A program made the position numbers and the translations under genes. This document shows, in pieces, positions 1 to 64,000 of a stretch of 64,000 nucleotides of DNA (the stretch's first letter is position 1; each line of letters starts with the position of its first letter). A model generated the notes under the pieces. It searched no databases. It saw only the letters and a program-made list of their open reading frames with translations, and was not told where the DNA came from. Source of the DNA: Microbacterium sp. AZCO (GTDB lineage Bacteria; Actinomycetota; Actinomycetes; Actinomycetales; Microbacteriaceae); NCBI RefSeq assembly GCF_039614715.1, contig NZ_CP154857.1, positions 1,550,001-1,614,000 on the forward strand, written 5' to 3'.

Positions 1-1082
1 CGCGCCGTCGCGTTGGCGTCGGGTGAGGCGGCGTACCACCCGAGCGCGGAACGCCAGTCTGCGGCATCCACCGGCGCGTCGGCGAGCGGATGAGCTGCGT
101 CGAAGACGATGTCACCGACGGTGAGGGTGCCCGTCTTGTCGAGGCAGACGATGTCGACGCGCGCGAGGCCCTCGACGGCGGCGAGCTCGTTGACGAGCAC
201 CTGCTTGGCGCCGAGTTTGGAGGCTCCGACCGCGAACGCGATGCTCGTCATCAGGACGAGTCCGAGTGGAATCATCGCCGTGAGCGCGGCGATGGTGTTC
301 ACCACCGCCTGCACCCAGGCCCCCGTCGAGAAGGCGGTTTCGTATCCGCCTGCGACCATGACCTGCGCGTTGAAGACAAGAAGCCCGACGGGTCCGATGA
401 TCCAGCCAACCCAGCGGAGCACACGATTGATCGAGCTGCGCAGCTCGCTCGCGACAAGCGAGAAGCGCTTGGCCTCGTCGGCGAACCGGTTGGCATAGGA
501 GTCCGCACCCACCCGGCCGACCCTGGCCAGACCTCCGCCGGCGACGACGACCGAACCCGAGAGGGCTTCGTCGCCGTATCCCTTCTCCACCGCATCGGAC
601 TCGCCGGTGAGCATCGACTCGTCGATCTGCAGCCCGCGGGACTCGACCACCGTCGCATCCGCACACACCTGATCGCCGGCGCGGAGCACGAAGAGATCGC
701 CGAGGACCACCGCCGCCGGGGCGATCTCCGCCTCGGCGCCGTCTCGCAACACCCGGGCGGAGGGAGCGTTCAAGAGAGCCAGCCGGTCCAGGGCAGCCTT
801 CGCACGGAACTCCTGCACGCACCCGATGACGGCGTTCGCAAACGCCGCAAACCCGAAGAGCGCGTCTTGCCACCGACCGACGAGGAACAGCACGAAGAAG
901 CATGCGAACACGATCGCGTTGAAGAGCGTGAAGACGTTCGCCCGGACGATGTTCCACGCACTTCGACTCGAGTCCGGGGCGAAGGCGTTCGTGCGGCCCG
1001 CCGCGGTCTGCTCCGCGACCTCGGCAGAGCTGAGTCCCGCTCGATCGAGTGCGTCGGCGTCCACCGCTGTTGATCCGCTCAC
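1..1082 (-). CDS. Cation-transporting P-type ATPase, CtpE-like (partial)
   Basis: N-terminal about 360 codons of a P-type ATPase that runs off the left edge. It reads from a GTG at 1082. Visible are a cytosolic N-terminus typical of the family (LSSAEVAEQTAAGRTN), membrane segments, the actuator motif TGES, and the phosphorylation loop DKTGTLT with the acylated Asp at about residue 315. These enzymes couple ATP hydrolysis to cation transport across the cytoplasmic membrane. The N-terminal wording resembles actinobacterial CtpE, which is linked to calcium in mycobacteria; the ion here is an inference. The nucleotide-binding domain and C-terminal helices lie outside the window, so intactness cannot be judged. 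Confidence 0.88.
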   Translation of the reverse strand, partial: MSGSTAVDADALDRAGLSSAEVAEQTAAGRTNAFAPDSSRSAWNIVRANVFTLFNAIVFACFFVLFLVGRWQDALFGFAAFANAVIGCVQEFRAKAALDRLALLNAPSARVLRDGAEAEIAPAAVVLGDLFVLRAGDQVCADATVVESRGLQIDESMLTGESDAVEKGYGDEALSGSVVVAGGGLARVGRVGADSYANRFADEAKRFSLVASELRSSINRVLRWVGWIIGPVGLLVFNAQVMVAGGYETAFSTGAWVQAVVNTIAALTAMIPLGLVLMTSIAFAVGASKLGAKQVLVNELAAVEGLARVDIVCLDKTGTLTVGDIVFDAAHPLADAPVDAADWRSALGWYAASPDANATA

Positions 1083-1151
1083 CGTGAACCGCCCTACCGA
1101 GTCAGAGTCCCGGCGTCCGGATGGGGATGTCGGGCGGGAACGATTGAGACC

Positions 1152-1946
1152 TCACGGGGTTGCGACGGCCACGGACGGGATCCGCTCGTCCGCTCCGCGG
1201 ATCACGAAGGCGACGCCGATGAGCGCAACGATGATCGCAACGATCTCGAGGAATCCGCCGGCCGCGAAGAGGGGGCCAGGGGTTCCGCGACCGAGAGCAA
1301 ATGTCGAGAAGTCCCAGAAGCCGTGCAGAACCATGGCCCAGATGAGGCTCCCGGTGACGCGGCGGAGGATGTAGAAGATGGTGCCGCCGCCGAACGCCAG
1401 CATGACCTGCTGCAGTGTTGCGCCGATCGCTTGACCGCTGATCGCGTTGATGAGGTGCATGACGCCGAACAGGGCGGAGGTGAGGAACCACACCCACACC
1501 TCCGGCAGCCGGCTGCGCAGCCCTACCAGCAGCAGACCGCGCGTGGTGAGCTCCTCGGTGAAGCCGACGAGCAGAAGGACGATGGATGCCGCGAAGAAGG
1601 CGCCGTCGTAGGCTCCCCAGTCGGTGGAAGCGAGGTTGAGGATGAGCGCGACGACCATGATGGCGGGGGCGATGATCGGCCACTTGTGGGCTGCGCGATG
1701 GCGGTCGAACAACGCGGGCCGCCACCACCCGAGGAGGGTCGTCGTGAGGGCGAGGAGGATCGCCGCGATGATCAGCGAGAGTCCCGCGCCGAGGAAGAGG
1801 TTGCCTCCGCTCTCATCCAGGTCGGTGTACGGGATGCCGGAGAGCTTCTGAACGCTGAAGACGACGGCGACGTAGGCGAAGTAGATGACGAGGCCGATCC
1901 ACACTCGGGGCCGAACCCTGTAGCGCTCCTCGGTGTGCGTGGTCAT
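1152..1946 (-). CDS. CPBP family intramembrane metalloprotease
   Basis: 264-residue polytopic membrane protein with the CPBP/CAAX-protease signature: an EExxxR box (FTEELTTRGLLL), a second-helix FGVMHLIN and a third histidine motif HGFWDF. The family is a set of membrane-embedded glutamyl metalloproteases, used for example in bacteriocin immunity or prenyl-protein type processing; no substrate can be named. The start chosen is the ATG at 1946, because it overlaps the stop of the upstream gene as ATGA (1943-1946), implying translational coupling. The reading frame stays open further upstream but that part is compositionally unlike protein and covers the neighbouring gene. Confidence 0.85.
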   Translation of the reverse strand: MTTHTEERYRVRPRVWIGLVIYFAYVAVVFSVQKLSGIPYTDLDESGGNLFLGAGLSLIIAAILLALTTTLLGWWRPALFDRHRAAHKWPIIAPAIMVVALILNLASTDWGAYDGAFFAASIVLLLVGFTEELTTRGLLLVGLRSRLPEVWVWFLTSALFGVMHLINAISGQAIGATLQQVMLAFGGGTIFYILRRVTGSLIWAMVLHGFWDFSTFALGRGTPGPLFAAGGFLEIVAIIVALIGVAFVIRGADERIPSVAVATP

Positions 1947-2440
1947 TCGGCGGTCCCTTCCGTGGTTTCGATATCGCCGAGCAGATCCTTGAGCCCGAGC
2001 CCGCCGACGTTCTGCGCTTCGACCTCGAGCGTCTTCCCCGTGGACTTGTCGGTCAGGCCGATGACGAGGACCGTCCCCCGCCGGTGCTTGGTGACCTCGA
2101 GGTCCTTCCGCTCGATGTGCGCGACGGGCAGCAGCTTCTTCCAGCCGCCGACCAATCCGGTCTTCTTCCGACCGAGCACGTACAGCCGAGTCGGGGAGAG
2201 CGCGAGCACGAGGGAGGGGCAGCTGCCTTTGGATGCCGCGTTCACCCGCTCGCCGATCACGCTGCCGGTGACACCCCACGCCACTGCGTTGTTGCCATCG
2301 CCGCCGGCGGCGAGGCCGGCTGTAGCACCGACGACTCCGGCGAACGTCGAACCGCGCGGCATGACGACTGCGACGTCGAGCACCTCGTCATCGGGAATCA
2401 CTGCCTGCGCGCCCTCGCGGGCATGTTCTTCTCGCGACAT
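1943..2440 (-). CDS. Hypothetical protein coupled to the CPBP protease
   Basis: 165-residue soluble protein of unrecognised family. The first half is glycine-rich and hydrophobic (GVVGATAGLAAGG), like a glycine-zipper or short membrane-associated stretch. The second half looks like a PH/GRAM-type sheet domain: segments such as LVLALSPTRLYVLGRKK and VAHIERKDLEV resemble bacterial PH-like domains that read out lipid or protein contacts, but this is only a resemblance. It is translationally coupled (ATGA overlap) to the CPBP gene at 1152-1946, so the two products probably act together at the membrane. Confidence 0.7.
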   Translation of the reverse strand: MSREEHAREGAQAVIPDDEVLDVAVVMPRGSTFAGVVGATAGLAAGGDGNNAVAWGVTGSVIGERVNAASKGSCPSLVLALSPTRLYVLGRKKTGLVGGWKKLLPVAHIERKDLEVTKHRRGTVLVIGLTDKSTGKTLEVEAQNVGGLGLKDLLGDIETTEGTAE

Positions 2441-2579
2441 CCGTTGCCCTTCGGTTCGATCACCGCCGACGATTGCCGGTCCGGCGGTCTTGTGTCGAGG
2501 CTATAGGAATCAGGACAAGTCTGAGCAAACTTTCCAGCGGGCGAGAGGTTATGGGCAGGACGCAACGTCCGCTGGTTGA

Positions 2580-3461
2580 ATGAACGCGGAGGGAATGAGC
2601 CCGAAGATGGACGCGACAACGCGGCTCCTGGCGATGGGGTTGCTGGGACACTTCAACGATGAGATGACGCGCGTCGTCGACGAAGCATTCGGTACCCGCT
2701 GGGCGGAGATCGAGGACATCCTCGCGATCGCGGTGATCGTATCGGGCGCCTCGCCGACGACACGCGCCCTGGCCGATATCGCGAAGCTCGATCGTCGCGC
2801 GACATCGCGGATGGTCTCTCGCCTGCAAGCAGAAGGTCTCGTGAGCACGCGGCCGTCGCCCACGGACCGGCGGGCTGTGCAGGTTCTTCTCACGGCCCAC
2901 GGGAACCGGCAGGCGAAGGAGCTCCGCGCCTCCATCGCAGCGTTCTTCGTCCAGAGTGCCCCGATCGCCACCCAGATCAGCGAAGGATTGGGATTCGCCA
3001 GCCCCACCTCGGAGCTGGAGAACTCGGCGGACGCGTTCGACCTGCTTCGCCGGGTGTGCGAGGCCGGTGTCGCCCTGGTCCGAGTCATGCCGGACTCGGT
3101 CACGGAAGGTCAGCTGGCGGCTCGTCAGCGCGCCGCACTCGTGCAGATCGCGATGCAGCCCGGAGCGCGCCCGAACGACCTCGTGTCCTCGCTCGAGGTG
3201 TCACGGGCAGGTGTGGCCTACATCGTCGACCAGCTGTGCAGCAAGGGGTTCGTCACGCGCCACCGAGGCGCAGTGCCCGGCGACCGGCGGGCCGTCACCC
3301 TTGAAGCCACCGCGAACGGACTCCAGGCTGTTCACGACGCGATGGACGGTATCGAGCAGCAGCGGGAGTCGCTCGCCGCACTGTTCGCCGAAGTGGCGGC
3401 GTGGAGTCCTTCCAGGGCCGCCGCTGAGCGCCCTCTGATGCCCGCGAACCGGGAGGAATGA
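2580..3461 (+). CDS. Tandem-domain MarR-type transcriptional regulator
   Basis: 293-residue protein, about twice the usual 140-160 residues of MarR proteins. Two winged-helix units are visible. One lies at about residues 60-115, with TRALADIAKLDRRATSRMV followed by a wing ending DRRAVQVLLTAHG. A second lies at about 195-255, with DLVSSLEVSRAGVAYIVD and wing GDRRAVTLEATANG. Both keep the DRRA(V) wing signature of MarR, so one chain may carry a whole pseudo-dimer. The start is uncertain: in-frame ATGs also occur at 2595 and 2607, and a GGAGGG stands at 2588-2593. It faces the convergent phosphoesterase gene; its targets are unknown. Confidence 0.8.
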   Translation: MNAEGMSPKMDATTRLLAMGLLGHFNDEMTRVVDEAFGTRWAEIEDILAIAVIVSGASPTTRALADIAKLDRRATSRMVSRLQAEGLVSTRPSPTDRRAVQVLLTAHGNRQAKELRASIAAFFVQSAPIATQISEGLGFASPTSELENSADAFDLLRRVCEAGVALVRVMPDSVTEGQLAARQRAALVQIAMQPGARPNDLVSSLEVSRAGVAYIVDQLCSKGFVTRHRGAVPGDRRAVTLEATANGLQAVHDAMDGIEQQRESLAALFAEVAAWSPSRAAAERPLMPANREE

Positions 3462-3493
3462 CGGAGGGACTCTGAGAAGACCGGGTCCGGAGG

Positions 3494-3516
3494 CGAGCCG
3501 CCAGGCTCGCGGCTCG
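3494..3516. terminator. Convergent-gene hairpin
   Basis: Perfect 8-bp stem (CGAGCCGC at 3494-3501 with GCGGCTCG at 3509-3516) and a 7-base loop, placed between the convergent stops of the MarR-type gene and the phosphoesterase gene. It has no clear T-run, so it is a candidate bidirectional terminator by position and shape only. Confidence 0.45.
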
Positions 3517-3531
3517 TCACCGGCGATCGCG

Positions 3532-5298
3532 TCAGTCGTCGAACGTGCCGAAGAGTCCCTTGCCGTAGGACGCCAGAGCGTCATACGCCTCGCCGTACGT
3601 GGTCGGCACGGGGCTTCCGGGATCGAAACGCGCGATGAGCAGGCCGAGCAGGCCCCGCGCGGGCGCCGTGAGCGGACGCTTGCGATGTGTGGCTTCCGTA
3701 CTCGCATCGAGGCCCTCGGGATTGGGGGGAACGTACAGCGATGCGGGCCGAGGCCACGTGTAGGGCTGTCTCGGCGCGTCGAGATTGACCGCGTTGATGA
3801 TGGAGTTCGCGCCGGCGTCCCGAGCGGTCAGCGGTCTGAGCCCGTGCAGACGGCTCAGCGTATTGATGACCGACCCGTGGTGCATCTCGTCGTGGATGAC
3901 GGTCCCGGCAGCCGTGTAGGCGCTTACGAGGATCGCCGGCACGCGGCATCCGAGACGATCGAAACGGAACCCCATCTCCCCGGGGCCCGTCGCGTCGGGC
4001 GGAACGGTCGAGGGCGGTGCCACGTGATCGAAGGTGCCGCCGTGCTCATCGAACGTGATGAGGAGTGCCGTGTTCATGGCGTTCGACCCGCGCGAGGTGC
4101 TGCTCTCCCGAATCGCGTCGTAGATGTCCTGCACGAGCTTGTCCCCGGCGCGCACGTCCGAGTACGCGCTGTTCTGGATCTGCAGCGTGGAGCCGTCTTC
4201 GAGCTCCAGTTCGCCCTCTCGGATCTCACCCCACGGGGGGTGCATGTCGTTGTGATTGAAGACCATCCGCGGCTCGATGAACGCGTACGCAGGAAGGGTG
4301 CCGTTGGCGGCGTCCTCGTAGAACTGCTCCATCACGCGAAAGTTCGTCTTCCAGTACCGCTGCAGAGCGGGAGCATGGATCATGCCTGTCAGCGACAGCA
4401 ACTGGGAGGAGTCGTAATAGACCCGCCAGGGGATGCCCGCTTCCTCGAGTCGATTGAAGACCGTCGGGGCGTCGGGGCCGTCGATCCACTTGTAGTAGTC
4501 GTCCCCGCCGTGATTCGTCACATAGCCGTGGGAGGTGGAAGCGTGGAAGAACGACCGATTGCAGAAGGTCTGCGAAGGCACGGCAGCGAACCAGCGGTCG
4601 TAGACGGCGAACGAGCGAGCGAGCGCCGACACGACCGGCAGCATCTGCGGCTCGAAGCCTCCCATCGCCACCTTCAACTCCTCCGGCTTGGGCTCGCGGT
4701 TCTTGTGCAGTCTGAAGTTGGTGACGTAATCGCGCACGAATCCGTCATTGGTCGCCGACTGATCCGGTGATGGTGCATTGAAGGGATCGAGGTGATCGTT
4801 GCCCGTTCGCGTGGCATTCTCGGGCGGATCGACGACGTTGAACAGTTGAGTGTTGACGTGCGGGAAGGTCTCCCCGGGATCAGGCTGAGGCTGCTGCATG
4901 ATCGAGTCGGTCGATCCCTGATACACCTGGGCGTTGATCCGCGTGCCGTCCGGCGCCGCGTTGGAGTACTTGCCCTGAAGAAGGCCGTCGAACTGAGTGG
5001 ACGTCTTCTCCTCAGCGCTGTAGAGGCGACCCAAGACGTTGTCGAAGCTGCGGTTCTCGAACATCACGACCACGACATGGTCGAAGCCGGGCGCCTGTCG
5101 CGGAGAAAGCGGGGCGAATTCCGGCGGATGCACCGTGGCCGCGGCCGTCGCCGCAGCAGCGGCGGAGCCGCCGATGGCCAGGCCGGCAGCGCCTACCCCG
5201 ATTCGTCTCAGGAAATCCCGCCGGGACGGCACGGGAGGTGGCGGCGACGCGTCGTCACCGGAGCGCGACGTCGACATCGGTGCAACCCGGTCGACCAT
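3532..5298 (-). CDS. Tat-exported alkaline phosphatase-superfamily phosphoesterase (phospholipase C type)
   Basis: 588-residue secreted hydrolase. The N-terminus carries a twin-arginine signal (SRRDFLRRIGVGAAGLAIGG followed by an alanine-rich stretch), so it should be folded in the cytoplasm and exported by Tat. Family motifs of PF04185 are present: HVVVVMFENRSFDNVLG near the start of the mature protein (metal ligands and nucleophile region), HNDMHPP in the middle, and ITFDEHGGTFDHV with C-terminal metal ligands. The family includes non-haemolytic phospholipase C and acid phosphatases cleaving phosphodiester or monoester substrates outside the cell. ATG 5298 is chosen because AAGGAGG stands five bases upstream. 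Confidence 0.9.
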   Translation of the reverse strand: MVDRVAPMSTSRSGDDASPPPPVPSRRDFLRRIGVGAAGLAIGGSAAAAATAAATVHPPEFAPLSPRQAPGFDHVVVVMFENRSFDNVLGRLYSAEEKTSTQFDGLLQGKYSNAAPDGTRINAQVYQGSTDSIMQQPQPDPGETFPHVNTQLFNVVDPPENATRTGNDHLDPFNAPSPDQSATNDGFVRDYVTNFRLHKNREPKPEELKVAMGGFEPQMLPVVSALARSFAVYDRWFAAVPSQTFCNRSFFHASTSHGYVTNHGGDDYYKWIDGPDAPTVFNRLEEAGIPWRVYYDSSQLLSLTGMIHAPALQRYWKTNFRVMEQFYEDAANGTLPAYAFIEPRMVFNHNDMHPPWGEIREGELELEDGSTLQIQNSAYSDVRAGDKLVQDIYDAIRESSTSRGSNAMNTALLITFDEHGGTFDHVAPPSTVPPDATGPGEMGFRFDRLGCRVPAILVSAYTAAGTVIHDEMHHGSVINTLSRLHGLRPLTARDAGANSIINAVNLDAPRQPYTWPRPASLYVPPNPEGLDASTEATHRKRPLTAPARGLLGLLIARFDPGSPVPTTYGEAYDALASYGKGLFGTFDD

Positions 5299-5361
5299 GT
5301 GCGCCTCCTTCGCGTCCCGTGGCAACCGTCGGACTCCATTGTGTGGCTATATCGTCGGCCT

Positions 5362-5973
5362 ATGGACGAACCGGTGAAGTTCGACCGAGGCGTCCGATAC
5401 GGCGCGTCGGTGACGGCGATGGTCTACAGCACCTATCTGGCGTGCTCCACCGATTTCTCGGCGGTGATCCGCTCGGAGAACTATGTCGGTGCGATCAGCA
5501 GCGACATCCCCCTGCTCAACGCGCTTCAGTTCCTGGCCGTGGTGGCGGGGATGGTGCTCGCGCTCGCGATCCTGCCCACCAACGGATATCGGCGTCTCGG
5601 CGGGATCACCCTCGTGTGCGTGACGCTCTTCATATTTGCGACGTTCAACCTGTTACGTGGAGCGGGCGTGGTGACCGAGCCGGTCGGGTTCTGGTCGTTC
5701 GTGCTGGATCAAGGGTTTGCCACACTCCTCGCCGCAGTCGGCGGGTGGCTCATCGCGCGTGGACGCCGCGCGATCACGTGGCTGTTCGCTCTCGTCTGCA
5801 TCGTGCCGTCGCTCCTGGCGATCGCGCTGGAGGACGTCAACATCACGACGGGCGTTTACGCACTGATCGTGCAGCTGACGGTGGCGATCTGTGGACTGGC
5901 GGCAGTGTGGGCAGCGGCGTGGGTCGACGCCCGCATCTCGACTTCGCGGCCTGTCAGCGGCGGCAGCCTGTGA
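5362..5973 (+). CDS. Four- to six-helix membrane protein, unknown function
   Basis: 203-residue hydrophobic protein reading from the ATG at 5362, divergent from the phosphoesterase gene (63 bases between starts). Hydrophobic segments occur at about residues 40-62, 72-92, 105-125, 130-150 and 160-185. I recognise no family signature. The frame is open for a long way upstream but that part is antisense to the phosphoesterase and is not protein-like. It is the last chromosomal gene before the island's left junction at 6114. Confidence 0.65.
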   Translation: MDEPVKFDRGVRYGASVTAMVYSTYLACSTDFSAVIRSENYVGAISSDIPLLNALQFLAVVAGMVLALAILPTNGYRRLGGITLVCVTLFIFATFNLLRGAGVVTEPVGFWSFVLDQGFATLLAAVGGWLIARGRRAITWLFALVCIVPSLLAIALEDVNITTGVYALIVQLTVAICGLAAVWAAAWVDARISTSRPVSGGSL

Positions 5974-6085
5974 ACGGAGCATCCAAGCTGGGTCATCGAA
6001 GAAGCCCCGTTCCTCGGTGACTCCCTTCTTCCTCGCGCAACGACACTTGTCCATTTCGGAGCGTTGAACGTGGTTCCGGAAACGC

Positions 6086-6117
6086 AAAAACCCCCGGTTC
6101 CCGCGGGAACTCGGGGG
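6086..6117 (-). terminator. Displaced original terminator of tRNA-Gln
   Basis: On the minus strand this is a GC-rich hairpin (palindromic core GTTCCCGCGGGAAC inside a CCCCCG/CGGGGG stem) followed by TTTTT, a classic intrinsic terminator. It directly abuts the displaced tRNA-Gln 3' half at 6114-6157 and is about 80% similar to the hairpin now downstream of the intact tRNA at 48810-48841. This is expected if the island replaced the native 3' flank with its own. Confidence 0.75.
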
Positions 6118-6157
6118 CTGTGGCTGGGGTACCTGGACTCGAACCAAGAACAACTGA
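6114..6157. repeat. Left attachment site (attL), displaced tRNA-Gln 3' half
   Basis: 44 bases identical to 48838-48881 and in the same orientation. They cover the 3' end of the tRNA-Gln gene (T arm, acceptor 3' strand, encoded CCA) up to the 3' side of the anticodon stem. Beyond 6157 the match to the tRNA stops abruptly and no 5' half is present, so this is not a functional tRNA. It marks the distal end of the integrated island. Confidence 0.9.
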
Positions 6158-6451
6158 TCTGATCCGGGCACCTCGAGCACCTGCGCCACTCCCCCGAGAT
6201 CCGCGTGATTCTGCGGATGTCGGCTCCTTCAGCTTACGTGTCGCTCCGTGTTGATGCGGGTCGAAAGCGGCGCGCGGAGCGTTTTTGACACTGAATCTGT
6301 CCCCGAAAGTGCTCCCGCGGCGACCGGGCCGCGCCGGTCCTCAATCCCCCTCGCCAAGGCGCTCCACCTCGCTCGGATAGCGCCCGCGCAACGCGCCGAA
6401 CAGCGGGCGGGCTATCCGTGCGCTGCGCGGCCCGCGGACTTAAGGTCGCGC

Positions 6452-6892
6452 GTGGGAGCCACCGAGCGCGCGTACAGCGACCGGTTCTCGGGCGCAATTG
6501 GCGAAGGGCGGATCTCGTACGATGAGCTCGTGCTGCGCGATCCCGAGCCTGACGCGAGCCTCGATGCGTTCCGAGGGGGCGTCGCTGTTCTCACGCGGGA
6601 CGGCAAAGTTGAAGGGCATGTCGCGTCGACCGTCGGCACGTTCTGGTCACCATCGCGGCTCTTCACCCGACAGTGGTGGGTGTGGTTCATCGTGGTCTGG
6701 AGCAACGGCGATCGCGAGCCGTCGTTTGAGGACTACCCGCCTGACTGGCTCACGGTGAACGACTTGAAGGCCGGTCGATTTCTTTGGAACGATAACGACG
6801 ATCATCACGGCCAGTACGACGCCGAGTGCGTGCCACACGACCATCGCGAGCAGGTCCTCCAGGAGATGGGCGTTTCTCCAGAGGACTTCTAA
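6452..6892 (+). CDS. Hypothetical protein, island left end
   Basis: First gene inside the left junction. Read from the GTG at 6452 (AAGG six bases upstream) it gives 146 residues; the frame is open back to 6248 but that segment is compositionally poor. The protein is rich in Trp, Asp and His. It has a block FSGAIGEGRISYDELVLRD, a hydrophobic Trp-rich stretch WWVWFIVVWSNGD and a C-terminus FLWNDNDDHHGQYDAEC. No family is recognised. The C-terminal half looks like a genuine globular domain rather than noise, but expression and function are open. Confidence 0.5.
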   Translation: MGATERAYSDRFSGAIGEGRISYDELVLRDPEPDASLDAFRGGVAVLTRDGKVEGHVASTVGTFWSPSRLFTRQWWVWFIVVWSNGDREPSFEDYPPDWLTVNDLKAGRFLWNDNDDHHGQYDAECVPHDHREQVLQEMGVSPEDF

Positions 6893-7002
6893 ACGGCACG
6901 TTCAACCACCGTTGCGCGCGGGCGCGAACGAGTTCAACCCGTTGGATGCCCCCCGCGAACGCTCCGGCCGCGGTGCTCGCCCGAGCGCCTACGGTAGAGC
7001 CG

Positions 7003-7501
7003 ATGCTTCCTGTCACCTATGCAGAGATCGGCGCTACCGCCGGGGAACTGCCGACTGGCTACCATCACCTGCAAACGGAACGCGTGATCGATCACGGGCA
7101 GCATGCATTCGAGCGCGCGGCCGACGACCTGCTTGCCGGCCAGGTGCAACGTCGAGCCGGTTAAGCGTTCGGCTATCTGAGACGCCGATGCGTGAGGGCA
7201 CACGCGTAGAGATGCAGTTGCGCGTGTGGCCGCTGAGATTCAACATCCCGTGCCTCGTCGTCTGGGCCGACCGTACCGCCAACTCTTGCGGCTTCGCCTA
7301 CGGCACTCTCCCCGGCCACCCCGAGCGGGGAGAAGAACGCTTCGAGGTCTGCCTCACGCCTAGCGGCGATGTGACCTTCAGGATCACTGCTCCACGCCGG
7401 CCCGCTGGTTCACGCGACTCGGTGCCCCGATAGCTCGCCTCGTGCAAGCTCACATGACGCGGCGCTACCTGAAAGCTCTCGACTCGCCCGCTCCGCATTG
7501 A
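7003..7501 (+). pseudogene. DUF1990-family gene, broken by two frameshifts
   Basis: Three reading frames in succession reconstruct one DUF1990 protein. From ATG 7003 it reads TYAEIGATAGELPTGYHHL and then FERAADDLL up to about 7161. In the next frame come MQLRVWPLRFNIPCLVVW and GFAYGTLPGHPERGEERF up to about 7395. In a third frame come RWFTRLGAPIARLVQAHM and a normal C-terminus stopping at 7501. These blocks and their order match the DUF1990 family (about 165 residues, unknown function). Two indels leave no continuous frame, so it should be non-functional unless the sequence contains errors. Confidence 0.75.
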
Positions 7502-7830
7502 TGATCGGTTCGCCGCCCCTCCCCGCCAAGTGTTCGCAGAGGGACCGGCTTCCGCACGCGATGGCCAAGGAGCTACTCGTCCAGAGAAGGGATCAGTTCA
7601 GTCGATCACGCGACGGCCGCACCTCGAGCGCGTATCGCAAACACACGCATGTTCGCCCAGCTGTCGGAGTTGAGTGCGTCGGTGGTCCACCCGGTGTCGT
7701 GTTCGAGTGCGGCATCTAGAGTGATGCAGATAGCGAGCGGGCACATTTCGAGCTAGCAGTCCTGCTCCGCGTTGACTTCCCGACCGTCTCACGCGCGGTG
7801 ATCGACCGTAGCGAGTTGCGACGGCACGAA
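7502..7830. other. No convincing gene; short minus-strand ORF
   Basis: About 330 bases between the DUF1990 remnant and the SIR2 gene. The only protein-like stretch is a 46-codon minus-strand frame (7606-7746) reading LDAALEHDTGWTTDALNSD. It lacks an obvious ribosome site and may be a remnant C-terminus. Confidence 0.4.
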
Positions 7831-9606
7831 TCACCACCTGACGTAGCGCTTGAGCGTCTCCCGCTGTGCGACGAGAGCTGTCTCGAGTTCGGCGGTACCC
7901 CCGTAGAACGCCTGCCAGGCCGGGGCCTGCCCACGCTCAATCTGGCGGCGGAGCGCAGACTCCATTTTCGGCACGTCGCCTTCCCAGCGCCACTCGCCGA
8001 CGTACTCCCCCGAAATGGCGTGCTTGCCCGGCGTTCGCTCCTGGACCAGTCCCAGCCGGTATTCGAAGCTTTGGTAAGCCAGTTGGAACTCGTCGTCGAC
8101 TGGAATTGAGTCCGCGAAGTAGCCGCGCAAGTCCGTCACGAAGAGGTGGCTCGTCGGGTAGAGCCAACGCTGAGTTCCCCATCGGGGAAGGTTATCGACC
8201 CAATCGTCCGAGGCGAGGCGGAGGTAGTGGAGAGACTGCGCGGCCGGCTCTCGCTCGTTCTGGTTGTACTTGTTGCGCCCCTCGGCATCGGTCGCCAAGC
8301 GGATTATGAGGTCATCTCGCCCGCGACGAATGGAGGTCACACCGACGATGGCAAGCGCGATGAAGGCGGGAAACCGCCGCGCCATCTCCAGCGCATCGTT
8401 CCAGCTTGAGAGCGGGGCTGTTCCGGCATCGACCAGCTTCTGGAGCACGTCCACCCACAGGCGATCGTGGACCCCGTCGACATCGTGCCAGACGGCCGTT
8501 GCCAAGAGCTGAGAGAGCTCTTTCATGGAACGAAAGTGACTATCGTAGATTCCTTGCAGGAGTTCGTAGCTGAGTTGACCCTCAATTGTCACGGGCTGCG
8601 CCGCGATCGCTGCAACCACTTGGTCGGTTGCGTCCATGACGAGATCGTGAAGGTCGATCCGCCGAATCGGATCGGGCAGGTATCGCTTCAGCCGCGCGAC
8701 GGCCATCGCCGTCGAGAGTGGCGGGCTTGCGAGCTTCTCGAGCGCATCAAGGCTTCCCACCAACTCCGAGAACAGGTCATCAGCGCTGGCCGCCGGAACG
8801 GCGATGCCCGCACGAGCGCTCAGAAGTCGCGCGGCATTCTCGCCCTTGCTGCTCCGTGCATCCCAGAACAGCGGATAGCGGCGGTTCGGAGCACTCTCAA
8901 GCGCAGCAACAAGCGCCTCGTCCCAGTCGGCAGACCATCCCGAGATGAGAAGCCCGTACTCATTGAAAACCTGGGCCAGGAGGCGCTTCCACTCCTCCGG
9001 GTAGTCGCCGAGTTCCTCGGGGGTATTTCGACTGCCGAGGTCCTTGTAGTCGCCGTGGAGCTTGATGAGCGTGGCCGGCGAATGCGCGAGGGGCGCCATG
9101 CCATTGATTGCCTCGGGCCGACTGATCACCTGTGGAGAAACACCAACCGCCTCGAGTGCACGCTCCATGAGACGATCGAAGTTCGTGGTTACGATTACGC
9201 GTACAAAACCGCGCTTTACCAAGTCAGCAACCGCCAAGTGAGCCCGGCTCGGCTGCTTCAGCCCTTCTTCGCGTTCCTCTTCGCTCGGCTCGAAGAAGTC
9301 AGAAAGAAGCCCCTGGCGCGCCGCGGGGAGCGGCGCCAGCTGCTCGAGCAGGGTCGAGTACCCGAGATCGCCATCGCCGTGGTCTGCCCACCAAGCCTCC
9401 GGGTCATCCCATGCGGCTTTCGCGGCGTCGGGGTTTTGCGGATCAGAGGCAGCAGCGATCCGTCCGACGAGCTCACGAACGACGCCCCACCCTGTGGGGA
9501 TGCCGGCGCCCGTCGAAACACCCGATCCGAGCAACACGGCATAGACACCAGGCTGCGCGTGCATTGACGTCGCTAGCGAAACTACTTGAGAGAGCGGTGC
9601 GGCCAC
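7831..9606 (-). CDS. SIR2-domain protein, likely anti-phage NADase
   Basis: 591-residue protein with an N-terminal SIR2-like Rossmann domain (about residues 20-260). The dinucleotide loop is GSGVSTGAGIPTGW (27-40), followed by TTNFDRLMERAL (140-151), KLHGDYKD (182-189) and SGWSADWDEAL (222-232). The remaining about 330 residues are an unrecognised, probably helical region. This architecture, a SIR2 domain followed by a long partner-less C-terminus, is typical of phage-defence SIR2 proteins that deplete NAD on infection rather than of housekeeping deacetylases, which need a zinc ribbon not seen here. The GTG start at 9606 is preceded by GGAGG five bases upstream. It is a single gene within an island; defence function is inferred. 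Confidence 0.82.
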   Translation of the reverse strand: MAAPLSQVVSLATSMHAQPGVYAVLLGSGVSTGAGIPTGWGVVRELVGRIAAASDPQNPDAAKAAWDDPEAWWADHGDGDLGYSTLLEQLAPLPAARQGLLSDFFEPSEEEREEGLKQPSRAHLAVADLVKRGFVRVIVTTNFDRLMERALEAVGVSPQVISRPEAINGMAPLAHSPATLIKLHGDYKDLGSRNTPEELGDYPEEWKRLLAQVFNEYGLLISGWSADWDEALVAALESAPNRRYPLFWDARSSKGENAARLLSARAGIAVPAASADDLFSELVGSLDALEKLASPPLSTAMAVARLKRYLPDPIRRIDLHDLVMDATDQVVAAIAAQPVTIEGQLSYELLQGIYDSHFRSMKELSQLLATAVWHDVDGVHDRLWVDVLQKLVDAGTAPLSSWNDALEMARRFPAFIALAIVGVTSIRRGRDDLIIRLATDAEGRNKYNQNEREPAAQSLHYLRLASDDWVDNLPRWGTQRWLYPTSHLFVTDLRGYFADSIPVDDEFQLAYQSFEYRLGLVQERTPGKHAISGEYVGEWRWEGDVPKMESALRRQIERGQAPAWQAFYGGTAELETALVAQRETLKRYVRW

Positions 9607-9855
9607 GGGATCCTCCGCGATCTATCCTGACTGCGGCGTCGGACACACCTGGGGAATGGATCGGCGCGGCGGCTCAGTCAGTGATGGCGTCGATTGGTAG
9701 ATCATGTCCGGCATCTGTCCCAGACACAGCCGTAATGCTCACCATCGCGCAGTGCCCATTTGCGGATCCTCTGTCGCCAGTCTCGACCGCGGTGATGTCG
9801 GAACCCCGCGACACCATTGCAGTGGCTACAAGTGCCACTGGACCAGGGGGAACCG

Positions 9856-10113
9856 ATGCCACAGCCCGACCGTTACGTCAGCGCCAAGTTTGAGTGCGTG
9901 AAAGGTCATGCGCACGATGTATGCATCGAAGTGACTAGACAGGTGCCGCCGGCCCTCCGGTGCTCCCCGTCCGCTCCGACTGGGTACTCCACCGGTGTAG
10001 GCAGCGGGTGTCCGATCCCGAGACCGGAGAGATTGGTGGAACTCACCGAACGCGAGCTTCGCGACAACTTCCAGGAGTCGAAGCGCCGGGGATACGTCCT
10101 CATCCGCGGATAG
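9856..10113 (+). CDS. Small Cys/His protein, possible zinc ribbon
   Basis: 85-residue protein reading from ATG 9856, which has a good ribosome site (AGGGGG six bases upstream). The N-terminus reads RYVSAKFECVKGHAHDVCIEV. The Cys-x-x-Gly-His and the later cysteines (LRCSPSAPTG, GSGCPIP) could bind one zinc, as in small actinobacterial RNA-polymerase-binding proteins of the RbpA type, although the match is too weak to assign. The C-terminal helix is charged (LVELTERELRDNFQESKRRG). It lies between the SIR2 gene and the IS30 copy and may be clipped of partners by that insertion. Confidence 0.6.
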   Translation: MPQPDRYVSAKFECVKGHAHDVCIEVTRQVPPALRCSPSAPTGYSTGVGSGCPIPRPERLVELTERELRDNFQESKRRGYVLIRG

Positions 10114-10186
10114 GACTAATCACCGGCGATCAGCCGGCAGCGATCGCAGCGTCCCCCTTCCGTGCATCGCCCGTATGAGGACCCTT

Positions 10187-11396
10187 GGGTTCTTGCGGTG
10201 GTCGCAACACTTACCGAATGGAGAGTGTTGTGGCGGAGTTGGCGTTGAGGTTCCGGCTGGATCTGATGCAGAAGGCTTGGGACGGCTTTCAGGCCGGGCA
10301 GTTCGCGAGCGAGGTCGGCGAAGCGATCGGCGTGAATCGCACGACTGCGAAGCGGATGCTCGTCGCGGCGGGCGGGGTCCGGCCGCGACGCGGCCGCAAT
10401 CTGCAGGGCCGCTACTTGTCGTTCGCGGAGCGGGAAGAGATCGCCGTTGGCGTGGCGGCGGGTGAGTCGATGCGGTCGATCGCGCGTCGGCTCGGGCGGG
10501 CGCCGTCGACGGTGTCTCGAGAGCTGACCCGGAATGCTGTGCGCGGCCGGTATCGGGCGTCGGCGGCGCAGATGACATCGATGATGCGGGCCGGCCCGCC
10601 GAAGCCGGCGAAGCTGGCGACCAACCTGCGGCTGCGTGCCAGGGTGGAACGGGACCTGGCCAAGCGCCGATCGCCGGAGCAGATCTCCGGCCGGCTGCGC
10701 CGAGAGTTCCCCGACGACCCGGAGATGCAGGTGAGCACGGAGACGATCTACCAGTCGCTCTACGTGCAGTCCCGCGGCGCGTTGACGCGGGAGCTGACCC
10801 GGTATCTGCGCACCGGGCGGGCGCTGCGCCGCCCCAGCCGTAAGGCCGGGCAGCGCAAGAACCGGATCCCGAACATGGTCAACATCTCCCAGCGGCCACC
10901 GGTGGCCAGTGATCGGGCCGTGCCGGGAAGCTGGGAAGGCGACCTCATCATCGGCACGGGGAACCTGTCTGCGATCGGCACCCTCGTCGAGCGGCACTCG
11001 AACTTCACGATGCTCGTCCACCTTCCCGACGGTTACAAGCCCGATCAGGTCGCGCCGGCGTTGACCCGGAAGATCCAGCAGCTCCCGGTGCAGCTGCGCG
11101 GCGCGCTGACCTGGGATCAAGGACCGGAGATGCGCGACTGGGAGCAGGTCCGCATTGACACCGGCATCGACGTGTTCTTCTGCGACCCGCACTCGCCCTG
11201 GCAGCGCGGCATCAACGAAAACACCAACGGCCTGCTCCGCCAGTACTTCCCCAAAGGCGCCGACCTCAGCCAGTTCACTGAAGGCGAGCTCGACGCCGTC
11301 GCCCGTGAACTCAACGACCGACCCCGCAAACGGCTAGAGTTCCAAACCCCGAACGAAGTCATCAGAAGCGTGCTGTTGCGATGACCGCTTGAATCC
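10187..11396 (+). mobile_element. IS30-family insertion sequence
   Basis: 1.2-kb element with one transposase gene and imperfect 24-bp terminal inverted repeats at 10187-10210 (GGGTTCTTGCGGTGGTCGCA...) and 11373-11396, matching at 18 of 24 positions. The right repeat includes the transposase stop codon. A related left end without a transposase occurs at 29038-29073. I did not identify a reliable target duplication. Confidence 0.8.
10218..11384 (+). CDS. IS30 family transposase
   Basis: 388-residue DDE transposase. The N-terminus carries two helix-turn-helix units: GQFASEVGEAIGVNRTTAKR, and REEIAVGVAAGESMRSIARR followed by RAPSTVSRELTRN, the IS30 signature. The catalytic core has SWEGDLIIG (first Asp), TWDQGPEM (second Asp) and SPWQRGINENTNGLLRQY (Glu), all intact. 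It catalyses cut-and-paste or circle-mediated transposition of the IS. The ATG at 10218 is preferred over an in-frame upstream codon because it lies just inside the left inverted repeat. The length and motifs indicate a potentially active copy. Confidence 0.92.
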   Translation: MESVVAELALRFRLDLMQKAWDGFQAGQFASEVGEAIGVNRTTAKRMLVAAGGVRPRRGRNLQGRYLSFAEREEIAVGVAAGESMRSIARRLGRAPSTVSRELTRNAVRGRYRASAAQMTSMMRAGPPKPAKLATNLRLRARVERDLAKRRSPEQISGRLRREFPDDPEMQVSTETIYQSLYVQSRGALTRELTRYLRTGRALRRPSRKAGQRKNRIPNMVNISQRPPVASDRAVPGSWEGDLIIGTGNLSAIGTLVERHSNFTMLVHLPDGYKPDQVAPALTRKIQQLPVQLRGALTWDQGPEMRDWEQVRIDTGIDVFFCDPHSPWQRGINENTNGLLRQYFPKGADLSQFTEGELDAVARELNDRPRKRLEFQTPNEVIRSVLLR

Positions 11397-11479
11397 GCCG
11401 ACCGATATTCGTGCACTCCCCCGACTGCGGGCAGTGCTCGAGCGTCTGGTTGGCGCGCCAGCGCGGCTCGCTCTGAGGC

Positions 11480-11965
11480 CTAGTCCGCACTTTCGACGAG
11501 CTCGGCGCGCGCTCGCCGAAGCTGCTCCGCTCGCCGCTTCTCCTGCTTGGCACGAAGGGCCGCCACATCGGCTGACGTCACCGTTACATCGTCAACTGAC
11601 ACGACCTCGTCGCCGATCAGCCAGAACGTCCTCCCCAGGCGCTGAGACGTGTCCAGCAGTCTCGGCTCTGTCGCGGACGCCCTGACCGCTGACCCGCTCA
11701 GAAGGTGGATCTTCTGAACATCCCACGCACCCCGCATCTGCGGCAAGGTCACCACGACAGCCCCGCGGCCACGATCAGCGCGCTGGACGTACCAGCGCTC
11801 CTCCCGCTCGGTGAGGTGCTTGACCTCCGCGGGTACACGCTTGAGCCGAAGCGTCATGCGGTCGAAGTTATCGCGTGCCGCGTCTACGCACAGAAGGACC
11901 CGCTCGCCGGTCAAAGTGGTTAGTCGCTCGGTCACCACCGGAAGCCCCAGTACGATCCGACGCAT
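11480..11965 (-). CDS. Hypothetical protein with lysine/arginine-rich C-terminus
   Basis: 161-residue protein. The N-terminal two thirds look like a mixed alpha/beta domain (VLGLPVVTERLTTLTGERV, GAVVVTLPQMRGAWDVQKI). The C-terminus is a charged helix (RAKQEKRRAEQLRRARAELV) that could form a coiled coil. No family recognised. Its ATG (11963-11965) overlaps the ATG of the divergent gene at 11964, leaving no room for separate promoters, so one of the two starts may lie further inside. Its neighbourhood is the putative defence cluster. Confidence 0.5.
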   Translation of the reverse strand: MRRIVLGLPVVTERLTTLTGERVLLCVDAARDNFDRMTLRLKRVPAEVKHLTEREERWYVQRADRGRGAVVVTLPQMRGAWDVQKIHLLSGSAVRASATEPRLLDTSQRLGRTFWLIGDEVVSVDDVTVTSADVAALRAKQEKRRAEQLRRARAELVESAD

Positions 11966-12290
11966 GGTTGATCTCTACACGTGGGCGTCACGCCGGTGGG
12001 ACGCGCGCAACGCGGAGCCGGACTACGGAGTCCAGACCCCCATGGGCGACATCCATCTCGGCCAAGCATTGGCCGACCTCGACCGGCGTCGAGTCGACCT
12101 GCGCACGGCGATCAGCAGTCTTGGCGCCGACGCCGCACTCCTAGACCAACTAGAAGCGTTCGAAGCCGCGGCCGCCATTGCCGGCATGGTAATTGGAGCG
12201 AACCGCTCACTCGACGAGGTTCACCCATTGCCTGCTACCGGCAGCAACAGCCCCTCAAACCCGGGCGGCAAATTCGTACCACCGCTATGA
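11964..12290 (+). CDS. Hypothetical protein
   Basis: 108-residue protein with an N-terminal segment DLYTWASRRWDARNAEPDYG and a helical middle (LADLDRRRVDLRTAISSLGADAALLDQLEAFEAAAAIAG). The C-terminus is low in complexity (Ser/Pro/Gly). No ribosome site is seen before ATG 11964; the internal ATG at about 12042 (MGDIHLG) is an alternative. No family recognised. Confidence 0.45.
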   Translation: MVDLYTWASRRWDARNAEPDYGVQTPMGDIHLGQALADLDRRRVDLRTAISSLGADAALLDQLEAFEAAAAIAGMVIGANRSLDEVHPLPATGSNSPSNPGGKFVPPL

Positions 12291-12588
12291 GAACGCGTGC
12301 ACGGCGATGGTTTGTCGGTCTAGCGCCGGCGCGATTGATCCTCATAGGGGCCGGTTCACCCCCAGACCCTTTCCGTGCCTGCGCGGCCGCATCCTCTGCG
12401 CGCTGATGGACCGGTCTGCGTGCTCGCCGACGCCTTCCGGCATGGGTGACGTAGGGGAACCTACTTCGATGGTGATGCGCCGATTTCGCAGGTAGATCAG
12501 TCTCGGACTCGGAACCGACGACGACCTCCAGTGCCGCGCAGACTCATCACGCGGATCAAGAATTACAAGCCAAGGACAATCCAATAGC

Positions 12589-13344
12589 GTGGTGCCCGTG
12601 ACCGCACCGGCGAATGACCGCAGCCGACTTCACTCGGCGCTCTCGGACCGACAGGCGCTCGCACTCATCCAAGAGTCCCAGTCAGCGTTGAACCTCATGA
12701 GGGATTCGATAGATGCGATTCGGGGACTTCGGCACCCGCTCCTTCACGGGGACGCCATCTTCACGCTCGGGAGTATCGGCGTTGAGAAGATCGCGAAAAT
12801 ACTCCTCGGGTGCGCGGCTGTCGAGCGGGCTGGAGCATGGCCGTCGATGAAGACCCTTCTTGGATGGGGTCACGACATTGACAAGCTCTCGCGAATGGTC
12901 ACCGAGACCGCCCGCGGCGGCATCGGCCAGTCGACAGCAACGGGCTACTCTGAAACGGTCCTCAGCCGAATCGAGCAGAGCACGATCCTTCCACTGCTCT
13001 TCGCGACGTTCTCTCGCTATGGCCGATCGGGCCGATTCCACTATCTCGACGTTCTTGCAACGGACGAGCTAGGCGACTTTGAATCACCGCACAACCATTG
13101 GTCGCGCTTAGAAAACCATGTCACGTACTCGGACCCAGCCACGTTTGGCGGCCCCATCTCCGGCGATTGGGGAGACCTTGACGCTCAGCTGGTACACCTC
13201 GCGGAAGTTATCGCGGACGAACTCGAAATCTGGTGGTTCGCCGTACACATCTGCGCTCTTCAGGGACGCTTCGGCTCGCTCGGAAAGAGAGCCGCCTTCG
13301 TCATCTGGGATCCGGCCCGCGCCGTGCCTCGTGAGTTCGCCTAG
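12589..13344 (+). CDS. Hypothetical helical protein, HEPN-like
   Basis: 251 residues reading from the GTG pair at 12589/12592. The sequence is mostly helical, with a block resembling HEPN or AbiV-like proteins: GDAIFTLGSIGVEKIAKILL, then WPSMKTLLGWGHDIDKLSRM. The G-E-K pattern followed by a GHD-L motif is common in small HEPN-type and abortive-infection proteins. The usual HEPN ribonuclease motif R-x4-6-H is not clear, so nuclease activity is not claimed. It converges with the STAND NTPase gene (13494-16928) and may be its partner. Confidence 0.55.
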   Translation: MVPVTAPANDRSRLHSALSDRQALALIQESQSALNLMRDSIDAIRGLRHPLLHGDAIFTLGSIGVEKIAKILLGCAAVERAGAWPSMKTLLGWGHDIDKLSRMVTETARGGIGQSTATGYSETVLSRIEQSTILPLLFATFSRYGRSGRFHYLDVLATDELGDFESPHNHWSRLENHVTYSDPATFGGPISGDWGDLDAQLVHLAEVIADELEIWWFAVHICALQGRFGSLGKRAAFVIWDPARAVPREFA

Positions 13345-13493
13345 CCCCGAGTGAAACGGACCATCGTTCGCCCAGGAACCGGCTCGCGCGCCGGGTGGGG
13401 ACCTCGCGGGCTAGGCGGGCGTGTCGCCGGAGCCGCTCGGGGATTGCTATGTTCGGCTGCTGGGGAGTCGACCAGGTCCCTACCTTGACCTGG

Positions 13494-16400
13494 TCAGATC
13501 GCGCGCCGACGTGCCTCAGCTTTGGCCGCCTCGAGTTCGGTGCTGTAGTGGGCGACGGCGATCGCGCTCATCGTGCGGATGTTCTCGTCTGGGTGCTCGG
13601 CCAGTCCGCGGAACTGTTTGATGTACCCCTCAATTCGTTGATGATCCTCTCCCCACTGCACGCCGAACTCGACGGTCCTGGCGATATGGAGCGGATCCAT
13701 CCCGCGCGGGATAACAATCGCGGCGACTTCCTCGAGCGTCGGTTGAGGCCCATCGCCGTCCAGCACTGACACTGCCGCGTCCGGCGTAACGACCCCGTCC
13801 TCGACGTTGCGGCGCAGCCAGGCGATGTCGGCTCCGGTCACTGCTCGGAGAGCGTCGTCGGATGCAAAGCTTTCCCGCCAGTGCATGTAGATCGTGGTCC
13901 GAAGCTGGTCAGGAAGGCCCGGGGCCGATTGCTCGATTTCGGTCCACGGAATCTCGGAACAGAGTTGCACGTCCGTGGGGTCTGCGCGGAGGAGGATCGC
14001 AGCGTAGAGGTCGGGCGCCACGGCCGCGAGGCCCCGCAGATGGGCGGTGTTGTCGGAGGTATTGGCCGGAAGGGGCAGCCGTAGTTTGGATGCCGCGGTG
14101 CGCCAGAGTTCGTGAAGATCGGGGGTGATCATGACGCGCTCGGGTCGTTCTGGATCGGCCATGAGCAGTGCGGTGGTGGCTGCGACGCCGCCACTGTCGT
14201 GGTTGAGGAGTGCCTGAAGCACCGGCCCGGGCACGCGCTCCATCTGATATTCCAGCCCGAGGAGGTCGGTGGCACGCAGGTCGGACAGCACGATCGCGCT
14301 GTGTTCTGCCTCGCCCGCGAGTGCGGCGTTCACCAAGGCGTTGCGAAGCGTGGGGCGGTTCATGTACGCCGCGGTCTGCGCTGAGGTGAGTTGATGTCGT
14401 TCGGCGGCTGCGCCGACGAGTTCTGCGGCGTCGTCGAGAAGCCCCACATCTTCCATGTGAGCGATCCAGGGACAAAGATCGTCGTTGAGATCGGTGACGG
14501 CGCGCCATACCCGCCAGATACTGGCGGTGACGCTGTCCGCCTCGGCCTCGTAGCGCTTAATCGCCGCCACTTCGTCCGAGAGCTCGGCCATTGACATTCC
14601 CGCGATGGCGGATGCGATGGCGCTGGATTGGGCCTGGAACGCGGACGCCCAGTCCTCGCCTCGAGGCCGACGGGCGAGAAGTCGCGAAGCAAGCGAATCG
14701 GGATCGGGCAGATCGAGGCCAAGGAGGCTGACGCTGCCGCGGAACTTGTCGCGGATGAACGGATTGTCGGGGAGATGATCGCGTATCCATCGGCCGATTG
14801 TCCGTCCGTGCACCCGCGCTCGTGTCTGCTGGGCGCGGGGGATGGTCCCGTTGTACGCCATTCCGTGACCACGTCCCGCTCGTGCCCAAGCGCCGACAAG
14901 TGCGATCAGCGAGAGGGCAGCGTTGGGTCTCAAAGCCTCCTGGGCGGCAGCCTGATACGGCATCCAGATATCGCTGATCAGTTTGTCCATTGCTGCCACG
15001 GTGTGGACACCGCCGATCATGTTGATCGACATGATGTCGTCGGGGGACTGATAAGTAGCATCGAAGACAGGAGCGAGCAAGTCGGCGAGCAACTGCGTCT
15101 GCAGGTCACCGGTCTCCTCGGTTGGGTGCGCGGACGCCCAACGCTGGGCCTCCTGTCCCGTTCGGAGGAGCGCGTCAACATTGGGTGCAGGGTACGGGCC
15201 GAATTGGCGAACTTCGCGCACAAATCGCTCGACAGAGCGAGCGACACCCTTTGGGTCCGCTGGGAGTTGGGACAGTGCGGTGTCGAGGAAGCGAGTTGTC
15301 GCCGTGCGGTCGTGGCCGCCGATCACGGCGAGTGCGTAGTGGTCGGCCGCGTGTTCGATATGAGTGGGCGCGATCGTGCGTTCGACGAGGTCGAGCGCGG
15401 CGGCGGCGGTGGTTGCGTTGAGCAGCAGGCACTGCTGGATAAGGCGGCCGGAATCACCCGGGAGTGCAGCGTCGGCGAGCCCGGCGAGCGCGATCTCGGT
15501 GACGAGCCGGTGCTGGTGCACGCCGCTGACGCGTGCAGCGTGGACGATTCCTGTTGCGATCGCGATTCGCCGGTCGGGCCACCTGTCGTAAAGTGTCCGG
15601 GCGCTGATGGCGGGGATGCTCTCGCGGAGGTAGGCGTCGGCGATCAGGTTCGCGTGCAGCTGGCGTGGTGCCACTGAGTAGCGGAGTCCGTCGTTGCGTC
15701 CCCCCTCGACATCGAGGAGACCGCCCGCGGCGAGTGCGTTGATTGCTGCAGCGAGATCGCGTCTCGTCATCTGGAGCAGGTCGGCGAGATGATCGACGTC
15801 GTCGGTGTCGAGGTGGCCGATCATGCCGAGGATCGAGAGCAACGCGAGGGAGTCGCCCGGCAGGCCAGCACGGAGTAGGTAGGCGCGGACCCATCCATTC
15901 ACTGCTTGGCCCGTGAAGAAGTCGTTCCGTGTCTCGTCGGTGAGTAGCGTCGTGATCAGCCGCACGGCCCACCCGGGGCGACCGTGCGCTTGCGCGACGA
16001 CGCGTCCCACCAGGTCGTGACGTCGGACACCGTAGTTGCGGCAAATCTCGCCAATGACATTGCGAGGGAGCGGATCGACCACGAGCGTCTTTGAGTCGGG
16101 GAGGCGAGTCGCGATCTCTGCCTGCTGTTGCGGCCAGCAGATGGCGACAACGCGGTACTGAAGCTTCTCCGTCCGGCGGAGAGTGTCGAGTCGAACGAGC
16201 ATGGCGGGTATCCGGGCGGCGTCATCTACAGCGATCACGGTCGATCCGTCATCCATGATGTCTCCGAGCAGTTGGGTCGTGGTCGCTTCCTCGTCAGCGA
16301 TGAAACGGATGCCCGGCACGGCCTCCACGAGGGCGGTCTTGCCAATGCCCGGCGCGCCGACGACGATCACATCTCGACCCGACTCCGCGATTTGTAAGAC

Positions 16401-16928
16401 CAGGTCGTCGCGCCCGATCAACTCCGTACGAGCCGAAGATGCCGCTCGCGGAGATCTTGGAGAAAGCGCGTATGGACCGCTGCGGAGACCGAGGAGCTTT
16501 TCGCGCCAGTCGCCGAGTCGGAGTAGGCGATCGCCGAAGAAGTCGCGGTCGTAGGTTTGGACGAGCTCGAAGCCACGAGCCCGCGCGGCACGCTTGAGCC
16601 GGTCGCGGCCCCGGCGGTCGATCGAGGCGAGGCTGACGGCGATTACCTTTTTGCCGTCCATGCCGTGTGCGATCAAAGAGTCGAGCGAGCTGACGAGATT
16701 CTTGCGAGCACCATCGACACTGGGCGAGCTGGTAATGGTCATCCATACCGGGTCGCCCGCGTCGTCCGCGAGATCAGCGTCTGCACCCCAATCGGTCCCG
16801 CCCCGGACCGGAACCAAGCCCGGGTGCAGCTCACTGAGTACGGTCGTGGCGAACTCCTCGAAAACGCTCGGATTGATCGTCGATCGTGGGTTCGCTAATG
16901 CCATCCGCACGCGGTCGATGAGATTCAT
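13494..16928 (-). CDS. STAND-type NTPase with degenerate Mrr-like nuclease domain (putative defence protein)
   Basis: 1144-residue protein. Residues about 20-145 resemble a Mrr/PD-(D/E)XK restriction-endonuclease domain: FEEFATTVLSEL, then GGTDWGADADLADD with the first acidic motif. The second motif, normally Q/E-x-K, reads MTITSS, so the nuclease is probably inactive or altered. A P-loop NTPase follows, with Walker A GAPGIGKT (191-198) and Walker B VIAVDDAA (231-238), then winged-helix-like and about 700 residues of helical repeat. This order (effector-like N-terminus, STAND NTPase, long sensor) is that of Avs-type and related anti-phage proteins. ATG 16928 is preceded by GGAGG at five bases. 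Confidence 0.78.
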   Translation of the reverse strand: MNLIDRVRMALANPRSTINPSVFEEFATTVLSELHPGLVPVRGGTDWGADADLADDAGDPVWMTITSSPSVDGARKNLVSSLDSLIAHGMDGKKVIAVSLASIDRRGRDRLKRAARARGFELVQTYDRDFFGDRLLRLGDWREKLLGLRSGPYALSPRSPRAASSARTELIGRDDLVLQIAESGRDVIVVGAPGIGKTALVEAVPGIRFIADEEATTTQLLGDIMDDGSTVIAVDDAARIPAMLVRLDTLRRTEKLQYRVVAICWPQQQAEIATRLPDSKTLVVDPLPRNVIGEICRNYGVRRHDLVGRVVAQAHGRPGWAVRLITTLLTDETRNDFFTGQAVNGWVRAYLLRAGLPGDSLALLSILGMIGHLDTDDVDHLADLLQMTRRDLAAAINALAAGGLLDVEGGRNDGLRYSVAPRQLHANLIADAYLRESIPAISARTLYDRWPDRRIAIATGIVHAARVSGVHQHRLVTEIALAGLADAALPGDSGRLIQQCLLLNATTAAAALDLVERTIAPTHIEHAADHYALAVIGGHDRTATTRFLDTALSQLPADPKGVARSVERFVREVRQFGPYPAPNVDALLRTGQEAQRWASAHPTEETGDLQTQLLADLLAPVFDATYQSPDDIMSINMIGGVHTVAAMDKLISDIWMPYQAAAQEALRPNAALSLIALVGAWARAGRGHGMAYNGTIPRAQQTRARVHGRTIGRWIRDHLPDNPFIRDKFRGSVSLLGLDLPDPDSLASRLLARRPRGEDWASAFQAQSSAIASAIAGMSMAELSDEVAAIKRYEAEADSVTASIWRVWRAVTDLNDDLCPWIAHMEDVGLLDDAAELVGAAAERHQLTSAQTAAYMNRPTLRNALVNAALAGEAEHSAIVLSDLRATDLLGLEYQMERVPGPVLQALLNHDSGGVAATTALLMADPERPERVMITPDLHELWRTAASKLRLPLPANTSDNTAHLRGLAAVAPDLYAAILLRADPTDVQLCSEIPWTEIEQSAPGLPDQLRTTIYMHWRESFASDDALRAVTGADIAWLRRNVEDGVVTPDAAVSVLDGDGPQPTLEEVAAIVIPRGMDPLHIARTVEFGVQWGEDHQRIEGYIKQFRGLAEHPDENIRTMSAIAVAHYSTELEAAKAEARRRAI

Positions 16929-17126
16929 GCCCGCCTCCGCCTCGACATTATGCGACGCGTGAGACACGCTCCGAGTGCGGCGCGCATGCGCTTGCAGGGT
17001 TTCACTCAAGCACCGGTCTGCAGTGAGGTCTGAGGATGGGGTGCGGCGCCCGCAGGCCTCCCCTCTGCGCGCAACGCCCGCTTGGGGATGGAGCATCGCG
17101 TCGGCGGCTATCGATACGCTCCGAAC

Positions 17127-18047
17127 ATGAGCTCAACGGATGTCAGGAATGACTTGATTCGCGACTTCTACGCGCACTCTCCCTCCCAATACCTGCGCAC
17201 TCGCATCACGCTTCTGATTGCGTTTGGTGACGCACGAGCTCCCCTCCACAAGGCACTCACTGACGGTGTCGAGGCGTGGAACCTGCGCGCGCAGTCCGGA
17301 GCCACCCCCGACCAAGATGAGACCGACGGGTTTGCGGTTATCGAGTCGTTGTCGATCATGTACCTGGCCGCCGAGGCACTGCTCCGACTGTACTTCGCAC
17401 ACGTCGATGAGAACTCGTGCCCACCCCTGCGGCTATCTGGCTTGACGAGCTACGCGAAGTTCAAACAGAACGCGGCCGCCTTGATCTCCGATCCTCCGAG
17501 CCTCGAGTCACTTCGCCTCGTATTCCGCGGCGGCCCCGACGCTCCCCCAGACGTGTCCGACCAGGCGTGGGCAGAAGATGCAGACGTCCTCCGATTTCTT
17601 GTGAACCGCGCGGCTGAATTGATGGCCAACGAGGCGAACGTATACAACGCGACCAAGCATGGGCTCGCGGTACAGCCACGAAAATCTGGCATGCGCCTCG
17701 GCAGCGAGCACGATCCAGCCGGCGTGATGATCGACCACCATGGATCCTCAATCAGATTCCTGAACAAGATGCCCAGCTCAGGAGGCGCCACCCAGCACTG
17801 GCGGGAGACCGTGCAGTTCGCCTTTCCGTCACAAAACCTCGCCCTGGCCTACGCGTTCGCCGACGAGATCGACGCGATCCACACCGTTGCTAAGGGCCGC
17901 CTGCTTGGCCAGGAGGGAGCAATCGCGATTCATCCACGTGCGCTACTTGAGTACTTTGGCGCAGTCCCTTTCGGAAGTGAGTACACAGGTCTGCTATCGA
18001 TGGCCATGAACAGGGACTTTCAGGTCCGGGTCTTTAGCGGTGCCTAG
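17127..18047 (+). CDS. Hypothetical protein divergent from the STAND NTPase
   Basis: 306-residue, largely helical protein reading from ATG 17127. It starts 198 bases from the STAND gene and is transcribed away from it, so a shared control region is likely. The middle carries LVNRAAELMANEANVYNATKHGLAV; an N-x-x-KHG pattern of this kind occurs in uncharacterised HEPN-like proteins, but I cannot assign a family. The C-terminal third looks like a separate beta-rich part (GMRLGSEHDPAGVMIDHHG). Given its position it may be a partner of the STAND protein or an independent gene. Confidence 0.55.
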   Translation: MSSTDVRNDLIRDFYAHSPSQYLRTRITLLIAFGDARAPLHKALTDGVEAWNLRAQSGATPDQDETDGFAVIESLSIMYLAAEALLRLYFAHVDENSCPPLRLSGLTSYAKFKQNAAALISDPPSLESLRLVFRGGPDAPPDVSDQAWAEDADVLRFLVNRAAELMANEANVYNATKHGLAVQPRKSGMRLGSEHDPAGVMIDHHGSSIRFLNKMPSSGGATQHWRETVQFAFPSQNLALAYAFADEIDAIHTVAKGRLLGQEGAIAIHPRALLEYFGAVPFGSEYTGLLSMAMNRDFQVRVFSGA

Positions 18048-18219
18048 CGATCAGGGACTGGGCCGCGCCCGCACCCTGTTTCGCCTTGAGCAAGGGGGCT
18101 GCGAGCGGGCTACGTCACCGAGGTCGACGGCACTCAGCTGGCCCTGATCGAGCACCCCGCAGCGGAAACCCCACGGTGCCCGCTGAGGGATCCTTGCGGG
18201 CGGCGTTCCCCCACAGCTC

Positions 18220-18882
18220 TCAAAGGATCGCGATGCCGTTGGCGGCGAGCCAGACCGCGAGGAGTAGGAGCAGGATCGTCGTGATGACGGAGTTTCGGCG
18301 GATGAGCCAGAGGCGCAGGACTTCCAGCAGCCGGTGCAGGCGAGTGCCGGCGATCAGGTAGGCGGCGACGGGAATTAGGACGGTCGACGTCGCGACGATC
18401 GTGAAGACCGCGATCGCGATGACGGTCTCGGTCGGACTCAGTTCTGCGGCGCCGAGCTCGATGCCGGCGCTCGCCGTGAGAAGGAGATTCTTGGGGCTCA
18501 GTGGGATCAGGACGACGCCGGCGAGGCAGGCGACAGGGAACGACATGCTGTCGACCGCCTTGATCCACGCCGGGAGCCGCGGTGCCGCGCCGCGGCGCGG
18601 CTGGCGCACCCACGACACGATAGCGAGCACGACGGCCGAAGCGGCCAGCACGAGTTGGATCACGCCCTGCACCGGCCGCGGGCCCTGGAGAGCGTCGGCG
18701 GGGAGACGGTCGGCGATGAGCGTGACAACCGAGACGACGATCGCGATGCTCGCAGCCCAGCCGACGAGAAGCGCCACACCGGCCGTCCGGGCGCGCCGTC
18801 CGAGCAGGAGGGCCAGCACCGCGATGATCGGCACCGGGCTCGCGGCGACTCCGAGCGCGAGCGAGACCGTCGCACCGTTCAC
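18220..18882 (-). CDS. GAP (Sap/sulfolipid-1-addressing-like) family membrane protein
   Basis: 220-residue protein with six predicted membrane segments, beginning ATVSLALGVAASPVPIIAVLALLLGRRA. A central loop reads VVLIPLSPKNLLLTASAGIELG, typical of the PF11139 GAP/Sap family related to LysE-type exporters. In mycobacteria this family is linked to export of lipids; the substrate here is unknown. It reads from GTG 18882 and is divergent from the SulP gene at 18998, with a 115-base shared control region. A decayed second copy is present at 46673-47270. Confidence 0.8.
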   Translation of the reverse strand: MNGATVSLALGVAASPVPIIAVLALLLGRRARTAGVALLVGWAASIAIVVSVVTLIADRLPADALQGPRPVQGVIQLVLAASAVVLAIVSWVRQPRRGAAPRLPAWIKAVDSMSFPVACLAGVVLIPLSPKNLLLTASAGIELGAAELSPTETVIAIAVFTIVATSTVLIPVAAYLIAGTRLHRLLEVLRLWLIRRNSVITTILLLLLAVWLAANGIAIL

Positions 18883-18997
18883 CGGTCACCACATCCCCCC
18901 AGATGAACCGCAGGCCCCCGGCCCGCGAAGAACGAGTCTCGCCTATCGAGGGTGAGCGCGGGCGCATTGTGACCGAGCGTTGCGCATCCGGAACCGC

Positions 18998-20737
18998 GTG
19001 AGCCCTACCGTGACACGCGTGACAGCAACGACCTCGCCTCGCCCTCGACGCCGGACGGGAGGGCTCGGCCGCCCCACCGGACGCGACGTCGTCTCCGGAT
19101 TCGTCACAGGCCTCTTCTCGATTCCCGAGGGCATGGCTTACGCGAGCATCGGGAACTTCTCCGCCCCGCTCGGTCTGTGGTCGGGCATCGTGCCGACGAT
19201 CGTCGGCTCGATGTTCACCCGCACCGTGCTCATGGTGACGACGCTGACGAGCGCGATCGCTCTCACATCGCAGAGTGTGCTGAAGGGTGCCGGCCTCGAC
19301 CCGGGCGACCTAGGCGCTGTCGCGACGCTGACGGTCATGGTCGGCGTGGTGATGCTCGTCATGGGGCTCCTCAAGCTGGGCTCGGTCATGTCGTACGTGT
19401 CGACGGCGGTCATGACGGGCTTCACGACGGGGATCGCGCTGCAGATCATCGCGGGCGTCATCCACGACGCGACGGGCTACTCGCCGCAGAGCTCGAACAC
19501 GGTCGGGAAGATCGTCGACGCGGTCGCGAACATCGACCAGTGGCAGCTCGCCTCGGTGCTCGTCTCCGCGGCCACGATCGGCGTGTGGGTCGTCGTGCGC
19601 TTCATCAAGCCGATCCGCTCCCTCGCGACCCTCGTCGCGCTCCTCGTCGTGACGGTCCCGGTCGCGCTCCTCGGCCTGGACGTCGAGTACGTGTCCGACA
19701 TCGCGACGATCCCGCGCGCGCTGCCGCCGCTGAGTCTCCCCGACATCGCCGCGATCCCCGCCCTGATGACGGGCGCGGTAGCCGTCGCGCTCGTCGCGCT
19801 CGCGCAGGCGGCGGGCATCAGCGCCGCCGTCGGCAATCCAGACGGCACCCGATCGGATGCCTCGAAGGACTTCACTGCCCAGGGCCTGGCCAACATCGCG
19901 GGCGGGTTCTTCTCGGCGCTCCCGACGGGCGGTTCGATGTCGCGCACCGGCGTCGCGACGAGCGCGGGAGCGCGCACCCGCTGGTCCGGCATCTTCGCGG
20001 GACTCTGGCTCGCACTCATCGTGCTCCTGGTGGGTCCGTTCGCGGGCTATATCCCGATGCCCGTCATCGGCGGCCTCATGTTCGTCATCGGCGGCGAGCT
20101 CGTGGCGGGGCGCTGGGACGACATCGTGCTCGTCTTCCGCACGTCGGCGCTCTCGGCGGCCGCGCTCGTCGTGACCTTCGCGGCGACGACGGCCCTTCCG
20201 CTGCAGCAGGCGATCTTCATCGGCGCGGGACTCTCCATCATCCTCAGTGTCGTCGCCCTCTCTCGCACTGGGCGCATCCTCGAGGTCGTCCGGCAGGGCG
20301 ACGGCTGGATCGTCGAGAACCCGCCGCAGAGCCTGCCTAGCCACCGCACGACGGTGCTGCACTACACGGGCGGCAGCATCTTCGCCGAGGTCAACCGGCT
20401 GCAGGAGGATTGGCCCCTCGTGAAGGGGACGACGGATGCCGCGATCGTGCTGTCGATGCGCGGCTCCCCCATGGTCCCCTCGGCCACGTTCCTCAAGGCG
20501 CTCGACCAGATCGTCGCCGACCTGCGCGCGGAGGGCATCTCGCTCGTCCTGTGCGGCGTGCCGCCGAAATTCGCCGAGCTCCTCACCCACACGGGACGGC
20601 TCACGCACCTCGGTCCGGAGAACGTCGTCATCGAGACGCCGCGGCTGGCCGAGTCGCTCGAGACGGCGTATGCGCGAGCAGAAACGTTGCGGACGGAGGC
20701 GCGGAACGAGGCATCCCGAGACCCCAAGGGGGCCTGA
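18998..20737 (+). CDS. SulP family anion (sulfate) transporter with STAS domain
   Basis: About 579 residues. The membrane domain (about residues 30-430) includes the family signatures SGFVTGLFSIPEGMAYASIG and, later, GLANIAGGFFSALPTGGSMSR. A C-terminal STAS domain (about 450-560) follows. SulP proteins carry sulfate or other anions across the cytoplasmic membrane. It is the first gene of a rightward run with the arylsulfatase, a second SulP and the formylglycine-generating enzyme, so sulfate handling is likely. The start is uncertain: the GTG at 18998 is used, but an in-frame TTG at 18980 is possible. A truncated copy lies at 37604-38163. Confidence 0.85.
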   Translation: MSPTVTRVTATTSPRPRRRTGGLGRPTGRDVVSGFVTGLFSIPEGMAYASIGNFSAPLGLWSGIVPTIVGSMFTRTVLMVTTLTSAIALTSQSVLKGAGLDPGDLGAVATLTVMVGVVMLVMGLLKLGSVMSYVSTAVMTGFTTGIALQIIAGVIHDATGYSPQSSNTVGKIVDAVANIDQWQLASVLVSAATIGVWVVVRFIKPIRSLATLVALLVVTVPVALLGLDVEYVSDIATIPRALPPLSLPDIAAIPALMTGAVAVALVALAQAAGISAAVGNPDGTRSDASKDFTAQGLANIAGGFFSALPTGGSMSRTGVATSAGARTRWSGIFAGLWLALIVLLVGPFAGYIPMPVIGGLMFVIGGELVAGRWDDIVLVFRTSALSAAALVVTFAATTALPLQQAIFIGAGLSIILSVVALSRTGRILEVVRQGDGWIVENPPQSLPSHRTTVLHYTGGSIFAEVNRLQEDWPLVKGTTDAAIVLSMRGSPMVPSATFLKALDQIVADLRAEGISLVLCGVPPKFAELLTHTGRLTHLGPENVVIETPRLAESLETAYARAETLRTEARNEASRDPKGA

Positions 20738-20875
20738 TGGCGCTCTCACTCGCTACGGGTGAGTGCGCTGCATCACTCGACCCGCTGTGGCGGTGTTGTC
20801 GATAGACAGAGACCAAGGCTTGAGCACCCGGGGGGCGTGCCATCGCACTGCGCCCTCCCGATTCGAGGAGAGACG

Positions 20876-23215
20876 ATGACGGACGAATCAGTGATCGGCG
20901 CCCCGCTTCCGCCGGCGAGGACGCTTCCCTTCCCGCCGAAGCCCTCGGGCAGCTACGCGGGGCGCACCCTCGCGGAGTCGACGTACGCGCCGCTGCCGCC
21001 GGAGCGGCACCTCGCCGAGGATGCGCCGAACGTGCTCGTCGTGCTCATCGACGACGCCGGCCCCGCGCTTCCCGCGCCGCTGGGCGGCAAGGTCGCCACG
21101 CCGACGCTCGAGCGGATCCGCGAGGGCGGCGTCGGCTACAACCGCTTCCACACGACGGCGATGTGCTCGCCCACCCGCGCGTCGCTGCTGACCGGGCGCA
21201 ACCACCACCGCGTGGGGGCGGGGCAGATCGCCGAGCTCGCCGCCGACTGGGACGGATACTCGGGGCACATCCCGAAGAGCAGCGCGACGATGGCCGAGGT
21301 GCTGCGCAACTACGGCTACTCGACGGCGGCGTGGGGCAAGTGGCACAACACCCCCGCCGAGGAGACGACGAAGGCCGGTCCGTACGACAACTGGCCGACG
21401 GGCAACGGCTTCGAGTACTTCTACGGATTCCTCGCCGGCGAGGCGTCGCAGTACGAGCCGAACCTCGTGCGCAACACGACGAGCGTCCTGCCGCCGAAGT
21501 CGCCCGAGGAGGGCTACCACCTCAGCGAGGACATCGCCGACGACGCGATCGCGTGGCTGCGCGACCACAAGGCGCTCGCACCCGACAAGCCGTTCTTCAT
21601 GTACTGGGCGACCGGGGCGATCCACGGTCCGCACCACATCATGAAGGAGTGGGCCGACAAGTACGCCGGCGTCTTCGACGACGGCTGGGACGCCTACCGT
21701 GAGGACGCCCACGCGGGAGCGAAGGCCGCGGGCTGGATCCCCGAGGACGCCGAGCTCACGCCCCGCCCGGAGTCGCTGCAGGGGTGGGACGAGATCCCCG
21801 ACCACCAGAAGGCGTTCCAGGCGCGGCTCATGGAGGTGTGCGCGGGGTTCGGTGAGCACGCGGACGTGCAGGCGGGCCGTCTCGTCGACGAGCTCGATCG
21901 CCTCGGCTACCTCGGCAACACGATCGTCATCTACATCTGGGGCGACAACGGCTCGTCGGGCGAGGGCCAGAACGGCACGATCAGCGAGCTGCTCGCGCAG
22001 AACATGATCCCCACGACGATCGATCAGCACCTCGCCGCGCTCGACGAGCTCGGCGGCCTCGACGCGCTCGGCACCCCGGCGACGGACAACCAGTACCACG
22101 CGGCCTGGGCGTGGGCGGGGTCCACGCCGTATCAGGGCATGAAGCTCATGGCCTCGCACCTCGGCGGCACGCGCAATCCGCTCTTCATCCAGTGGCCGGG
22201 GCACATCGAGCCCGACCGCGTGCCCCGCACGCAGTTCCACCACGTCATCGACGTCGCACCGACGATCTACGAGATCCTCGGCATCTCGCATCCCGAGACG
22301 GTCAACGGCGTCCACCAGGACCCGATCGACGGCACGAGCTTCGCGTACTCCATCGACGACAAGACGGCCGAGGGCCGGCACCGCGTGCAGTACTTCGAGG
22401 TCATGGCGAGCCGTGCGATCTACCAGGACGGCTGGATGGCGTCGACGACGGGTCCGCGCCTGCCGTGGGTGCCCGGTGCTCCTCCGGGAATCCGCACGTG
22501 GACGCCCGACGAGGACACCTGGGAGCTCTACCACCTCGACGAGGACTGGAGCCAGGCGCACGACATCGCCCAGGAGCATCCCGAGAAGCTCGCGGGTCTC
22601 AAGGAGCTCTTCGCGATCGAGGCGGCGAAGAACAGCGTGCTGCCGATCGGCGGAGGCCTGTGGGTCCCCGTCTATCACCCCGAGTTCCGCATCTCGCCGC
22701 CCTACCAGGAGTGGGAGATGACCGGCGACACGACGCGTGTGCCCGAATTCAGCGCACCGGCCCTCGGCAACAAGCCGAACACCGTGACGATCACGGCGAA
22801 CGTCGGCGACAAGGCGAACGGCGTGCTGTACAAGCTCGGCGGTGCCGGCGGCGGTCTCACGGCGTACGTCGTCGACGGCGTCCTCACGTACGAGTACAAC
22901 CTGTTCCTCGTGCAGCGGACGATCATCGCAGCACCCGATCCGCTCCCCGCCGGAGACGTCACGATCGTGATCGAGACGACCTACGTCGAGCCGCGACCCG
23001 GGGGACCTCTCGAGGTCGTGCTGAAGGTGAACGGCGACGAGGTCGCCTCCGGAGTCGTGCCCGTGAGCGCACCGCTCCTCTTCTCGGCGAACGACTGCCT
23101 CGACATCGGGCGGGCGTACGGCGGCGCCGTCTCGCGCGCGTACGCCGAGCGGATGCCGTTCGCCTTCGACGGGCGGATCGACCGCGTGCACGTCGCGTAC
23201 GCCACGTCCGCCTGA
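20876..23215 (+). CDS. Type I arylsulfatase (formylglycine-dependent)
   Basis: 779-residue sulfatase. The metal-binding start is NVLVVLIDDAGPALPAPLGG (Asp pair near residues 59-60). The activation motif is CSPTR (C97-R101) in AMCSPTRASLLTGRN, where the Cys must be oxidised to formylglycine. Further sulfatase blocks are GKWHN and WGDNGSSGEGQNGTISE. The enzyme hydrolyses sulfate esters, releasing sulfate. There is no signal peptide, so it appears cytoplasmic and its substrate would have to be imported. ATG 20876 has GAGGAG six bases upstream. The modifying enzyme is encoded three genes on in the same direction, which suits a transferable, self-sufficient module. Confidence 0.92.
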   Translation: MTDESVIGAPLPPARTLPFPPKPSGSYAGRTLAESTYAPLPPERHLAEDAPNVLVVLIDDAGPALPAPLGGKVATPTLERIREGGVGYNRFHTTAMCSPTRASLLTGRNHHRVGAGQIAELAADWDGYSGHIPKSSATMAEVLRNYGYSTAAWGKWHNTPAEETTKAGPYDNWPTGNGFEYFYGFLAGEASQYEPNLVRNTTSVLPPKSPEEGYHLSEDIADDAIAWLRDHKALAPDKPFFMYWATGAIHGPHHIMKEWADKYAGVFDDGWDAYREDAHAGAKAAGWIPEDAELTPRPESLQGWDEIPDHQKAFQARLMEVCAGFGEHADVQAGRLVDELDRLGYLGNTIVIYIWGDNGSSGEGQNGTISELLAQNMIPTTIDQHLAALDELGGLDALGTPATDNQYHAAWAWAGSTPYQGMKLMASHLGGTRNPLFIQWPGHIEPDRVPRTQFHHVIDVAPTIYEILGISHPETVNGVHQDPIDGTSFAYSIDDKTAEGRHRVQYFEVMASRAIYQDGWMASTTGPRLPWVPGAPPGIRTWTPDEDTWELYHLDEDWSQAHDIAQEHPEKLAGLKELFAIEAAKNSVLPIGGGLWVPVYHPEFRISPPYQEWEMTGDTTRVPEFSAPALGNKPNTVTITANVGDKANGVLYKLGGAGGGLTAYVVDGVLTYEYNLFLVQRTIIAAPDPLPAGDVTIVIETTYVEPRPGGPLEVVLKVNGDEVASGVVPVSAPLLFSANDCLDIGRAYGGAVSRAYAERMPFAFDGRIDRVHVAYATSA

Positions 23216-23220
23216 CCCGG

Positions 23221-24891
23221 TTGACCCAGACGACTCCCGCGCCGAAGCGCCGTCGATCCCTCGCCCGGGACGTCGGCGCGGGGGTCGTCGTCGGCGTGGA
23301 GAGCGTGCCCGACGGGCTGGCGATGGGCCTGCTCGCCGGTGTCAATCCGCTCGCCGGGCTGTACGCCTATCTGTTCGGAATGGTCGGGGCGGCGCTCTTC
23401 ACGAGCAGCTCCTTCATGGTCGTGCAGACGACCGGGGCGATCGCCCTCGTCGTCTCGGACACGGGATTCGCGACGCGACCAGACCCGGATCGTGCCCTGT
23501 TCACCCTCTCGATGCTGACGGGCGCCATCCTCCTCGTCGCGGGCCTCGCGCAGGTGGGGCGCCTCGTGCGGTTCGTGCCGACGGCGGTCATGACCGGCTT
23601 CCTCACGGCCGTCGGCGTCAACATCGTGCTGGGCCAGCTCGCGAACCTGACCGGGTACGCCGCCCCGTACGACAATCGCGTCGCGAAGCTCATCGACACC
23701 GCGATCCATCCCGGCCAGTGGAGCGTCGCGTCGATCGCCGTCGGTCTCGTCACAATCGCGATCATCCTGGCACTGCAGCAGACGCGCATCGGAGGCATCG
23801 GCCTCGTCATCGCGATCGTCGCCGGAAGCGGCCTGGCCGCCGCCCTCAACGCGTGGGCCGGGGCATCCGTCGCGCTCATCGGCGACCTCGTGGCGGTGCC
23901 GAACGGCCTGCCACGCCCCGTCCTGCCGACCTGGGACGACATGCTGTTCCTCGTCGTCCCGGCCTTCTCGATCGCGCTCATCTGCGTCGTGCAGGGCGCC
24001 GGCGTATCGACGGGACTGCCAACCCCCGACGGCCGGAGGCCGAACGTCTCACGCGACATCGTCGCCCAGGGCGCCGGCAACCTGATCGCGGGCGTCTTCC
24101 AGGGCATGCCGGTGGGCGGCTCGATGGGCTCGTCGTCGATCGTCGTCGCAGCGGGGGCCAGGACGCGCGCGGCCCTGTTCCTCGCCGGAGCGTGCATGGT
24201 CGTCGTCATCCTGTTCGCGGCGGAGACGGTCGCGTACGTCGCGATGCCGGCCCTCGCCGGTCTTCTCATCGTCATCGGGGCCGGGGCGATCAAACCGGCG
24301 CGGATCCGTTCGGTGCTGGGCACCGGACCGCTCCAGACCGTCATCATGGCGGTCACGTTCGTGCTGACGATCCTCATCCCGCTGCAGTTCGCGGTGCTCG
24401 TCGGGGTCGGGCTCGGGATGGTCATGTTCGTGGTGCAGCAGTCCAACCGCGTACGTGTGCGCGAGCTGCGGCTGTCCGACGACGGCGGGATGCGCGAGGT
24501 CGACCCCGTCCCCTGGATCGGCCGCGGCACCGTCACCGTGCTGCAGCCCTACGGCAGCCTCTTCTTCGCCAGCGCGCCGACCCTCGAGCGGCAGCTGCCG
24601 GCGATCTCGCGGGCCTCGAGCGGTGCCGTGGTGATCCTGCGCCTTCGCGGGATCGACCAGATCGGCCTCACGACGATCGACGTGCTCCGCCGCTATGCGG
24701 CCGCACTCGGGGAGGCCGGCTCGACGCTCAAGCTCGTCGTGAGCGACAAGGACGTCCTGACGCAGATCCGGGCGAGCGGGCTGGCGAGCGCGATCGGCCC
24801 CGACAACCTCTACGAGGGCAGCGAATGGGTCGGCGCGACCGTCCGCCGCGCCTATGCCGACGCCCGCGAGGAGGTCGCGAATGCGCGGTGA
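23221..24891 (+). CDS. SulP family anion transporter with STAS domain (second copy type)
   Basis: About 556 residues, reading from TTG 23221, only six bases after the arylsulfatase stop. The transporter core carries VESVPDGLAMGLLAGVNPLAG and, in the second half, GNLIAGVFQGMPVGGSMGSS. A STAS domain follows from about residue 440 (TVLQPYGSLFFASAPTLER). It is only distantly similar to the SulP at 18998, so it is not a recent duplicate. In the sulfatase cluster it may import a sulfated substrate or export sulfate. The stop overlaps the start of the next gene by 11 bases, implying coupled translation. Confidence 0.85.
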   Translation: MTQTTPAPKRRRSLARDVGAGVVVGVESVPDGLAMGLLAGVNPLAGLYAYLFGMVGAALFTSSSFMVVQTTGAIALVVSDTGFATRPDPDRALFTLSMLTGAILLVAGLAQVGRLVRFVPTAVMTGFLTAVGVNIVLGQLANLTGYAAPYDNRVAKLIDTAIHPGQWSVASIAVGLVTIAIILALQQTRIGGIGLVIAIVAGSGLAAALNAWAGASVALIGDLVAVPNGLPRPVLPTWDDMLFLVVPAFSIALICVVQGAGVSTGLPTPDGRRPNVSRDIVAQGAGNLIAGVFQGMPVGGSMGSSSIVVAAGARTRAALFLAGACMVVVILFAAETVAYVAMPALAGLLIVIGAGAIKPARIRSVLGTGPLQTVIMAVTFVLTILIPLQFAVLVGVGLGMVMFVVQQSNRVRVRELRLSDDGGMREVDPVPWIGRGTVTVLQPYGSLFFASAPTLERQLPAISRASSGAVVILRLRGIDQIGLTTIDVLRRYAAALGEAGSTLKLVVSDKDVLTQIRASGLASAIGPDNLYEGSEWVGATVRRAYADAREEVANAR

Positions 24892-25837
24892 GCCTCCGCG
24901 GGAATGGGATGCTTCGACGATGACTCCCCCTGCCCCCGACATGGTCCTCCTCCCCGCCGGAGCCTTCACGATGGGAAGCGATGAGTTCTACCCGGACGAG
25001 CGTCCCGTGCACGAGCGCTCGGTCGAGTCGTTCTGGATCGACCGGCACCAGGTGACGAACGCCGACTTCGCGCGGTTCGTGGAGGAGACGGGGTACGTCA
25101 CGGTCGCTGAGCGGCCGCTCTCGGCATCCGACTATCCGGAGCTCGCCGCCGAAGAACTCGTGCCCGGCTCGCTCGTCTTCACCCCGACGCCCGGCCCCGT
25201 CGACCTGCGCGACTGGCGGCAGTGGTGGCGCTGGGAGCCCGGCGCACAGTGGCGCCACCCGGAGGGCGCCGGGTCGTCCATCGACGACCGCATGACGCAT
25301 CCCGTCGTGCAGGTCGCGCTGGAGGATGCCGATGCCTACGCACAGTGGGCGGGCAAGCGGCTGCCGACCGAGGCGGAGTTCGAGTACGCCGCGCAGGGCG
25401 GTCGCGGGGGTGCCGCGTTCGCGTGGGGGGATGCCGCGTTCCCGGGCGGCGTCGCGCAGGCGAACACGTGGATCGGCCACTTCCCTTATGACAACCAGGG
25501 CCGGTTCGGCGCGACCACCGCCCCCGTCGGGTCGTACCCCGCCAATGGCTACGGCCTCTTCGACACGATCGGGAACGTGTGGGAGTGGACGACCGACTAC
25601 TACTCACCCCGTCACGTCGTGCCCGGCACGGAGCCGGTCGACCGCGGCGGGCGATCCGACCTCCTCGCCTCGGCGAGCGCGGAACCGGGCTCGCGCGTGC
25701 CGCGGCGGGTGCTCAAGGGCGGCTCCTACCTGTGTTCACCCGAGTACTGCCTGCGCTTCCGGCCAGCAGCCCGCTCACCGCAGGCCGACGACAGCTCGAC
25801 GACGCACATCGGCTTCCGCTGCGTCCGCGATGCCTGA
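24881..25837 (+). CDS. Formylglycine-generating enzyme (sulfatase-modifying factor)
   Basis: 318 residues of the FGE/SUMF1 family. Visible are VLLPAGAFTMGSDEFYPDERP near the N-terminus, RLPTEAEFEYAAQGG, GNVWEWTTDYY, and the catalytic block KGGSYLCSPEYCLRFRPAAR. The paired cysteines (C285 and C290) bind copper and drive oxidation of the sulfatase Cys to formylglycine. ATG 24881 has GAGGAGG six bases upstream and overlaps the SulP stop. Its job is to activate the CSPTR motif of the arylsulfatase at 20876-23215. Confidence 0.93.
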   Translation: MRGEPPREWDASTMTPPAPDMVLLPAGAFTMGSDEFYPDERPVHERSVESFWIDRHQVTNADFARFVEETGYVTVAERPLSASDYPELAAEELVPGSLVFTPTPGPVDLRDWRQWWRWEPGAQWRHPEGAGSSIDDRMTHPVVQVALEDADAYAQWAGKRLPTEAEFEYAAQGGRGGAAFAWGDAAFPGGVAQANTWIGHFPYDNQGRFGATTAPVGSYPANGYGLFDTIGNVWEWTTDYYSPRHVVPGTEPVDRGGRSDLLASASAEPGSRVPRRVLKGGSYLCSPEYCLRFRPAARSPQADDSSTTHIGFRCVRDA

Positions 25838-26327
25838 GGCCACGGCCGGGGGCGAACGACCCACCTTCACAACCGGTGAATCGGCTCCCGTCTGTGGCTA
25901 CGGTTGTCCCATCCACACGAGCGTGCGCGACAGAAGCATCGACCTCTCGCGTGGCTTGGGCGGTGGTCGCCGAGCCTGATTGGTAAAGGACGCCATCGCG
26001 CGGAATGGCTGCTGGCGAGCGCTGCCTTTGAAGGGAGCCGCATCGAGCGCGTCGGCGGCCACACTCAACATGCCGCCTCGGCAATGCACGCATGAGGATC
26101 CGTTGCGTGCGGCGTGATCCGAGTACTCTGCTGACGAAACCTGCGCGGACAAGGGCCTAGAAGGTTGAGGGCGTCGGACACCGGCGCCCAGGGCAATGGG
26201 ATGATCTCGGCGCCTCACCCCCGGAGATTGCCATGAGCGCGCTCAGCCCAGCACTGGGAGAAGGAGTGCGGCACAAAGCGAGGTAGCCTCCGCCCTGCGC
26301 GATCTCGGTGCGGATCGAGTGGGCCTT
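25838..26327. other. No gene recognised
   Basis: About 490 bases after the sulfatase module. Frames on both strands are short, arginine-rich and not protein-like. I see no RNA gene or clear repeat. Confidence 0.5.
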
Positions 26328-26576
26328 CTAGAACCCCGGAGTCTCCACTGGCCGGTTGGAAAGCCAGGGTTTGCGCCATCCTGGCGCGTCCCATTCCTCC
26401 GCTACGTAGATGCGGTCGAGGGCGATCTTGCCCTCACGGAACTCATCGATGCTCACACCGAACACGGGTGCGCCACGGTTGTAGCGTGCCGTCAACTCGA
26501 CCACCGCCACCCGTGTCTCGGGGCACCGAAGCGCGCAAGCGAGCGCAGAATATTCTCGGAGTGGGCGGCGAGTCAA
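26328..26576 (-). pseudogene. C-terminal fragment of a SnoaL-like protein
   Basis: An 82-codon minus-strand frame ending GVSIDEFREGKIALDRIYV followed by AEEWDAPGWRKPW resembles the C-terminal half of SnoaL/NTF2-like polyketide-cyclase-type proteins (normally about 130-150 residues). The N-terminal half is missing and no in-frame continuation is found upstream, so this is most likely a truncated remnant. Confidence 0.4.
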
Positions 26577-27251
26577 TGAACTGATTCGCCACCCGCTTCC
26601 CCCAAGACATCAAGGCTAACTCTCATCTCATGGTTCGTACAGAGACGCTTCGGAATGGGAAAGCAGCATCCCGATAGGGACAGACCGCGAGACCGCACCT
26701 GGCTCGGGTCGACAGGGCTGACGTCCCGCATCGCACCTATCCGTCGTGTGTGGGGGCCAATCCGCACGGCCGTACCAACGTCGCCACCTGCGCGACACCC
26801 AGAGTGAGTGGTCCGTCACCTTCGAACTCCGCGAGCAGCCGGTGCGGGGCTGGGCGCGGGGCCGTGGCCGTGATCGCGGAGGGAGCGGCTGCGTTGGCCG
26901 CGCTCTGCGCGTTCCCCAAAAGATGTCGGACGCATCCCCTGATCGCTAACGTCGGGACTGAGGCCTGCCCGCTGGGCCGCGGGGACTGTGCCGATGCGCT
27001 TCCGCGCTCGTGTCGCCGAGGGCGCGACGTGGGGCCCTGTCCCTCGGGCTAGCGGTCCGTGATGTTCTGCGTGATAGCGCACACGATCGCCTGGTGGTCG
27101 CCCAGTCGGAACGCAGCCTCAAGCCGCGCCGAAGTGACCTCCTGATCCCCGTCCCGCACGAGGCGAGGCCAGCCCCCGTCACGGCGGCATGTGCGGCATC
27201 GGGCTCCAGAGGCGCCTGCCGCACACCGCCGCGGGAGTGGCGCTCCAGGCG
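26577..27251. other. No gene recognised; possible decayed coding DNA
   Basis: 675 bases without a convincing gene. On the minus strand a short stretch ending EVTSARLEAAFRLGDHQAI at about 27052-27110 is protein-like and may be the tail of a lost gene. Otherwise the frames are arginine-rich and typical of antisense or decayed high-GC DNA. Confidence 0.4.
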
Positions 27252-27611
27252 CTAGTCCCTCTTGATCGTGACCGCCTGGGGTGCATGGTCTTCGACGGGT
27301 GGCGAGTCGGCGTCGAGGTGCTCGGCGATGAGCATGATGCCGCCGGAAGAGTTGGCGGAGGTGGCCAGCTGTTCGATCCACTCCCGACTCAACGTGGGCG
27401 GTTCGGGATCATCGAAGACGAACCGCAGAGGTATCGATGGGTGCAGCCAGATGGTGCTGCGACCTCGCGGCTGATCGTCCGGATGCTGCCAGGACAGAGT
27501 GAAGCTCTCTCCACGTCGCAGCTTGGTGGCGATCACGACCTTCAGATGCGCAAGTGCACGATCGTCGATGTGGATGGGAGTGGCGGAGCCACCGTAATAG
27601 ATCGTTCCCAT
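27252..27611 (-). CDS. DUF7882-like small protein, paralog 1
   Basis: 119 residues from ATG 27611. It has the shared paralog pattern: an N-terminal GTIYYGG strand, IHIDDRALAHLKVVIATKLRRGESF, then WLHPSIPLRFVF and WIEQLATSANSSGG near the end. Proteins of this pattern are often labelled ATP-dependent DNA ligase in actinobacterial genomes although they are far too short and lack the ligase KxDG motif; the function is unknown. This copy is the most divergent of the four in the window (others at 28424, 32745 and 33563) and the only one on the minus strand. Confidence 0.7.
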   Translation of the reverse strand: MGTIYYGGSATPIHIDDRALAHLKVVIATKLRRGESFTLSWQHPDDQPRGRSTIWLHPSIPLRFVFDDPEPPTLSREWIEQLATSANSSGGIMLIAEHLDADSPPVEDHAPQAVTIKRD

Positions 27612-27839
27612 GTCGTGCACCTGACCACTCAAGAAACGTGATTTCGGCCACGTCGACCGAGCCCTCCAGACTATCCAGCGCAGTCCCTCTCACCACCGAA
27701 CAAGGGACCGATATATCGATCTCTTCCCTACGAGTGACCTTGTGCCGGCTCCGAGGCGGGCGCCGCAGAGTGATACTGCATGGCGCGGCGCGCCGCAACC
27801 CCGTGAACGGTGCGAAGTTGTGAGCAGTACGGTGCCTCG

Positions 27840-28124
27840 ATGACCGACTCCCCTTCGCACACCACGGTGCATACTCAGTTGTCGATCAACGACGGCATGT
27901 TCCTCCTCGCCCAGGTGCAGGACGTGGAGGACCTCAAGCGTCGCATCGAGAAAGCCGCCGCCTCCCCAGCGCGGTTCGTGGACTTCATCGTGGTCGGGAA
28001 CCGGACCGTCAGCGTGCTGGTCTCGGTATCCACCCGCGTCGTCATCTCCGTGGAGACAGCGCCGTTCGACCCCCGCGACGACGGCGACATCGAAACCTCG
28101 TTCGGCGGCGAGTTTGACCTGTAA
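27840..28124 (+). CDS. Hypothetical small protein beside DUF7882 paralogs
   Basis: 94 residues from ATG 27840. The sequence is balanced and protein-like: HTQLSINDGMFLLAQVQDV, a helix EDLKRRIEKAAASPARFVDF, then alternating strands IVVGNRTVSVLVSVSTRVVI. The C-terminus is acidic. No family recognised. It stands between two DUF7882-like genes, which suggests a linked function. Confidence 0.6.
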   Translation: MTDSPSHTTVHTQLSINDGMFLLAQVQDVEDLKRRIEKAAASPARFVDFIVVGNRTVSVLVSVSTRVVISVETAPFDPRDDGDIETSFGGEFDL

Positions 28125-28423
28125 CCGAGAACCCCGCCTGGCTTCACCGCGCCGTCCGCTTTTCGTGTCCGCGTCCCGGTCTACGTGGACCGCACAACAT
28201 CGCCGCAACACGGTTCTTAACCGGAGCCGTGAGCGAAAAAACCGAAGCATGGCTTAAAGCCTATGCCGACGAAATCCAAGACGAATTAGACGTGGACGAA
28301 CGCCCGCCCTTTCGAGGGCTTCATCCCGTCAGGAGCTGCTGGCTTCTCATAACGTCACAGACTCCCGTGGGACCGGTTGTCAACAGATGGGGAGGCCGTG
28401 CACGCCTCAGTAGTCTCCCCGAC

Positions 28424-28759
28424 GTGGGACGGTTCATCTACGACACCAACGCCAACGCAGTGGACATCGACGACCGCACCCTCGCTCACGTGCGGATCGC
28501 TATCATGACCAAACTGCGCCGCGGCGAAGCGTTCATGTTCGACGTCCACGTGGGCAAAGGCAGCGGACACCGCAGCTTTTGGATCCACCCCTCCATCCCC
28601 CTCCAGTTCCGCTTCTTCACCACCCAGCGACACCGGATCAACCGCGCGTGGATAGAACTACTCATCGAAGCCGCGAGCGGACCCAGCGGGCTCACGATCG
28701 TCCCCGAACCGGATGAGGAAGCACCCCAAATCGTGCTCGACGAACCAACGACCGGTTAG
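28424..28759 (+). CDS. DUF7882-like small protein, paralog 2
   Basis: 111 residues from GTG 28424. It carries GRFIYDTNANAVDIDDRTLA, IMTKLRRGEAFMFDVHVG, SFWIHPSIPLQFRFF and GPSGLTIVPEP, and is close to paralog 4 (33563-33889). The same frame is open back to a GTG at 28229. That extra 65-codon stretch (MSEKTEAWLKAYADEIQDEL and onward) uses more A/T-rich codons and looks like the beginning of an unrelated gene fused by deletion. Which start is used is unclear. No catalytic motif is visible. Confidence 0.7.
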   Translation: MGRFIYDTNANAVDIDDRTLAHVRIAIMTKLRRGEAFMFDVHVGKGSGHRSFWIHPSIPLQFRFFTTQRHRINRAWIELLIEAASGPSGLTIVPEPDEEAPQIVLDEPTTG

Positions 28760-29079
28760 CACGGGTTCAGGCAGGTACGAACGCGCGCGGGGTACTCCTT
28801 CTGACGGCGCCGACGGCGCACAGCTCGACCGAAGGCTACATCGGTGCATCGCAGGGCGCTTAGTACCCGTGCGTATCGTGGCGCGGGCCCATCACGACCG
28901 AAGGCTCAGTGCGAAGTCCCGAGGCGAGTGCGAGTCGGTTGTACGCCGCGTACCGGATCCGGGTCGGAATAGCCCCGTCCCAGTCGAGCGACGCATCGTC
29001 GACTCCACCGCAGCTTCAAGGGCTGTCGCCGGCCGTCGGGTTCTTGCGCTGGTCGCAACTCTTAATCATTCGGACGGCA
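28760..29079. other. Intergenic region with IS30 end remnant
   Basis: 320 bases between a DUF7882-like gene and the relaxase stop. It contains the solo IS30-type end at 29038-29073 and no recognisable gene. Confidence 0.5.
29038..29073 (+). repeat. Solo IS30 left-end remnant
   Basis: GGGTTCTTGCGCTGGTCGCA and following bases match the left terminal repeat of the IS30 copy at 10187 at 22 of the first 24 positions. No transposase follows: the MobF relaxase stop lies at 29080. It is either a relic of a lost IS or a target-like hotspot for the same family. Confidence 0.55.
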
Positions 29080-32000
29080 CTACCTCACGAGCAGGCGCTG
29101 CCGAAACACGCTCCCCCGCATTCGCAGGCGCTCACTGCTTTCGCCTCGGGCGAGATTAACGGCGGTGTTGAAGGCGGCGCGTGCGTGTGCCTGGTCGCGC
29201 TGCTGAGCTGTCGTGTCGGTGTCGGTGGCGGTGCCCAGCGCACTGCGCCCTGTGATCCCGTAACGGTCGCGATATGCCGCGACAATTCGTGCCTGTCGTC
29301 TCCAGGCCGCACGCGCGGACTCGGTCGGCTCAGTGCCCAACTCCATGATCCAGTTGTCACCGAACCTCAGAGCCTTGTCGACAAGGGTTTGCGCACGACG
29401 CTCCATGAGCGTGCGTCGTTCATCGAGGGCGCGGCGCATCTCTGGCGTCATCGGTCCGAGCGCCTCGGGAATGAGTCCGGCAACCAGGCGTGGCGCTTTC
29501 CTTCCGATCTCTTGTGCGCGCTGCCGAGCAAGCGCCTTCTCAAGCCTCGATCGCAGTGCGTCGGCGATGTCCTCCGCGTCGTCGAGCGTCGTTGCGCCGG
29601 CGACGGCGTGGAAGAGGAGGTCGACGTTGTGGTGATGTGCTTCGGCGCGCCTGAGTGTCGCGGTGAGCGGTCCGAACGCGTCAGAGCCGACGACGCTCGC
29701 TGCCACGATTGGCGACAGTCCCGAGCTCTCGACCAGAGCGACCCACCGGTCGTGTTGCGCGGCGGCGGCAATCGTCTCGTACTCGGCTGCGAGCTGAGCG
29801 ATGGAGGCCCAGCGGTCCTGCTCGGCCGTCATCGTCTCGTGTGCCGAGAGCTCGGCGCCCGCGTGCTGGAGGACGCCGCGGAGAACGGATGCTCCTGTTG
29901 CGTCGCGGGGCTCGCCCGGGTGGGGCGCGTCGTGGGACACCTCGGGTCGGTCGACGGCGACGTAGGCGGTGTTGGCCTGGCGACCGCGGGTCATCGCGAC
30001 GTAGAGGCTCTCGCGCGTCATCCCGGTTTGCACGAGGACGTGAGCCGTGTCCGTTGTGATGCCCTGGGCCCGGTGGGCGGTGATCGCGTAGCCGAGGTCG
30101 ACGTGCTCGGCGACGTAGAAAGCGGGCAAGGTGACGGTCGCGCGAGAGCGTCGATCGGCGCGGCGCACCAGCATCCGTCCCTCTTCGAAGACCTTGATGA
30201 CGGTCCATCGGTCGCCGTTGCGGACCCAGGAACGGCCCGTCCGCAGGGTTCGGTCGTTGCGGCGGGTGAAGACGATGTCGCCGGCCGCTGCGGCGGTGCC
30301 GGCGTGCAATGCAACCTCGGTGGTGCCGGTGATGTCGCCGTCGAGGATGCGTTCGGCGCGGGCGCGGACGTTGAGCGCCGTGACGGCTTCGTTGGAGTCG
30401 GCGACGAGGATGCTCGCGCTGCCTGCGCGGACGTCGGTGCGCCAGGCGAGGTAGGCGGCGTCGATCATCGCGTCGGACTGCCCCTCGACGACTCGGCCGC
30501 GCTCGGTGTACTGATCGATGACGTCGGTGTCGCCGTCGCGGAGTTGCACGGATGCCTTTTTCTCCCAGGCGTGCACGAAGCGGTGCACGTCGACGAGTTC
30601 CGGAACGTCGTCACGGTCGTGCGCGAGCAGCGCGAACCCACCACCGGCGTCGACAGCCTGCAATTGCGCGTGGTCGCCGACGAGCAGCACCTTTGCGCCG
30701 GCGCTGGCGGCCAGGCTCGAAATGCGATCGAGGGAGAGCGTGCCTGCAAGGGAGGCCTCATCGATGAGGACGAGTTGCCCCCTGCGGAATCGCTCGCCCC
30801 GGGTGACGTGGTTCGTCCACCACTTGGCGGTGTTCTCAGTCGGGATGCCGAGGTCCTCGGCGAGCACGTGCGCCGCACCTGCGGACGGCGCGAGACCGAC
30901 GACGGAGCCACGACCGTACGTTCGCTCCCACGCGTCGCGGAGGGCGCGCATCGCCGACGTCTTGCCTGTGCCCGCGGCACCGACAAGCAAGTCGATGGTG
31001 CGCCCGGATGTGGCGATCCTCTCCAGCGCCGCTGCCTGGTCAGCCGAGAGCGACTTCCTGCCGCGCTGGCCGCGTGTCGCCGTCGACAGGCGCGGCGCGG
31101 CCGTATCGCGGGATCGCTCGACCAGCCGGCACTCCGCTTTGAGCAGGAGATTGGCGGTAAAGACCGCGCTTCGCCGGGCGCGGAACACCGACGACCCATC
31201 CGGACGCTGAAACTCCAGCGGGCTCTCTGCAATCTCAGGCGGCGTCAGCCGCAACGAAGCCCGTTCGGCCGCGTCCGCAACGCGCTCCACCACGTTCTCG
31301 CGATCGGATGCCGATGCGAAACGGAGGGGCATCGTCTGCCGCGCGGCTTCCGCAATGAGATTCCAGCGGCGCCACGTCGTGCGCTTCTCGGCGACCGCCT
31401 CAACAATGGCTTCGCCGAGATCGGCGATCACCGCCGGAGACAGGTCGGTCGCGCGGGTCGGAGAGATTCGCATCTGCTGCTGCGACCTCAGATCACGGGC
31501 CCAAGTCGTCGCGTCTTGACCAAGCACCTCGGTAGCGCGCTGACGCCATCCCGCCGTGAGGTCGGCGAGCGAGTGCAGCTGCTTCTCCGGCCGCGTGGTG
31601 AGCGTGGCTTGCGCGCGGAGCCTCATGATCGTGGCGGCGGTCGGCCGATGACCGTGGGCCGCCACGAAGGCGTCGATGAGCTTGTCAGTTTGCTCGTCGA
31701 TCGCATGCGAGCGGGACGAGAAGAGCGCGACGAGCTCTTCCGGGATGCCCCTGATCGCCCATGCAGTATTGCGGTCACGCCCCCGGTCGCGCGGTTCCCA
31801 CGCCACACCGAGCGCGTGCGTGAGCTCATCGGTGAAGATCGCTTCATGCAACTCCGATAGTGCAACGACCGCCGCATGGAGCGGGCGCCCGTCGAGCGAG
31901 CGCCACTTGTCGTCGAGCACGGTCTGGACCTTGTTGCTCACGACGACGTGCGTATGCAGGTGGGGGTCGCCTGCGCGGCTGTCGAAGTGGTCGAACGCCG

Positions 32001-32544
32001 TCGCGATGATTCCCTTGACGCTCACCTGTGCAACGGCCCCATCACCGGCTGTCGCACCCGTGCGGGTGGCTGCCACCTCACGCTCCAGGTAGGCAACCAC
32101 GTGCGCAACAGCGCGATGATGCGCATCAGCAATGACGGCCTGCGTGCGTGCGTCCGCAACACCCCACAGCACGCTCGCCGACTTCGGAATCGAGAACGTG
32201 AAGTCGTAGCCTGCAACCGCCCGCCGGCGCGAGGCCGAGCCGTCGGCCTGCGTGCAGACGCCATATTGCGGGTAGGCGCGGCCAAGCGGCTCCCCAGTGA
32301 CGGGGTGCCCGCCCATACCGATGAGCAGTTGAAGCTGTGCCTCCGTGACGGTGTCGCCGATTCGGATGCCGCTGCTCAAGGACGCCACGCCGCTGCCCAT
32401 CCAACGGCCCGGCGGTGTCCCTTCCTCGGTGTAGTACCGCGTCAAAGGCGTCGACAACGAACGGACGCCGTCCCCGGCGGCCACCGTGCGCAGTAGGTAC
32501 TTGTAGCCGTCGCCGGCACTCATGACCCGCATCGACACTGTCAC
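29080..32544 (-). CDS. MobF-type conjugative relaxase/helicase (TrwC/TraA-like)
   Basis: 1154 residues. The relaxase half has catalytic tyrosines in TRYYTEEGTPPGRW (Tyr 37/38) and the three-histidine metal site HLHTH (195-199), with the usual SIPKSASVLWGV block. The helicase half has Walker A GAAGTGKT (522-529), Walker B VLIDEASLAG and late RecD-like motifs YAITAHRAQGITTD and YVAMTRGRQ. MobF enzymes nick oriT, stay covalently bound to the 5' end and unwind the strand for transfer. It reads from GTG 32544; an ATG four codons on is possible. No coupling protein or secretion genes are nearby, so transfer would need a helper. Confidence 0.93.
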   Translation of the reverse strand: MTVSMRVMSAGDGYKYLLRTVAAGDGVRSLSTPLTRYYTEEGTPPGRWMGSGVASLSSGIRIGDTVTEAQLQLLIGMGGHPVTGEPLGRAYPQYGVCTQADGSASRRRAVAGYDFTFSIPKSASVLWGVADARTQAVIADAHHRAVAHVVAYLEREVAATRTGATAGDGAVAQVSVKGIIATAFDHFDSRAGDPHLHTHVVVSNKVQTVLDDKWRSLDGRPLHAAVVALSELHEAIFTDELTHALGVAWEPRDRGRDRNTAWAIRGIPEELVALFSSRSHAIDEQTDKLIDAFVAAHGHRPTAATIMRLRAQATLTTRPEKQLHSLADLTAGWRQRATEVLGQDATTWARDLRSQQQMRISPTRATDLSPAVIADLGEAIVEAVAEKRTTWRRWNLIAEAARQTMPLRFASASDRENVVERVADAAERASLRLTPPEIAESPLEFQRPDGSSVFRARRSAVFTANLLLKAECRLVERSRDTAAPRLSTATRGQRGRKSLSADQAAALERIATSGRTIDLLVGAAGTGKTSAMRALRDAWERTYGRGSVVGLAPSAGAAHVLAEDLGIPTENTAKWWTNHVTRGERFRRGQLVLIDEASLAGTLSLDRISSLAASAGAKVLLVGDHAQLQAVDAGGGFALLAHDRDDVPELVDVHRFVHAWEKKASVQLRDGDTDVIDQYTERGRVVEGQSDAMIDAAYLAWRTDVRAGSASILVADSNEAVTALNVRARAERILDGDITGTTEVALHAGTAAAAGDIVFTRRNDRTLRTGRSWVRNGDRWTVIKVFEEGRMLVRRADRRSRATVTLPAFYVAEHVDLGYAITAHRAQGITTDTAHVLVQTGMTRESLYVAMTRGRQANTAYVAVDRPEVSHDAPHPGEPRDATGASVLRGVLQHAGAELSAHETMTAEQDRWASIAQLAAEYETIAAAAQHDRWVALVESSGLSPIVAASVVGSDAFGPLTATLRRAEAHHHNVDLLFHAVAGATTLDDAEDIADALRSRLEKALARQRAQEIGRKAPRLVAGLIPEALGPMTPEMRRALDERRTLMERRAQTLVDKALRFGDNWIMELGTEPTESARAAWRRQARIVAAYRDRYGITGRSALGTATDTDTTAQQRDQAHARAAFNTAVNLARGESSERLRMRGSVFRQRLLVR

Positions 32545-32744
32545 CGCGCCACCCCCGTCCCCTCAGGGAGGAGGTGCGCTGCTGGCGCCCGTGCGCTATT
32601 GCAGGCGGGCGTTATTCCGGTCCCGACGCCACGCGAGGCGGTCGGGGTCGCGCCGCCCTGGCCAGGAGAGGACGATGTCGTTGAAGCCGGTCTCCGAAGC
32701 GTTCACCGGTTTCCTTGCCGCCCGTGTCTGCAGGGAGGTTTGGG

Positions 32745-33083
32745 ATGGGCAAGTTCATCTACGAAGAGACGATCCGGGTCGACTTCGACGACAGGACTCT
32801 CGCTCACTTGCAGTTGGTGATCGGAACGAAGCTGAGACGCGGAGAGCCGTTCCACTTCACCTGGCGGGATGACGCCAGCATCGGGGACGGGCGCACCACG
32901 GTCTGGGTGCATCCCCGCTCTTCGCTGGTCTACAAGTTCTATGGCAGTCGCATGCCGCCGCTGAATCCGGCCTGGATAGACGCGCTGGCGCACACGGCGA
33001 ACTCGCCGACAGGGCTCTATGTCGTTCCCGAACCGCCCATGCCCGCTCACCACGATTCGACTGAGCAGCACTTGGTGGGCTGA
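32745..33083 (+). CDS. DUF7882-like small protein, paralog 3
   Basis: 112 residues from ATG 32745, with GGGAGG seven bases upstream. The shared pattern is GKFIYEETIRVDFDDRTLAH, VIGTKLRRGEPFHFTW, TTVWVHPRSSLVYKFY, and AHTANSPTGLYVVPEPP. It is divergent from the relaxase gene and first of a short rightward run with the genes at 33205 and 33563, likely one transcript. Function unknown; no ligase, kinase or nuclease motif is present. Confidence 0.75.
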   Translation: MGKFIYEETIRVDFDDRTLAHLQLVIGTKLRRGEPFHFTWRDDASIGDGRTTVWVHPRSSLVYKFYGSRMPPLNPAWIDALAHTANSPTGLYVVPEPPMPAHHDSTEQHLVG

Positions 33084-33204
33084 TCCTGGCGGCAGGGCGG
33101 CGGGGACACCGCAGGATGCCTGGCGTTTTGGCGGCGCGCAACCCCCGACCCGAAACCGAGGGGCGGGGGTTACGTTGGCGGACGGGAGGAGAAAGGTCGA
33201 AGCT

Positions 33205-33474
33205 GTGCATGCCACGGAGCTCGTGATCGGGGACCATACCTACCTGCTGCCCGCCGGCACTGACGAGACTGTCGTGCTTGACCAGTTGACGAGTGCGGTG
33301 CGCGCCGGTGGCGGCGTGGTGGAACTGCCGCCGGCCATCCCCGGGTCTCTGAGGAGCGTGCTCATCAGCCCCGGCGTGCCCGTATTCATCGAACGCATCC
33401 CGATTCCCGCCGACACCGCCGACGACAACGAGATCCCAGACGGGGATCCACTCGACGGCGGTTGGCTGCTCTAG
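33205..33474 (+). CDS. Hypothetical small protein between DUF7882 paralogs
   Basis: 89 residues from GTG 33205 (AAAGG eight bases upstream). It begins HATELVIGDHTYLLPAGTDE, an alternating strand/turn pattern, followed by a helix (VLDQLTSAVRAGGGVVELP) and an acidic C-terminus. The layout (small binding domain of about 65 residues with an acidic tail) is like many short actinobacterial proteins of unknown role. It lies between DUF7882-like paralogs 3 and 4 in the same direction. Confidence 0.6.
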   Translation: MHATELVIGDHTYLLPAGTDETVVLDQLTSAVRAGGGVVELPPAIPGSLRSVLISPGVPVFIERIPIPADTADDNEIPDGDPLDGGWLL

Positions 33475-33562
33475 AGACACGCCACTTTGGAGGCTCGCTC
33501 ACCGGCCGGGACGTCGAACCCCTGCCCTGGGCGGTTTACGACGTTGTCGGTAGGCTCGCGAC

Positions 33563-33889
33563 GTGGGGCGATTCATCTACGACACCAACGCCAACTCGGT
33601 CGACATTGACGACCGAACGTTGGCGCATCTTCGCCTCGCGATCATGAACAAGCTGCGCCGTTCGGAGCCTTTCATGTTCGATGTGGAGATCGGTGATGGC
33701 AGCGGGCGGAAGAGCTTCTGGATCCACCCCGCAGTGCCGTTGCAGTTCCACTTCTTCGGCGGTCGTCAGCCCCGGATTAACCGTCAATGGGTGGAAGAGC
33801 TGATCCGCGCCGCCAGCGGCCCCAACGGTCTGACCATCGTCCCCGAACCAGAGCCTTCCGCCACGGCTGAGGAGCCCGTCACTGGATGA
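33563..33889 (+). CDS. DUF7882-like small protein, paralog 4
   Basis: 108 residues from GTG 33563. Its blocks GRFIYDTNANSVDIDDRTLA, IMNKLRRSEPFMFDVEIG, SFWIHPAVPLQFHFF and GPNGLTIVPEPEP are nearly the same as in paralog 2 (28424-28759), so these two are the most recent duplicates. Its stop (33887-33889) overlaps the convergent stop of the recombinase-cassette gene by 11 bases, suggesting the cassette inserted immediately downstream. Confidence 0.75.
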   Translation: MGRFIYDTNANSVDIDDRTLAHLRLAIMNKLRRSEPFMFDVEIGDGSGRKSFWIHPAVPLQFHFFGGRQPRINRQWVEELIRAASGPNGLTIVPEPEPSATAEEPVTG

Positions 33890-35378
33890 CCCGCGGAACG
33901 CCGACCTGGGTCGGCTGGCTTGTTCGTCGCTGGTCGACGTAGCCGGACCAGTCCCGGGCCGCAAGGACGGACCACTTCACAGCCGTCTTGTCGGCGATGC
34001 CGATCAGGTCAGCCAGTACCGGCGCTGGCAGCAAGCCGGCCAGGGCGAACAACGCGGCGTGCCGCGACTGTGCCGGGCGGATGCCGTGTCGCACGAGCTC
34101 TTTGCGGAAGTTCTCCCGCTCGAGGTGACGACCCGGGTTGCGGCCGGGAAACAGCCAGCCGTGGTCCTGGCTGGCGATACTCGGCGCCCGGCGATGCGCC
34201 AGGTGGTCGCGGATCAGGCCGTCCAGGATCGGCGGCATCTCGGTCGGTGTCTCGTCGAAGCGGACCAGCACTTTGCCGTCGTCGGCGATGCGGACCTGAT
34301 CGACGGTCATCGCGCAGACATCCATCAGGTTCTGCGCGAACAGCAGGGTGAACAGACCGGCGATCCGTGCGTAGCGGCGGATGCTGTCGTCGTGGAGGAG
34401 GATGTCGACCTGCCGCCACCGTTGTTCGTCGGTGACCACGATTTCGGGGGACGTGGTGAGCGGTGCTTGGAGCGTAAGGCGCCGGTTCGTGCCGGTGCGG
34501 CGCAGCCAGGTGATGAAGGCGTAACTGCCGGCGCGACCTCCGGGATGATGAATGAAGTAGAGGTCGAGTTGGGGTGGAGTGAGCTGGCCGAGCGTGGTGC
34601 CGTGCTGGTGCGCCCAGGTCGCGAGCCGGACCGCGACGGTGACCTTGTAGCGGGCGGCGTCGGCTTGTCCTTTGGTGATGGTCTGCACCTGCGCGGCCTG
34701 CCGGCGCAGCAGGTGCAGCACGTGCCAACGGGCGAATCGGCCCACCAGCGCGGCGTGCTCGGCATCGAGCGGCTCGAGCTTGCCATCCAGCCAGCGCTCG
34801 ATCCGCTCCAGCGAGGCGTCGTAGGCCGGGAGGACGCCAGTGCTGGCCAGCAGGTCGCGCAGGTAGTTGTGTGACCGGTCCGACGGCAGCGCGCGGAACG
34901 CGTCGTGGCTGATCGGCATCTCCCCTCGCGCCATCATTCCGAGCAGGCGATTGCCAGTTGCGGGCGGCTTCAGTAACCAGGTGATCACGCTCTGTGGCCG
35001 GTGCGCGGCGGCGAGCTCGTCATAGAGCGGCTGCAACCGGTGATGGATCTGGCCCGTTGCGGGGGCGGTGAGCAGCAGGGTGAGCCGGTCGGTGAGCACG
35101 CAGCGGGCGCACCGGCCGAGGCTGTAGGGATGGTCTTCCCTGCCGCACTGCCTGCAAGCGAACACCGACGTCGCACCGGCGCAGGACGCGCAGACCACCA
35201 CCTCGATACGGGCGGTGGAGTAGTAGCCGAGCGGGCGGACCCGATCACACTCGGGGCAGACGCCCGGGTGGTAGGCCAACGCGAACCGACACCGTGAACA
35301 CACCGGCCCGATCGGCAGCGGGACCGTCCCCGGCCGCACCCCGCAACGCGAACACTTCTCGTGTCGGGGTGGGCTCAC
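33879..35378 (-). CDS. Zinc-ribbon protein with inactive tyrosine-recombinase-like domain
   Basis: 499 residues. The N-terminus holds six CxxC pairs (C9/C12, C27/C30, C41/C44, C63/C66, C75/C78, C90/C93), enough for three zinc sites. The C-terminus aligns in layout with a tyrosine recombinase catalytic domain, but most catalytic residues are missing. The first Arg region reads GLFTLLFAQNLMDVCAMT, the HxxR box reads AQSRHAALF, and the final His and Tyr positions carry Ile and Trp. It is therefore probably an accessory DNA-binding factor rather than an enzyme. GTG 35378 overlaps the preceding stop as GTGA, so it is the third gene of a coupled trio with the XRE protein and the active recombinase. 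Confidence 0.7.
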   Translation of the reverse strand: MSPPRHEKCSRCGVRPGTVPLPIGPVCSRCRFALAYHPGVCPECDRVRPLGYYSTARIEVVVCASCAGATSVFACRQCGREDHPYSLGRCARCVLTDRLTLLLTAPATGQIHHRLQPLYDELAAAHRPQSVITWLLKPPATGNRLLGMMARGEMPISHDAFRALPSDRSHNYLRDLLASTGVLPAYDASLERIERWLDGKLEPLDAEHAALVGRFARWHVLHLLRRQAAQVQTITKGQADAARYKVTVAVRLATWAHQHGTTLGQLTPPQLDLYFIHHPGGRAGSYAFITWLRRTGTNRRLTLQAPLTTSPEIVVTDEQRWRQVDILLHDDSIRRYARIAGLFTLLFAQNLMDVCAMTVDQVRIADDGKVLVRFDETPTEMPPILDGLIRDHLAHRRAPSIASQDHGWLFPGRNPGRHLERENFRKELVRHGIRPAQSRHAALFALAGLLPAPVLADLIGIADKTAVKWSVLAARDWSGYVDQRRTSQPTQVGVPRVIQ

Positions 35379-35713
35379 TCGGTGACGCCGTCGGGCCTGC
35401 GGATGCGGGCGCGGACCGGCCGGAGGTCGCCGATCTTCGGGCCACCCTCCCCCGCCGTGCCGGTGCGCGCCGTCTTGCTGGTCACCACCATCGGCGTGAT
35501 CAGGTCGCTCGGGGTGCAGCCCAGAGCATCGCAGAGCGCCACCAGCACCTCGGTGTTCAACCGTTGCGGCGTCTTCGTGACCAGCCGGTAGACGTGCTCC
35601 CGGGTGAGATGGATGCCGCGTTCCTCCAGCAGCGGCAGCAGCTCGCTGGTCTGGAACATCCCCCGGTCGGTCATCACCTGCCGCAGATTCCATTGCACCT
35701 GGACCGCCCTCAC
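35375..35713 (-). CDS. XRE-family helix-turn-helix protein
   Basis: 112 residues from GTG 35713, which overlaps the recombinase stop as GTGA and has GGAGGAGG just upstream. The HTH reads LRQVMTDRGMFQTSELLPLL, then LTREHVYRLVTKTPQRLNTE and VLVALCDALGCTPSDLITPM, the Cro/C1 type found in many small actinobacterial regulators. It is the middle gene of a three-gene cassette and probably regulates it or shapes the recombination complex. Confidence 0.85.
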   Translation of the reverse strand: MRAVQVQWNLRQVMTDRGMFQTSELLPLLEERGIHLTREHVYRLVTKTPQRLNTEVLVALCDALGCTPSDLITPMVVTSKTARTGTAGEGGPKIGDLRPVRARIRRPDGVTE

Positions 35714-36822
35714 GACCCCTCCTCCTCCGGGCCGTAGACCCGTGCCAGCGCCGCCTGCAGCGCCCTGTTCTTGAAGTCGTTGGACACCGATGTGTAGATC
35801 GCGGTCGTCGACGCGTACGTGTGGCCGACCTGCTCGGTCACGAACCGTTCCGGGTAGCCGTGCTCGATCAGATGCGTCACGTAGGAGTGGCGCAGGCAAT
35901 GCAGCGTGAGGTGCTCGTCCAGGCCGACCTCGTTGCGCGCCGCGGCGAAGAACTCGTCCACGTGGCGGACGCCGACCCGGGTGCGCCGCTCGGTCAACCA
36001 CAACGCCGGATGTCCGCCCGCCTCGTAAAGCGGCAACGCCTCCTCGACCCACTGCTGCAATCCCGCGATCGCCCAGTCGAACTCGGGAACGGCCAGCACC
36101 GTGCGCCGACGCGGCAGCGACCCGCGGACCGCCTTCCCGAACCGCACATGCACCGACCCGTAACGGCCCCAATCGCGCACGTGCGGATTGGGGCGCAGGT
36201 CCGCAACATCCAGCCGCACCAGCTCGTTGCGACGCAACCCGAACGCGTACGTGGTCTTGATCATCGTTGCGTCCCGCAACGCCGCCAGCGCGCCCTTGCG
36301 CCCGGACCGTGCGATCGCATCGACCCGGTCGTCGAGGTGATCGAACAGCACCTCGAGCTCCCGATACGTCAACGGCCGCCGTTGCGGCCGGCCCTCGTAC
36401 TCGTTCAGGTGGGCGACGGTGTTCCACTCGTTGCAGATCTGCGCCGGGACTGTCCCGAACCGGTCATGACATTGCGTCGGCCACTCGTAGCGCGAGTCGG
36501 TGATGTAGTCGCAGAACATCCGCAACGTCAGGTGATAGCCGCGGACCGTCGACACCGCCGCCCGGCCCGACCCCGACGTCAGCGACACCGTGAAGTCCTC
36601 GACATCGGCCGGCGTCCACTCCCACGGAAACGATTCCGTGAACTCCTGAAACCGGCGGATCAACCGCTCCCGATCCGCGATCGTCGTCTTCCCCAACTGG
36701 CGGGACAGCTGCTGCCTCGACCAGCCCGCCACCATCGCCTCGAACACCGTGGCGGGCTCGTTGAGATGCCTCACACCCGGCACCAACATCAGCCCCGCCG
36801 ACCCGGGAAACTCCACCACCAT
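35710..36822 (-). CDS. Tyrosine recombinase of the trio cassette (active-type)
   Basis: 370 residues from ATG 36822 (GAGGG just upstream; an in-frame ATG at 36849 is also possible). A SAM-like N-terminal domain (ERLIRRFQEFTESFPWEW) precedes a complete catalytic domain: YAFGLRRNELVRLDV (Arg), HCLRHSYVTHLIEHG (HxxR), VGHTYASTTAIYTSV (His and nucleophile Tyr). It is distinct from the island integrase at 47276-48484 and has no tRNA beside it. Together with the two downstream coupled genes it looks like a separate inserted element inside the island. Confidence 0.9.
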   Translation of the reverse strand: MVVEFPGSAGLMLVPGVRHLNEPATVFEAMVAGWSRQQLSRQLGKTTIADRERLIRRFQEFTESFPWEWTPADVEDFTVSLTSGSGRAAVSTVRGYHLTLRMFCDYITDSRYEWPTQCHDRFGTVPAQICNEWNTVAHLNEYEGRPQRRPLTYRELEVLFDHLDDRVDAIARSGRKGALAALRDATMIKTTYAFGLRRNELVRLDVADLRPNPHVRDWGRYGSVHVRFGKAVRGSLPRRRTVLAVPEFDWAIAGLQQWVEEALPLYEAGGHPALWLTERRTRVGVRHVDEFFAAARNEVGLDEHLTLHCLRHSYVTHLIEHGYPERFVTEQVGHTYASTTAIYTSVSNDFKNRALQAALARVYGPEEEGS

Positions 36823-37599
36823 GCACCCTCGCGCCGTTGCGTTGAACATCACGATGTAACTTCTAACGCAACAGTAGGATGCTGACTCTGACAGGGCAAG
36901 AGTCGAACAGGCATAGGCCGGTGAACGTCGGGGGCAATCGCCGCCTGAGAGGTGACATCTGCTGCGATAAAGCCCGGTCGCCCTCGATCTGCAAGAGGCG
37001 TGGCAACTTCGATGGAGAGTCATTGCGACACATCATGTGCGAGCACGTTCGCTGGGGGAGCGAAGGAGCACGGCGACAATCTGGCAATCGCCGACAGAAC
37101 TGCCGCGGCGATGCGCGATGCGGCTGCGAAGCACGACAGTTCCGGGCGGCCGGCGCGAAGGTCACGCGCCAGCCCGAGCTGCGAACGACGCGCTTCGCAA
37201 AGCGTGCTAACCCCGAGGCGGAATCATCCAGGCCCGACCCAAGCCAAGCTCCGCGCGATCTCTCGACCGGCCGCGGCGCCGTTACAGCAACGGCACCGCC
37301 CACGTCCATCGGACGCTCGCGGTCCCCGTCTGCCCAGGAGGCTCCGGGACAATCCTCGGACGACTTGGTAGGCACATTCTTTCACGTCTAGGCAAGCAAG
37401 ACCTGCATGCGCGATAGGGATTTGAACTTGCGGCAAGTCGGAACGCACGCCACGCCAGCGAACCGAAGCGAGATGGGATCCAACGGGCGCCCAGCCATCT
37501 ACGGTCGACAGAGTAGAGGACTTAGGTGCCAGACTTAGGAGCGTTCCGCCCGTACTAGCTCTGTTGTCTGGATCGGGCGTGCAGGAGACACCCGATCTA
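36823..37599. other. Gene-poor stretch upstream of the recombinase trio
   Basis: About 780 bases with only compositionally poor frames. It holds the inverted repeat at 36836-36872 and ends at the SulP remnant. It probably contains the promoter of the trio and possibly the element's outer end. Confidence 0.5.
36836..36872. repeat. Inverted repeat upstream of the trio recombinase
   Basis: GTTGCGTT (36836-36843) and AACGCAAC (36865-36872) form an 8-bp inverted repeat with a 21-base spacer, overlapping the recombinase gene start. Spacing and position suit a recombinase or XRE binding site, but the repeat is short and chance cannot be excluded. Confidence 0.35.
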
Positions 37600-37603
37600 T
37601 GTC

Positions 37604-38163
37604 TCAGAAGTCGCGGGCGCAGCGGAACCAGATGTGGCCGATATTCACGACGGCCTCGATGATCTTGCCGACGGCGCTCGAGCTCTGCGGTGAATAGCCG
37701 GTCGCGTCGTGGATGACGCCCGCGACGATCTGCAACGCGATTCCCCGTCGTGAACCCGGTGATGACGCCTGTGGAGACATAGGACTTGACCGAGCCGAGC
37801 TTTAGCAGGCCGAGGATCAGCATCACGATCCCGAGCATGACCGTCAGTGTGGCGACGACGCCGAGATCGCTCGGTTCCAAACCGGCACCCACCAACACGC
37901 TTTGCGACGTGAGCGCGATGGCGCTGGTGAGTGTCGTCACCATCGGCACCGTGCGGGCGAACATCGAGCCGATGATCGTCGGCACGATCCCCGACCGAAG
38001 TCCGACGGGCGCCGAGAAGTTGCCGATGCTGGCCTAAGCCGTCCCCTCTGGGATGGAGAAGAGCCCAATGACGAATCCGGAGATCACGTCGCGCCCGGTA
38101 GGGCGGCCGAGTCGCGCTCGACGTACGCGGCGACGCGGGGTGGTTATCGGTCACGTGAGTCAC
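37604..38163 (-). pseudogene. Truncated SulP transporter copy
   Basis: The sequence follows the N-terminal third of the SulP gene at 18998. Readable in successive frames are GRPTGRDVISGFVIGLFSIPEG, ASIGNFSAP, then MFARTVPMVTTLTSAIALTS and LGLLKLGSVKSYVSTG. There is a TAG stop where the intact gene has GMAYASIG, plus at least two frame changes (near the N-terminus and after GFTTG). It ends prematurely at a stop at 37604, losing most of the transporter and all of the STAS domain. It is inverted relative to the intact copy. Confidence 0.85.
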
Positions 38164-38303
38164 GGTATGGTCCGCGCGCCGATGAGAGCGGGAATCCGTG
38201 ATCCACTTGCCGGAAACATGGTGGAGATCATGTGATGTCCGACTCGAAGAGCCTTCCCTAGCGTGTCGACCGAGCGACTCGCTCTATGAGAAGGGGAACC
38301 ACC

Positions 38304-39644
38304 ATGGTTTATGACGTAGTTGTGGTCGGCGGAGGCGTTTCGGGCATGAACGCCGCACGGGACCTGAAGCGCAGTGGACTCGACAACTTCCTCGTGCTCG
38401 AGGCCCGTGACCGCGTGGGCGGCCGCACCCTCATCCAGCACGCCGACGGGGTCATCGTCGACGGCGGCGCGACGTGGGTCAATCCGAACCAGACGGCCAT
38501 TCTCGACCTGCTGCACGAACTCGGCATCGAACGGTTCGAGCAGTACGCCGCTGGCGATTCCTTCGCGATCCTGGGCGGCGACGCGGAGAAGATCAAGCCG
38601 GCTGCGCCGAACCCGCATCTCGCAGACACGATGGATGCGATGGTCGCAACGGTGTCCGCGGAGGCTCCGTGGGAAGCTCCGAACGCCAAGGAATGGAACG
38701 GGATGACGTTCCAGCAGTTCCTCGACACGCAGGACCTCGACCAGGCCACGCTGATGACCACGAAGATCGCTTTCGAGATCGCGAGCTGTGCCCCGCTGAG
38801 CGAGATCACGCTCCTGAACCTCCTGTTCGCGATGCGCGCGACCGGTGGCTTCTCAGGGATCGGCGCACCCGCGTCCGGGCTCCCGCAGTATCACATCGTG
38901 GGGGGCATGGCGAGCATCTCCAACCGCATCGCGGCCGACCTTGGGGACAAGGTGCGGCTCTCCTCCCCCGTGACCAAGCTCTCGAACTGGGACGGCCCTG
39001 GCCCGGTCCGCATCGAGACGCCGAACGGAACGGTCGAGGCGCGCAAGGTGATCATGGCCATGGGCGGCAGCCTGGCATCGCAGATCTCTTACGAGCCGGA
39101 GCTTCCGCCCATGCGTAAGGGCCTGCACGACACAATCGATCGCAACCACTGCCTGATCAAGACGCACACGGTCTACGAGCGTCCGTTCTGGCGTGACCAG
39201 GGTGCCTCGGGTCAGATCATCTGGCCGGACGGTCTCTTCAACATCAGCGCCGACGTCACTCCTCCGGGAACCGAGAAGGGCGTCCTGGTGACCCTCGTGC
39301 GTTCGCCCCGCGATGGGGAGCCGATGTCGCTCGAGGATCGGAAGGCCGGCACGATCGAGGCGTTCGCGAAGGCGTTCGGCGAGGAGGCACTCCACCCCAC
39401 CGACTTCGTGATGCAGGACTGGCTCCAGGAGAAGTACACGAAGGGTGTCGAGGACCTCTGGTCGCCGGGCCTCTACCTGGACTACGGACCTGCCCTACGG
39501 GCGCCGCTGGGCAACATCATTTGGGGCGGCACCGAGACGTCGCTGTTCTGGTGCGGTTTCATCGACGGCGCGGTCCGCGGCGGTCACCAGGCCGCTCTCA
39601 CCGCGCTCGCATCGCTGGCGGAAGAGCTCGTCCCCGCCAACTGA
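38304..39644 (+). CDS. Flavin-containing monoamine oxidase family protein
   Basis: 446 residues. It has the N-terminal FAD-binding GGGVSGMNAARDL, acidic Glu33 in VLEARDRVGGRTL, and the C-terminal flavin block GGTETSLFWCGFIDGAVRGG. The family oxidises primary or secondary amines (or amino acids) with FAD, releasing hydrogen peroxide; the substrate is unknown. ATG 38304 has AAGGGG six bases upstream. It begins an 8.5-kb block bounded by SulP and GAP remnants and is followed by a strong hairpin. The nearby LAL regulator at 39758-41992 is a plausible controller. Confidence 0.88.
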   Translation: MVYDVVVVGGGVSGMNAARDLKRSGLDNFLVLEARDRVGGRTLIQHADGVIVDGGATWVNPNQTAILDLLHELGIERFEQYAAGDSFAILGGDAEKIKPAAPNPHLADTMDAMVATVSAEAPWEAPNAKEWNGMTFQQFLDTQDLDQATLMTTKIAFEIASCAPLSEITLLNLLFAMRATGGFSGIGAPASGLPQYHIVGGMASISNRIAADLGDKVRLSSPVTKLSNWDGPGPVRIETPNGTVEARKVIMAMGGSLASQISYEPELPPMRKGLHDTIDRNHCLIKTHTVYERPFWRDQGASGQIIWPDGLFNISADVTPPGTEKGVLVTLVRSPRDGEPMSLEDRKAGTIEAFAKAFGEEALHPTDFVMQDWLQEKYTKGVEDLWSPGLYLDYGPALRAPLGNIIWGGTETSLFWCGFIDGAVRGGHQAALTALASLAEELVPAN

Positions 39645-39658
39645 GCGACCCTCGCCCG

Positions 39659-39690
39659 GGCCACCGCCGATCTCGCCGTCGGCGGTGGCC
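39659..39690 (+). terminator. Hairpin after the amine oxidase gene
   Basis: Perfect 12-bp stem (GGCCACCGCCGA at 39659-39670, TCGGCGGTGGCC at 39679-39690) with an 8-base loop, 14 bases after the amine oxidase stop and facing the convergent LAL gene. Confidence 0.65.
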
Positions 39691-39757
39691 GTCGACCGTA
39701 TGCTCCGCTGAACGCCACCGTCTTCCCGGCTTGACCAGCGTGACAGTCCTGGGCTCG

Positions 39758-41992
39758 CTACTCGCCGAGCAGGCCTATCTCGAGGGCCCGTTCGACGGCG
39801 GTGCTCCGGGTCGTGGCGCCGAGTTTGCGATAGGTGGACGCCAGGTGCGAGCTCACGGTGTTCTTCGAGATGAACAGGCGGTCGGCGATCTCGGCGGCGG
39901 TGAGGTGTGTCTGGAGGTACGGCAGCAATCGAAGTTCCGCAGGCGTCAGGGGGAACGTTTCGCCGCGCGCGGTCGTCCGCGCGAGCGTCGTCCGGAAGGA
40001 GTCCACCTGATCCACGAGGATGCCGAGGAGTGGACGTCGATGCAGGAGTGCGTCGATCTCGTTCAGGAGGAGCTGGGCGGCGGTCTTGTCACCCAGAGTC
40101 TGATAGGTGATCGCCATCTGAAGTCGAGCGCGGACGGCCAGCCAGGGAATCACGTGGGTGCAGTGCACTCGCGCTCGCATCCCGCGCGCGAGAAGGCGGG
40201 TGGCGCGTTCGCTGTTCCTGTTCAGGGCTGCTATCCGCGCGGCCGCTCCGAAGGCGAGTGCGGCCGCCGCATACTCGTCCATGCGATTTACGTCGATCGT
40301 CTGCAGCGCCGACTCGATATGATCGCCTGCTGATCGCAGTTTGCCGCGATCGGCTGCGAGGATCGCCAAGTCCGCCTCGCTGAGCACAAGGGCGCTCGAG
40401 TTGCCCATGCGCATGGCCGATTCGCTGGACTGCGTCAGCGCATGATGACCGGCACGCGTGTCACCGAGGAGCAGCCGCGCTACTCCGACCACGTTGTGCG
40501 CGACGGTCCGCCAGACGCTCCACTCGGGGAGTTTCGCGAGAGCAGGCTCGGCCTCTTCGAGCATCCGCTGTGGTCCGTCGATGCACATCGTGGCCCGGAG
40601 CAGATCTCGCGACGATTCGAATTCGATGCGGACGTCCGGTCGAGCGCGGGTGAGTTCAACGCGGTCCAGTGCGGCCGCCCAGCGTTCGGACGACGGGGAC
40701 TTGCCGTCGAGGACATGGAGCCACGCCGCGAGGGCCGCAAGCGGCGGGAGGGTCAGGATGGAGCGCTCGCCCAGTTGGGTGAGCCATCGCGACACCACTT
40801 CGACCTCACCGGCCTGATGCACCGGCATGGCGAGCCGTGCGATGAGCAGCTGCGCCCGTCCTCGTTCGTCGGCGGCGAGGAGATGCTCGACGGCTCGCCG
40901 GGGCGCGTCATGCGATTCGAACCAATCGGCCGCGCGGATGTGCAGCTCTGGGATCATCCCCGGCGAGACGCGCCCGAGCTCGCCGATGAGGAAGTCGCGG
41001 AAGAGGGCGTGATATCGGAACCAGCGCCGGCGCCGGTCCAGCGGTATGAGGAAGAGGTTGAGCGAGTCGAGCAGGCGGAGCATCTGCTGCGAGTCATTCG
41101 CCTGCCGGACTGCGTCGCAGAGCGGTCCGGAAAGCTGCTCCAGGATCGCCGTCTGGCGGAGGAAGTCCTGCGCCTCCGATGCGAGCCCTGCCAGGCACTC
41201 CCGGTACAAGTAGTCGGCGACAAGCCTGTCGTCGCCGACGATCTCGGTGCGGACCCCGTCGGAGGCCGAGAGCGCACAGAGGAAGACTCCCGTCGGCCAC
41301 CCCTCGCATCGTTCCACCGCCGAGGCCGCCACGTCATCGGTCACGCCGACTCCCGCGGCCCTGAACACGGCGCGCGCACCCTCGACATCGAGCTTGAGAT
41401 CTTCTTGAGTCACGTCGAACACCGCGCCGGCAGCGCGCATCCGCGCGAGGAATTCCGAGTCGTGTCGGCTGGCGATGACCACCTGTGAGCCCTCGGGGAC
41501 CCCTGCGAGCACGATCTCCAGCGCATCATGGCAGTCGGCCGAGGAAGCGAAGTGAAGATCGTCCACAAACAGTGTGAAGGGCGCCGTCGCGGCCCCCCAG
41601 GACTGTGCCAGGAGCGGCGCCGACCGCGCTAGCGCGGCGGCGCCCGTGCCGCGCATTTCCGGAACGAGCCGCATCCCACTCGCGGAGACGTGCGCGGTGG
41701 CCGATGCCAAGACGGAGAGCAAGCCCGCCGGATGATCATCGAACCGGTCGATCGTCGCCCACGCGACAACACGGTCCTCGATCGCCCCCCACTCGCCGAG
41801 CATCGTCGACTTGCCGTAGCCTGCCGGCGCCGTGATCGCGACCACTCGCCGCCCACTGCCCCTCGCCGAGTCGATCAGGTCACGCCTGCTCACCGCATCA
41901 CGGCGCGGCATGAGAATCTCAGTCTTGCCAGCGAGCAGCGCACGATCGAAATCGATCAGTGGTTCCCCCCGGTCCGCAATCGACTCGGCCAC
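39758..41992 (-). CDS. LAL-type LuxR regulator (MalT-like)
   Basis: About 744 residues, large ATP-binding LuxR regulator. The Walker A is ITAPAGYGKSTM (residues about 53-64) and the Walker B region is FTLFVDDLHF. A long helical/TPR-like middle follows, and the C-terminal LuxR HTH reads LTPAELRLLPYLQ, AAEIADRLFISKNTVSSHLA and TYRKLGATTRSTAVERA. Such regulators bind inducers or partner proteins and activate adjacent operons. It reads from GTG 41992. It faces the amine oxidase gene and is followed upstream by a carboxymuconolactone-decarboxylase-like gene, both candidates for its targets. Confidence 0.88.
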   Translation of the reverse strand: MAESIADRGEPLIDFDRALLAGKTEILMPRRDAVSRRDLIDSARGSGRRVVAITAPAGYGKSTMLGEWGAIEDRVVAWATIDRFDDHPAGLLSVLASATAHVSASGMRLVPEMRGTGAAALARSAPLLAQSWGAATAPFTLFVDDLHFASSADCHDALEIVLAGVPEGSQVVIASRHDSEFLARMRAAGAVFDVTQEDLKLDVEGARAVFRAAGVGVTDDVAASAVERCEGWPTGVFLCALSASDGVRTEIVGDDRLVADYLYRECLAGLASEAQDFLRQTAILEQLSGPLCDAVRQANDSQQMLRLLDSLNLFLIPLDRRRRWFRYHALFRDFLIGELGRVSPGMIPELHIRAADWFESHDAPRRAVEHLLAADERGRAQLLIARLAMPVHQAGEVEVVSRWLTQLGERSILTLPPLAALAAWLHVLDGKSPSSERWAAALDRVELTRARPDVRIEFESSRDLLRATMCIDGPQRMLEEAEPALAKLPEWSVWRTVAHNVVGVARLLLGDTRAGHHALTQSSESAMRMGNSSALVLSEADLAILAADRGKLRSAGDHIESALQTIDVNRMDEYAAAALAFGAAARIAALNRNSERATRLLARGMRARVHCTHVIPWLAVRARLQMAITYQTLGDKTAAQLLLNEIDALLHRRPLLGILVDQVDSFRTTLARTTARGETFPLTPAELRLLPYLQTHLTAAEIADRLFISKNTVSSHLASTYRKLGATTRSTAVERALEIGLLGE

Positions 41993-42074
41993 GATTCATG
42001 CCTAGCGGACACTCGCGCGGCATTACAAGTTCGGGCGTCCTGCCCTCACCCCACCGAGACTGCGGCGCTGCGCC

Positions 42075-42395
42075 TCAGAGAACGTCCCCGGCGAACAGTT
42101 CGTCCTCGCAACCGAGCGCGATCGCGAGCCTTGGCGCGGCACTGACAACACGAGGTACTCCGGCTATCGGTGCGACGGCGCGTGCGATGTCGACGACCTC
42201 CGAAGGCGACGATCCCGCTGCGATCGCTGCGTCCACCTCTGCACCGTAGGAGAGCTCACCGCCACCGATCGCGACGAGCGCAGCAATCCTCACCGCCGCC
42301 AGCGTCCGCGCGTCGAGCGTCGTCGAGAACTCGGCCCCGCGGATCGCCGCTCCGTCGTTGATCACGAGCCGGCGCAGGCACTCGATATGGTCCAT
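42075..42395 (-). CDS. Carboxymuconolactone decarboxylase-like (AhpD fold) protein
   Basis: 106 residues from ATG 42395, with GAGGAG just upstream. The sequence AAVRIAALVAIGGGELSYGAEV followed by ASPSEVV-type helices is the CMD/AhpD helical fold; the pattern is AAIAAGSSPSEVVDIARAVAP. The catalytic CxxC of AhpD is missing, so peroxidase activity is unlikely and a lyase or structural role is possible. It is divergently placed from the membrane protein at 42597 and co-oriented with the LAL regulator 80 bases downstream. Confidence 0.75.
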   Translation of the reverse strand: MDHIECLRRLVINDGAAIRGAEFSTTLDARTLAAVRIAALVAIGGGELSYGAEVDAAIAAGSSPSEVVDIARAVAPIAGVPRVVSAAPRLAIALGCEDELFAGDVL

Positions 42396-42596
42396 CGTCT
42401 CCTCAGATCTGTGCCGCGACGCGCCTTCCTTCAAGTCGACGACGTGTTGACAACCGAGCACATCACACGAAATTGGTGATCGTCTGCGCGGATCCTGCGG
42501 AGAAGCAATGGAAAGTCCCAGCGATTCATGAAATCTGGGTGATGAGACGCCCTAGCCGGGCCTGGAAGTATGGCGGCGCCAGGAAGGGGCAGTCGG

Positions 42597-44573
42597 ATGA
42601 TCAAGAAGCCAGGTCTCGCACTGGGAATCGTCGCCGTGTTCACGGTGATCTTCGCCGTGTGTTTGGTTAGCGCGGTCCAGTTGCTCGCGCCGCGGAATAT
42701 GCCATTCGGCATCACGGAGTCCTCGCCGGTCGTGGACGCGGTGCAGACGAAATACAGCCTGGACTTGCAGACATATCCGAGTGAGGATGCCCTGGAGAAG
42801 GCGGCGGATCAAGGCGACATCTACGGCGGCTATATCGTCGGCTCATCTTCCGACACACTCGTGACCGTTCCCGCCCAGAGCTTCTTCGGTGAGATTCTTA
42901 TCCGCGCGGGATTCGCAGATGCCGCCAAGCAGGAAGGGCGCACCTTCAGCACGACGGTCATCGCGCCGTTGCCCCTCTCCGACCGCACGGGGGCCGTGGT
43001 GGGCCTCCTGCTCCTGCCGACACTGATGGGCGGGTATCTGGTCGCATCGTTGCTGTACTCGTCGACGAAGTCGGCCGCCGCCCCGGGGCGAATCGGGTTC
43101 GTGCTCGGGTACGCAGCGTTCACCTCTCTCGTCACGTGGCTGGTCGCAGGCCCCGTGCTCGGGGCGATCCCGTCGGGCAACCTCGCACTGATTCCCTGCT
43201 TCTTCCTGGTGACCACCGCCGTCGGCCTGTCCGCTGTCGCACTGCAGGCGCTCTTCGGCCCATTCGGCTCGCTGCTGGCAGCGCTGTTCTTCATCGTCCT
43301 CGGCGGCGCGGGATCGGGCGGCGCTGGGGTGGCGCTGCTTCCGACGTTCTGGCAGTTCACCGGCAACCTGTTCCCGCCGCGGCACGCGATCGAGCTATAC
43401 AACAACGTCATCTATTTCGACGGCAACAACATCGGCCTGCCCATCCTCGTGCTCGGCATCTACATCGTGGTGAGCCTGGTCGTCATCATCGCGCGTACTC
43501 GACGCAGCGTCCTCGCCGGACGGGTCGAGGCGCCGCTAGGAGGCGAAGCCCGCCGGAGTAACCGACGGGTGCTCCTCATCCCGGGCGCGTTCGCGTTCAT
43601 CCTCACCGGATTGTTCGCCTTCAACTACATGAGCTCGGGCCACTCGCCCGTTGCGAACCAGATGCCGTTCGGCGTCGTCGGCTCGTCCGACTTGGTCGAG
43701 TCGGCACAGGGACCGCTGCTGTCTCTGGACGTGACGACCTACTCGAGCGAGCAGGATGCGACCGAAGCGATCGACCGCGGCGAGATCTACGGCGCGCTCA
43801 TCGCCACGAGCTCAACCACGGAGCTGATCGTGGTGCCGTCGATGAGCGACATCGCCCCTCTCGACCTCGCCCACTCGTTCGAGACGGCCGCGTCGGACGC
43901 TGATGAGACCATGAACGTCAAGCAGCACGTGCCCACACCTCTCGCCCCGGGCGACCCATACGCCCTGGTACTGGCGACGGTCATGGTGGCCTTGTTGGTC
44001 GGGGCGTACGTGTCTGCGTCGATGCTTGCCACCACCACGGGAAGGGCATCGGGCCGATGGCGAGGAATCTGGCTCGCCGGGTTCTCGGTCGTGACAGCCA
44101 TTCTCGTCGATCTCGCCGTCACGTTCCTGCTACAGGGAATCCCCACCGACGCCTTCTGGATCGCATGGGCCATCATGTCGCTGATCATCCTTGTCGTGGC
44201 GCTTTTCACGGCCGTGCTCCGGCGCCTCCTCGGGCCTGCCGGGGTCGTCCTGACTCTCATCGTGATCCTCCAGTTCGGGAACCCGTCATCAGGCGGGTCG
44301 AACGGAGCCACATACCTCCCGCCGTTCTGGGACCAGATCGGGCACCTCTTCCCGCCGCGCAACGACTTCCTCCTGCTGCGGAACGCCATCTACTTCGACG
44401 GCAACGGCATAACGCAGCCCCTGAGCGTCCTGCTGGTCTACGCGGTCGTCGCGGCGGCGGTGCTCGCTTACCTCGATTGGTTCAAGTCGCCCGAGCCCTC
44501 CATTCCTGGACTCACCGACGAGGACGCAGCCGGCGCCGCGGCAGTCGCCATCCCCATCGGACCCGTCGCGTGA
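42597..44573 (+). CDS. Membrane protein with two tandem YhgE/Pip-like halves
   Basis: 658 residues from ATG 42597 (AAGGGG seven bases upstream). It contains two similar halves. Each starts with one membrane helix and an extracellular part, NMPFGITESSPVVDAVQTKY and QMPFGVVGSSDLVESAQGPL. An acidic YGGYIVGSSSDTLV or YGALIATSSTTELI segment follows, then five to six membrane helices ending NLFPPRHAIELYNNVIYFDG or HLFPPRNDFLLLRNAIYFDG. Single halves resemble ABC-2/YhgE-Pip type (DUF3533) membrane proteins, which usually work as dimers. Here a fused internal duplication supplies both units. Transport substrate unknown. Confidence 0.8.
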   Translation: MIKKPGLALGIVAVFTVIFAVCLVSAVQLLAPRNMPFGITESSPVVDAVQTKYSLDLQTYPSEDALEKAADQGDIYGGYIVGSSSDTLVTVPAQSFFGEILIRAGFADAAKQEGRTFSTTVIAPLPLSDRTGAVVGLLLLPTLMGGYLVASLLYSSTKSAAAPGRIGFVLGYAAFTSLVTWLVAGPVLGAIPSGNLALIPCFFLVTTAVGLSAVALQALFGPFGSLLAALFFIVLGGAGSGGAGVALLPTFWQFTGNLFPPRHAIELYNNVIYFDGNNIGLPILVLGIYIVVSLVVIIARTRRSVLAGRVEAPLGGEARRSNRRVLLIPGAFAFILTGLFAFNYMSSGHSPVANQMPFGVVGSSDLVESAQGPLLSLDVTTYSSEQDATEAIDRGEIYGALIATSSTTELIVVPSMSDIAPLDLAHSFETAASDADETMNVKQHVPTPLAPGDPYALVLATVMVALLVGAYVSASMLATTTGRASGRWRGIWLAGFSVVTAILVDLAVTFLLQGIPTDAFWIAWAIMSLIILVVALFTAVLRRLLGPAGVVLTLIVILQFGNPSSGGSNGATYLPPFWDQIGHLFPPRNDFLLLRNAIYFDGNGITQPLSVLLVYAVVAAAVLAYLDWFKSPEPSIPGLTDEDAAGAAAVAIPIGPVA

Positions 44574-44619
44574 CTCTTTCGTCCGCTCTGACCGAGAGCG
44601 AGCAGAGCCGGTTTCGCGA

Positions 44620-44659
44620 GCCCGCACGAGTCGGGGCCGCGCGGTGTGCTCGTGCGGGC
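44620..44659 (+). terminator. Hairpin after the duplicated membrane-protein gene
   Basis: 11-bp stem GCCCGCACGAG (44620-44630) with CTCGTGCGGGC (44649-44659) and an 18-base loop, 46 bases after the stop at 44573. No clean T-run follows, so termination is inferred from the stem. Confidence 0.5.
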
Positions 44660-44778
44660 CGAGTGGGCTGAAGGATCATGCATTATCTGTGATGCCTACG
44701 ACCTCGCGGTGCTCATACGTTTCGAAGGTCGACCCGGTCGACGAATGCAACTGATCGCTACCGAACGGAGAATCATTC

Positions 44779-45333
44779 ATGTCTGATAAGCCGGTCAGCG
44801 TCGCAGCAGCGACCTATCCTGACAAGGACGCCGCCATCACCGACTATGAGGCGATCCGTCACGCCAAACGTCACGGTGGCTACGACCACCTCGCGATCGC
44901 GGTCGTCGTGAAGGGAGCGGACGGCACCCTGAAGGTCGACCGTCACGACACCTCCGCTCACCACCTCGCCTGGGGCGGCGCAATCCTGGGCGCAACCCTT
45001 GCCGTGCTGGTGCCGCCGATCGGATTCGCGACGCTCGCTGGTGCAACCGCCTCGACTGCCGTGCTCTCCGGCGCCGGCGGCATCATTGGTCACTTCCACC
45101 AGAACATCCCCAAGGAAGTCGTGGGCCAGATCAACCAGATGCTCGAGTCCGGTGATGCCGGCCTTATCGTGGTCGCCGTCAACCCCAAGGGCACCGACCT
45201 GACCCCGCTGCTGGCGGGGGCCAAGGACAAGATCGTGGTCAACGACGTGGACGACGACAAGGCGGCCGTCGACAACGCGCTCGTCAGCGCGTTCGAGGCG
45301 CCGGCACCCGAGGAAGCACCCGCCGCAAGCTGA
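44779..45333 (+). CDS. DUF1269 family protein
   Basis: 184 residues from ATG 44779. It shows the DUF1269 layout: an N-terminal alpha/beta unit starting VSVAAATYPDKDAAITDYEA and a glycine-rich double hydrophobic stretch (WGGAILGATLAVLVPPIGFA, TASTAVLSGAGGIIGHF). A second alpha/beta unit follows, GQINQMLESGDAGLIVVAVN, with an acidic Ala/Pro-rich tail. Members are membrane-associated proteins of unknown role that often sit beside transporters or stress genes, as here beside the FUSC gene. Confidence 0.8.
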   Translation: MSDKPVSVAAATYPDKDAAITDYEAIRHAKRHGGYDHLAIAVVVKGADGTLKVDRHDTSAHHLAWGGAILGATLAVLVPPIGFATLAGATASTAVLSGAGGIIGHFHQNIPKEVVGQINQMLESGDAGLIVVAVNPKGTDLTPLLAGAKDKIVVNDVDDDKAAVDNALVSAFEAPAPEEAPAAS

Positions 45334-45350
45334 CGCCCGCAGGAGCAGGG

Positions 45351-45380
45351 ATGGTCGCGCTGACATCGCAGCGCGACCAT
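45351..45380 (+). terminator. Hairpin after the DUF1269 gene
   Basis: 12-bp perfect stem ATGGTCGCGCTG (45351-45362) with CAGCGCGACCAT (45369-45380) and a 6-base loop, followed by TTCCTTG, 18 bases after the stop. Confidence 0.65.
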
Positions 45381-45494
45381 TCCTTGCGGGCTGAGCGAAC
45401 GCATCGGTGGTCATATACCCTGATGCCTGATGGGCGTCAGGGCGCCGAGCCCGATCGAATGTGCGTGGGGCGTCCGAGTCCGAACGGGGTTCTG

Positions 45495-46562
45495 ATGAAG
45501 TTCGCTGCGGTCTTCGGGTTCGACAAGTCCAAACTCAACTGGCCGCTCGGTCTGACAGTCGCGATCGCGATCTTCATCCCGCTCGTCGTGCTCGCACTCG
45601 TCGGCCAAGATATCTACTGGCTGAGCGTGTCGTTCGGTGTGCTCTTCGTCGGTCTCGGCGATCCCGGTGGGCGGCTCGTCACCCGCGCGGCCTATACCGC
45701 AGTCTTCGGCATGATCGGCGCGGTGGTGACCGCCTGGGGTATCGCTGTGGGTGATGCCGGGTGGACGCTTGTCACGCTGTCGACCGTCGTGATCACCCTC
45801 GCAACGGGTTTAGTGATCCGGTTCGGGGTGCGCCGATTCGTCACCGGGTCACTTCTGACGGCGTGGTTCCTCATCGCGATCTCGCTGCCGCCGGGATTCG
45901 GGGCGGCAGGCATCACGCTCAACCCGTGGCTGCAGGCGCTCGCGTGGCTGGCTGGCGCCGCATCGTGGTTCGTGCTGAGCTCCATCGTCTCGGTCGCCCG
46001 CCGCCGGGATCGGGCGCCGCTCGTGGCGGAGCTCCCGACCGACACGAAGCGCAGCACCCTCACCAAACCGGTCGTGATCTACGCAGTCCTCCGCACTCTG
46101 GCGGTCTCGGGCGCGGTGGCGGTCACCTTCGGGTTCCAGCTGCCTTACGCCGACTGGATGCCGCTCGCTGCCCAGGTAGCCATGAAGCCCAACGCCGAGC
46201 AGTCGAAACTGGCTGCCACGCAACGCGTGGTGGGCACGGTCCTCGGCGCCGTCATCGCGGTGGTCTTCTTACTGACCGTGGATCAGACGTACGTTCTCGC
46301 CGGCGCCATGGTGGTGCTCGCTCTCGTCGGCGGCGCTTTCAGAACGGCGAACTATGCCATATACACCGCCGGCATCGCCGGCACCGCCCTCATCGCACTG
46401 GATATAGCTGATCCGACGAACCTGTCCAACGAGGGACTCCGTATCCTCTTCACGCTGATCGGCGTCTCCATCGCGATCGCCGTCATGGCCCTCGCGGGCG
46501 CGCTCACCCGACGCCGCGCGGGCAGTCACGCGGCCATCAACGGCGGTACACCCGCTGAGTAG
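45495..46562 (+). CDS. FUSC-type aromatic acid exporter-like membrane protein
   Basis: 355 residues from ATG 45495 (GGGG six bases upstream; the frame extends further but without protein-like content). Two clusters of membrane helices are present: LGLTVAIAIFIPLVVLALVG onward, and a second half starting ILAVLRT-like, VIYAVLRTLAVSGAVAVTFG. They are separated by a cytoplasmic loop VARRRDRAPLVAELPTDTKR. This is the FUSC/DUF2955 type seen in aromatic-acid or drug exporters. The motif PNAEQSKLAATQRVVGTVLG in the second half is typical of the family. Substrate unknown; it may serve the amine oxidase products of the same block. Confidence 0.78.
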   Translation: MKFAAVFGFDKSKLNWPLGLTVAIAIFIPLVVLALVGQDIYWLSVSFGVLFVGLGDPGGRLVTRAAYTAVFGMIGAVVTAWGIAVGDAGWTLVTLSTVVITLATGLVIRFGVRRFVTGSLLTAWFLIAISLPPGFGAAGITLNPWLQALAWLAGAASWFVLSSIVSVARRRDRAPLVAELPTDTKRSTLTKPVVIYAVLRTLAVSGAVAVTFGFQLPYADWMPLAAQVAMKPNAEQSKLAATQRVVGTVLGAVIAVVFLLTVDQTYVLAGAMVVLALVGGAFRTANYAIYTAGIAGTALIALDIADPTNLSNEGLRILFTLIGVSIAIAVMALAGALTRRRAGSHAAINGGTPAE

Positions 46563-46626
46563 GGCACCTCATCCCGAAGAGATGAATGACCATCGGTCGG
46601 GAAGGAGGCAGACTGAAACCGCAAGC

Positions 46627-46663
46627 ACGTCCCCTAGGGCCCGAACGCGCCCCAAGGGGACGT
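46627..46663 (+). terminator. Hairpin after the FUSC gene
   Basis: 9-bp stem ACGTCCCCT (46627-46635) with AGGGGACGT (46655-46663), 64 bases after the FUSC stop and just before the GAP remnant. Confidence 0.5.
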
Positions 46664-46672
46664 GGTGACACC

Positions 46673-47270
46673 TTGGACGGTACGACGCTGTCACTAACGG
46701 TGACTATCGCGGTGAGCCCGGCACCGGTTGTCGCTGCACTCGCCATCATCCTCGGACGCCTTGCGCGCAGCGCGAACGTCGCGCTGCTGACCGGATAGGT
46801 TGCGGGCATCGCGGGAGTGGGTCACGGCGATCGAGCTCGTCGCGGCGTCGGTTCCGCCCGACGCGATTGCCGACTGAGGCCGGCGAAGGGGCTCGTACGT
46901 CTGATACTCACCCTCGTGTCGTTCGCGTTCGCCGTGGTGACGTGGAGGGCGCGACCGGGGCGCGGACCGCGGCTTCGCGCCTGCCCGGACGGCTCGCGTC
47001 AGTGGACAGGATGCCGCTTGCCGCGGCTTTTGCGATCGGCTTCATGCTCATCCCACTCAGCCCCACGAACCCCTCCTCGCCGTGACGGCGGGCATCAAGC
47101 TCAGTGTCGCCGCTCTCGGCGTCGGTCGGACGATCGCCTCGATCACGGCAAGGCGGTCGCGGCATCCACCGTCCTCTTCCTGGTCGCCGCCTACATCGTG
47201 TCGGCCGACAGCCTCCACCGGCCGCTCCCGATCGTCCGGCTTTGGCTTATCCGAAACAGCCGGATCGCTC
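46673..47270 (+). pseudogene. Decayed GAP-family gene copy
   Basis: Successive frames recreate the GAP protein at 18220-18882. From TTG 46673 the blocks are LDGTTLSLTVTIAVSPAPVV and LAIILGRLARSANVALLTG, then a TAG. In other frames follow RLILTLVSFAFAVVTWRARP, AFAIGFMLIPLSPTNP, and AASTVLFLVAAYIVSADSLH with PIVRLWLIRNSRI. The order matches the intact protein from end to end, so it is a full-length gene ruined by a stop and several indels. Its orientation is opposite to that of the intact copy, as is the SulP remnant's. Confidence 0.8.
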
Positions 47271-47275
47271 CGTCG

Positions 47276-48484
47276 TCACGTGAGACCTCGAAGTGCGGAG
47301 TCGAGGATCTCGGCTGTCAGTGGGTCGACCAGCTCGGCCGTCACGACGTAGCTGTTCCTTGTGACCTGTTCGTTCGCATGACCGAGCATGCGTGAGGCGA
47401 GTGAAATCCCTGCGACGGACTCGACGATCGTTGCCGCCGTCCGGCGGAACAAGTGGGTGGTGAACTCATCGACGTCGATACCGGCTCTCCGCAGAGGTGG
47501 CTCATTTTCAGCGGCGAAGGTGCGCAGGAGCCGCTCGACGTTGCTTACGCTGAGGGGCCGCCCTGTCTTGGTGGCGAACAGGTACGCGTCCGCCTCGGGG
47601 CCCGCCAGGACCAATTGATCCCGGACCGCTTCGGCGGCGAGAGTTGGCAGTGCCACGCGACGACGCTGGCGGAGTCGTTTGGGTGAGGGTTTTCGGTGCA
47701 ATCCCTGCTTCTTGGTATAGCGGATGGTCGCGGCGATCTTCGCGGTCGCGGGGACGGTCGTGACGTCGACGTCGGCCCGTTGCATTCCGAGCACCTCGCC
47801 GATGCGTGCGCTGGTGCCCACCATGATCCACATCACGTTCTCCAGCAGTCGAGCGTTCGGCCGCGGTCCATGACCCGGGTTCGCAAGGCGCCAGCCGCGG
47901 ATGAGGTCACGGACGATGCCGAGCTGCTCGGGAGTGAGAACCGACTCCTTCCTCTCGGGCAACGGCAAGGAACGGGCATGCCTCACCGGGTTGATCTGGA
48001 GCACTCCATGTTCGATCCCGGTTGCGCACACTTGGGAAAGAACACTTCGCGCCTTCCGTGCCGCGGAGAGCGACTTCTCCTCTCGGATCTGCTGCACGAT
48101 CCGGTTGACGCGCAGCGCAGTCACATCACTGAGCATCAGTTGACCGAACATCGGCACCAACACATTGTTCACGCTTGCGTGATACGCCTCCATCGTCGAG
48201 TCCTCAACCGAGCCGGAACGCTCCTTCTCGACCAGCCATACCGCGCACGCCTGCGCGAGCGTCGAACGCGGTGAGAGCAGTTCGCCCGCCGTTCCGATGC
48301 GAATGATCTGCGCCTGCCGCTCGAGCTCGAGGCGGGCCTTCCCCTCGGTGAACTCGGTCGCCTTGAGCCGGCACAGCGCGCCGGCCTCGTCACGCATTCG
48401 CGCCGTGGCCTGAACTCTCCCCGAGGCGAGGACCTTGATGCCGATTTCGCCCATCTCACCGGCGCGCAGCCGAGGCCTAGGCAT
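47276..48484 (-). CDS. Site-specific tyrosine integrase of the island
   Basis: 402 residues. An N-terminal arm-binding part is followed by a core-binding SAM-like domain (LAQACAVWLVEKERSGSVED). The catalytic domain is complete: GTSARIGEVLGM (Arg), TTHLFRRTAATIVES (HxxR), MLGHANEQVTRNSYV (His and nucleophile Tyr). It lies 360 bases from tRNA-Gln, whose 3' half forms the attachment core, so it is the enzyme that integrated the island. Its start overlaps the excisionase-like gene's stop by 8 bases. Confidence 0.93.
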   Translation of the reverse strand: MPRPRLRAGEMGEIGIKVLASGRVQATARMRDEAGALCRLKATEFTEGKARLELERQAQIIRIGTAGELLSPRSTLAQACAVWLVEKERSGSVEDSTMEAYHASVNNVLVPMFGQLMLSDVTALRVNRIVQQIREEKSLSAARKARSVLSQVCATGIEHGVLQINPVRHARSLPLPERKESVLTPEQLGIVRDLIRGWRLANPGHGPRPNARLLENVMWIMVGTSARIGEVLGMQRADVDVTTVPATAKIAATIRYTKKQGLHRKPSPKRLRQRRRVALPTLAAEAVRDQLVLAGPEADAYLFATKTGRPLSVSNVERLLRTFAAENEPPLRRAGIDVDEFTTHLFRRTAATIVESVAGISLASRMLGHANEQVTRNSYVVTAELVDPLTAEILDSALRGLT

Positions 48485-48656
48485 GTGAATCCAGTCCCTC
48501 GAACCAGGCGACCACTTCGGCCTCGAGGTAGCGGACGTGCTTCCCGACCCGTCGCCAGGGCGGACCGTGATGCGTCTGCCGCCATTCCTCCAGCGTCCTC
48601 GGAGGCACTTGGAGCATCTCCGCGACCTGTTGCCCGGTCAGAATCTGCACGTCCAT
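48477..48656 (-). CDS. Excisionase-like helix-turn-helix protein
   Basis: 59 residues from ATG 48656: VQILTGQQVAEMLQVPPRTL, then EEWRQTHHGPPWRRVGKHVR and a short C-terminal helix. This is the MerR/AlpA-like HTH fold of DNA-binding excisionases and integrase-linked regulators. The frame is open upstream to the tRNA but that region is not protein-like. Position directly upstream of and overlapping the integrase gene supports an Xis role in directing excision. Confidence 0.82.
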   Translation of the reverse strand: MDVQILTGQQVAEMLQVPPRTLEEWRQTHHGPPWRRVGKHVRYLEAEVVAWFEGLDSHA

Positions 48657-48809
48657 ATCAGCAAGGAGCACCACTGCACCCCCGGCCGTCGGGCCTCGTC
48701 CCGTAGCAACGCGGGCCATCCGAGGCACCGCCCGCTGGAAGTTCGAGAATGGGGCGTTTGCGCCCCCAAAGTGACACCGAGACGGTGTCAGAGACGGTTC
48801 GAGAAACAC

Positions 48810-48841
48810 AAAAACCCCTGGTTTCCGCGGAAACTCAGGGG
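48810..48841 (-). terminator. tRNA-Gln terminator supplied by the island
   Basis: On the minus strand CCCCTGAGTTTCCGCGGAAACC and its partner form a hairpin followed by TTTTTG, directly after the encoded CCA of tRNA-Gln. It is similar to, but not the same as, the displaced hairpin at 6086-6117. Confidence 0.75.
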
Positions 48842-48881
48842 CTGTGGCTGGGGTACCTGGACTCGAACCAAGAACAACTGA
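48838..48881. repeat. Right attachment site (attR) within tRNA-Gln
   Basis: The 44-bp sequence identical to 6114-6157. Here it forms the functional 3' half of tRNA-Gln; the repeat ends within the 3' side of the anticodon stem, a common crossover zone for tRNA integrases. Confidence 0.9.
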
Positions 48882-48919
48882 ACCAGAATCAGCCGTGTTG
48901 CCAATTACACCATACCCCA
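48845..48919 (-). tRNA. tRNA-Gln (anticodon CUG)
   Basis: 72-nt cloverleaf plus encoded CCA. The acceptor is TGGGGTA/TACCCCA, the D stem GTGT/ACAC, the anticodon loop TTCTGGT with CTG at 48884-48886, and the T arm CTTGG-TTCGAGT-CCAGG. The discriminator is G. The 3' half is the island attachment core, so after integration the gene is a chromosome/island hybrid that still folds perfectly. gltX lies just upstream. Confidence 0.96.
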
Positions 48920-48988
48920 AGGCGTTCGACCGAGGTCGTGCCGAAGATCAAGCTTAGACGACGGCGCGGCCTCGACCAAACCGGGGCA

Positions 48989-50503
48989 TCACGCCGGGCG
49001 CGTCACGAAGCCGCTCAGGCGTGCGAGCGTCTTCTGCTTGCCGAGCAGCTCGATCGACTCGAAGAGCGGCGGCGAGACGCGCCGGCCGCTGAGAGCGACG
49101 CGCAGCGGTCCGTAGGCCACCCGGGGCTTCAGGCCCAGGCCGTCGATGAGCGCCGCGGCGAGAGCATCCTGAACGGCAGCCGTCGTGAACTCCGACTCAG
49201 GCACGAGCTCGAGCGCCGACACCGAGGCGATGACGACCTCGTTCGCGTTGGCGGGGAGCGACTTCAGGGCGTCCTCGTCGTAGGTCACGTCGTCGGCGAA
49301 GAGGAAGCCGAGCAGGCCCGGCACGTCGCCGAGGAGCTGCACGCGCTCCTGGACGAGCGGGGCGGCAGCGTCGAGGAGAGCCTGCTCCTGCGGCGTCGGC
49401 GGGTCGGACACGACGCCCGCGGCGGCGAGGTAGGGCACGATGCGTGCGGCGAAGTCGGCGGCATCCAGCATCCGGATGTGGTCGCCGTTGATCGACTCGG
49501 CCTTCTTCTGATCGAAGCGCGCCGGGTTGGGGTTGACGTCGGCGATGTCGAACGCGGCGATGAGCTCCTCGAGCGAGAAGACGTCGCGGTCGGCCGCGAG
49601 CGACCAGCCGAGCAGCGAGAGGTAGTTGAGCAGGCCCTCGTGGATGAAGCCCTTCTCGCGCTGCAGGAACAGATCGGCCTTGGGGTCTCGCTTGGAGAGC
49701 TTCTTGTTGCCCTCCTCCCCCAGCACGAGCGGCATGTGGCCGAATCGCGGCACGAAGTCGGTGACGCCGGCGGCGATGAGCGCGCGATACAGCGAGAGCT
49801 GCCGGGCCGTCGACGGCATGAGGTCTTCGCCGCGGATCACGTGCGTGATACCCATGAGCGCATCGTCGACCGGGTTGACGAACGTGTACAGCGGCACGCC
49901 GCCCGCGCGCACGACGACGAAGTCCGGGAACGAGCCGGCGGGGAAGGTCACCTCGCCGCGGATGAGGTCGACGTACGTCAGGTCCTCGTCGGGCACGCGC
50001 AGGCGCCACGCGGGCTCGCGGCCCTCGGCGCGGAAGGCCGCCTTCTGCTCCTCGGTGAGGTCGCGGTCGTAGTTGTCGTAGCCGAGCTGCTTTGCGCGCC
50101 CGTTGGCCTCGTTGCGCGCGTCGATCTCCTCGGCGGTCGAGTAGCTCTCGTAGATGGCACCCGCGGCGACGAGCTTCTCCAGCACCTCGCGGTAGAGGTC
50201 GTGCCGCTCGGACTGGCGATACGGCGCGTGCGGTCCGCCGACCTCGACGCCCTCGTCCCAGTCGATCTCGAGCCAGCGCAGCGCGTCGAGCAACTGCCGA
50301 TAGCTCTCCTCGCTGTCGCGCGCGGCGTCGGTGTCTTCGATGCGGAAGACGAGCTTGCCGCCGTTGTGGCGTGCGTACGCCCAGTTGAAGAGCGCGGTGC
50401 GAACGAGTCCGACGTGCGGGAGGCCCGTGGGCGAGGGGCAGAACCGGACGCGGATATCGGCGCCGGTCGCGGTCGTGGTGCGGGGATCGGGTGCGGAAGA
50501 CAT
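48989..50503 (-). CDS. gltX: Glutamate-tRNA ligase
   Basis: 504-residue class I aminoacyl-tRNA synthetase. The HIGH-type motif is [20 protein letters not shown] near residue 22-41 and the KMSKS-type motif is [13 protein letters not shown]. The C-terminal anticodon-binding part is intact. It charges tRNA-Glu (and, in bacteria lacking GlnRS, tRNA-Gln, which is then amidated). The start at ATG 50503 (GGAGAGG adjacent) begins [10 protein letters not shown]. Its stop is 70 bases from tRNA-Gln. Its presence outside the attachment repeat marks the chromosomal side. Confidence 0.97.
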
Positions 50504-50513
50504 CCTCTCCAGT

Positions 50514-51473
50514 CTAGTTGGGGGATGCCGCGCCACCCTGGGCGCCGACGACGTGCGCGAGCGCCGCGAGGGTCATCCGCACAGAGGGCACGCGCTCGGC
50601 TCCGTGCGCCGTGACGACGTGCAGCGTGCGCCGCTCCCCCGGCGGAAGGGGCAGCGTCACGATGCCGGGGAGCTGCGGGAACGACTCGACCGCGAGCCGG
50701 GGCAGGGTCGCGACGCCGATGCCCTGCGCGACGAGTCCCTCGACCGCGACGAAGTTGTCGGTCTCGAACGCGATGCGCGGCTCGAAGCCGGCGCGTCCGC
50801 ACAGCTCGAGGAGGTGCCCGCGGCAGCGGGGGCATCCCGCGATCCAGTCCTCGTCCGCCAGCGCCGACACGTCGACGTGCAGCCCCGTCGCCGCGGCGTG
50901 CCCCTCGGGCAGCACGGCGAGCAGGTCGTCGCCGCCGACCGACCGCACCTGCAGTCCGCTCGCGCTGGAGCGGTGCGGATCGTCGCGGTCGCCGGGATAG
51001 CTGAACGTCAGGGCGATGTCGGCGCGATCCTCGCGCACGGCCTCGACCGCCTCGGGAGGCTCGGCCTCGAGGTACGTGACGGAGACTCCGGGATGCCTCT
51101 CCCCCAGAAGCGCGAGCAGCCGCGGCACGATCGTGGGCGACGCCGACGGGAACGCGACGAGCCGCACGCGCCCTGCACGAAGGCCCCGCAGCTCGGCGAG
51201 CTCACCCGCCGCCGCGTCGAGCGCTGTCGTGACCGCCGGCGCGTGCCTCGCGAGGACGCGCCCGGCCTCGGTCAGTCGCACGGTTCGGCCGACCCTTTCG
51301 ACGAGCGGCACGCCGAGGCGCTGCTCGAGCCGCTTGAGCTGCTGGCTGACCGCGGGCTGGCTGTAGCCGAGGGATGCCGCGGCCGCCGTGATCGAGCCTT
51401 CGTCTCCGATCGCTTTGACGAGGCGGAGCGACTGCGCGTCGAGGTCGCCGTCGTCGAGGAACTGATCCGTCAT
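50514..51473 (-). CDS. LysR-family transcriptional regulator
   Basis: 319 residues from ATG 51473; the frame allows a start eight codons earlier. The N-terminal winged HTH is [24 protein letters not shown] ([20 protein letters not shown]). A two-part effector domain follows, with two nearby Cys ([13 protein letters not shown]) that might respond to redox or metal. It is divergent from the class V aminotransferase gene at 51555, which is its likely target, and lies 10 bases before gltX. Confidence 0.9.
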
Positions 51474-51554
51474 CCGCAAATCATAATCAGTTCGCATGGA
51501 TTACATGTCAAAGCTGTCGTAGACCAATGGATGCCACACCCGCACACTCGAAAC

Positions 51555-52616
51555 ATGCCCCTCGCGATCGCCCCACTCGTCACCGCCCAGTCGCAGTTCG
51601 CAGGCGGGCGCGGCTACCTCGCAGCCTGCACGGTCGGACTCCCGCCCCGCGTCTCGCGCGACGCCATCGTGGCCGACCTCGACGCGGCTGCGAACGGACG
51701 TCCCGACCCGATGTCGTACTCGGCGCTCGTGGAGCGCTCGCGCGATCACTTCTCGCGGCTCGTCGGCATCGAGCGTGGCCGCGTCGCGATCGGATCGCAG
51801 ATCTCCCCCTTCGCGGCGCTCGTCGCCGCCGCACTGCCGGACGGCGCCGAGGTGCTCGCGCCGGAGGGCGACTTCTCGTCGGTCGTGCTGCCGTTCGTCC
51901 ACGCGGGGCGCGGCATCCATGTGCGGACCGTCCCTCTCGCCAATCTCGCGGCGGAGATCCGCCGGGACACCGCCCTCGTCGCGTTCTCGCTCGTGCAATC
52001 GGCCACGGGAGACGTCGCCGACGCGGAGGCGATCGTGGATGCCGCGCGCCGCCACGGCGCCCGCACCTTCTGCGACGCGACCCAGGCGGCGGGGTGGCTC
52101 CCGGTCGACGCGACGATGTTCGACGCGCTCGTCTGCCACGCCTACAAGTGGCTGTGCGCCCCGCGGGGCGTGGCGTTCCTCGCGGTGTCGGAGGAGTTCG
52201 GGCGCAGCATCCCTCCCCTCTTCGCCGGCTGGTACGCGGGCGACGACCCCTGGACGTCCTGTTACGGCACCGACGTCCGCCTCGCCGTCGATGCGCGGCG
52301 CCTCGACGTCTCGCCCGCCTGGCAGGCCTTCGTCGGGGCGGAGCCCGCGCTCGCCCTCTTCGCGCACCTCGACCCAGAAGCCCTCTACGCCCACGCGACA
52401 GGTCTGGCCGCCGCCTTCCGGTTCCGGCTCGGCCTCACGCAGCCCGAGCGCGCGAGCGCCATCGTGACGTGGGCCGATCCCGACGGATGCGATCTCGCCC
52501 GGCTGACGGCGGCAGGGATCACAGCCTCGGGGCGCGCAGGCCGGGCACGCGTCGCCTTCCACGTCTTCAATGACGAGCACGACGTCGAGCTCGCCTGCGC
52601 GGCACTCGGTCGCTGA
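51555..52616 (+). CDS. Class V aminotransferase-fold PLP enzyme
   Basis: 353 residues. The PLP lysine sits in HAYKWLCAPRGVAFLAV, preceded by the cofactor Asp in RTFCDATQAAGWLPVDA. The overall layout follows cysteine desulfurase/selenocysteine lyase/kynureninase-like proteins. No catalytic Cys loop is visible, so desulfurase activity is unlikely. The reaction is unknown. It is divergent from the LysR gene and convergent with the MFS gene at 52624, a small regulated cluster on the chromosomal side. Confidence 0.85.
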   Translation: MPLAIAPLVTAQSQFAGGRGYLAACTVGLPPRVSRDAIVADLDAAANGRPDPMSYSALVERSRDHFSRLVGIERGRVAIGSQISPFAALVAAALPDGAEVLAPEGDFSSVVLPFVHAGRGIHVRTVPLANLAAEIRRDTALVAFSLVQSATGDVADAEAIVDAARRHGARTFCDATQAAGWLPVDATMFDALVCHAYKWLCAPRGVAFLAVSEEFGRSIPPLFAGWYAGDDPWTSCYGTDVRLAVDARRLDVSPAWQAFVGAEPALALFAHLDPEALYAHATGLAAAFRFRLGLTQPERASAIVTWADPDGCDLARLTAAGITASGRAGRARVAFHVFNDEHDVELACAALGR

Positions 52617-52623
52617 TCGACGC

Positions 52624-53886
52624 TCAGCGCACGGAAGCGCGGCTCCGAAGGGCGATCGGCGACAGCGCGGCGACCGCCACGACGGCGATGCCGACGACGA
52701 ACGCGAGCCCGCCGTAGCCGATGGCGCCGAGGATGATGCCGGCGAGCACCGCGCCACCCGCCCCCACGATGCTCATGGTGAAGTCGCTGATGCCCTGACG
52801 GCGGGTGCGCCGCTCCTCCGACGAGGCCTCGGTCAGCAGCGCCGAACCCGCGACGGTCGAGGCGCTCCAGCCCAGCCCGAGCAGGATGAGGCCGATCGTC
52901 ACCGAGGTGTTCGAATCCTGGCCGAACGACGCCGTGAGGAGCGCCGCGACGAGCAGACCCTGACCGAGGAGGATCGTCTGCACGCGGCCGATGCGGTCGG
53001 CCAGGATGCCGAACACCGGCGACAGCGCGTACATGCCGGCGATATGCAGGCTGATCGTCATGCCGATGATGGTGAGATCCGCGCCGTGGTGCAGCAGATG
53101 CACGGGCGTCATCGCCATGACCGACACCATGACGCCGTGGGCCGCCGCTACGGCGAAGATCGCGTACCGGGCCACGACCGGGCGATCCGGCTTCGCGATG
53201 GCCTCCGCCGTCCGGGCGGCGGCACGCTCCGCGACGACCCGCTGTGCGAGGAGCAGCGGATCGGGCCGCAGCGCCACGAGATACAGCAGGATGCCGAGCA
53301 CCTGCGCGGCGAGGGTGAAGACGTAGGCGCCGGTCAGCGTCGGCATGCCGAACAGCGCGCCGAGCTTCTCCCCCGGCGCCGTGAGATTGGGGCCGAGCAC
53401 GGCCCCGATGGTCGTGGCCCACACGACGATGGACAGGTCGCGACCGCGCGAGCGATCGGTAGCGAGATCTGTGGCGGCGAACCGCGACTGCAGGTTGGCG
53501 GCCTGACCCGCGCCGATGAGGAGGAAGGCAACCAGCAGCAGCGGGAACGAGCCGATGCGAACGGCCGTGACGACGAGCACGACGCCGATGAGAGCGATCG
53601 CCATTCCCGACGCGAGCGAACGGCGACGGCCGAACCGCCGCGCGAACGCCGCGAGCGGGACGGCGAGGAGGGCCGTCCCGAGAGTGATCGCGGCCGTCGC
53701 GAGCCCTGCGTAGGCCTCGTCGCCGGAGACGGCCGCCGCGATGACGGTGCCCAGCGAGATCGTCACGCCGAAGGCGAGTCCCCCCAGCACCTGCCCGATG
53801 GACAGCACCCAGACGGTGCGACGCTGGACGGCCGAGACGTCTGCGGCGGCGCCGGCCGCGGCATCCATTCTCTCGTCCTGTGTCAT
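52624..53886 (-). CDS. Major facilitator superfamily transporter
   Basis: 420 residues with twelve predicted membrane helices; the signature loop between helices 2 and 3 is FARRFGRRRSLASGMAIAL, the MFS A-motif variant. It could export or import a small molecule. Start ATG 53886, or the ATG at 53868 which has AGGA at seven bases. It follows the fumarylacetoacetate hydrolase-family gene by 12 bases in the same direction and converges with the aminotransferase gene. Confidence 0.87.
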   Translation of the reverse strand: MTQDERMDAAAGAAADVSAVQRRTVWVLSIGQVLGGLAFGVTISLGTVIAAAVSGDEAYAGLATAAITLGTALLAVPLAAFARRFGRRRSLASGMAIALIGVVLVVTAVRIGSFPLLLVAFLLIGAGQAANLQSRFAATDLATDRSRGRDLSIVVWATTIGAVLGPNLTAPGEKLGALFGMPTLTGAYVFTLAAQVLGILLYLVALRPDPLLLAQRVVAERAAARTAEAIAKPDRPVVARYAIFAVAAAHGVMVSVMAMTPVHLLHHGADLTIIGMTISLHIAGMYALSPVFGILADRIGRVQTILLGQGLLVAALLTASFGQDSNTSVTIGLILLGLGWSASTVAGSALLTEASSEERRTRRQGISDFTMSIVGAGGAVLAGIILGAIGYGGLAFVVGIAVVAVAALSPIALRSRASVR

Positions 53887-53897
53887 GGCGACCGCCG

Positions 53898-54665
53898 TCA
53901 GGCAGCGCGAGCGGTGTTGCGCAGGATGCCGAGGCCCGAGATCTCGACCTCGACGGTGTCGCCCGCGACGATCTGGCCGACGCCCGCGGGCGTGCCCGTG
54001 AGGATCACGTCGCCCGGCAGCAGGGTGAAGGCGGCGGACGCGAACTCGATGATCTCGCCGAGCGAGAAGATCATGTCGCTGATCGGGCCCTGCTGACGCA
54101 CGTCGCCGTTGAGACGCGTCGTGATGACGGCATCGCCGTTGACGTCGAACTCCGTCTCGATCGCGGGGCCGAGGGGGCACGACGTGTCGAAGCCCTTCGC
54201 CCGGGCCCACTGGCCGTCGGTCTTCTGCCAGTCGCGGGCCGTCAGGTCGTTCGCGATCGTGTAGCCGAAGACGTACTCGAGCGCGCTCGCGGCCGGGACG
54301 TTCTTGGCGACACGGCCGATGACCGCGGCGAGCTCACCCTCGAAGCTGATGAAGTCGGAGTGCGCGGGCAGCGCGACGGCATCGCCGGGCCCGACGACGG
54401 CGGTGTTCGGCTTGAAGAACAGCATCGGTGCCGCGGGCACCTCGTTGCCGAGCTCCGCAGCGTGCTCGCGGTAGTTGCGCCCGACGCATACGACCTTCGA
54501 GCGCGGGATGACGGGCGCGAGCAGCGCGACGTCACCGAGCGGCACGCGCTCCCCCGTCGTCTCGTACCCCGCGAACATCGGGTCTCCCGCGAGGACGACG
54601 AGCTCACCCTCGTCGACGATGCCGAAGCGGATGGCGTCCTGGTGACTGAAGCGGGCGATCCTCAC
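53898..54665 (-). CDS. Fumarylacetoacetate hydrolase family protein
   Basis: 255 residues from GTG 54665, giving the usual N-terminus RIARFSHQDAIRFGIVD (the frame also allows GTG 54683). Motifs include KVVCVGRNYREHAAELG, DFISFEGELAAVIG (metal-binding Glu) and GYTIANDLTARDWQK, then GDVILTGTPAGVGQI. The FAH family cleaves or hydrates beta-diketo acids in the cytoplasm, often as oxaloacetate decarboxylases or 2-hydroxyhepta-type hydrolases; the exact substrate is not visible. It sits in the amino-acid block beside ilvE. Confidence 0.9.
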   Translation of the reverse strand: MRIARFSHQDAIRFGIVDEGELVVLAGDPMFAGYETTGERVPLGDVALLAPVIPRSKVVCVGRNYREHAAELGNEVPAAPMLFFKPNTAVVGPGDAVALPAHSDFISFEGELAAVIGRVAKNVPAASALEYVFGYTIANDLTARDWQKTDGQWARAKGFDTSCPLGPAIETEFDVNGDAVITTRLNGDVRQQGPISDMIFSLGEIIEFASAAFTLLPGDVILTGTPAGVGQIVAGDTVEVEISGLGILRNTARAA

Positions 54666-54709
54666 GGCATCGAGCCTACTCACGTGCCCGACACGCGACA
54701 GCGGAACGG

Positions 54710-54744
54710 CAGAGGGACGGATGCCGTCGGCATCCGTCCCTCTG
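54710..54744 (-). terminator. Strong intrinsic-type hairpin after ilvE
   Basis: Perfect 16-bp stem CAGAGGGACGGATGCC (54710-54725) with GGCATCCGTCCCTCTG (54729-54744) and a 3-base loop, 12 bases beyond the ilvE stop on the minus strand. The GGATGCC/GGCATCC core is a frequent motif in this genome's hairpins. Confidence 0.75.
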
Positions 54745-54755
54745 TGTGAAGCGTG

Positions 54756-55862
54756 TCAGGCGTCGAGGCGCAGCAGCCAGCCGTGCTTGTCTTCGCGACG
54801 GCCGTACTGGATGTCGGTGAGCTCTTCGCGCAGCGACAGCGCCAGCTCACCCGACGGCTGCTCGTCGAGGAAGTCCTTGCCCTTGAGGAGGCCGATCGGC
54901 GTCACGACGGCGGCCGTGCCGCAGGCGAACACCTCGACGATGTCGCCGGAGGCGACGCCCCGACGCCACTCGTCGAACGAGACGGCCCGCCCCTCGACCT
55001 TGTGGCCGCGGTCGATCGCGAGCTGCAGGATCGAGTCGCGCGTGATGCCCTCGAGGATCGAGTCGGACTGCGGCGTGACGATCGTGCCGTCCTTGTAGAC
55101 GAAGACGATGTTCATGCCGCCGAGCTCCTCGACGTTGCGGTCCTGATCGAGGAAGACGACCTGGTCGCACTCGTTCTCGTACGCCTCCGACTGCGGCAGC
55201 AGGCTGGCGGCGTAGTTGCCGCCCGTCTTCGCCGCACCCGTGCCGCCCTTGCCGGCGCGCGCGTAGTCTTCGCTGAGCCAGATGGAGACGGGCTTGAGCC
55301 CGCCCTTGAAGTAGGCGCCCGCCGGCGAGGCGATGAGGTAGTAGGCGACCTTGTGCGCGGGCCGCACGCCGAGGAACGCCTCCTTGGCGAACATGAAGGG
55401 CCGGAGGTACAGGCTCTGGTCCTCACCCGACGGCACCCAGGCACCGTCGACGGCGATGAGCTCACGCAGCGACTGGATGAAGTACGGGGCGGGCAGCTCC
55501 GGCAGCGCGAGGCGCCGCGCCGAGCGCTGCAGGCGACGTGCGTTCTGGTCGGGCCGGAACGTGTGGATCGATCCGTCGGCGTGCCGGTACGCCTTGATCC
55601 CCTCGAAGATCTCCTGCCCGTAGTGCAGCACGGCTGCGGCGGGGTCGAGCGTGATCGGCCCGTACGGCGAGACGCGGGGACGGTGCCACCCGCCGTTCAC
55701 CGACCAGCAGATGTCGACCATGTGGTCGGTGAAGCTCGTGCCGAAGCCGGGATTGACGAGGATCTCCTCGCGCTGAGCAGGGCTCTTGGCGGCGAGGTTC
55801 TTCGTGATGGCGAACTCGAGCGGGGCGAGTCCGGTGTCGGGGTCGGAATCGATGAGGGTCAT
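54756..55862 (-). CDS. ilvE: Branched-chain amino acid aminotransferase
   Basis: 368-residue class IV aminotransferase. The PLP lysine is in KTGGNYAASLLPQSEA. Other family blocks are VLHYGQEIFEGIKAYRHADG, LYLRPFMFAKEAFLGVRPAH and the cofactor-phosphate loop SILEGITRDSIL. It transfers the amino group between glutamate and the 2-oxo acids of Leu, Ile and Val, the last step of their synthesis. Followed by a strong terminator and preceded by leuB, it forms a chromosomal branched-chain amino acid segment. Confidence 0.96.
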   Translation of the reverse strand: MTLIDSDPDTGLAPLEFAITKNLAAKSPAQREEILVNPGFGTSFTDHMVDICWSVNGGWHRPRVSPYGPITLDPAAAVLHYGQEIFEGIKAYRHADGSIHTFRPDQNARRLQRSARRLALPELPAPYFIQSLRELIAVDGAWVPSGEDQSLYLRPFMFAKEAFLGVRPAHKVAYYLIASPAGAYFKGGLKPVSIWLSEDYARAGKGGTGAAKTGGNYAASLLPQSEAYENECDQVVFLDQDRNVEELGGMNIVFVYKDGTIVTPQSDSILEGITRDSILQLAIDRGHKVEGRAVSFDEWRRGVASGDIVEVFACGTAAVVTPIGLLKGKDFLDEQPSGELALSLREELTDIQYGRREDKHGWLLRLDA

Positions 55863-55917
55863 GTCGTGTCCTGACTGAGATGTCTGGTGCGGCGACGTCG
55901 GCGGCGCGTGTTCCAGG

Positions 55918-56970
55918 TTACGCCTGGAGACGCGCGGCGATCGCGTCGCCGATCTCTGCGGTGGTGCGGGCGGAGGCTCCGCGGGAGGCGATGTCGTCCT
56001 CGACCGCGCGGGTCACGCGGTCGGCGTCGCCTGGCAGCCCGAGGTGGTCGAGCAGCAGGGCGATGGACAGGATCGCGGCCGTGGGATCGGCCTTCTGCTG
56101 TCCTGCGATGTCGGGCGCCGAACCGTGCACGGGCTCGAACATCGAGGGGAACGCGCCGTCGGGGTTGATGTTGCCCGAAGCGGCGAGGCCGATGCCACCG
56201 GTGACGGCGCCGGCCAGGTCAGTCAGGATGTCGCCGAAGAGGTTGTCGGTGACGATCACGTCGAAGCGACCGGGGTTCGTGACCAGGTAGATCGTGGCCG
56301 CGTCGACGTGGATGTAGTCTACGGCGACTTCGGGATGCTCTTTCGCCACCTCGTCGACGACGCGCTTCCAGATGCCGCCCGCGTGCACGAGGACGTTCGT
56401 CTTGTGCACGAGTGTGAGCTTCTTGCGACGGCGCTCCGCGAGGTCGAACGCGTAGCGCACGACGCGTTCGACGCCGAAGGCCGTATTCACGGAGGTCTCG
56501 TTGGCGACCTCGTTCGGCGTGCCGCGGCGGATCGAACCGCCGTTGCCGACGTACGGTCCCTCGGTTCCCTCCCGCACGACGACGAAGTCGATGTCGCCGG
56601 GCTCGGCCAGCGGACCCGGAGCCCCGTCGTACAGCTTCGAGGGTCGGAGGTTCACGTAGTGGTCGAGCTCGAAGCGCAGCTTCAGCAGGAGCCCGCGCTC
56701 GATGTTCGCGTCCTTCAGACGCGGGTCGCCGGGCACTCCCCCGACGGCGCCCAGGAGGATCGCGTCGTGCCCCTTGATCGCGTCGAGGTCGGCATCCGTC
56801 AGCGTGTCGCCGGTCTCGAGGAACCGCGCGGCTCCCAGCGAGAAGTGCGTCTTGTCGAACCGGATGCCGCTTCCCGCGGTCGCGGCATCCAGCACCTTCT
56901 CCGCCTCGGCGATGACCTCGGGACCGATGCCGTCACCCGGGATGACGGCAAGCTTGACGACGCGCGACAT
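55918..56970 (-). CDS. leuB: 3-isopropylmalate dehydrogenase
   Basis: 350 residues. The N-terminus [20 protein letters not shown] is diagnostic. Substrate and metal residues lie in [18 protein letters not shown] and [20 protein letters not shown], and the NAD part in [16 protein letters not shown]. It oxidises and decarboxylates 3-isopropylmalate with NAD and Mg/Mn to 2-oxoisocaproate, the leucine precursor taken up by ilvE 55 bases downstream. Confidence 0.96.
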
Positions 56971-57000
56971 TGCTCTCCTTGCTGGGGGGCGCGCACGCGG

Positions 57001-58551
57001 TCAGTGCTCGGCGGGCGCGGTGCGGGACCTTCCCAGGGTAGTGGCCGCGACGACGGCCGCGATCGCCACGAGAACCGCGCCGATGAGCGCCGTCGTCGTG
57101 ACGCCCGCGTCGAAGGCGTGGGATGCGGCATCCCGAACCGCATCGCCGAGGCTGCCGCCCAGCGAATCAGCCGTGTGCATCGCCCCCGCGAGCGTCTCGC
57201 GCGACGCGTCGGCGGCGGCGGGGGCGAGTCCTTCCGGAAGCACCAGACCTGCCCGGTAGAGGGCCGTGAGCAGGCCGCCGAGGATCGCCGTGCCGAGGAC
57301 CGCGCCGAGCTCGTATGCCGTCTCGGACACCGCGCTCGCAGCGCCCGCCTTCGCCGGGGGCGCACTCGAGAGGATGAGCTCGTTCGACACCGTCTCGGCC
57401 ATCCCGATCCCGATGCCGAGGGCGACGAACGCGCCGATGATGGCGGCGAGGCTGTCAGTTCCCGCGACGACGGCGATCGTGACGTAGCCGGCGATCGACA
57501 GGACGAGGGCTGCCGGCACCACGACACGCGGCGAGAACCGCTTGGAGATCGGCACGACGACGAGACCCGCGACGATCATCGCGCCGAGACCCGGAACGAG
57601 CGCGAGGCCCGCCTCCATGGGGCTCAGCCCCACGATGAGCTGCAGGTGCTGCGCGACGAAGAAGAGGAAGCCGACGAGCGCGATGACACTCAGCAGATTG
57701 ACCAGGAGCGCGCCGGTGAAGGTGGCGCGCTGGAAGAGCCGCATGTCGAGCATGGGCGTCTCGGCGCGGAGCTGTCGACGGACGAACAGGATGCCGAACC
57801 CCAGCCCCACCGCGAACAGCGTGGCGATCGTCCAGCTCATGCCGTGCACGGCGAGCTCCTTGATGCCGTAGACGATCGGCACCATCGTGCCGAGCGACAG
57901 CGCGATGCTGAGCGGATCGATGCGACCCGGATTCGGGTCGCGGCTCTCGGGCACGAGGATCGGCGCGAGCACGAGAAGCGGGACGAGCACAGGCACCGCC
58001 ATGAGGAAGACCGACCCCCACGCGAAGTGCGCGAGGAGGAAGCCGCCCACGATCGGCCCGAGGGCGGACCCCGCCGAGAACATCGAGGCCCAGATGGCGA
58101 TGGCGAGACGGCGCTGATCGCGGTCGGTGAAGATGCTGCGCAGCAGCGACAGCGTCGACGGCATGAGCATCGCGCCGAAGACGCCCATCCCCGCACGGGC
58201 GGCGATGAGCCACGCGGCGGTCGGGGCGAAGGCGGCGCCCGCCGAGACGAGGGCGAAGCCGGTGGCGCCGATGAGCAGCATCCGTCGACGTCCGAACCGG
58301 TCGCCCAGCGTGCCCATCGTGACGAGCAGGCTCGCGAGCACCAGCGGGTAGGCGTCGATGATCCACAGCTGCTCGATCCCCGACGGCTCGAGGTCCAGCG
58401 CGATCTGGGGCAGCGCGAAGCTCAGCACGGTGTTGTCGACCGAGACGAGCAGCACGGGCAGCATGAGCACGACGAGCGCCGCCCAGCCGCGCCAGCCGAC
58501 GCGCTCGGCGCGCTCGTCGGCGATGCGGAGTTCCTGCGTGAGTGTCATCAT
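57001..58551 (-). CDS. DHA2-type MFS drug exporter (EmrB/QacA)
   Basis: 516 residues from the ATG pair at 58551/58548, fourteen predicted membrane helices. The A-motif loop is GTLGDRFGRRRMLLIGATGF, and the antiporter C-motif region is AMLMPSTLSLLRSIFTD. These proteins export drugs or other amphiphiles with proton uptake. A TetR gene is divergent 77 bases away, sharing a control region with a short dyad, which is the classical arrangement for ligand-induced export. leuB follows after 30 bases but is probably served by its own or read-through transcription. Confidence 0.9.
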   Translation of the reverse strand: MMTLTQELRIADERAERVGWRGWAALVVLMLPVLLVSVDNTVLSFALPQIALDLEPSGIEQLWIIDAYPLVLASLLVTMGTLGDRFGRRRMLLIGATGFALVSAGAAFAPTAAWLIAARAGMGVFGAMLMPSTLSLLRSIFTDRDQRRLAIAIWASMFSAGSALGPIVGGFLLAHFAWGSVFLMAVPVLVPLLVLAPILVPESRDPNPGRIDPLSIALSLGTMVPIVYGIKELAVHGMSWTIATLFAVGLGFGILFVRRQLRAETPMLDMRLFQRATFTGALLVNLLSVIALVGFLFFVAQHLQLIVGLSPMEAGLALVPGLGAMIVAGLVVVPISKRFSPRVVVPAALVLSIAGYVTIAVVAGTDSLAAIIGAFVALGIGIGMAETVSNELILSSAPPAKAGAASAVSETAYELGAVLGTAILGGLLTALYRAGLVLPEGLAPAAADASRETLAGAMHTADSLGGSLGDAVRDAASHAFDAGVTTTALIGAVLVAIAAVVAATTLGRSRTAPAEH

Positions 58552-58556
58552 TTCTA

Positions 58557-58571
58557 AACCGTCCAGCCGGT
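58557..58571. promoter_or_regulatory. Dyad in the TetR/exporter control region
   Basis: ACCG (58558-58561) and CGGT (58568-58571) form a dyad with a 6-base centre, directly before the exporter start and close to TATAGTAT, a plausible -10 for the TetR gene. It is a candidate operator for the divergent TetR protein, but the repeat is short. Confidence 0.4.
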
Positions 58572-58628
58572 ATAGTATCAGGCGCCTCTCCCCCACCGCC
58601 ACACGGGCCGCCGGATAGCATCGAGTGC

Positions 58629-59177
58629 ATGAGCCGACCTCCCCGCGCCCGCGAGAGCGTGCTCGACGCGTTCGAAGGGCTGCTGGTCGAGCAGGGCGAG
58701 CGAGCGGCGACGATGGATGCCACGGCCAAGGTCGCCGGCGTGTCCAAGGGCGGTCTGCTGTACCACTTCTCGTCGAAGGACGCCCTCGAAGCCGGGGTCA
58801 TCGAGCGGCTCAGTGAGCTCGTCGACGAGGATGTCGCGGCGATGGCCGCCGCACCCGAGGGGCCCATCGCCTACTTCCTGCGATCCTCCGCCATGGAGAA
58901 CGACCCGCTGGACCGGGCGGTGCTCGCGGTGTCGCGGCTCGCTCAGGGCGGTAGTGCGCCCGCGGCGGAGGCGCTCCGCGGCATCCGCGACCGCTGGGCG
59001 GACGCCCTCCGCTCGGAGACGAGGGACGAGACGGCTCTCGACCTCGTGATGCTCGTGGGCGACGGGCTCTACTTCAACAACGCCCTGTCGGGCGGAGCGA
59101 TCCCGGGCCCGGTGCCGCGCGGCGCCGCCATGGATGCCCTCGTCGAGCTCGTGGAGCGGGCCGCACGGGAGTCCTGA
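58629..59177 (+). CDS. TetR-family transcriptional repressor
   Basis: 182 residues. The HTH is ATMDATAKVAGVSKGGLLYH followed by FSSKDALEAGVIERL, the typical YHHF-type end of the TetR DNA-binding domain. The C-terminal ligand domain is helical. It is divergent from the DHA2 exporter and most likely represses it. Followed by the three-copy 21-bp repeat and a strong palindrome. Confidence 0.92.
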   Translation: MSRPPRARESVLDAFEGLLVEQGERAATMDATAKVAGVSKGGLLYHFSSKDALEAGVIERLSELVDEDVAAMAAAPEGPIAYFLRSSAMENDPLDRAVLAVSRLAQGGSAPAAEALRGIRDRWADALRSETRDETALDLVMLVGDGLYFNNALSGGAIPGPVPRGAAMDALVELVERAARES

Positions 59178-59216
59178 GCCCTGGGCGGCCTGACGGGACC
59201 TCTGCGCGGGCCGGAC

Positions 59217-59279
59217 GCGAACGCTGCGCGGCCGGAAGCGAACGCTGCGCGGCCGGAAGCGAACGCTGCGCGGCCGGAA
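59217..59279. repeat. Three perfect 21-bp tandem repeats
   Basis: Three exact copies of GCGAACGCTGCGCGGCCGGAA at 59217-59237, 59238-59258 and 59259-59279, with a degenerate copy just before. They lie between the TetR stop and the terminator palindrome, outside any gene. Confidence 0.9.
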
Positions 59280-59281
59280 GC

Positions 59282-59311
59282 TGAGGGATGCCTCGGCCGA
59301 GGCATCCCTCA
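59282..59311. terminator. 30-bp perfect palindrome between TetR and serA
   Basis: TGAGGGATGCCTCGG (59282-59296) followed without spacer by its exact complement CCGAGGCATCCCTCA (59297-59311). It stands between the convergent stops of the TetR and serA genes, so a bidirectional terminator is the simplest reading. Confidence 0.75.
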
Positions 59312-59316
59312 CCGTG

Positions 59317-60921
59317 TCAGACTTCGGCGATCTCGATCTGCCGGAAGAGGTCGGCGCCGACGGCCTTGCGCATCTCCTCGAGGATGCCGTCGGGCACCGG
59401 CGAGTCGACGGTGAGCACCGAGAGGGCCCGGCCGCTGGCGTCGGGGTGTGCGACCTGCAGACCGGCGATGTTGATCTGCGCGTCGCCGAGCTCCTTGCCG
59501 TAGATCGCCACGATGCCGGGACGGTCGGCGTAGCGCATGACGACGTGGTACTTCTCGAACGGCACCTCGATCTCGTAGCCGTTGATGCCGACGACCTTGG
59601 GCACCATGCGCGTACCGGCGAGTGTGCCCTCGACCGTGAGCACCGTGCCGTCGGCGAGCGTGCCGCGGAGGATCGTGATGTTGCGGTACTGCGGGCTCTC
59701 CGCCTCGACGATCAGACGAGTCTCGATGCCGCGCTGCTCCGCGAACAGCGGCGCGTTCACGTACGAGACGTTCTCGCTCACGATGTTCGTGAAGATCCCC
59801 TTGAGGGCCGCGAGGCGGTACACGCTGACGTCGTAGGCTGCGAGCTCGCCGCGCACCTCGATGTCGAGGCTCGTGAGCGCCGAGTGCGAGAGGCCGGCGA
59901 AGAACTGGCCGAGCATCTCGACGAGCGCGATGCCGGGGCGCACGAACGGGTCGATGACGCCGCCGGCGACGTTGACGGCGTCCGGCACGAGGTCGCCCTC
60001 GAGGGCGAGCTTGACCGAGCGCGCGACCGAGACGCCCGCCTTCTCCTGCGCCTCATCGGTGCTCGCTCCCAGGTGCGGCGTGCCGACGACGTTGGGCAGC
60101 GCGACGAGACGCGCCGCGGCGGTGTCGGGCTTGGGCGGCTCGCTCGTGAAGACATCGAGCCCCGCGCCGGCGATGCGACCCGAGGTGAGGGCCTCGTGCA
60201 GCGCCTCCTCGTCGATGAGACCACCGCGCGCGACGTTGACGACGTAGGCCGAGGGCTTCATGAGCGCGAACTGGGCGGTGGAGATCATGCCGGTCGTCTC
60301 GGGCGTCTTCGGCATGTGCACCGTGACGAAGTCGCTCTGCCGGAGGACATCGTCGAACGAGAGCAGCTCGACGCCCAGCTGCTGCGCGCGCGTGGGCGTG
60401 ATGTAGGGGTCGTAGCCCACGACGCGCACGCCGAAGGCCTTGAGGCGCTCGGCGACGAGGGCGCCGATGCGGCCGAGCCCGAAGATGCCGACGGTCTTCT
60501 CGAAGAGCTCCGTGCCGGTGAACGAGCTGCGCTTCCACTGACCGGCCGCGAGCGACGCGTGGGCCGCGGGGATGTGCCGAGCGAGGCTGAGGATGTGGCC
60601 GACCGTCAGCTCGGCGGCCGAGATGACGTTCGAGGTCGGGGCGTTCACGACCATGACGCCGGCGGTCGTGGCTGCCTTGATGTCGACGTTGTCGAGTCCG
60701 ACGCCGGCGCGCGCGACGACCTTGAGGGCGGGCGCTGCGGCGATCGCCTCCTCGTCGATGCGGGTCGCGGAGCGGATGAGCACAGCGTTCGCGTCGGCGA
60801 GGGCCGACAGCAGGGCGGGACGGTCGGTTCCGTCGACGTTGCGCACGTCGAAGTCGGGGCCGAGGGCGTCGATCGTGGCGGGTGAGAGTTCTTCGGCGAT
60901 CAGGACGACAGGCTTGGACAC
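59317..60921 (-). CDS. serA: D-3-phosphoglycerate dehydrogenase
   Basis: 534 residues, the long actinobacterial type. The substrate domain begins KPVVLIAEELSPATIDALG. The Rossmann NAD site is TVGIFGLGRIGALVAERLK, the catalytic block NVARGGLIDEEALHEAL, and the His GTPHLGAS. A C-terminal intervening domain and ACT domain (VVMRYADRPGIVAIYGKELG) follow, through which serine feeds back. It catalyses the first step of serine synthesis. GTG 60921 (AAGG at eight bases) is chosen because the upstream continuation is not conserved-looking. Confidence 0.96.
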   Translation of the reverse strand: MSKPVVLIAEELSPATIDALGPDFDVRNVDGTDRPALLSALADANAVLIRSATRIDEEAIAAAPALKVVARAGVGLDNVDIKAATTAGVMVVNAPTSNVISAAELTVGHILSLARHIPAAHASLAAGQWKRSSFTGTELFEKTVGIFGLGRIGALVAERLKAFGVRVVGYDPYITPTRAQQLGVELLSFDDVLRQSDFVTVHMPKTPETTGMISTAQFALMKPSAYVVNVARGGLIDEEALHEALTSGRIAGAGLDVFTSEPPKPDTAAARLVALPNVVGTPHLGASTDEAQEKAGVSVARSVKLALEGDLVPDAVNVAGGVIDPFVRPGIALVEMLGQFFAGLSHSALTSLDIEVRGELAAYDVSVYRLAALKGIFTNIVSENVSYVNAPLFAEQRGIETRLIVEAESPQYRNITILRGTLADGTVLTVEGTLAGTRMVPKVVGINGYEIEVPFEKYHVVMRYADRPGIVAIYGKELGDAQINIAGLQVAHPDASGRALSVLTVDSPVPDGILEEMRKAVGADLFRQIEIAEV

Positions 60922-61098
60922 GGCGGAAGACCTTCGAAAGCGGTGCACGGAGGCAGAAGCGGTGGGAATGCCGTGCCGCACAGCGTCGGGGCCGGCGGTG
61001 TCAGCCTACCGTGCCCCCGAGTGACGCCCCGACCGTGTGACGCCGGTGCGCCCCCAATACCCGCCGAGCGCGTACCGCGGCGGTAGGCTCCTGCCGCG

Positions 61099-61803
61099 AT
61101 GGACCCCTCAGATGCCGAGCCGGTGTCGGCGGATGCCGGCCAGGGCGAGCACTCGTTCTTCGACGAGTCGCATTGGCCGCCTGCGATCGCGGTCTTCGTC
61201 TTCCTCGTCCTCAACGTCGCCGACCGGCTCTGGCTGCCGAGCGGCGAGATCCTCGACGTGCCCTGGCTGCTTCCTCTCGTGGAGGTCGCGATCATCCTGG
61301 TGCTGATCTTCGGCCGGCCGGCGGATCTGAAGAAGCAGCGCCGATGGCTGCATCCCACCGCCGTCATCCTCGTCGCCCTCATGGTCATCTCTGCGCTCTG
61401 GGCCACCGTCCGACTGATCAACGACCTGATCTGGGGATCGAAGCTCGCCGACGAGCCTGCGCTGCTCCTCGCATCCGGAGCACTCGTGTGGCTCGGGAAC
61501 GTGCTGTCGTTCGCTCTGCTCTACTGGCTGCTCGACGGAGGCGGCCCCGCTCGGCGCCACTCGCGCCACGCGCCCGGCGATTTCGCCTTCACGCAGCACC
61601 TGAACCCCGAGATCGCGCCGCGAGGCTGGCGACCGGTGTTCCTCGATTACCTGCATCTGGCCTTCACGAACTCGACCGCGTTCAGCCCGACGGACGTCAT
61701 GCCGCTGAGCCTCCGCGCGAAGTACTCGATGCTCGTGCAGTCGACGATCGCGCTCGCGCTGTTCGGCCTGATCGTCGCGCGTGCGGTGAACGCGTTCACC
61801 TGA
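61099..61803 (+). CDS. DUF1345-like membrane protein
   Basis: 234 residues from ATG 61099 with five hydrophobic segments (for example AIAVFVFLVLNVADRLWL, LVALMVISALWATVRLI, LASGALVWLGNVLSFALLYW). The conserved C-terminal block DYLHLAFTNSTAFSPTDVMP and the last helix IALALFGLIVARAVNAF match an actinobacterial family near DUF1345, membrane proteins of unknown role. Confidence 0.75.
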   Translation: MDPSDAEPVSADAGQGEHSFFDESHWPPAIAVFVFLVLNVADRLWLPSGEILDVPWLLPLVEVAIILVLIFGRPADLKKQRRWLHPTAVILVALMVISALWATVRLINDLIWGSKLADEPALLLASGALVWLGNVLSFALLYWLLDGGGPARRHSRHAPGDFAFTQHLNPEIAPRGWRPVFLDYLHLAFTNSTAFSPTDVMPLSLRAKYSMLVQSTIALALFGLIVARAVNAFT

Positions 61804-61811
61804 GGAGTGCG

Positions 61812-62159
61812 TCAGCCTCCGTACAGGGCGGTCGAGGCGGCCGCGTACGCGAAGATGTTCAGCCAGAACGCAGCCACGAGGGCGAGTCCCGTGAGCATCA
61901 CCATCGCGAACTGACCGGCACGGCGGCGCCAGCCGATCGCGAAGGCCGCACCGAAGACGACGATCGGGAACACGATCGGCAGGAGCAGCACGAACCAGCC
62001 GTAGCCGCTCAGTCCCTCGACCCCGCTCGCCTGCTGGATGAGGAAGGCGAGCGCCGTCCACACGACGTAGGCGTAGAGCAGCGCGAAGACCCCGGCGATC
62101 GTGACGATGAGCCAGACCGGCAGCGCGGGCCGTCGGACAGGGGTGTCGACGGTGGTCAC
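61812..62159 (-). CDS. Small membrane protein
   Basis: 115 residues from GTG 62159, with three membrane helices (VWLIVTIAGVFALLYAYVVW, WFVLLLPIVFPIVVFGAAFA, FAMVMLTGLALVAAFWLNIF). Its start overlaps the preceding stop as GTGA, so it is coupled to the gene at 62156-62710. Family not recognised; common in this gene neighbourhood of actinobacteria. Confidence 0.75.
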   Translation of the reverse strand: MTTVDTPVRRPALPVWLIVTIAGVFALLYAYVVWTALAFLIQQASGVEGLSGYGWFVLLLPIVFPIVVFGAAFAIGWRRRAGQFAMVMLTGLALVAAFWLNIFAYAAASTALYGG

Positions 62160-62710
62160 AGGGCGGCTCCCGCGAGGACGAACGGCCAGGGGATGAGGAG
62201 CACGGCGCCTGCGACGAGGAGGACGAACCGCACCCACGAGCGTGTCGTGCGCGTCAACCAGAACACGGTGAGGAACCACAGCGGCAAGGCGGCGACGGCG
62301 AGCCACAGGGTGATCTGGAAGGCGGCGGGCTCGAGGAACAGGGACGCGACGAGCTGAAGCCGCGCCGCACCGAGCAGCCATCCGATCGTCAGCAGCAGAT
62401 AGACCCCCGCGAGGATGCCGATGCCGATGAGCGACGCGTTGCTCAGCTGCCGGCGATCGAGGTCTTCGTCGTCGGAGGGCTGGGGCTTCGCCCCCTCGAC
62501 GGGCCCGGGGACCGGATCGACGTCGGATCGCGCATCCGGGTCGCGCACGGAAGCGGAGTGTTCGCTCTCGGGCGGGTCGCCGACCGCGGCGGACACGGGA
62601 TGCGGCTCACGCGCAGCATCCTCGTCCTCGAAATCCGCCGTGCCGACGTCGAGCGTCGGGTCGTCGTCGCCGTCCCAGCTCAGGGCGTCATCGTCACGTC
62701 CGCGGGTCAC
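62156..62710 (-). CDS. Membrane protein with acidic cytoplasmic N-terminus
   Basis: 184 residues from GTG 62710. The first 90 residues are acidic and disordered-looking (ALSWDGDDDPTLDVGTADFE). Two to three membrane helices follow (IGIGILAGVYLLLTIGWLLG and the last third). Coupled by GTGA overlap to the smaller membrane gene; the two probably act together. Function unknown. Confidence 0.72.
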   Translation of the reverse strand: MTRGRDDDALSWDGDDDPTLDVGTADFEDEDAAREPHPVSAAVGDPPESEHSASVRDPDARSDVDPVPGPVEGAKPQPSDDEDLDRRQLSNASLIGIGILAGVYLLLTIGWLLGAARLQLVASLFLEPAAFQITLWLAVAALPLWFLTVFWLTRTTRSWVRFVLLVAGAVLLIPWPFVLAGAAL

Positions 62711-62825
62711 TCCCCCAGCGTAGCGGCGCGGTCGCCGCCCGAACGGGATGACGCGGACCCTCCCCCGCCGATAGCCTCGGCGTGCACGGCGCCACCGCAG
62801 GCGCCGCGACACCGGAGGTGATGGC

Positions 62826-63662
62826 ATGTGCCGCTGGCTCGCCTACGCGGGAGAACCGCTGCAGCCGTCCGCTCTCATCCTCGAGACGAAGCACTCGCTC
62901 GTCGCGCAGTCGCTCAACTCCCCGCTCGGCTTCGAGACGGTGAACGGCGACGGCTTCGGGGTCGGGTGGTATGGGAAGGATGCCGCGCCCGGCACACCGC
63001 CGGCCCTGTTCCACAGCATCGAGCCGGCGTGGCACGACGAGAACCTGCGGGAGCTGACGCAGGCCATCGAGAGCCCGCTCTTCCTCGCGCACGTGCGCGC
63101 TGCGGCGGCGCCGCCGATCCAGCAGACGAACTGCCACCCGTTCCGGCACGGCCACTGGCTCTTCATGCACAACGGCGGGCTCGCGCACTTCTCGCGGCTG
63201 CGGCGCGACCTCATGCTCGCGGTCGACCCGGAGCTGTTCCCGCACATCCGCGGCACGACCGATTCCGAGGTGCTGTTCAACCTCGCGGTGACTCACGGGC
63301 TGCAGGAGGATCCCGTCAAGGGACTGGGGCGCGCCATCCGATTCGTGGAGCAGACCGCCGAAGCCCACGGCATCCGGGATGCCGTCCAGGGCACGTTCGC
63401 CGTGAGCGACGGCCGCACGCTGTGGGCCTTCCGCTATTCGACCGCACACCGATCGCGGACCCTCTTCCACTCCGCCGACATGGCGACGCTTCAGGAGACC
63501 TACCCGCACAACGAGAGGCTGCGCCGGTTCGGGGCACGCGCGCGGGTCGTCGTGTCCGAACCCCTCTCCGACCTTCCCGGCGCGTTCATCGAGGTGGCGG
63601 AGTCGACGGTCACCGTGCTCGACGCCGACGAGTTCCACACGGAGCCGTTCCTGGCCGCCTGA
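62826..63662 (+). CDS. Class II glutamine amidotransferase family protein
   Basis: 278 residues. The N-terminal nucleophile is Cys2 in MCRWLAYAGEPL, followed by NGDGFGVGWYG, HVRAAAAPPIQQTNCHPF and FMHNGGLAHFSRLRRDLM, the Ntn-hydrolase glutaminase layout. The family includes EgtC (ergothioneine pathway) and YafJ-like proteins that transfer or release the glutamine amide; no synthetase partner is adjacent, so the specific reaction is open. GGAGG lies upstream of ATG 62826. Confidence 0.88.
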   Translation: MCRWLAYAGEPLQPSALILETKHSLVAQSLNSPLGFETVNGDGFGVGWYGKDAAPGTPPALFHSIEPAWHDENLRELTQAIESPLFLAHVRAAAAPPIQQTNCHPFRHGHWLFMHNGGLAHFSRLRRDLMLAVDPELFPHIRGTTDSEVLFNLAVTHGLQEDPVKGLGRAIRFVEQTAEAHGIRDAVQGTFAVSDGRTLWAFRYSTAHRSRTLFHSADMATLQETYPHNERLRRFGARARVVVSEPLSDLPGAFIEVAESTVTVLDADEFHTEPFLAA

Positions 63663-63795
63663 CCTCAGGATGCTGCGGCCTGTCGCTGTGCGTGCGAACG
63701 CGAGAGCCGCACTTTCCTGCGAGCGCCCGTGTCGGCGACGCCGCGTCCGCAGGGAAGTGACGCGCTCGACCCCCGACTCCCAACCCTGAGACGCA

Positions 63796-63990
63796 TCACC
63801 GCGTCGTCATGGTGCAGACGAGGTGGTAGCCGCCGTCGGGGTGCTCGACGACGGAGTACCGCAGACACGTCGACGACGGCAGCTCGCCCGCCGCGACCCG
63901 CCGCTGGAGCTCCTCTGCGACCCGGTCGGCGGGCCGGCCCGCGTATTCCTGCCCGAGGGCGTGGTCGACGGGTGCCTGGTGGGGCGCCAT
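63796..63990 (-). CDS. Hypothetical protein at the window edge, possibly partial
   Basis: 64 residues from ATG 63990, but the frame is open to the window's right edge, so the true start may lie outside. The middle is a helix (RPADRVAEELQRRVAAGELP) followed by two strands (CLRYSVVEHPDGGYHLVCTM). Not recognised. Confidence 0.5.
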   Translation of the reverse strand: MAPHQAPVDHALGQEYAGRPADRVAEELQRRVAAGELPSSTCLRYSVVEHPDGGYHLVCTMTTR

Positions 63991-64000
63991 GATCGGCTGC

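Follow-up and report, generated by a model that had tools for sequence, protein, structure and literature searches.

Within the window analysed here, a 64,000-nucleotide stretch of the Microbacterium sp. AZCO genome (contig NZ_CP154857.1, positions 1,550,001 to 1,614,000), the minus strand carries a gene for a STAND-type NTPase of 1144 residues (P0001), and a second gene, encoding a 306-residue protein (P0002), runs divergently from it at a distance of 198 bases, both as an earlier note on this DNA had described them (Table 1). The 1144-residue frame is open and is counted from the ATG at 16928. Sequence comparison makes this the likely start: the closest relative, from Herbiconiux sp. VKM Ac-1786 (L002; 68% identical to P0001 and likewise of 1144 residues), opens with the same MNLIDRV and has a stop codon in frame 18 codons ahead of it. 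A longer mechanical ORF reaching an ATG at 17096 is disfavoured, since the start residue of L002 matches ATG 16928.

Table 1. Features of the STAND locus and of the surrounding window (positions are those of the window).
Feature	Position	Strand	Remarks
STAND-type NTPase with N-terminal restriction-endonuclease-fold domain (P0001)	13494..16928	-	1144 aa; without a named family
N-terminal restriction-endonuclease-fold domain (predicted), residues 1-150	16479..16928	-	E24, D46, D50, D52, T66 and N77 conserved; basic R75; without (E/Q)xK
P-loop STAND-type NTPase region with weak winged-helix match, residues 151-430	15639..16478	-
C-terminal region, presumed sensor, residues 431-1144	13497..15638	-	least conserved part relative to L002
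306-aa ORF (P0002)	17127..18047	+	judged outside the system, an independent accessory gene; no linkage either way; no confident fold match
SIR2-domain gene	7831-9606	-	PADLOC candidate PDC-S65
IS30-like transposase (by eye)	10185-11384		Pfam HTH_38 and rve
tRNA-Gly (ARAGORN)	12188-12275	-	88 bases; doubtful
251-aa ORF	12589-13344	+	convergent with the STAND gene
Sulfate permease-like ORF (by eye)	18980-20737	+
Arylsulfatase-like ORF (by eye)	20759-23215	+
Formylglycine-generating enzyme-like ORF (by eye)	24854-25837	+
TrwC-type relaxase-helicase	29080-32544	-
Phage_integrase-family recombinase	35710-37023	-

The surroundings of the gene are mixed in character. A SIR2-domain gene matching a PADLOC candidate model (2.1e-197) lies 3.9 kb from P0001 and is separate from it, and an IS30-like transposase gene follows in the direction of P0001. 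The tRNA-Gly call beyond it is of unusual length and perhaps false; when it was considered as an integration site, no exact direct repeat of more than 12 bases was found elsewhere in the window, and no island boundary is claimed. At E<=1, nothing in Pfam, NCBIfam or PADLOC matched the ORF convergent with the STAND gene. On the far side of P0002 lie the sulfate permease-like, arylsulfatase-like and formylglycine-generating enzyme-like ORFs of the table, and the permease region has an 82% identical stretch elsewhere in the genome. The relaxase and recombinase genes suggest that the central part of the window includes a mobilisable element.

The divergent arrangement of P0001 and P0002 had led to the proposal that the 306-residue protein is the signalling partner of the STAND protein, the one sensing and the other providing the output. 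Apart from that arrangement in this genome, the comparison of loci speaks against such a two-gene system, which we now regard as very improbable. All 15 STAND-family loci (flanks of up to 8 kb, less on short contigs) are without a relative of P0002, a lone extra match in L015 spanning 30 residues at E 0.80 being rejected, and no relative of the STAND gene lies near P0002 relatives in seven loci of 17-18 kb (three close relatives at 66-73% identity and four distant ones), so that the co-occurrence check failed both ways. The protein search returned 16 relatives of P0002, and its family is present in 3 of 98 related genomes, 4 of 398 genomes of the window's family and 7 of 295 genomes of the genus, the window's own being counted each time. 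Its predicted model gave no convincing structural match. In two similar loci (L068 and L069) the P0002 relative instead comes after a Phage_integrase gene, and L068 also has a relaxase gene at a distance of approximately 6 kb; from this company, P0002 would seem to be carried by mobile elements as cargo in its own right.

Relatives of P0001 itself are few. A search of 5.8 billion proteins, in which the 7990 candidates with the most words in common were scored, yielded ten besides itself, one of them (P0013) from a planctomycete metagenome genome. A GTDB genome scan with the resulting 11-row profile found 15 loci, in Herbiconiux, six Streptomyces, two Arthrobacter, Actinophytocola, Micromonospora and four actinobacterial metagenome genomes, and one further member came from genome G585; a repeat homologue search with a 22-row profile added nothing. 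The window's own gene is the sole STAND-family match in the 98 related genomes and the only full-length match in the 398 genomes of its family. Among the matches listed, those in 140 other genomes of the 398 were short, below 30 bits and mostly confined to the P-loop, and were dismissed as noise. Viral contigs, phages and plasmids scanned for the STAND family held no relative. In Streptomyces acidiscabies the gene is interrupted at L012:9223-10452 by an ORF that appears by eye to be transposase-like.

Neither P0001 nor P0002 has a curated or convincing match in Pfam, NCBIfam or PADLOC, and the signals that P0001 does give are to P-loop models, together with a weak winged-helix match. PADLOC gave no convincing match for any of 22 family members, and NCBIfam none for P0001; among the best matches in the open-licence PMC literature, no paper was recognisable as dealing with this STAND family. 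The P0001 family is a real, uncharacterised, rare and mostly actinobacterial family of STAND-type proteins with a predicted restriction-endonuclease-fold effector, the site of which is altered in every member compared.

By its motifs P0001 is a candidate member of the STAND class, to which the earlier note had assigned it. A GxP-type motif and a winged helix after the NTPase core are hallmarks of STAND proteins. In P0001, Walker A (GAPGIGKT) occupies residues 191-198, an acidic Walker B (VIAVDDA) residues 231-237 and the sequence GRPGWA residues 316-321, with G191, G194, G196, K197, D235 and D236, and likewise G316-R317-P318, invariant in 22 aligned rows. The Pfam matches are weak: AAA_16 is matched in 21 of the 22 members at E<=0.1 (best 9.5e-7; P0001 itself E 0.0044, below the curated cut-off), nSTAND6 in three, nSTAND3 in three, nSTAND1 in one and MarR_2 in three, all matches of P0001 falling below cut-off. 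The MarR_2-like, weak winged-helix match covers residues 365-414.

Ahead of this module, residues 1-150 adopt in the predicted model a restriction-endonuclease-like topology, with structural matches by Foldseek to Avs4, AF1548 and MspJI. The best PDB match is Avs4 (8dgf), the sole one with E<=0.001; from rank 4 unrelated folds such as DnaK and ribosomal S11 also appear (E 0.003-0.05), and the motif loop is modelled with low confidence (block means of 57 and 67 for residues 41-60). The N-domain profile found nothing below E 0.039 among PDB sequences, and hhalign gave no match to the N-terminus of an Avs2 protein (L011). A PADLOC model of an Ago-linked REase-TIR protein (PDLC02416) matches 4 of 16 N-domains, at best with 6.6e-6, and a genome search with it returned partial matches only, of which L058-L060 were followed. 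On the strength of the model, a restriction-endonuclease fold is supported for the N-terminal domain, as the earlier note had asked to be checked. Of the order of parts proposed there, that of Avs-type proteins (effector, STAND module, C-terminal sensor), the predicted nuclease fold ahead of the P-loop is supported, and the C-terminal sensor is presumed.

The catalytic motif III of this fold, (E/Q)xK, is absent from P0001, as had been noticed before: residues 62-68 read W-M-T-I-T-S-S. We compared 26 N-domains, mutually related rows comprising the window, L002-L016, L057 and P0005-P0013 (P0004, the same Herbiconiux protein as L002 with a later start, was excluded). The motif (D/E/Q)xK is found in none of the 26 in either alignment register, that of motif III being uncertain by two residues. 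E24, D46, D50 and T66 are present in all 26, N77 in 25 and D52 in 24, and position 68 is occupied by S, G or A throughout. The rows divide into a TxS or TxA type (15) and a TTG or TIG type (11), and a 22-row tree separates the two by a branch with support of 93/91, the placement of the long row P0013 being unsure.

Basic residues are nearby. In 26/26 domains at least one of positions 75 and 79, which lie a single helical turn from each other, is Lys or Arg (12 at 75, 16 at 79, two with both), a figure that is not extreme, because pairs involving R142, basic in 25 of the 26, reach 25 through one column; taken singly, none of the basic columns of motifs III and IV is invariant. R79 is found in each of the three TxS/TxA rows that lack a basic residue at 75 (L006, P0008 and P0010) and in 2 of the remaining 12, a distribution for which a hand-worked hypergeometric calculation gives 10/455 = 0.022, with no correction and for rows that are related. 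Of the 11 TTGx/TIG rows, 10 have a gap in column 75. A survey from 2007 describes replacement of the motif III lysine, often by threonine in DUF1626, with basic residues on the helix that comes next, and the replaced lysine is thought there to have relocated to the motif IV helix (PMC1913061). The basic residue at 75/79 resembles this migration, by analogy; compared with the cases published there, however, the P0001 family would have undergone a greater loss, that of the motif III acid or amide as well as the lysine. The helix residues may also serve only for DNA binding.

Another genome of the genus encodes a protein of 736 residues (L056:6029-8239) whose restriction-endonuclease domain is homologous to that of P0001 (hhalign probability 95.6, E 1.2e-8). 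QxK is missing there too: the motif reads QIS, and a lysine of the helix takes the position of N77. Unlike P0001, the protein shows no NTPase in Pfam at E<=0.01, where its sole match is to Mrr_cat, below the cut-off (E 0.0086). MAFFT places its Q at 64 and S at 66, hhalign at 66 and 68, and in either register the motif III positions of the STAND family are neither acid, amide nor lysine. Judging from these alignments, the Mrr-like domain with QIS and a helix lysine may represent an intermediate on the way to the altered motif.

The missing canonical motif raises the question of whether P0001, or at least its N-domain, has simply decayed and is non-functional, as the description of a degenerate nuclease implied. 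The rarity of the family, with the window's own the only full-length match in the window's family, and the interrupted relative in L012 would fit such a reading. Yet the 1144-residue frame is open and the P-loop is intact. The altered motif is common to the relatives compared, so that 'mutated' or 'degenerate' fails as a trait specific to P0001. Between the window and Herbiconiux (L002), each of the four regions has a dN much lower than its dS; the N-domain has a dN of 0.12, against 0.15, 0.22 and 0.30 in the others, and an identity of 0.83, against 0.67 and 0.58 in the C-terminal region. Its dN is the lowest of the four regions in 4/5 pairs, two of which share L011, and second to that of the NTPase region in the pair L003/L005, a close pair in which C-terminal residues 431-800 are less clear (dN 0.080, dS 0.102). 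The N-domain is under purifying selection. Simple decay is disfavoured by the invariant acids, the low N-domain dN and the basic residue at 75 or 79 in 26/26 domains, and we consider it a highly implausible account of the protein.

A role in defence is suggested by company and architecture. PADLOC matched defence-type models to 7 of 13 neighbouring proteins, in 4 of 8 loci, but not to the other 6 (in L007, L008, L009, L011 and L013), and these counts are no census, as the 13 proteins come from 8 of the 15 loci and were chosen by a crude GC-based gene caller (PADLOC was run on all 13, Pfam on the first eight). An Avs2 protein lies directly upstream of the STAND-family gene in L011 (4.9e-238); in L002 the neighbours are a NACHT protein weakly like PDC-M54A, an AAA ATPase and AbiEi/AbiEii; L016 has an OLD/GajA-like ATPase and L003 a gene resembling an RM helicase. 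In the window itself, the SIR2 gene that matches the defence candidate PDC-S65 adds to this company.

The reading that we favour, at a probability of about one half, is that P0001 is a stand-alone, single-gene, Avs-like STAND immune protein in which the active site of the effector is rearranged. The variable C-terminal part would recognise a phage or plasmid component, and recognition would switch the NTPase/winged-helix module, which would oligomerise; the N-terminal domain would then act on nucleic acid through a site composed of E24, D46/D50/D52, T66, N77 and a basic residue of the helix (75 or 79), replacing motif III. To be counted against such a site are the disappearance of both the acid or amide and the lysine of motif III, the want of an invariant basic column and the low confidence of the model at this point.

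Nearly as likely is that the N-domain has retained a restriction-endonuclease fold without its activity, for sensing nucleic acid or nucleotides, with output by oligomerisation, sequestration or a separate effector. In favour of this, (E/Q)xK is missing in 26/26 domains. Inactive restriction endonucleases paired with NTPases are described as often being nucleotide sensors (PMC12839542), and in other systems they are described as inserted beside AAA+ ATPases (PMC10853773). In L011 an active effector could come from the adjoining Avs2 protein, and in L002 from the NACHT protein, but a STAND-like protein lies just upstream in only 2 of the 8 loci with scanned neighbours, and a domain that merely binds would not obviously need E24, D46 and D50, which are invariant across two clades. 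The rearranged-site reading leads for us. It is conceivable, although we would not bet on it, that the family represents a STAND immune family with a non-canonical effector site and perhaps a chemistry or choice of substrate other than the DNA cleavage of Avs1-4. The effectors of bacterial NLR-like proteins are often read from their catalytic motifs, and a motif scan would call a site of the P0001 type dead; with the textbook motif absent and the acids invariant, this family offers a clean test between alternative enzymes and non-enzymatic sensors.

Among known systems Avs4 (AVAST type 4; 8dgf), in which a STAND NTPase follows a restriction-endonuclease fold, is the closest in layout to P0001, which differs in its altered motif III and in length (1144 residues against 1534 for chain 8dgf_B). 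Judged by architecture, the P0001 family seems to function in the manner of Avs. It is not classed as Avs, however, because none of the 22 members matches an Avs model of PADLOC-DB 2.0.0 at E<=1, for the Avs types as modelled there. Avs1-Avs4 are described as having nuclease effectors and as being activated by phage proteins, terminase and portal among them; the effector described for Avs5 is Sir2 (PMC12931631). A protein of genome G585 (L059; QVKYR) likewise places a restriction-endonuclease domain ahead of what appears by eye to be a P-loop signalling NTPase; unlike P0001 it retains the canonical QxK, and the same genome also encodes a member of the P0001 family with TSSR. The inactive restriction-endonuclease domains described in BREX/BR helicases and in Orc/CDC6-HerA systems share with P0001 the fold and an altered motif beside an NTPase (PMC12839542, PMC10853773), and the same question, enzyme or sensor, stands for the inactive restriction endonucleases of other defence systems. 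The domain of BrxHII is described in these sources as fully degenerate and fast-evolving, whereas the N-domain of P0001 has invariant acids and evolves slowly.
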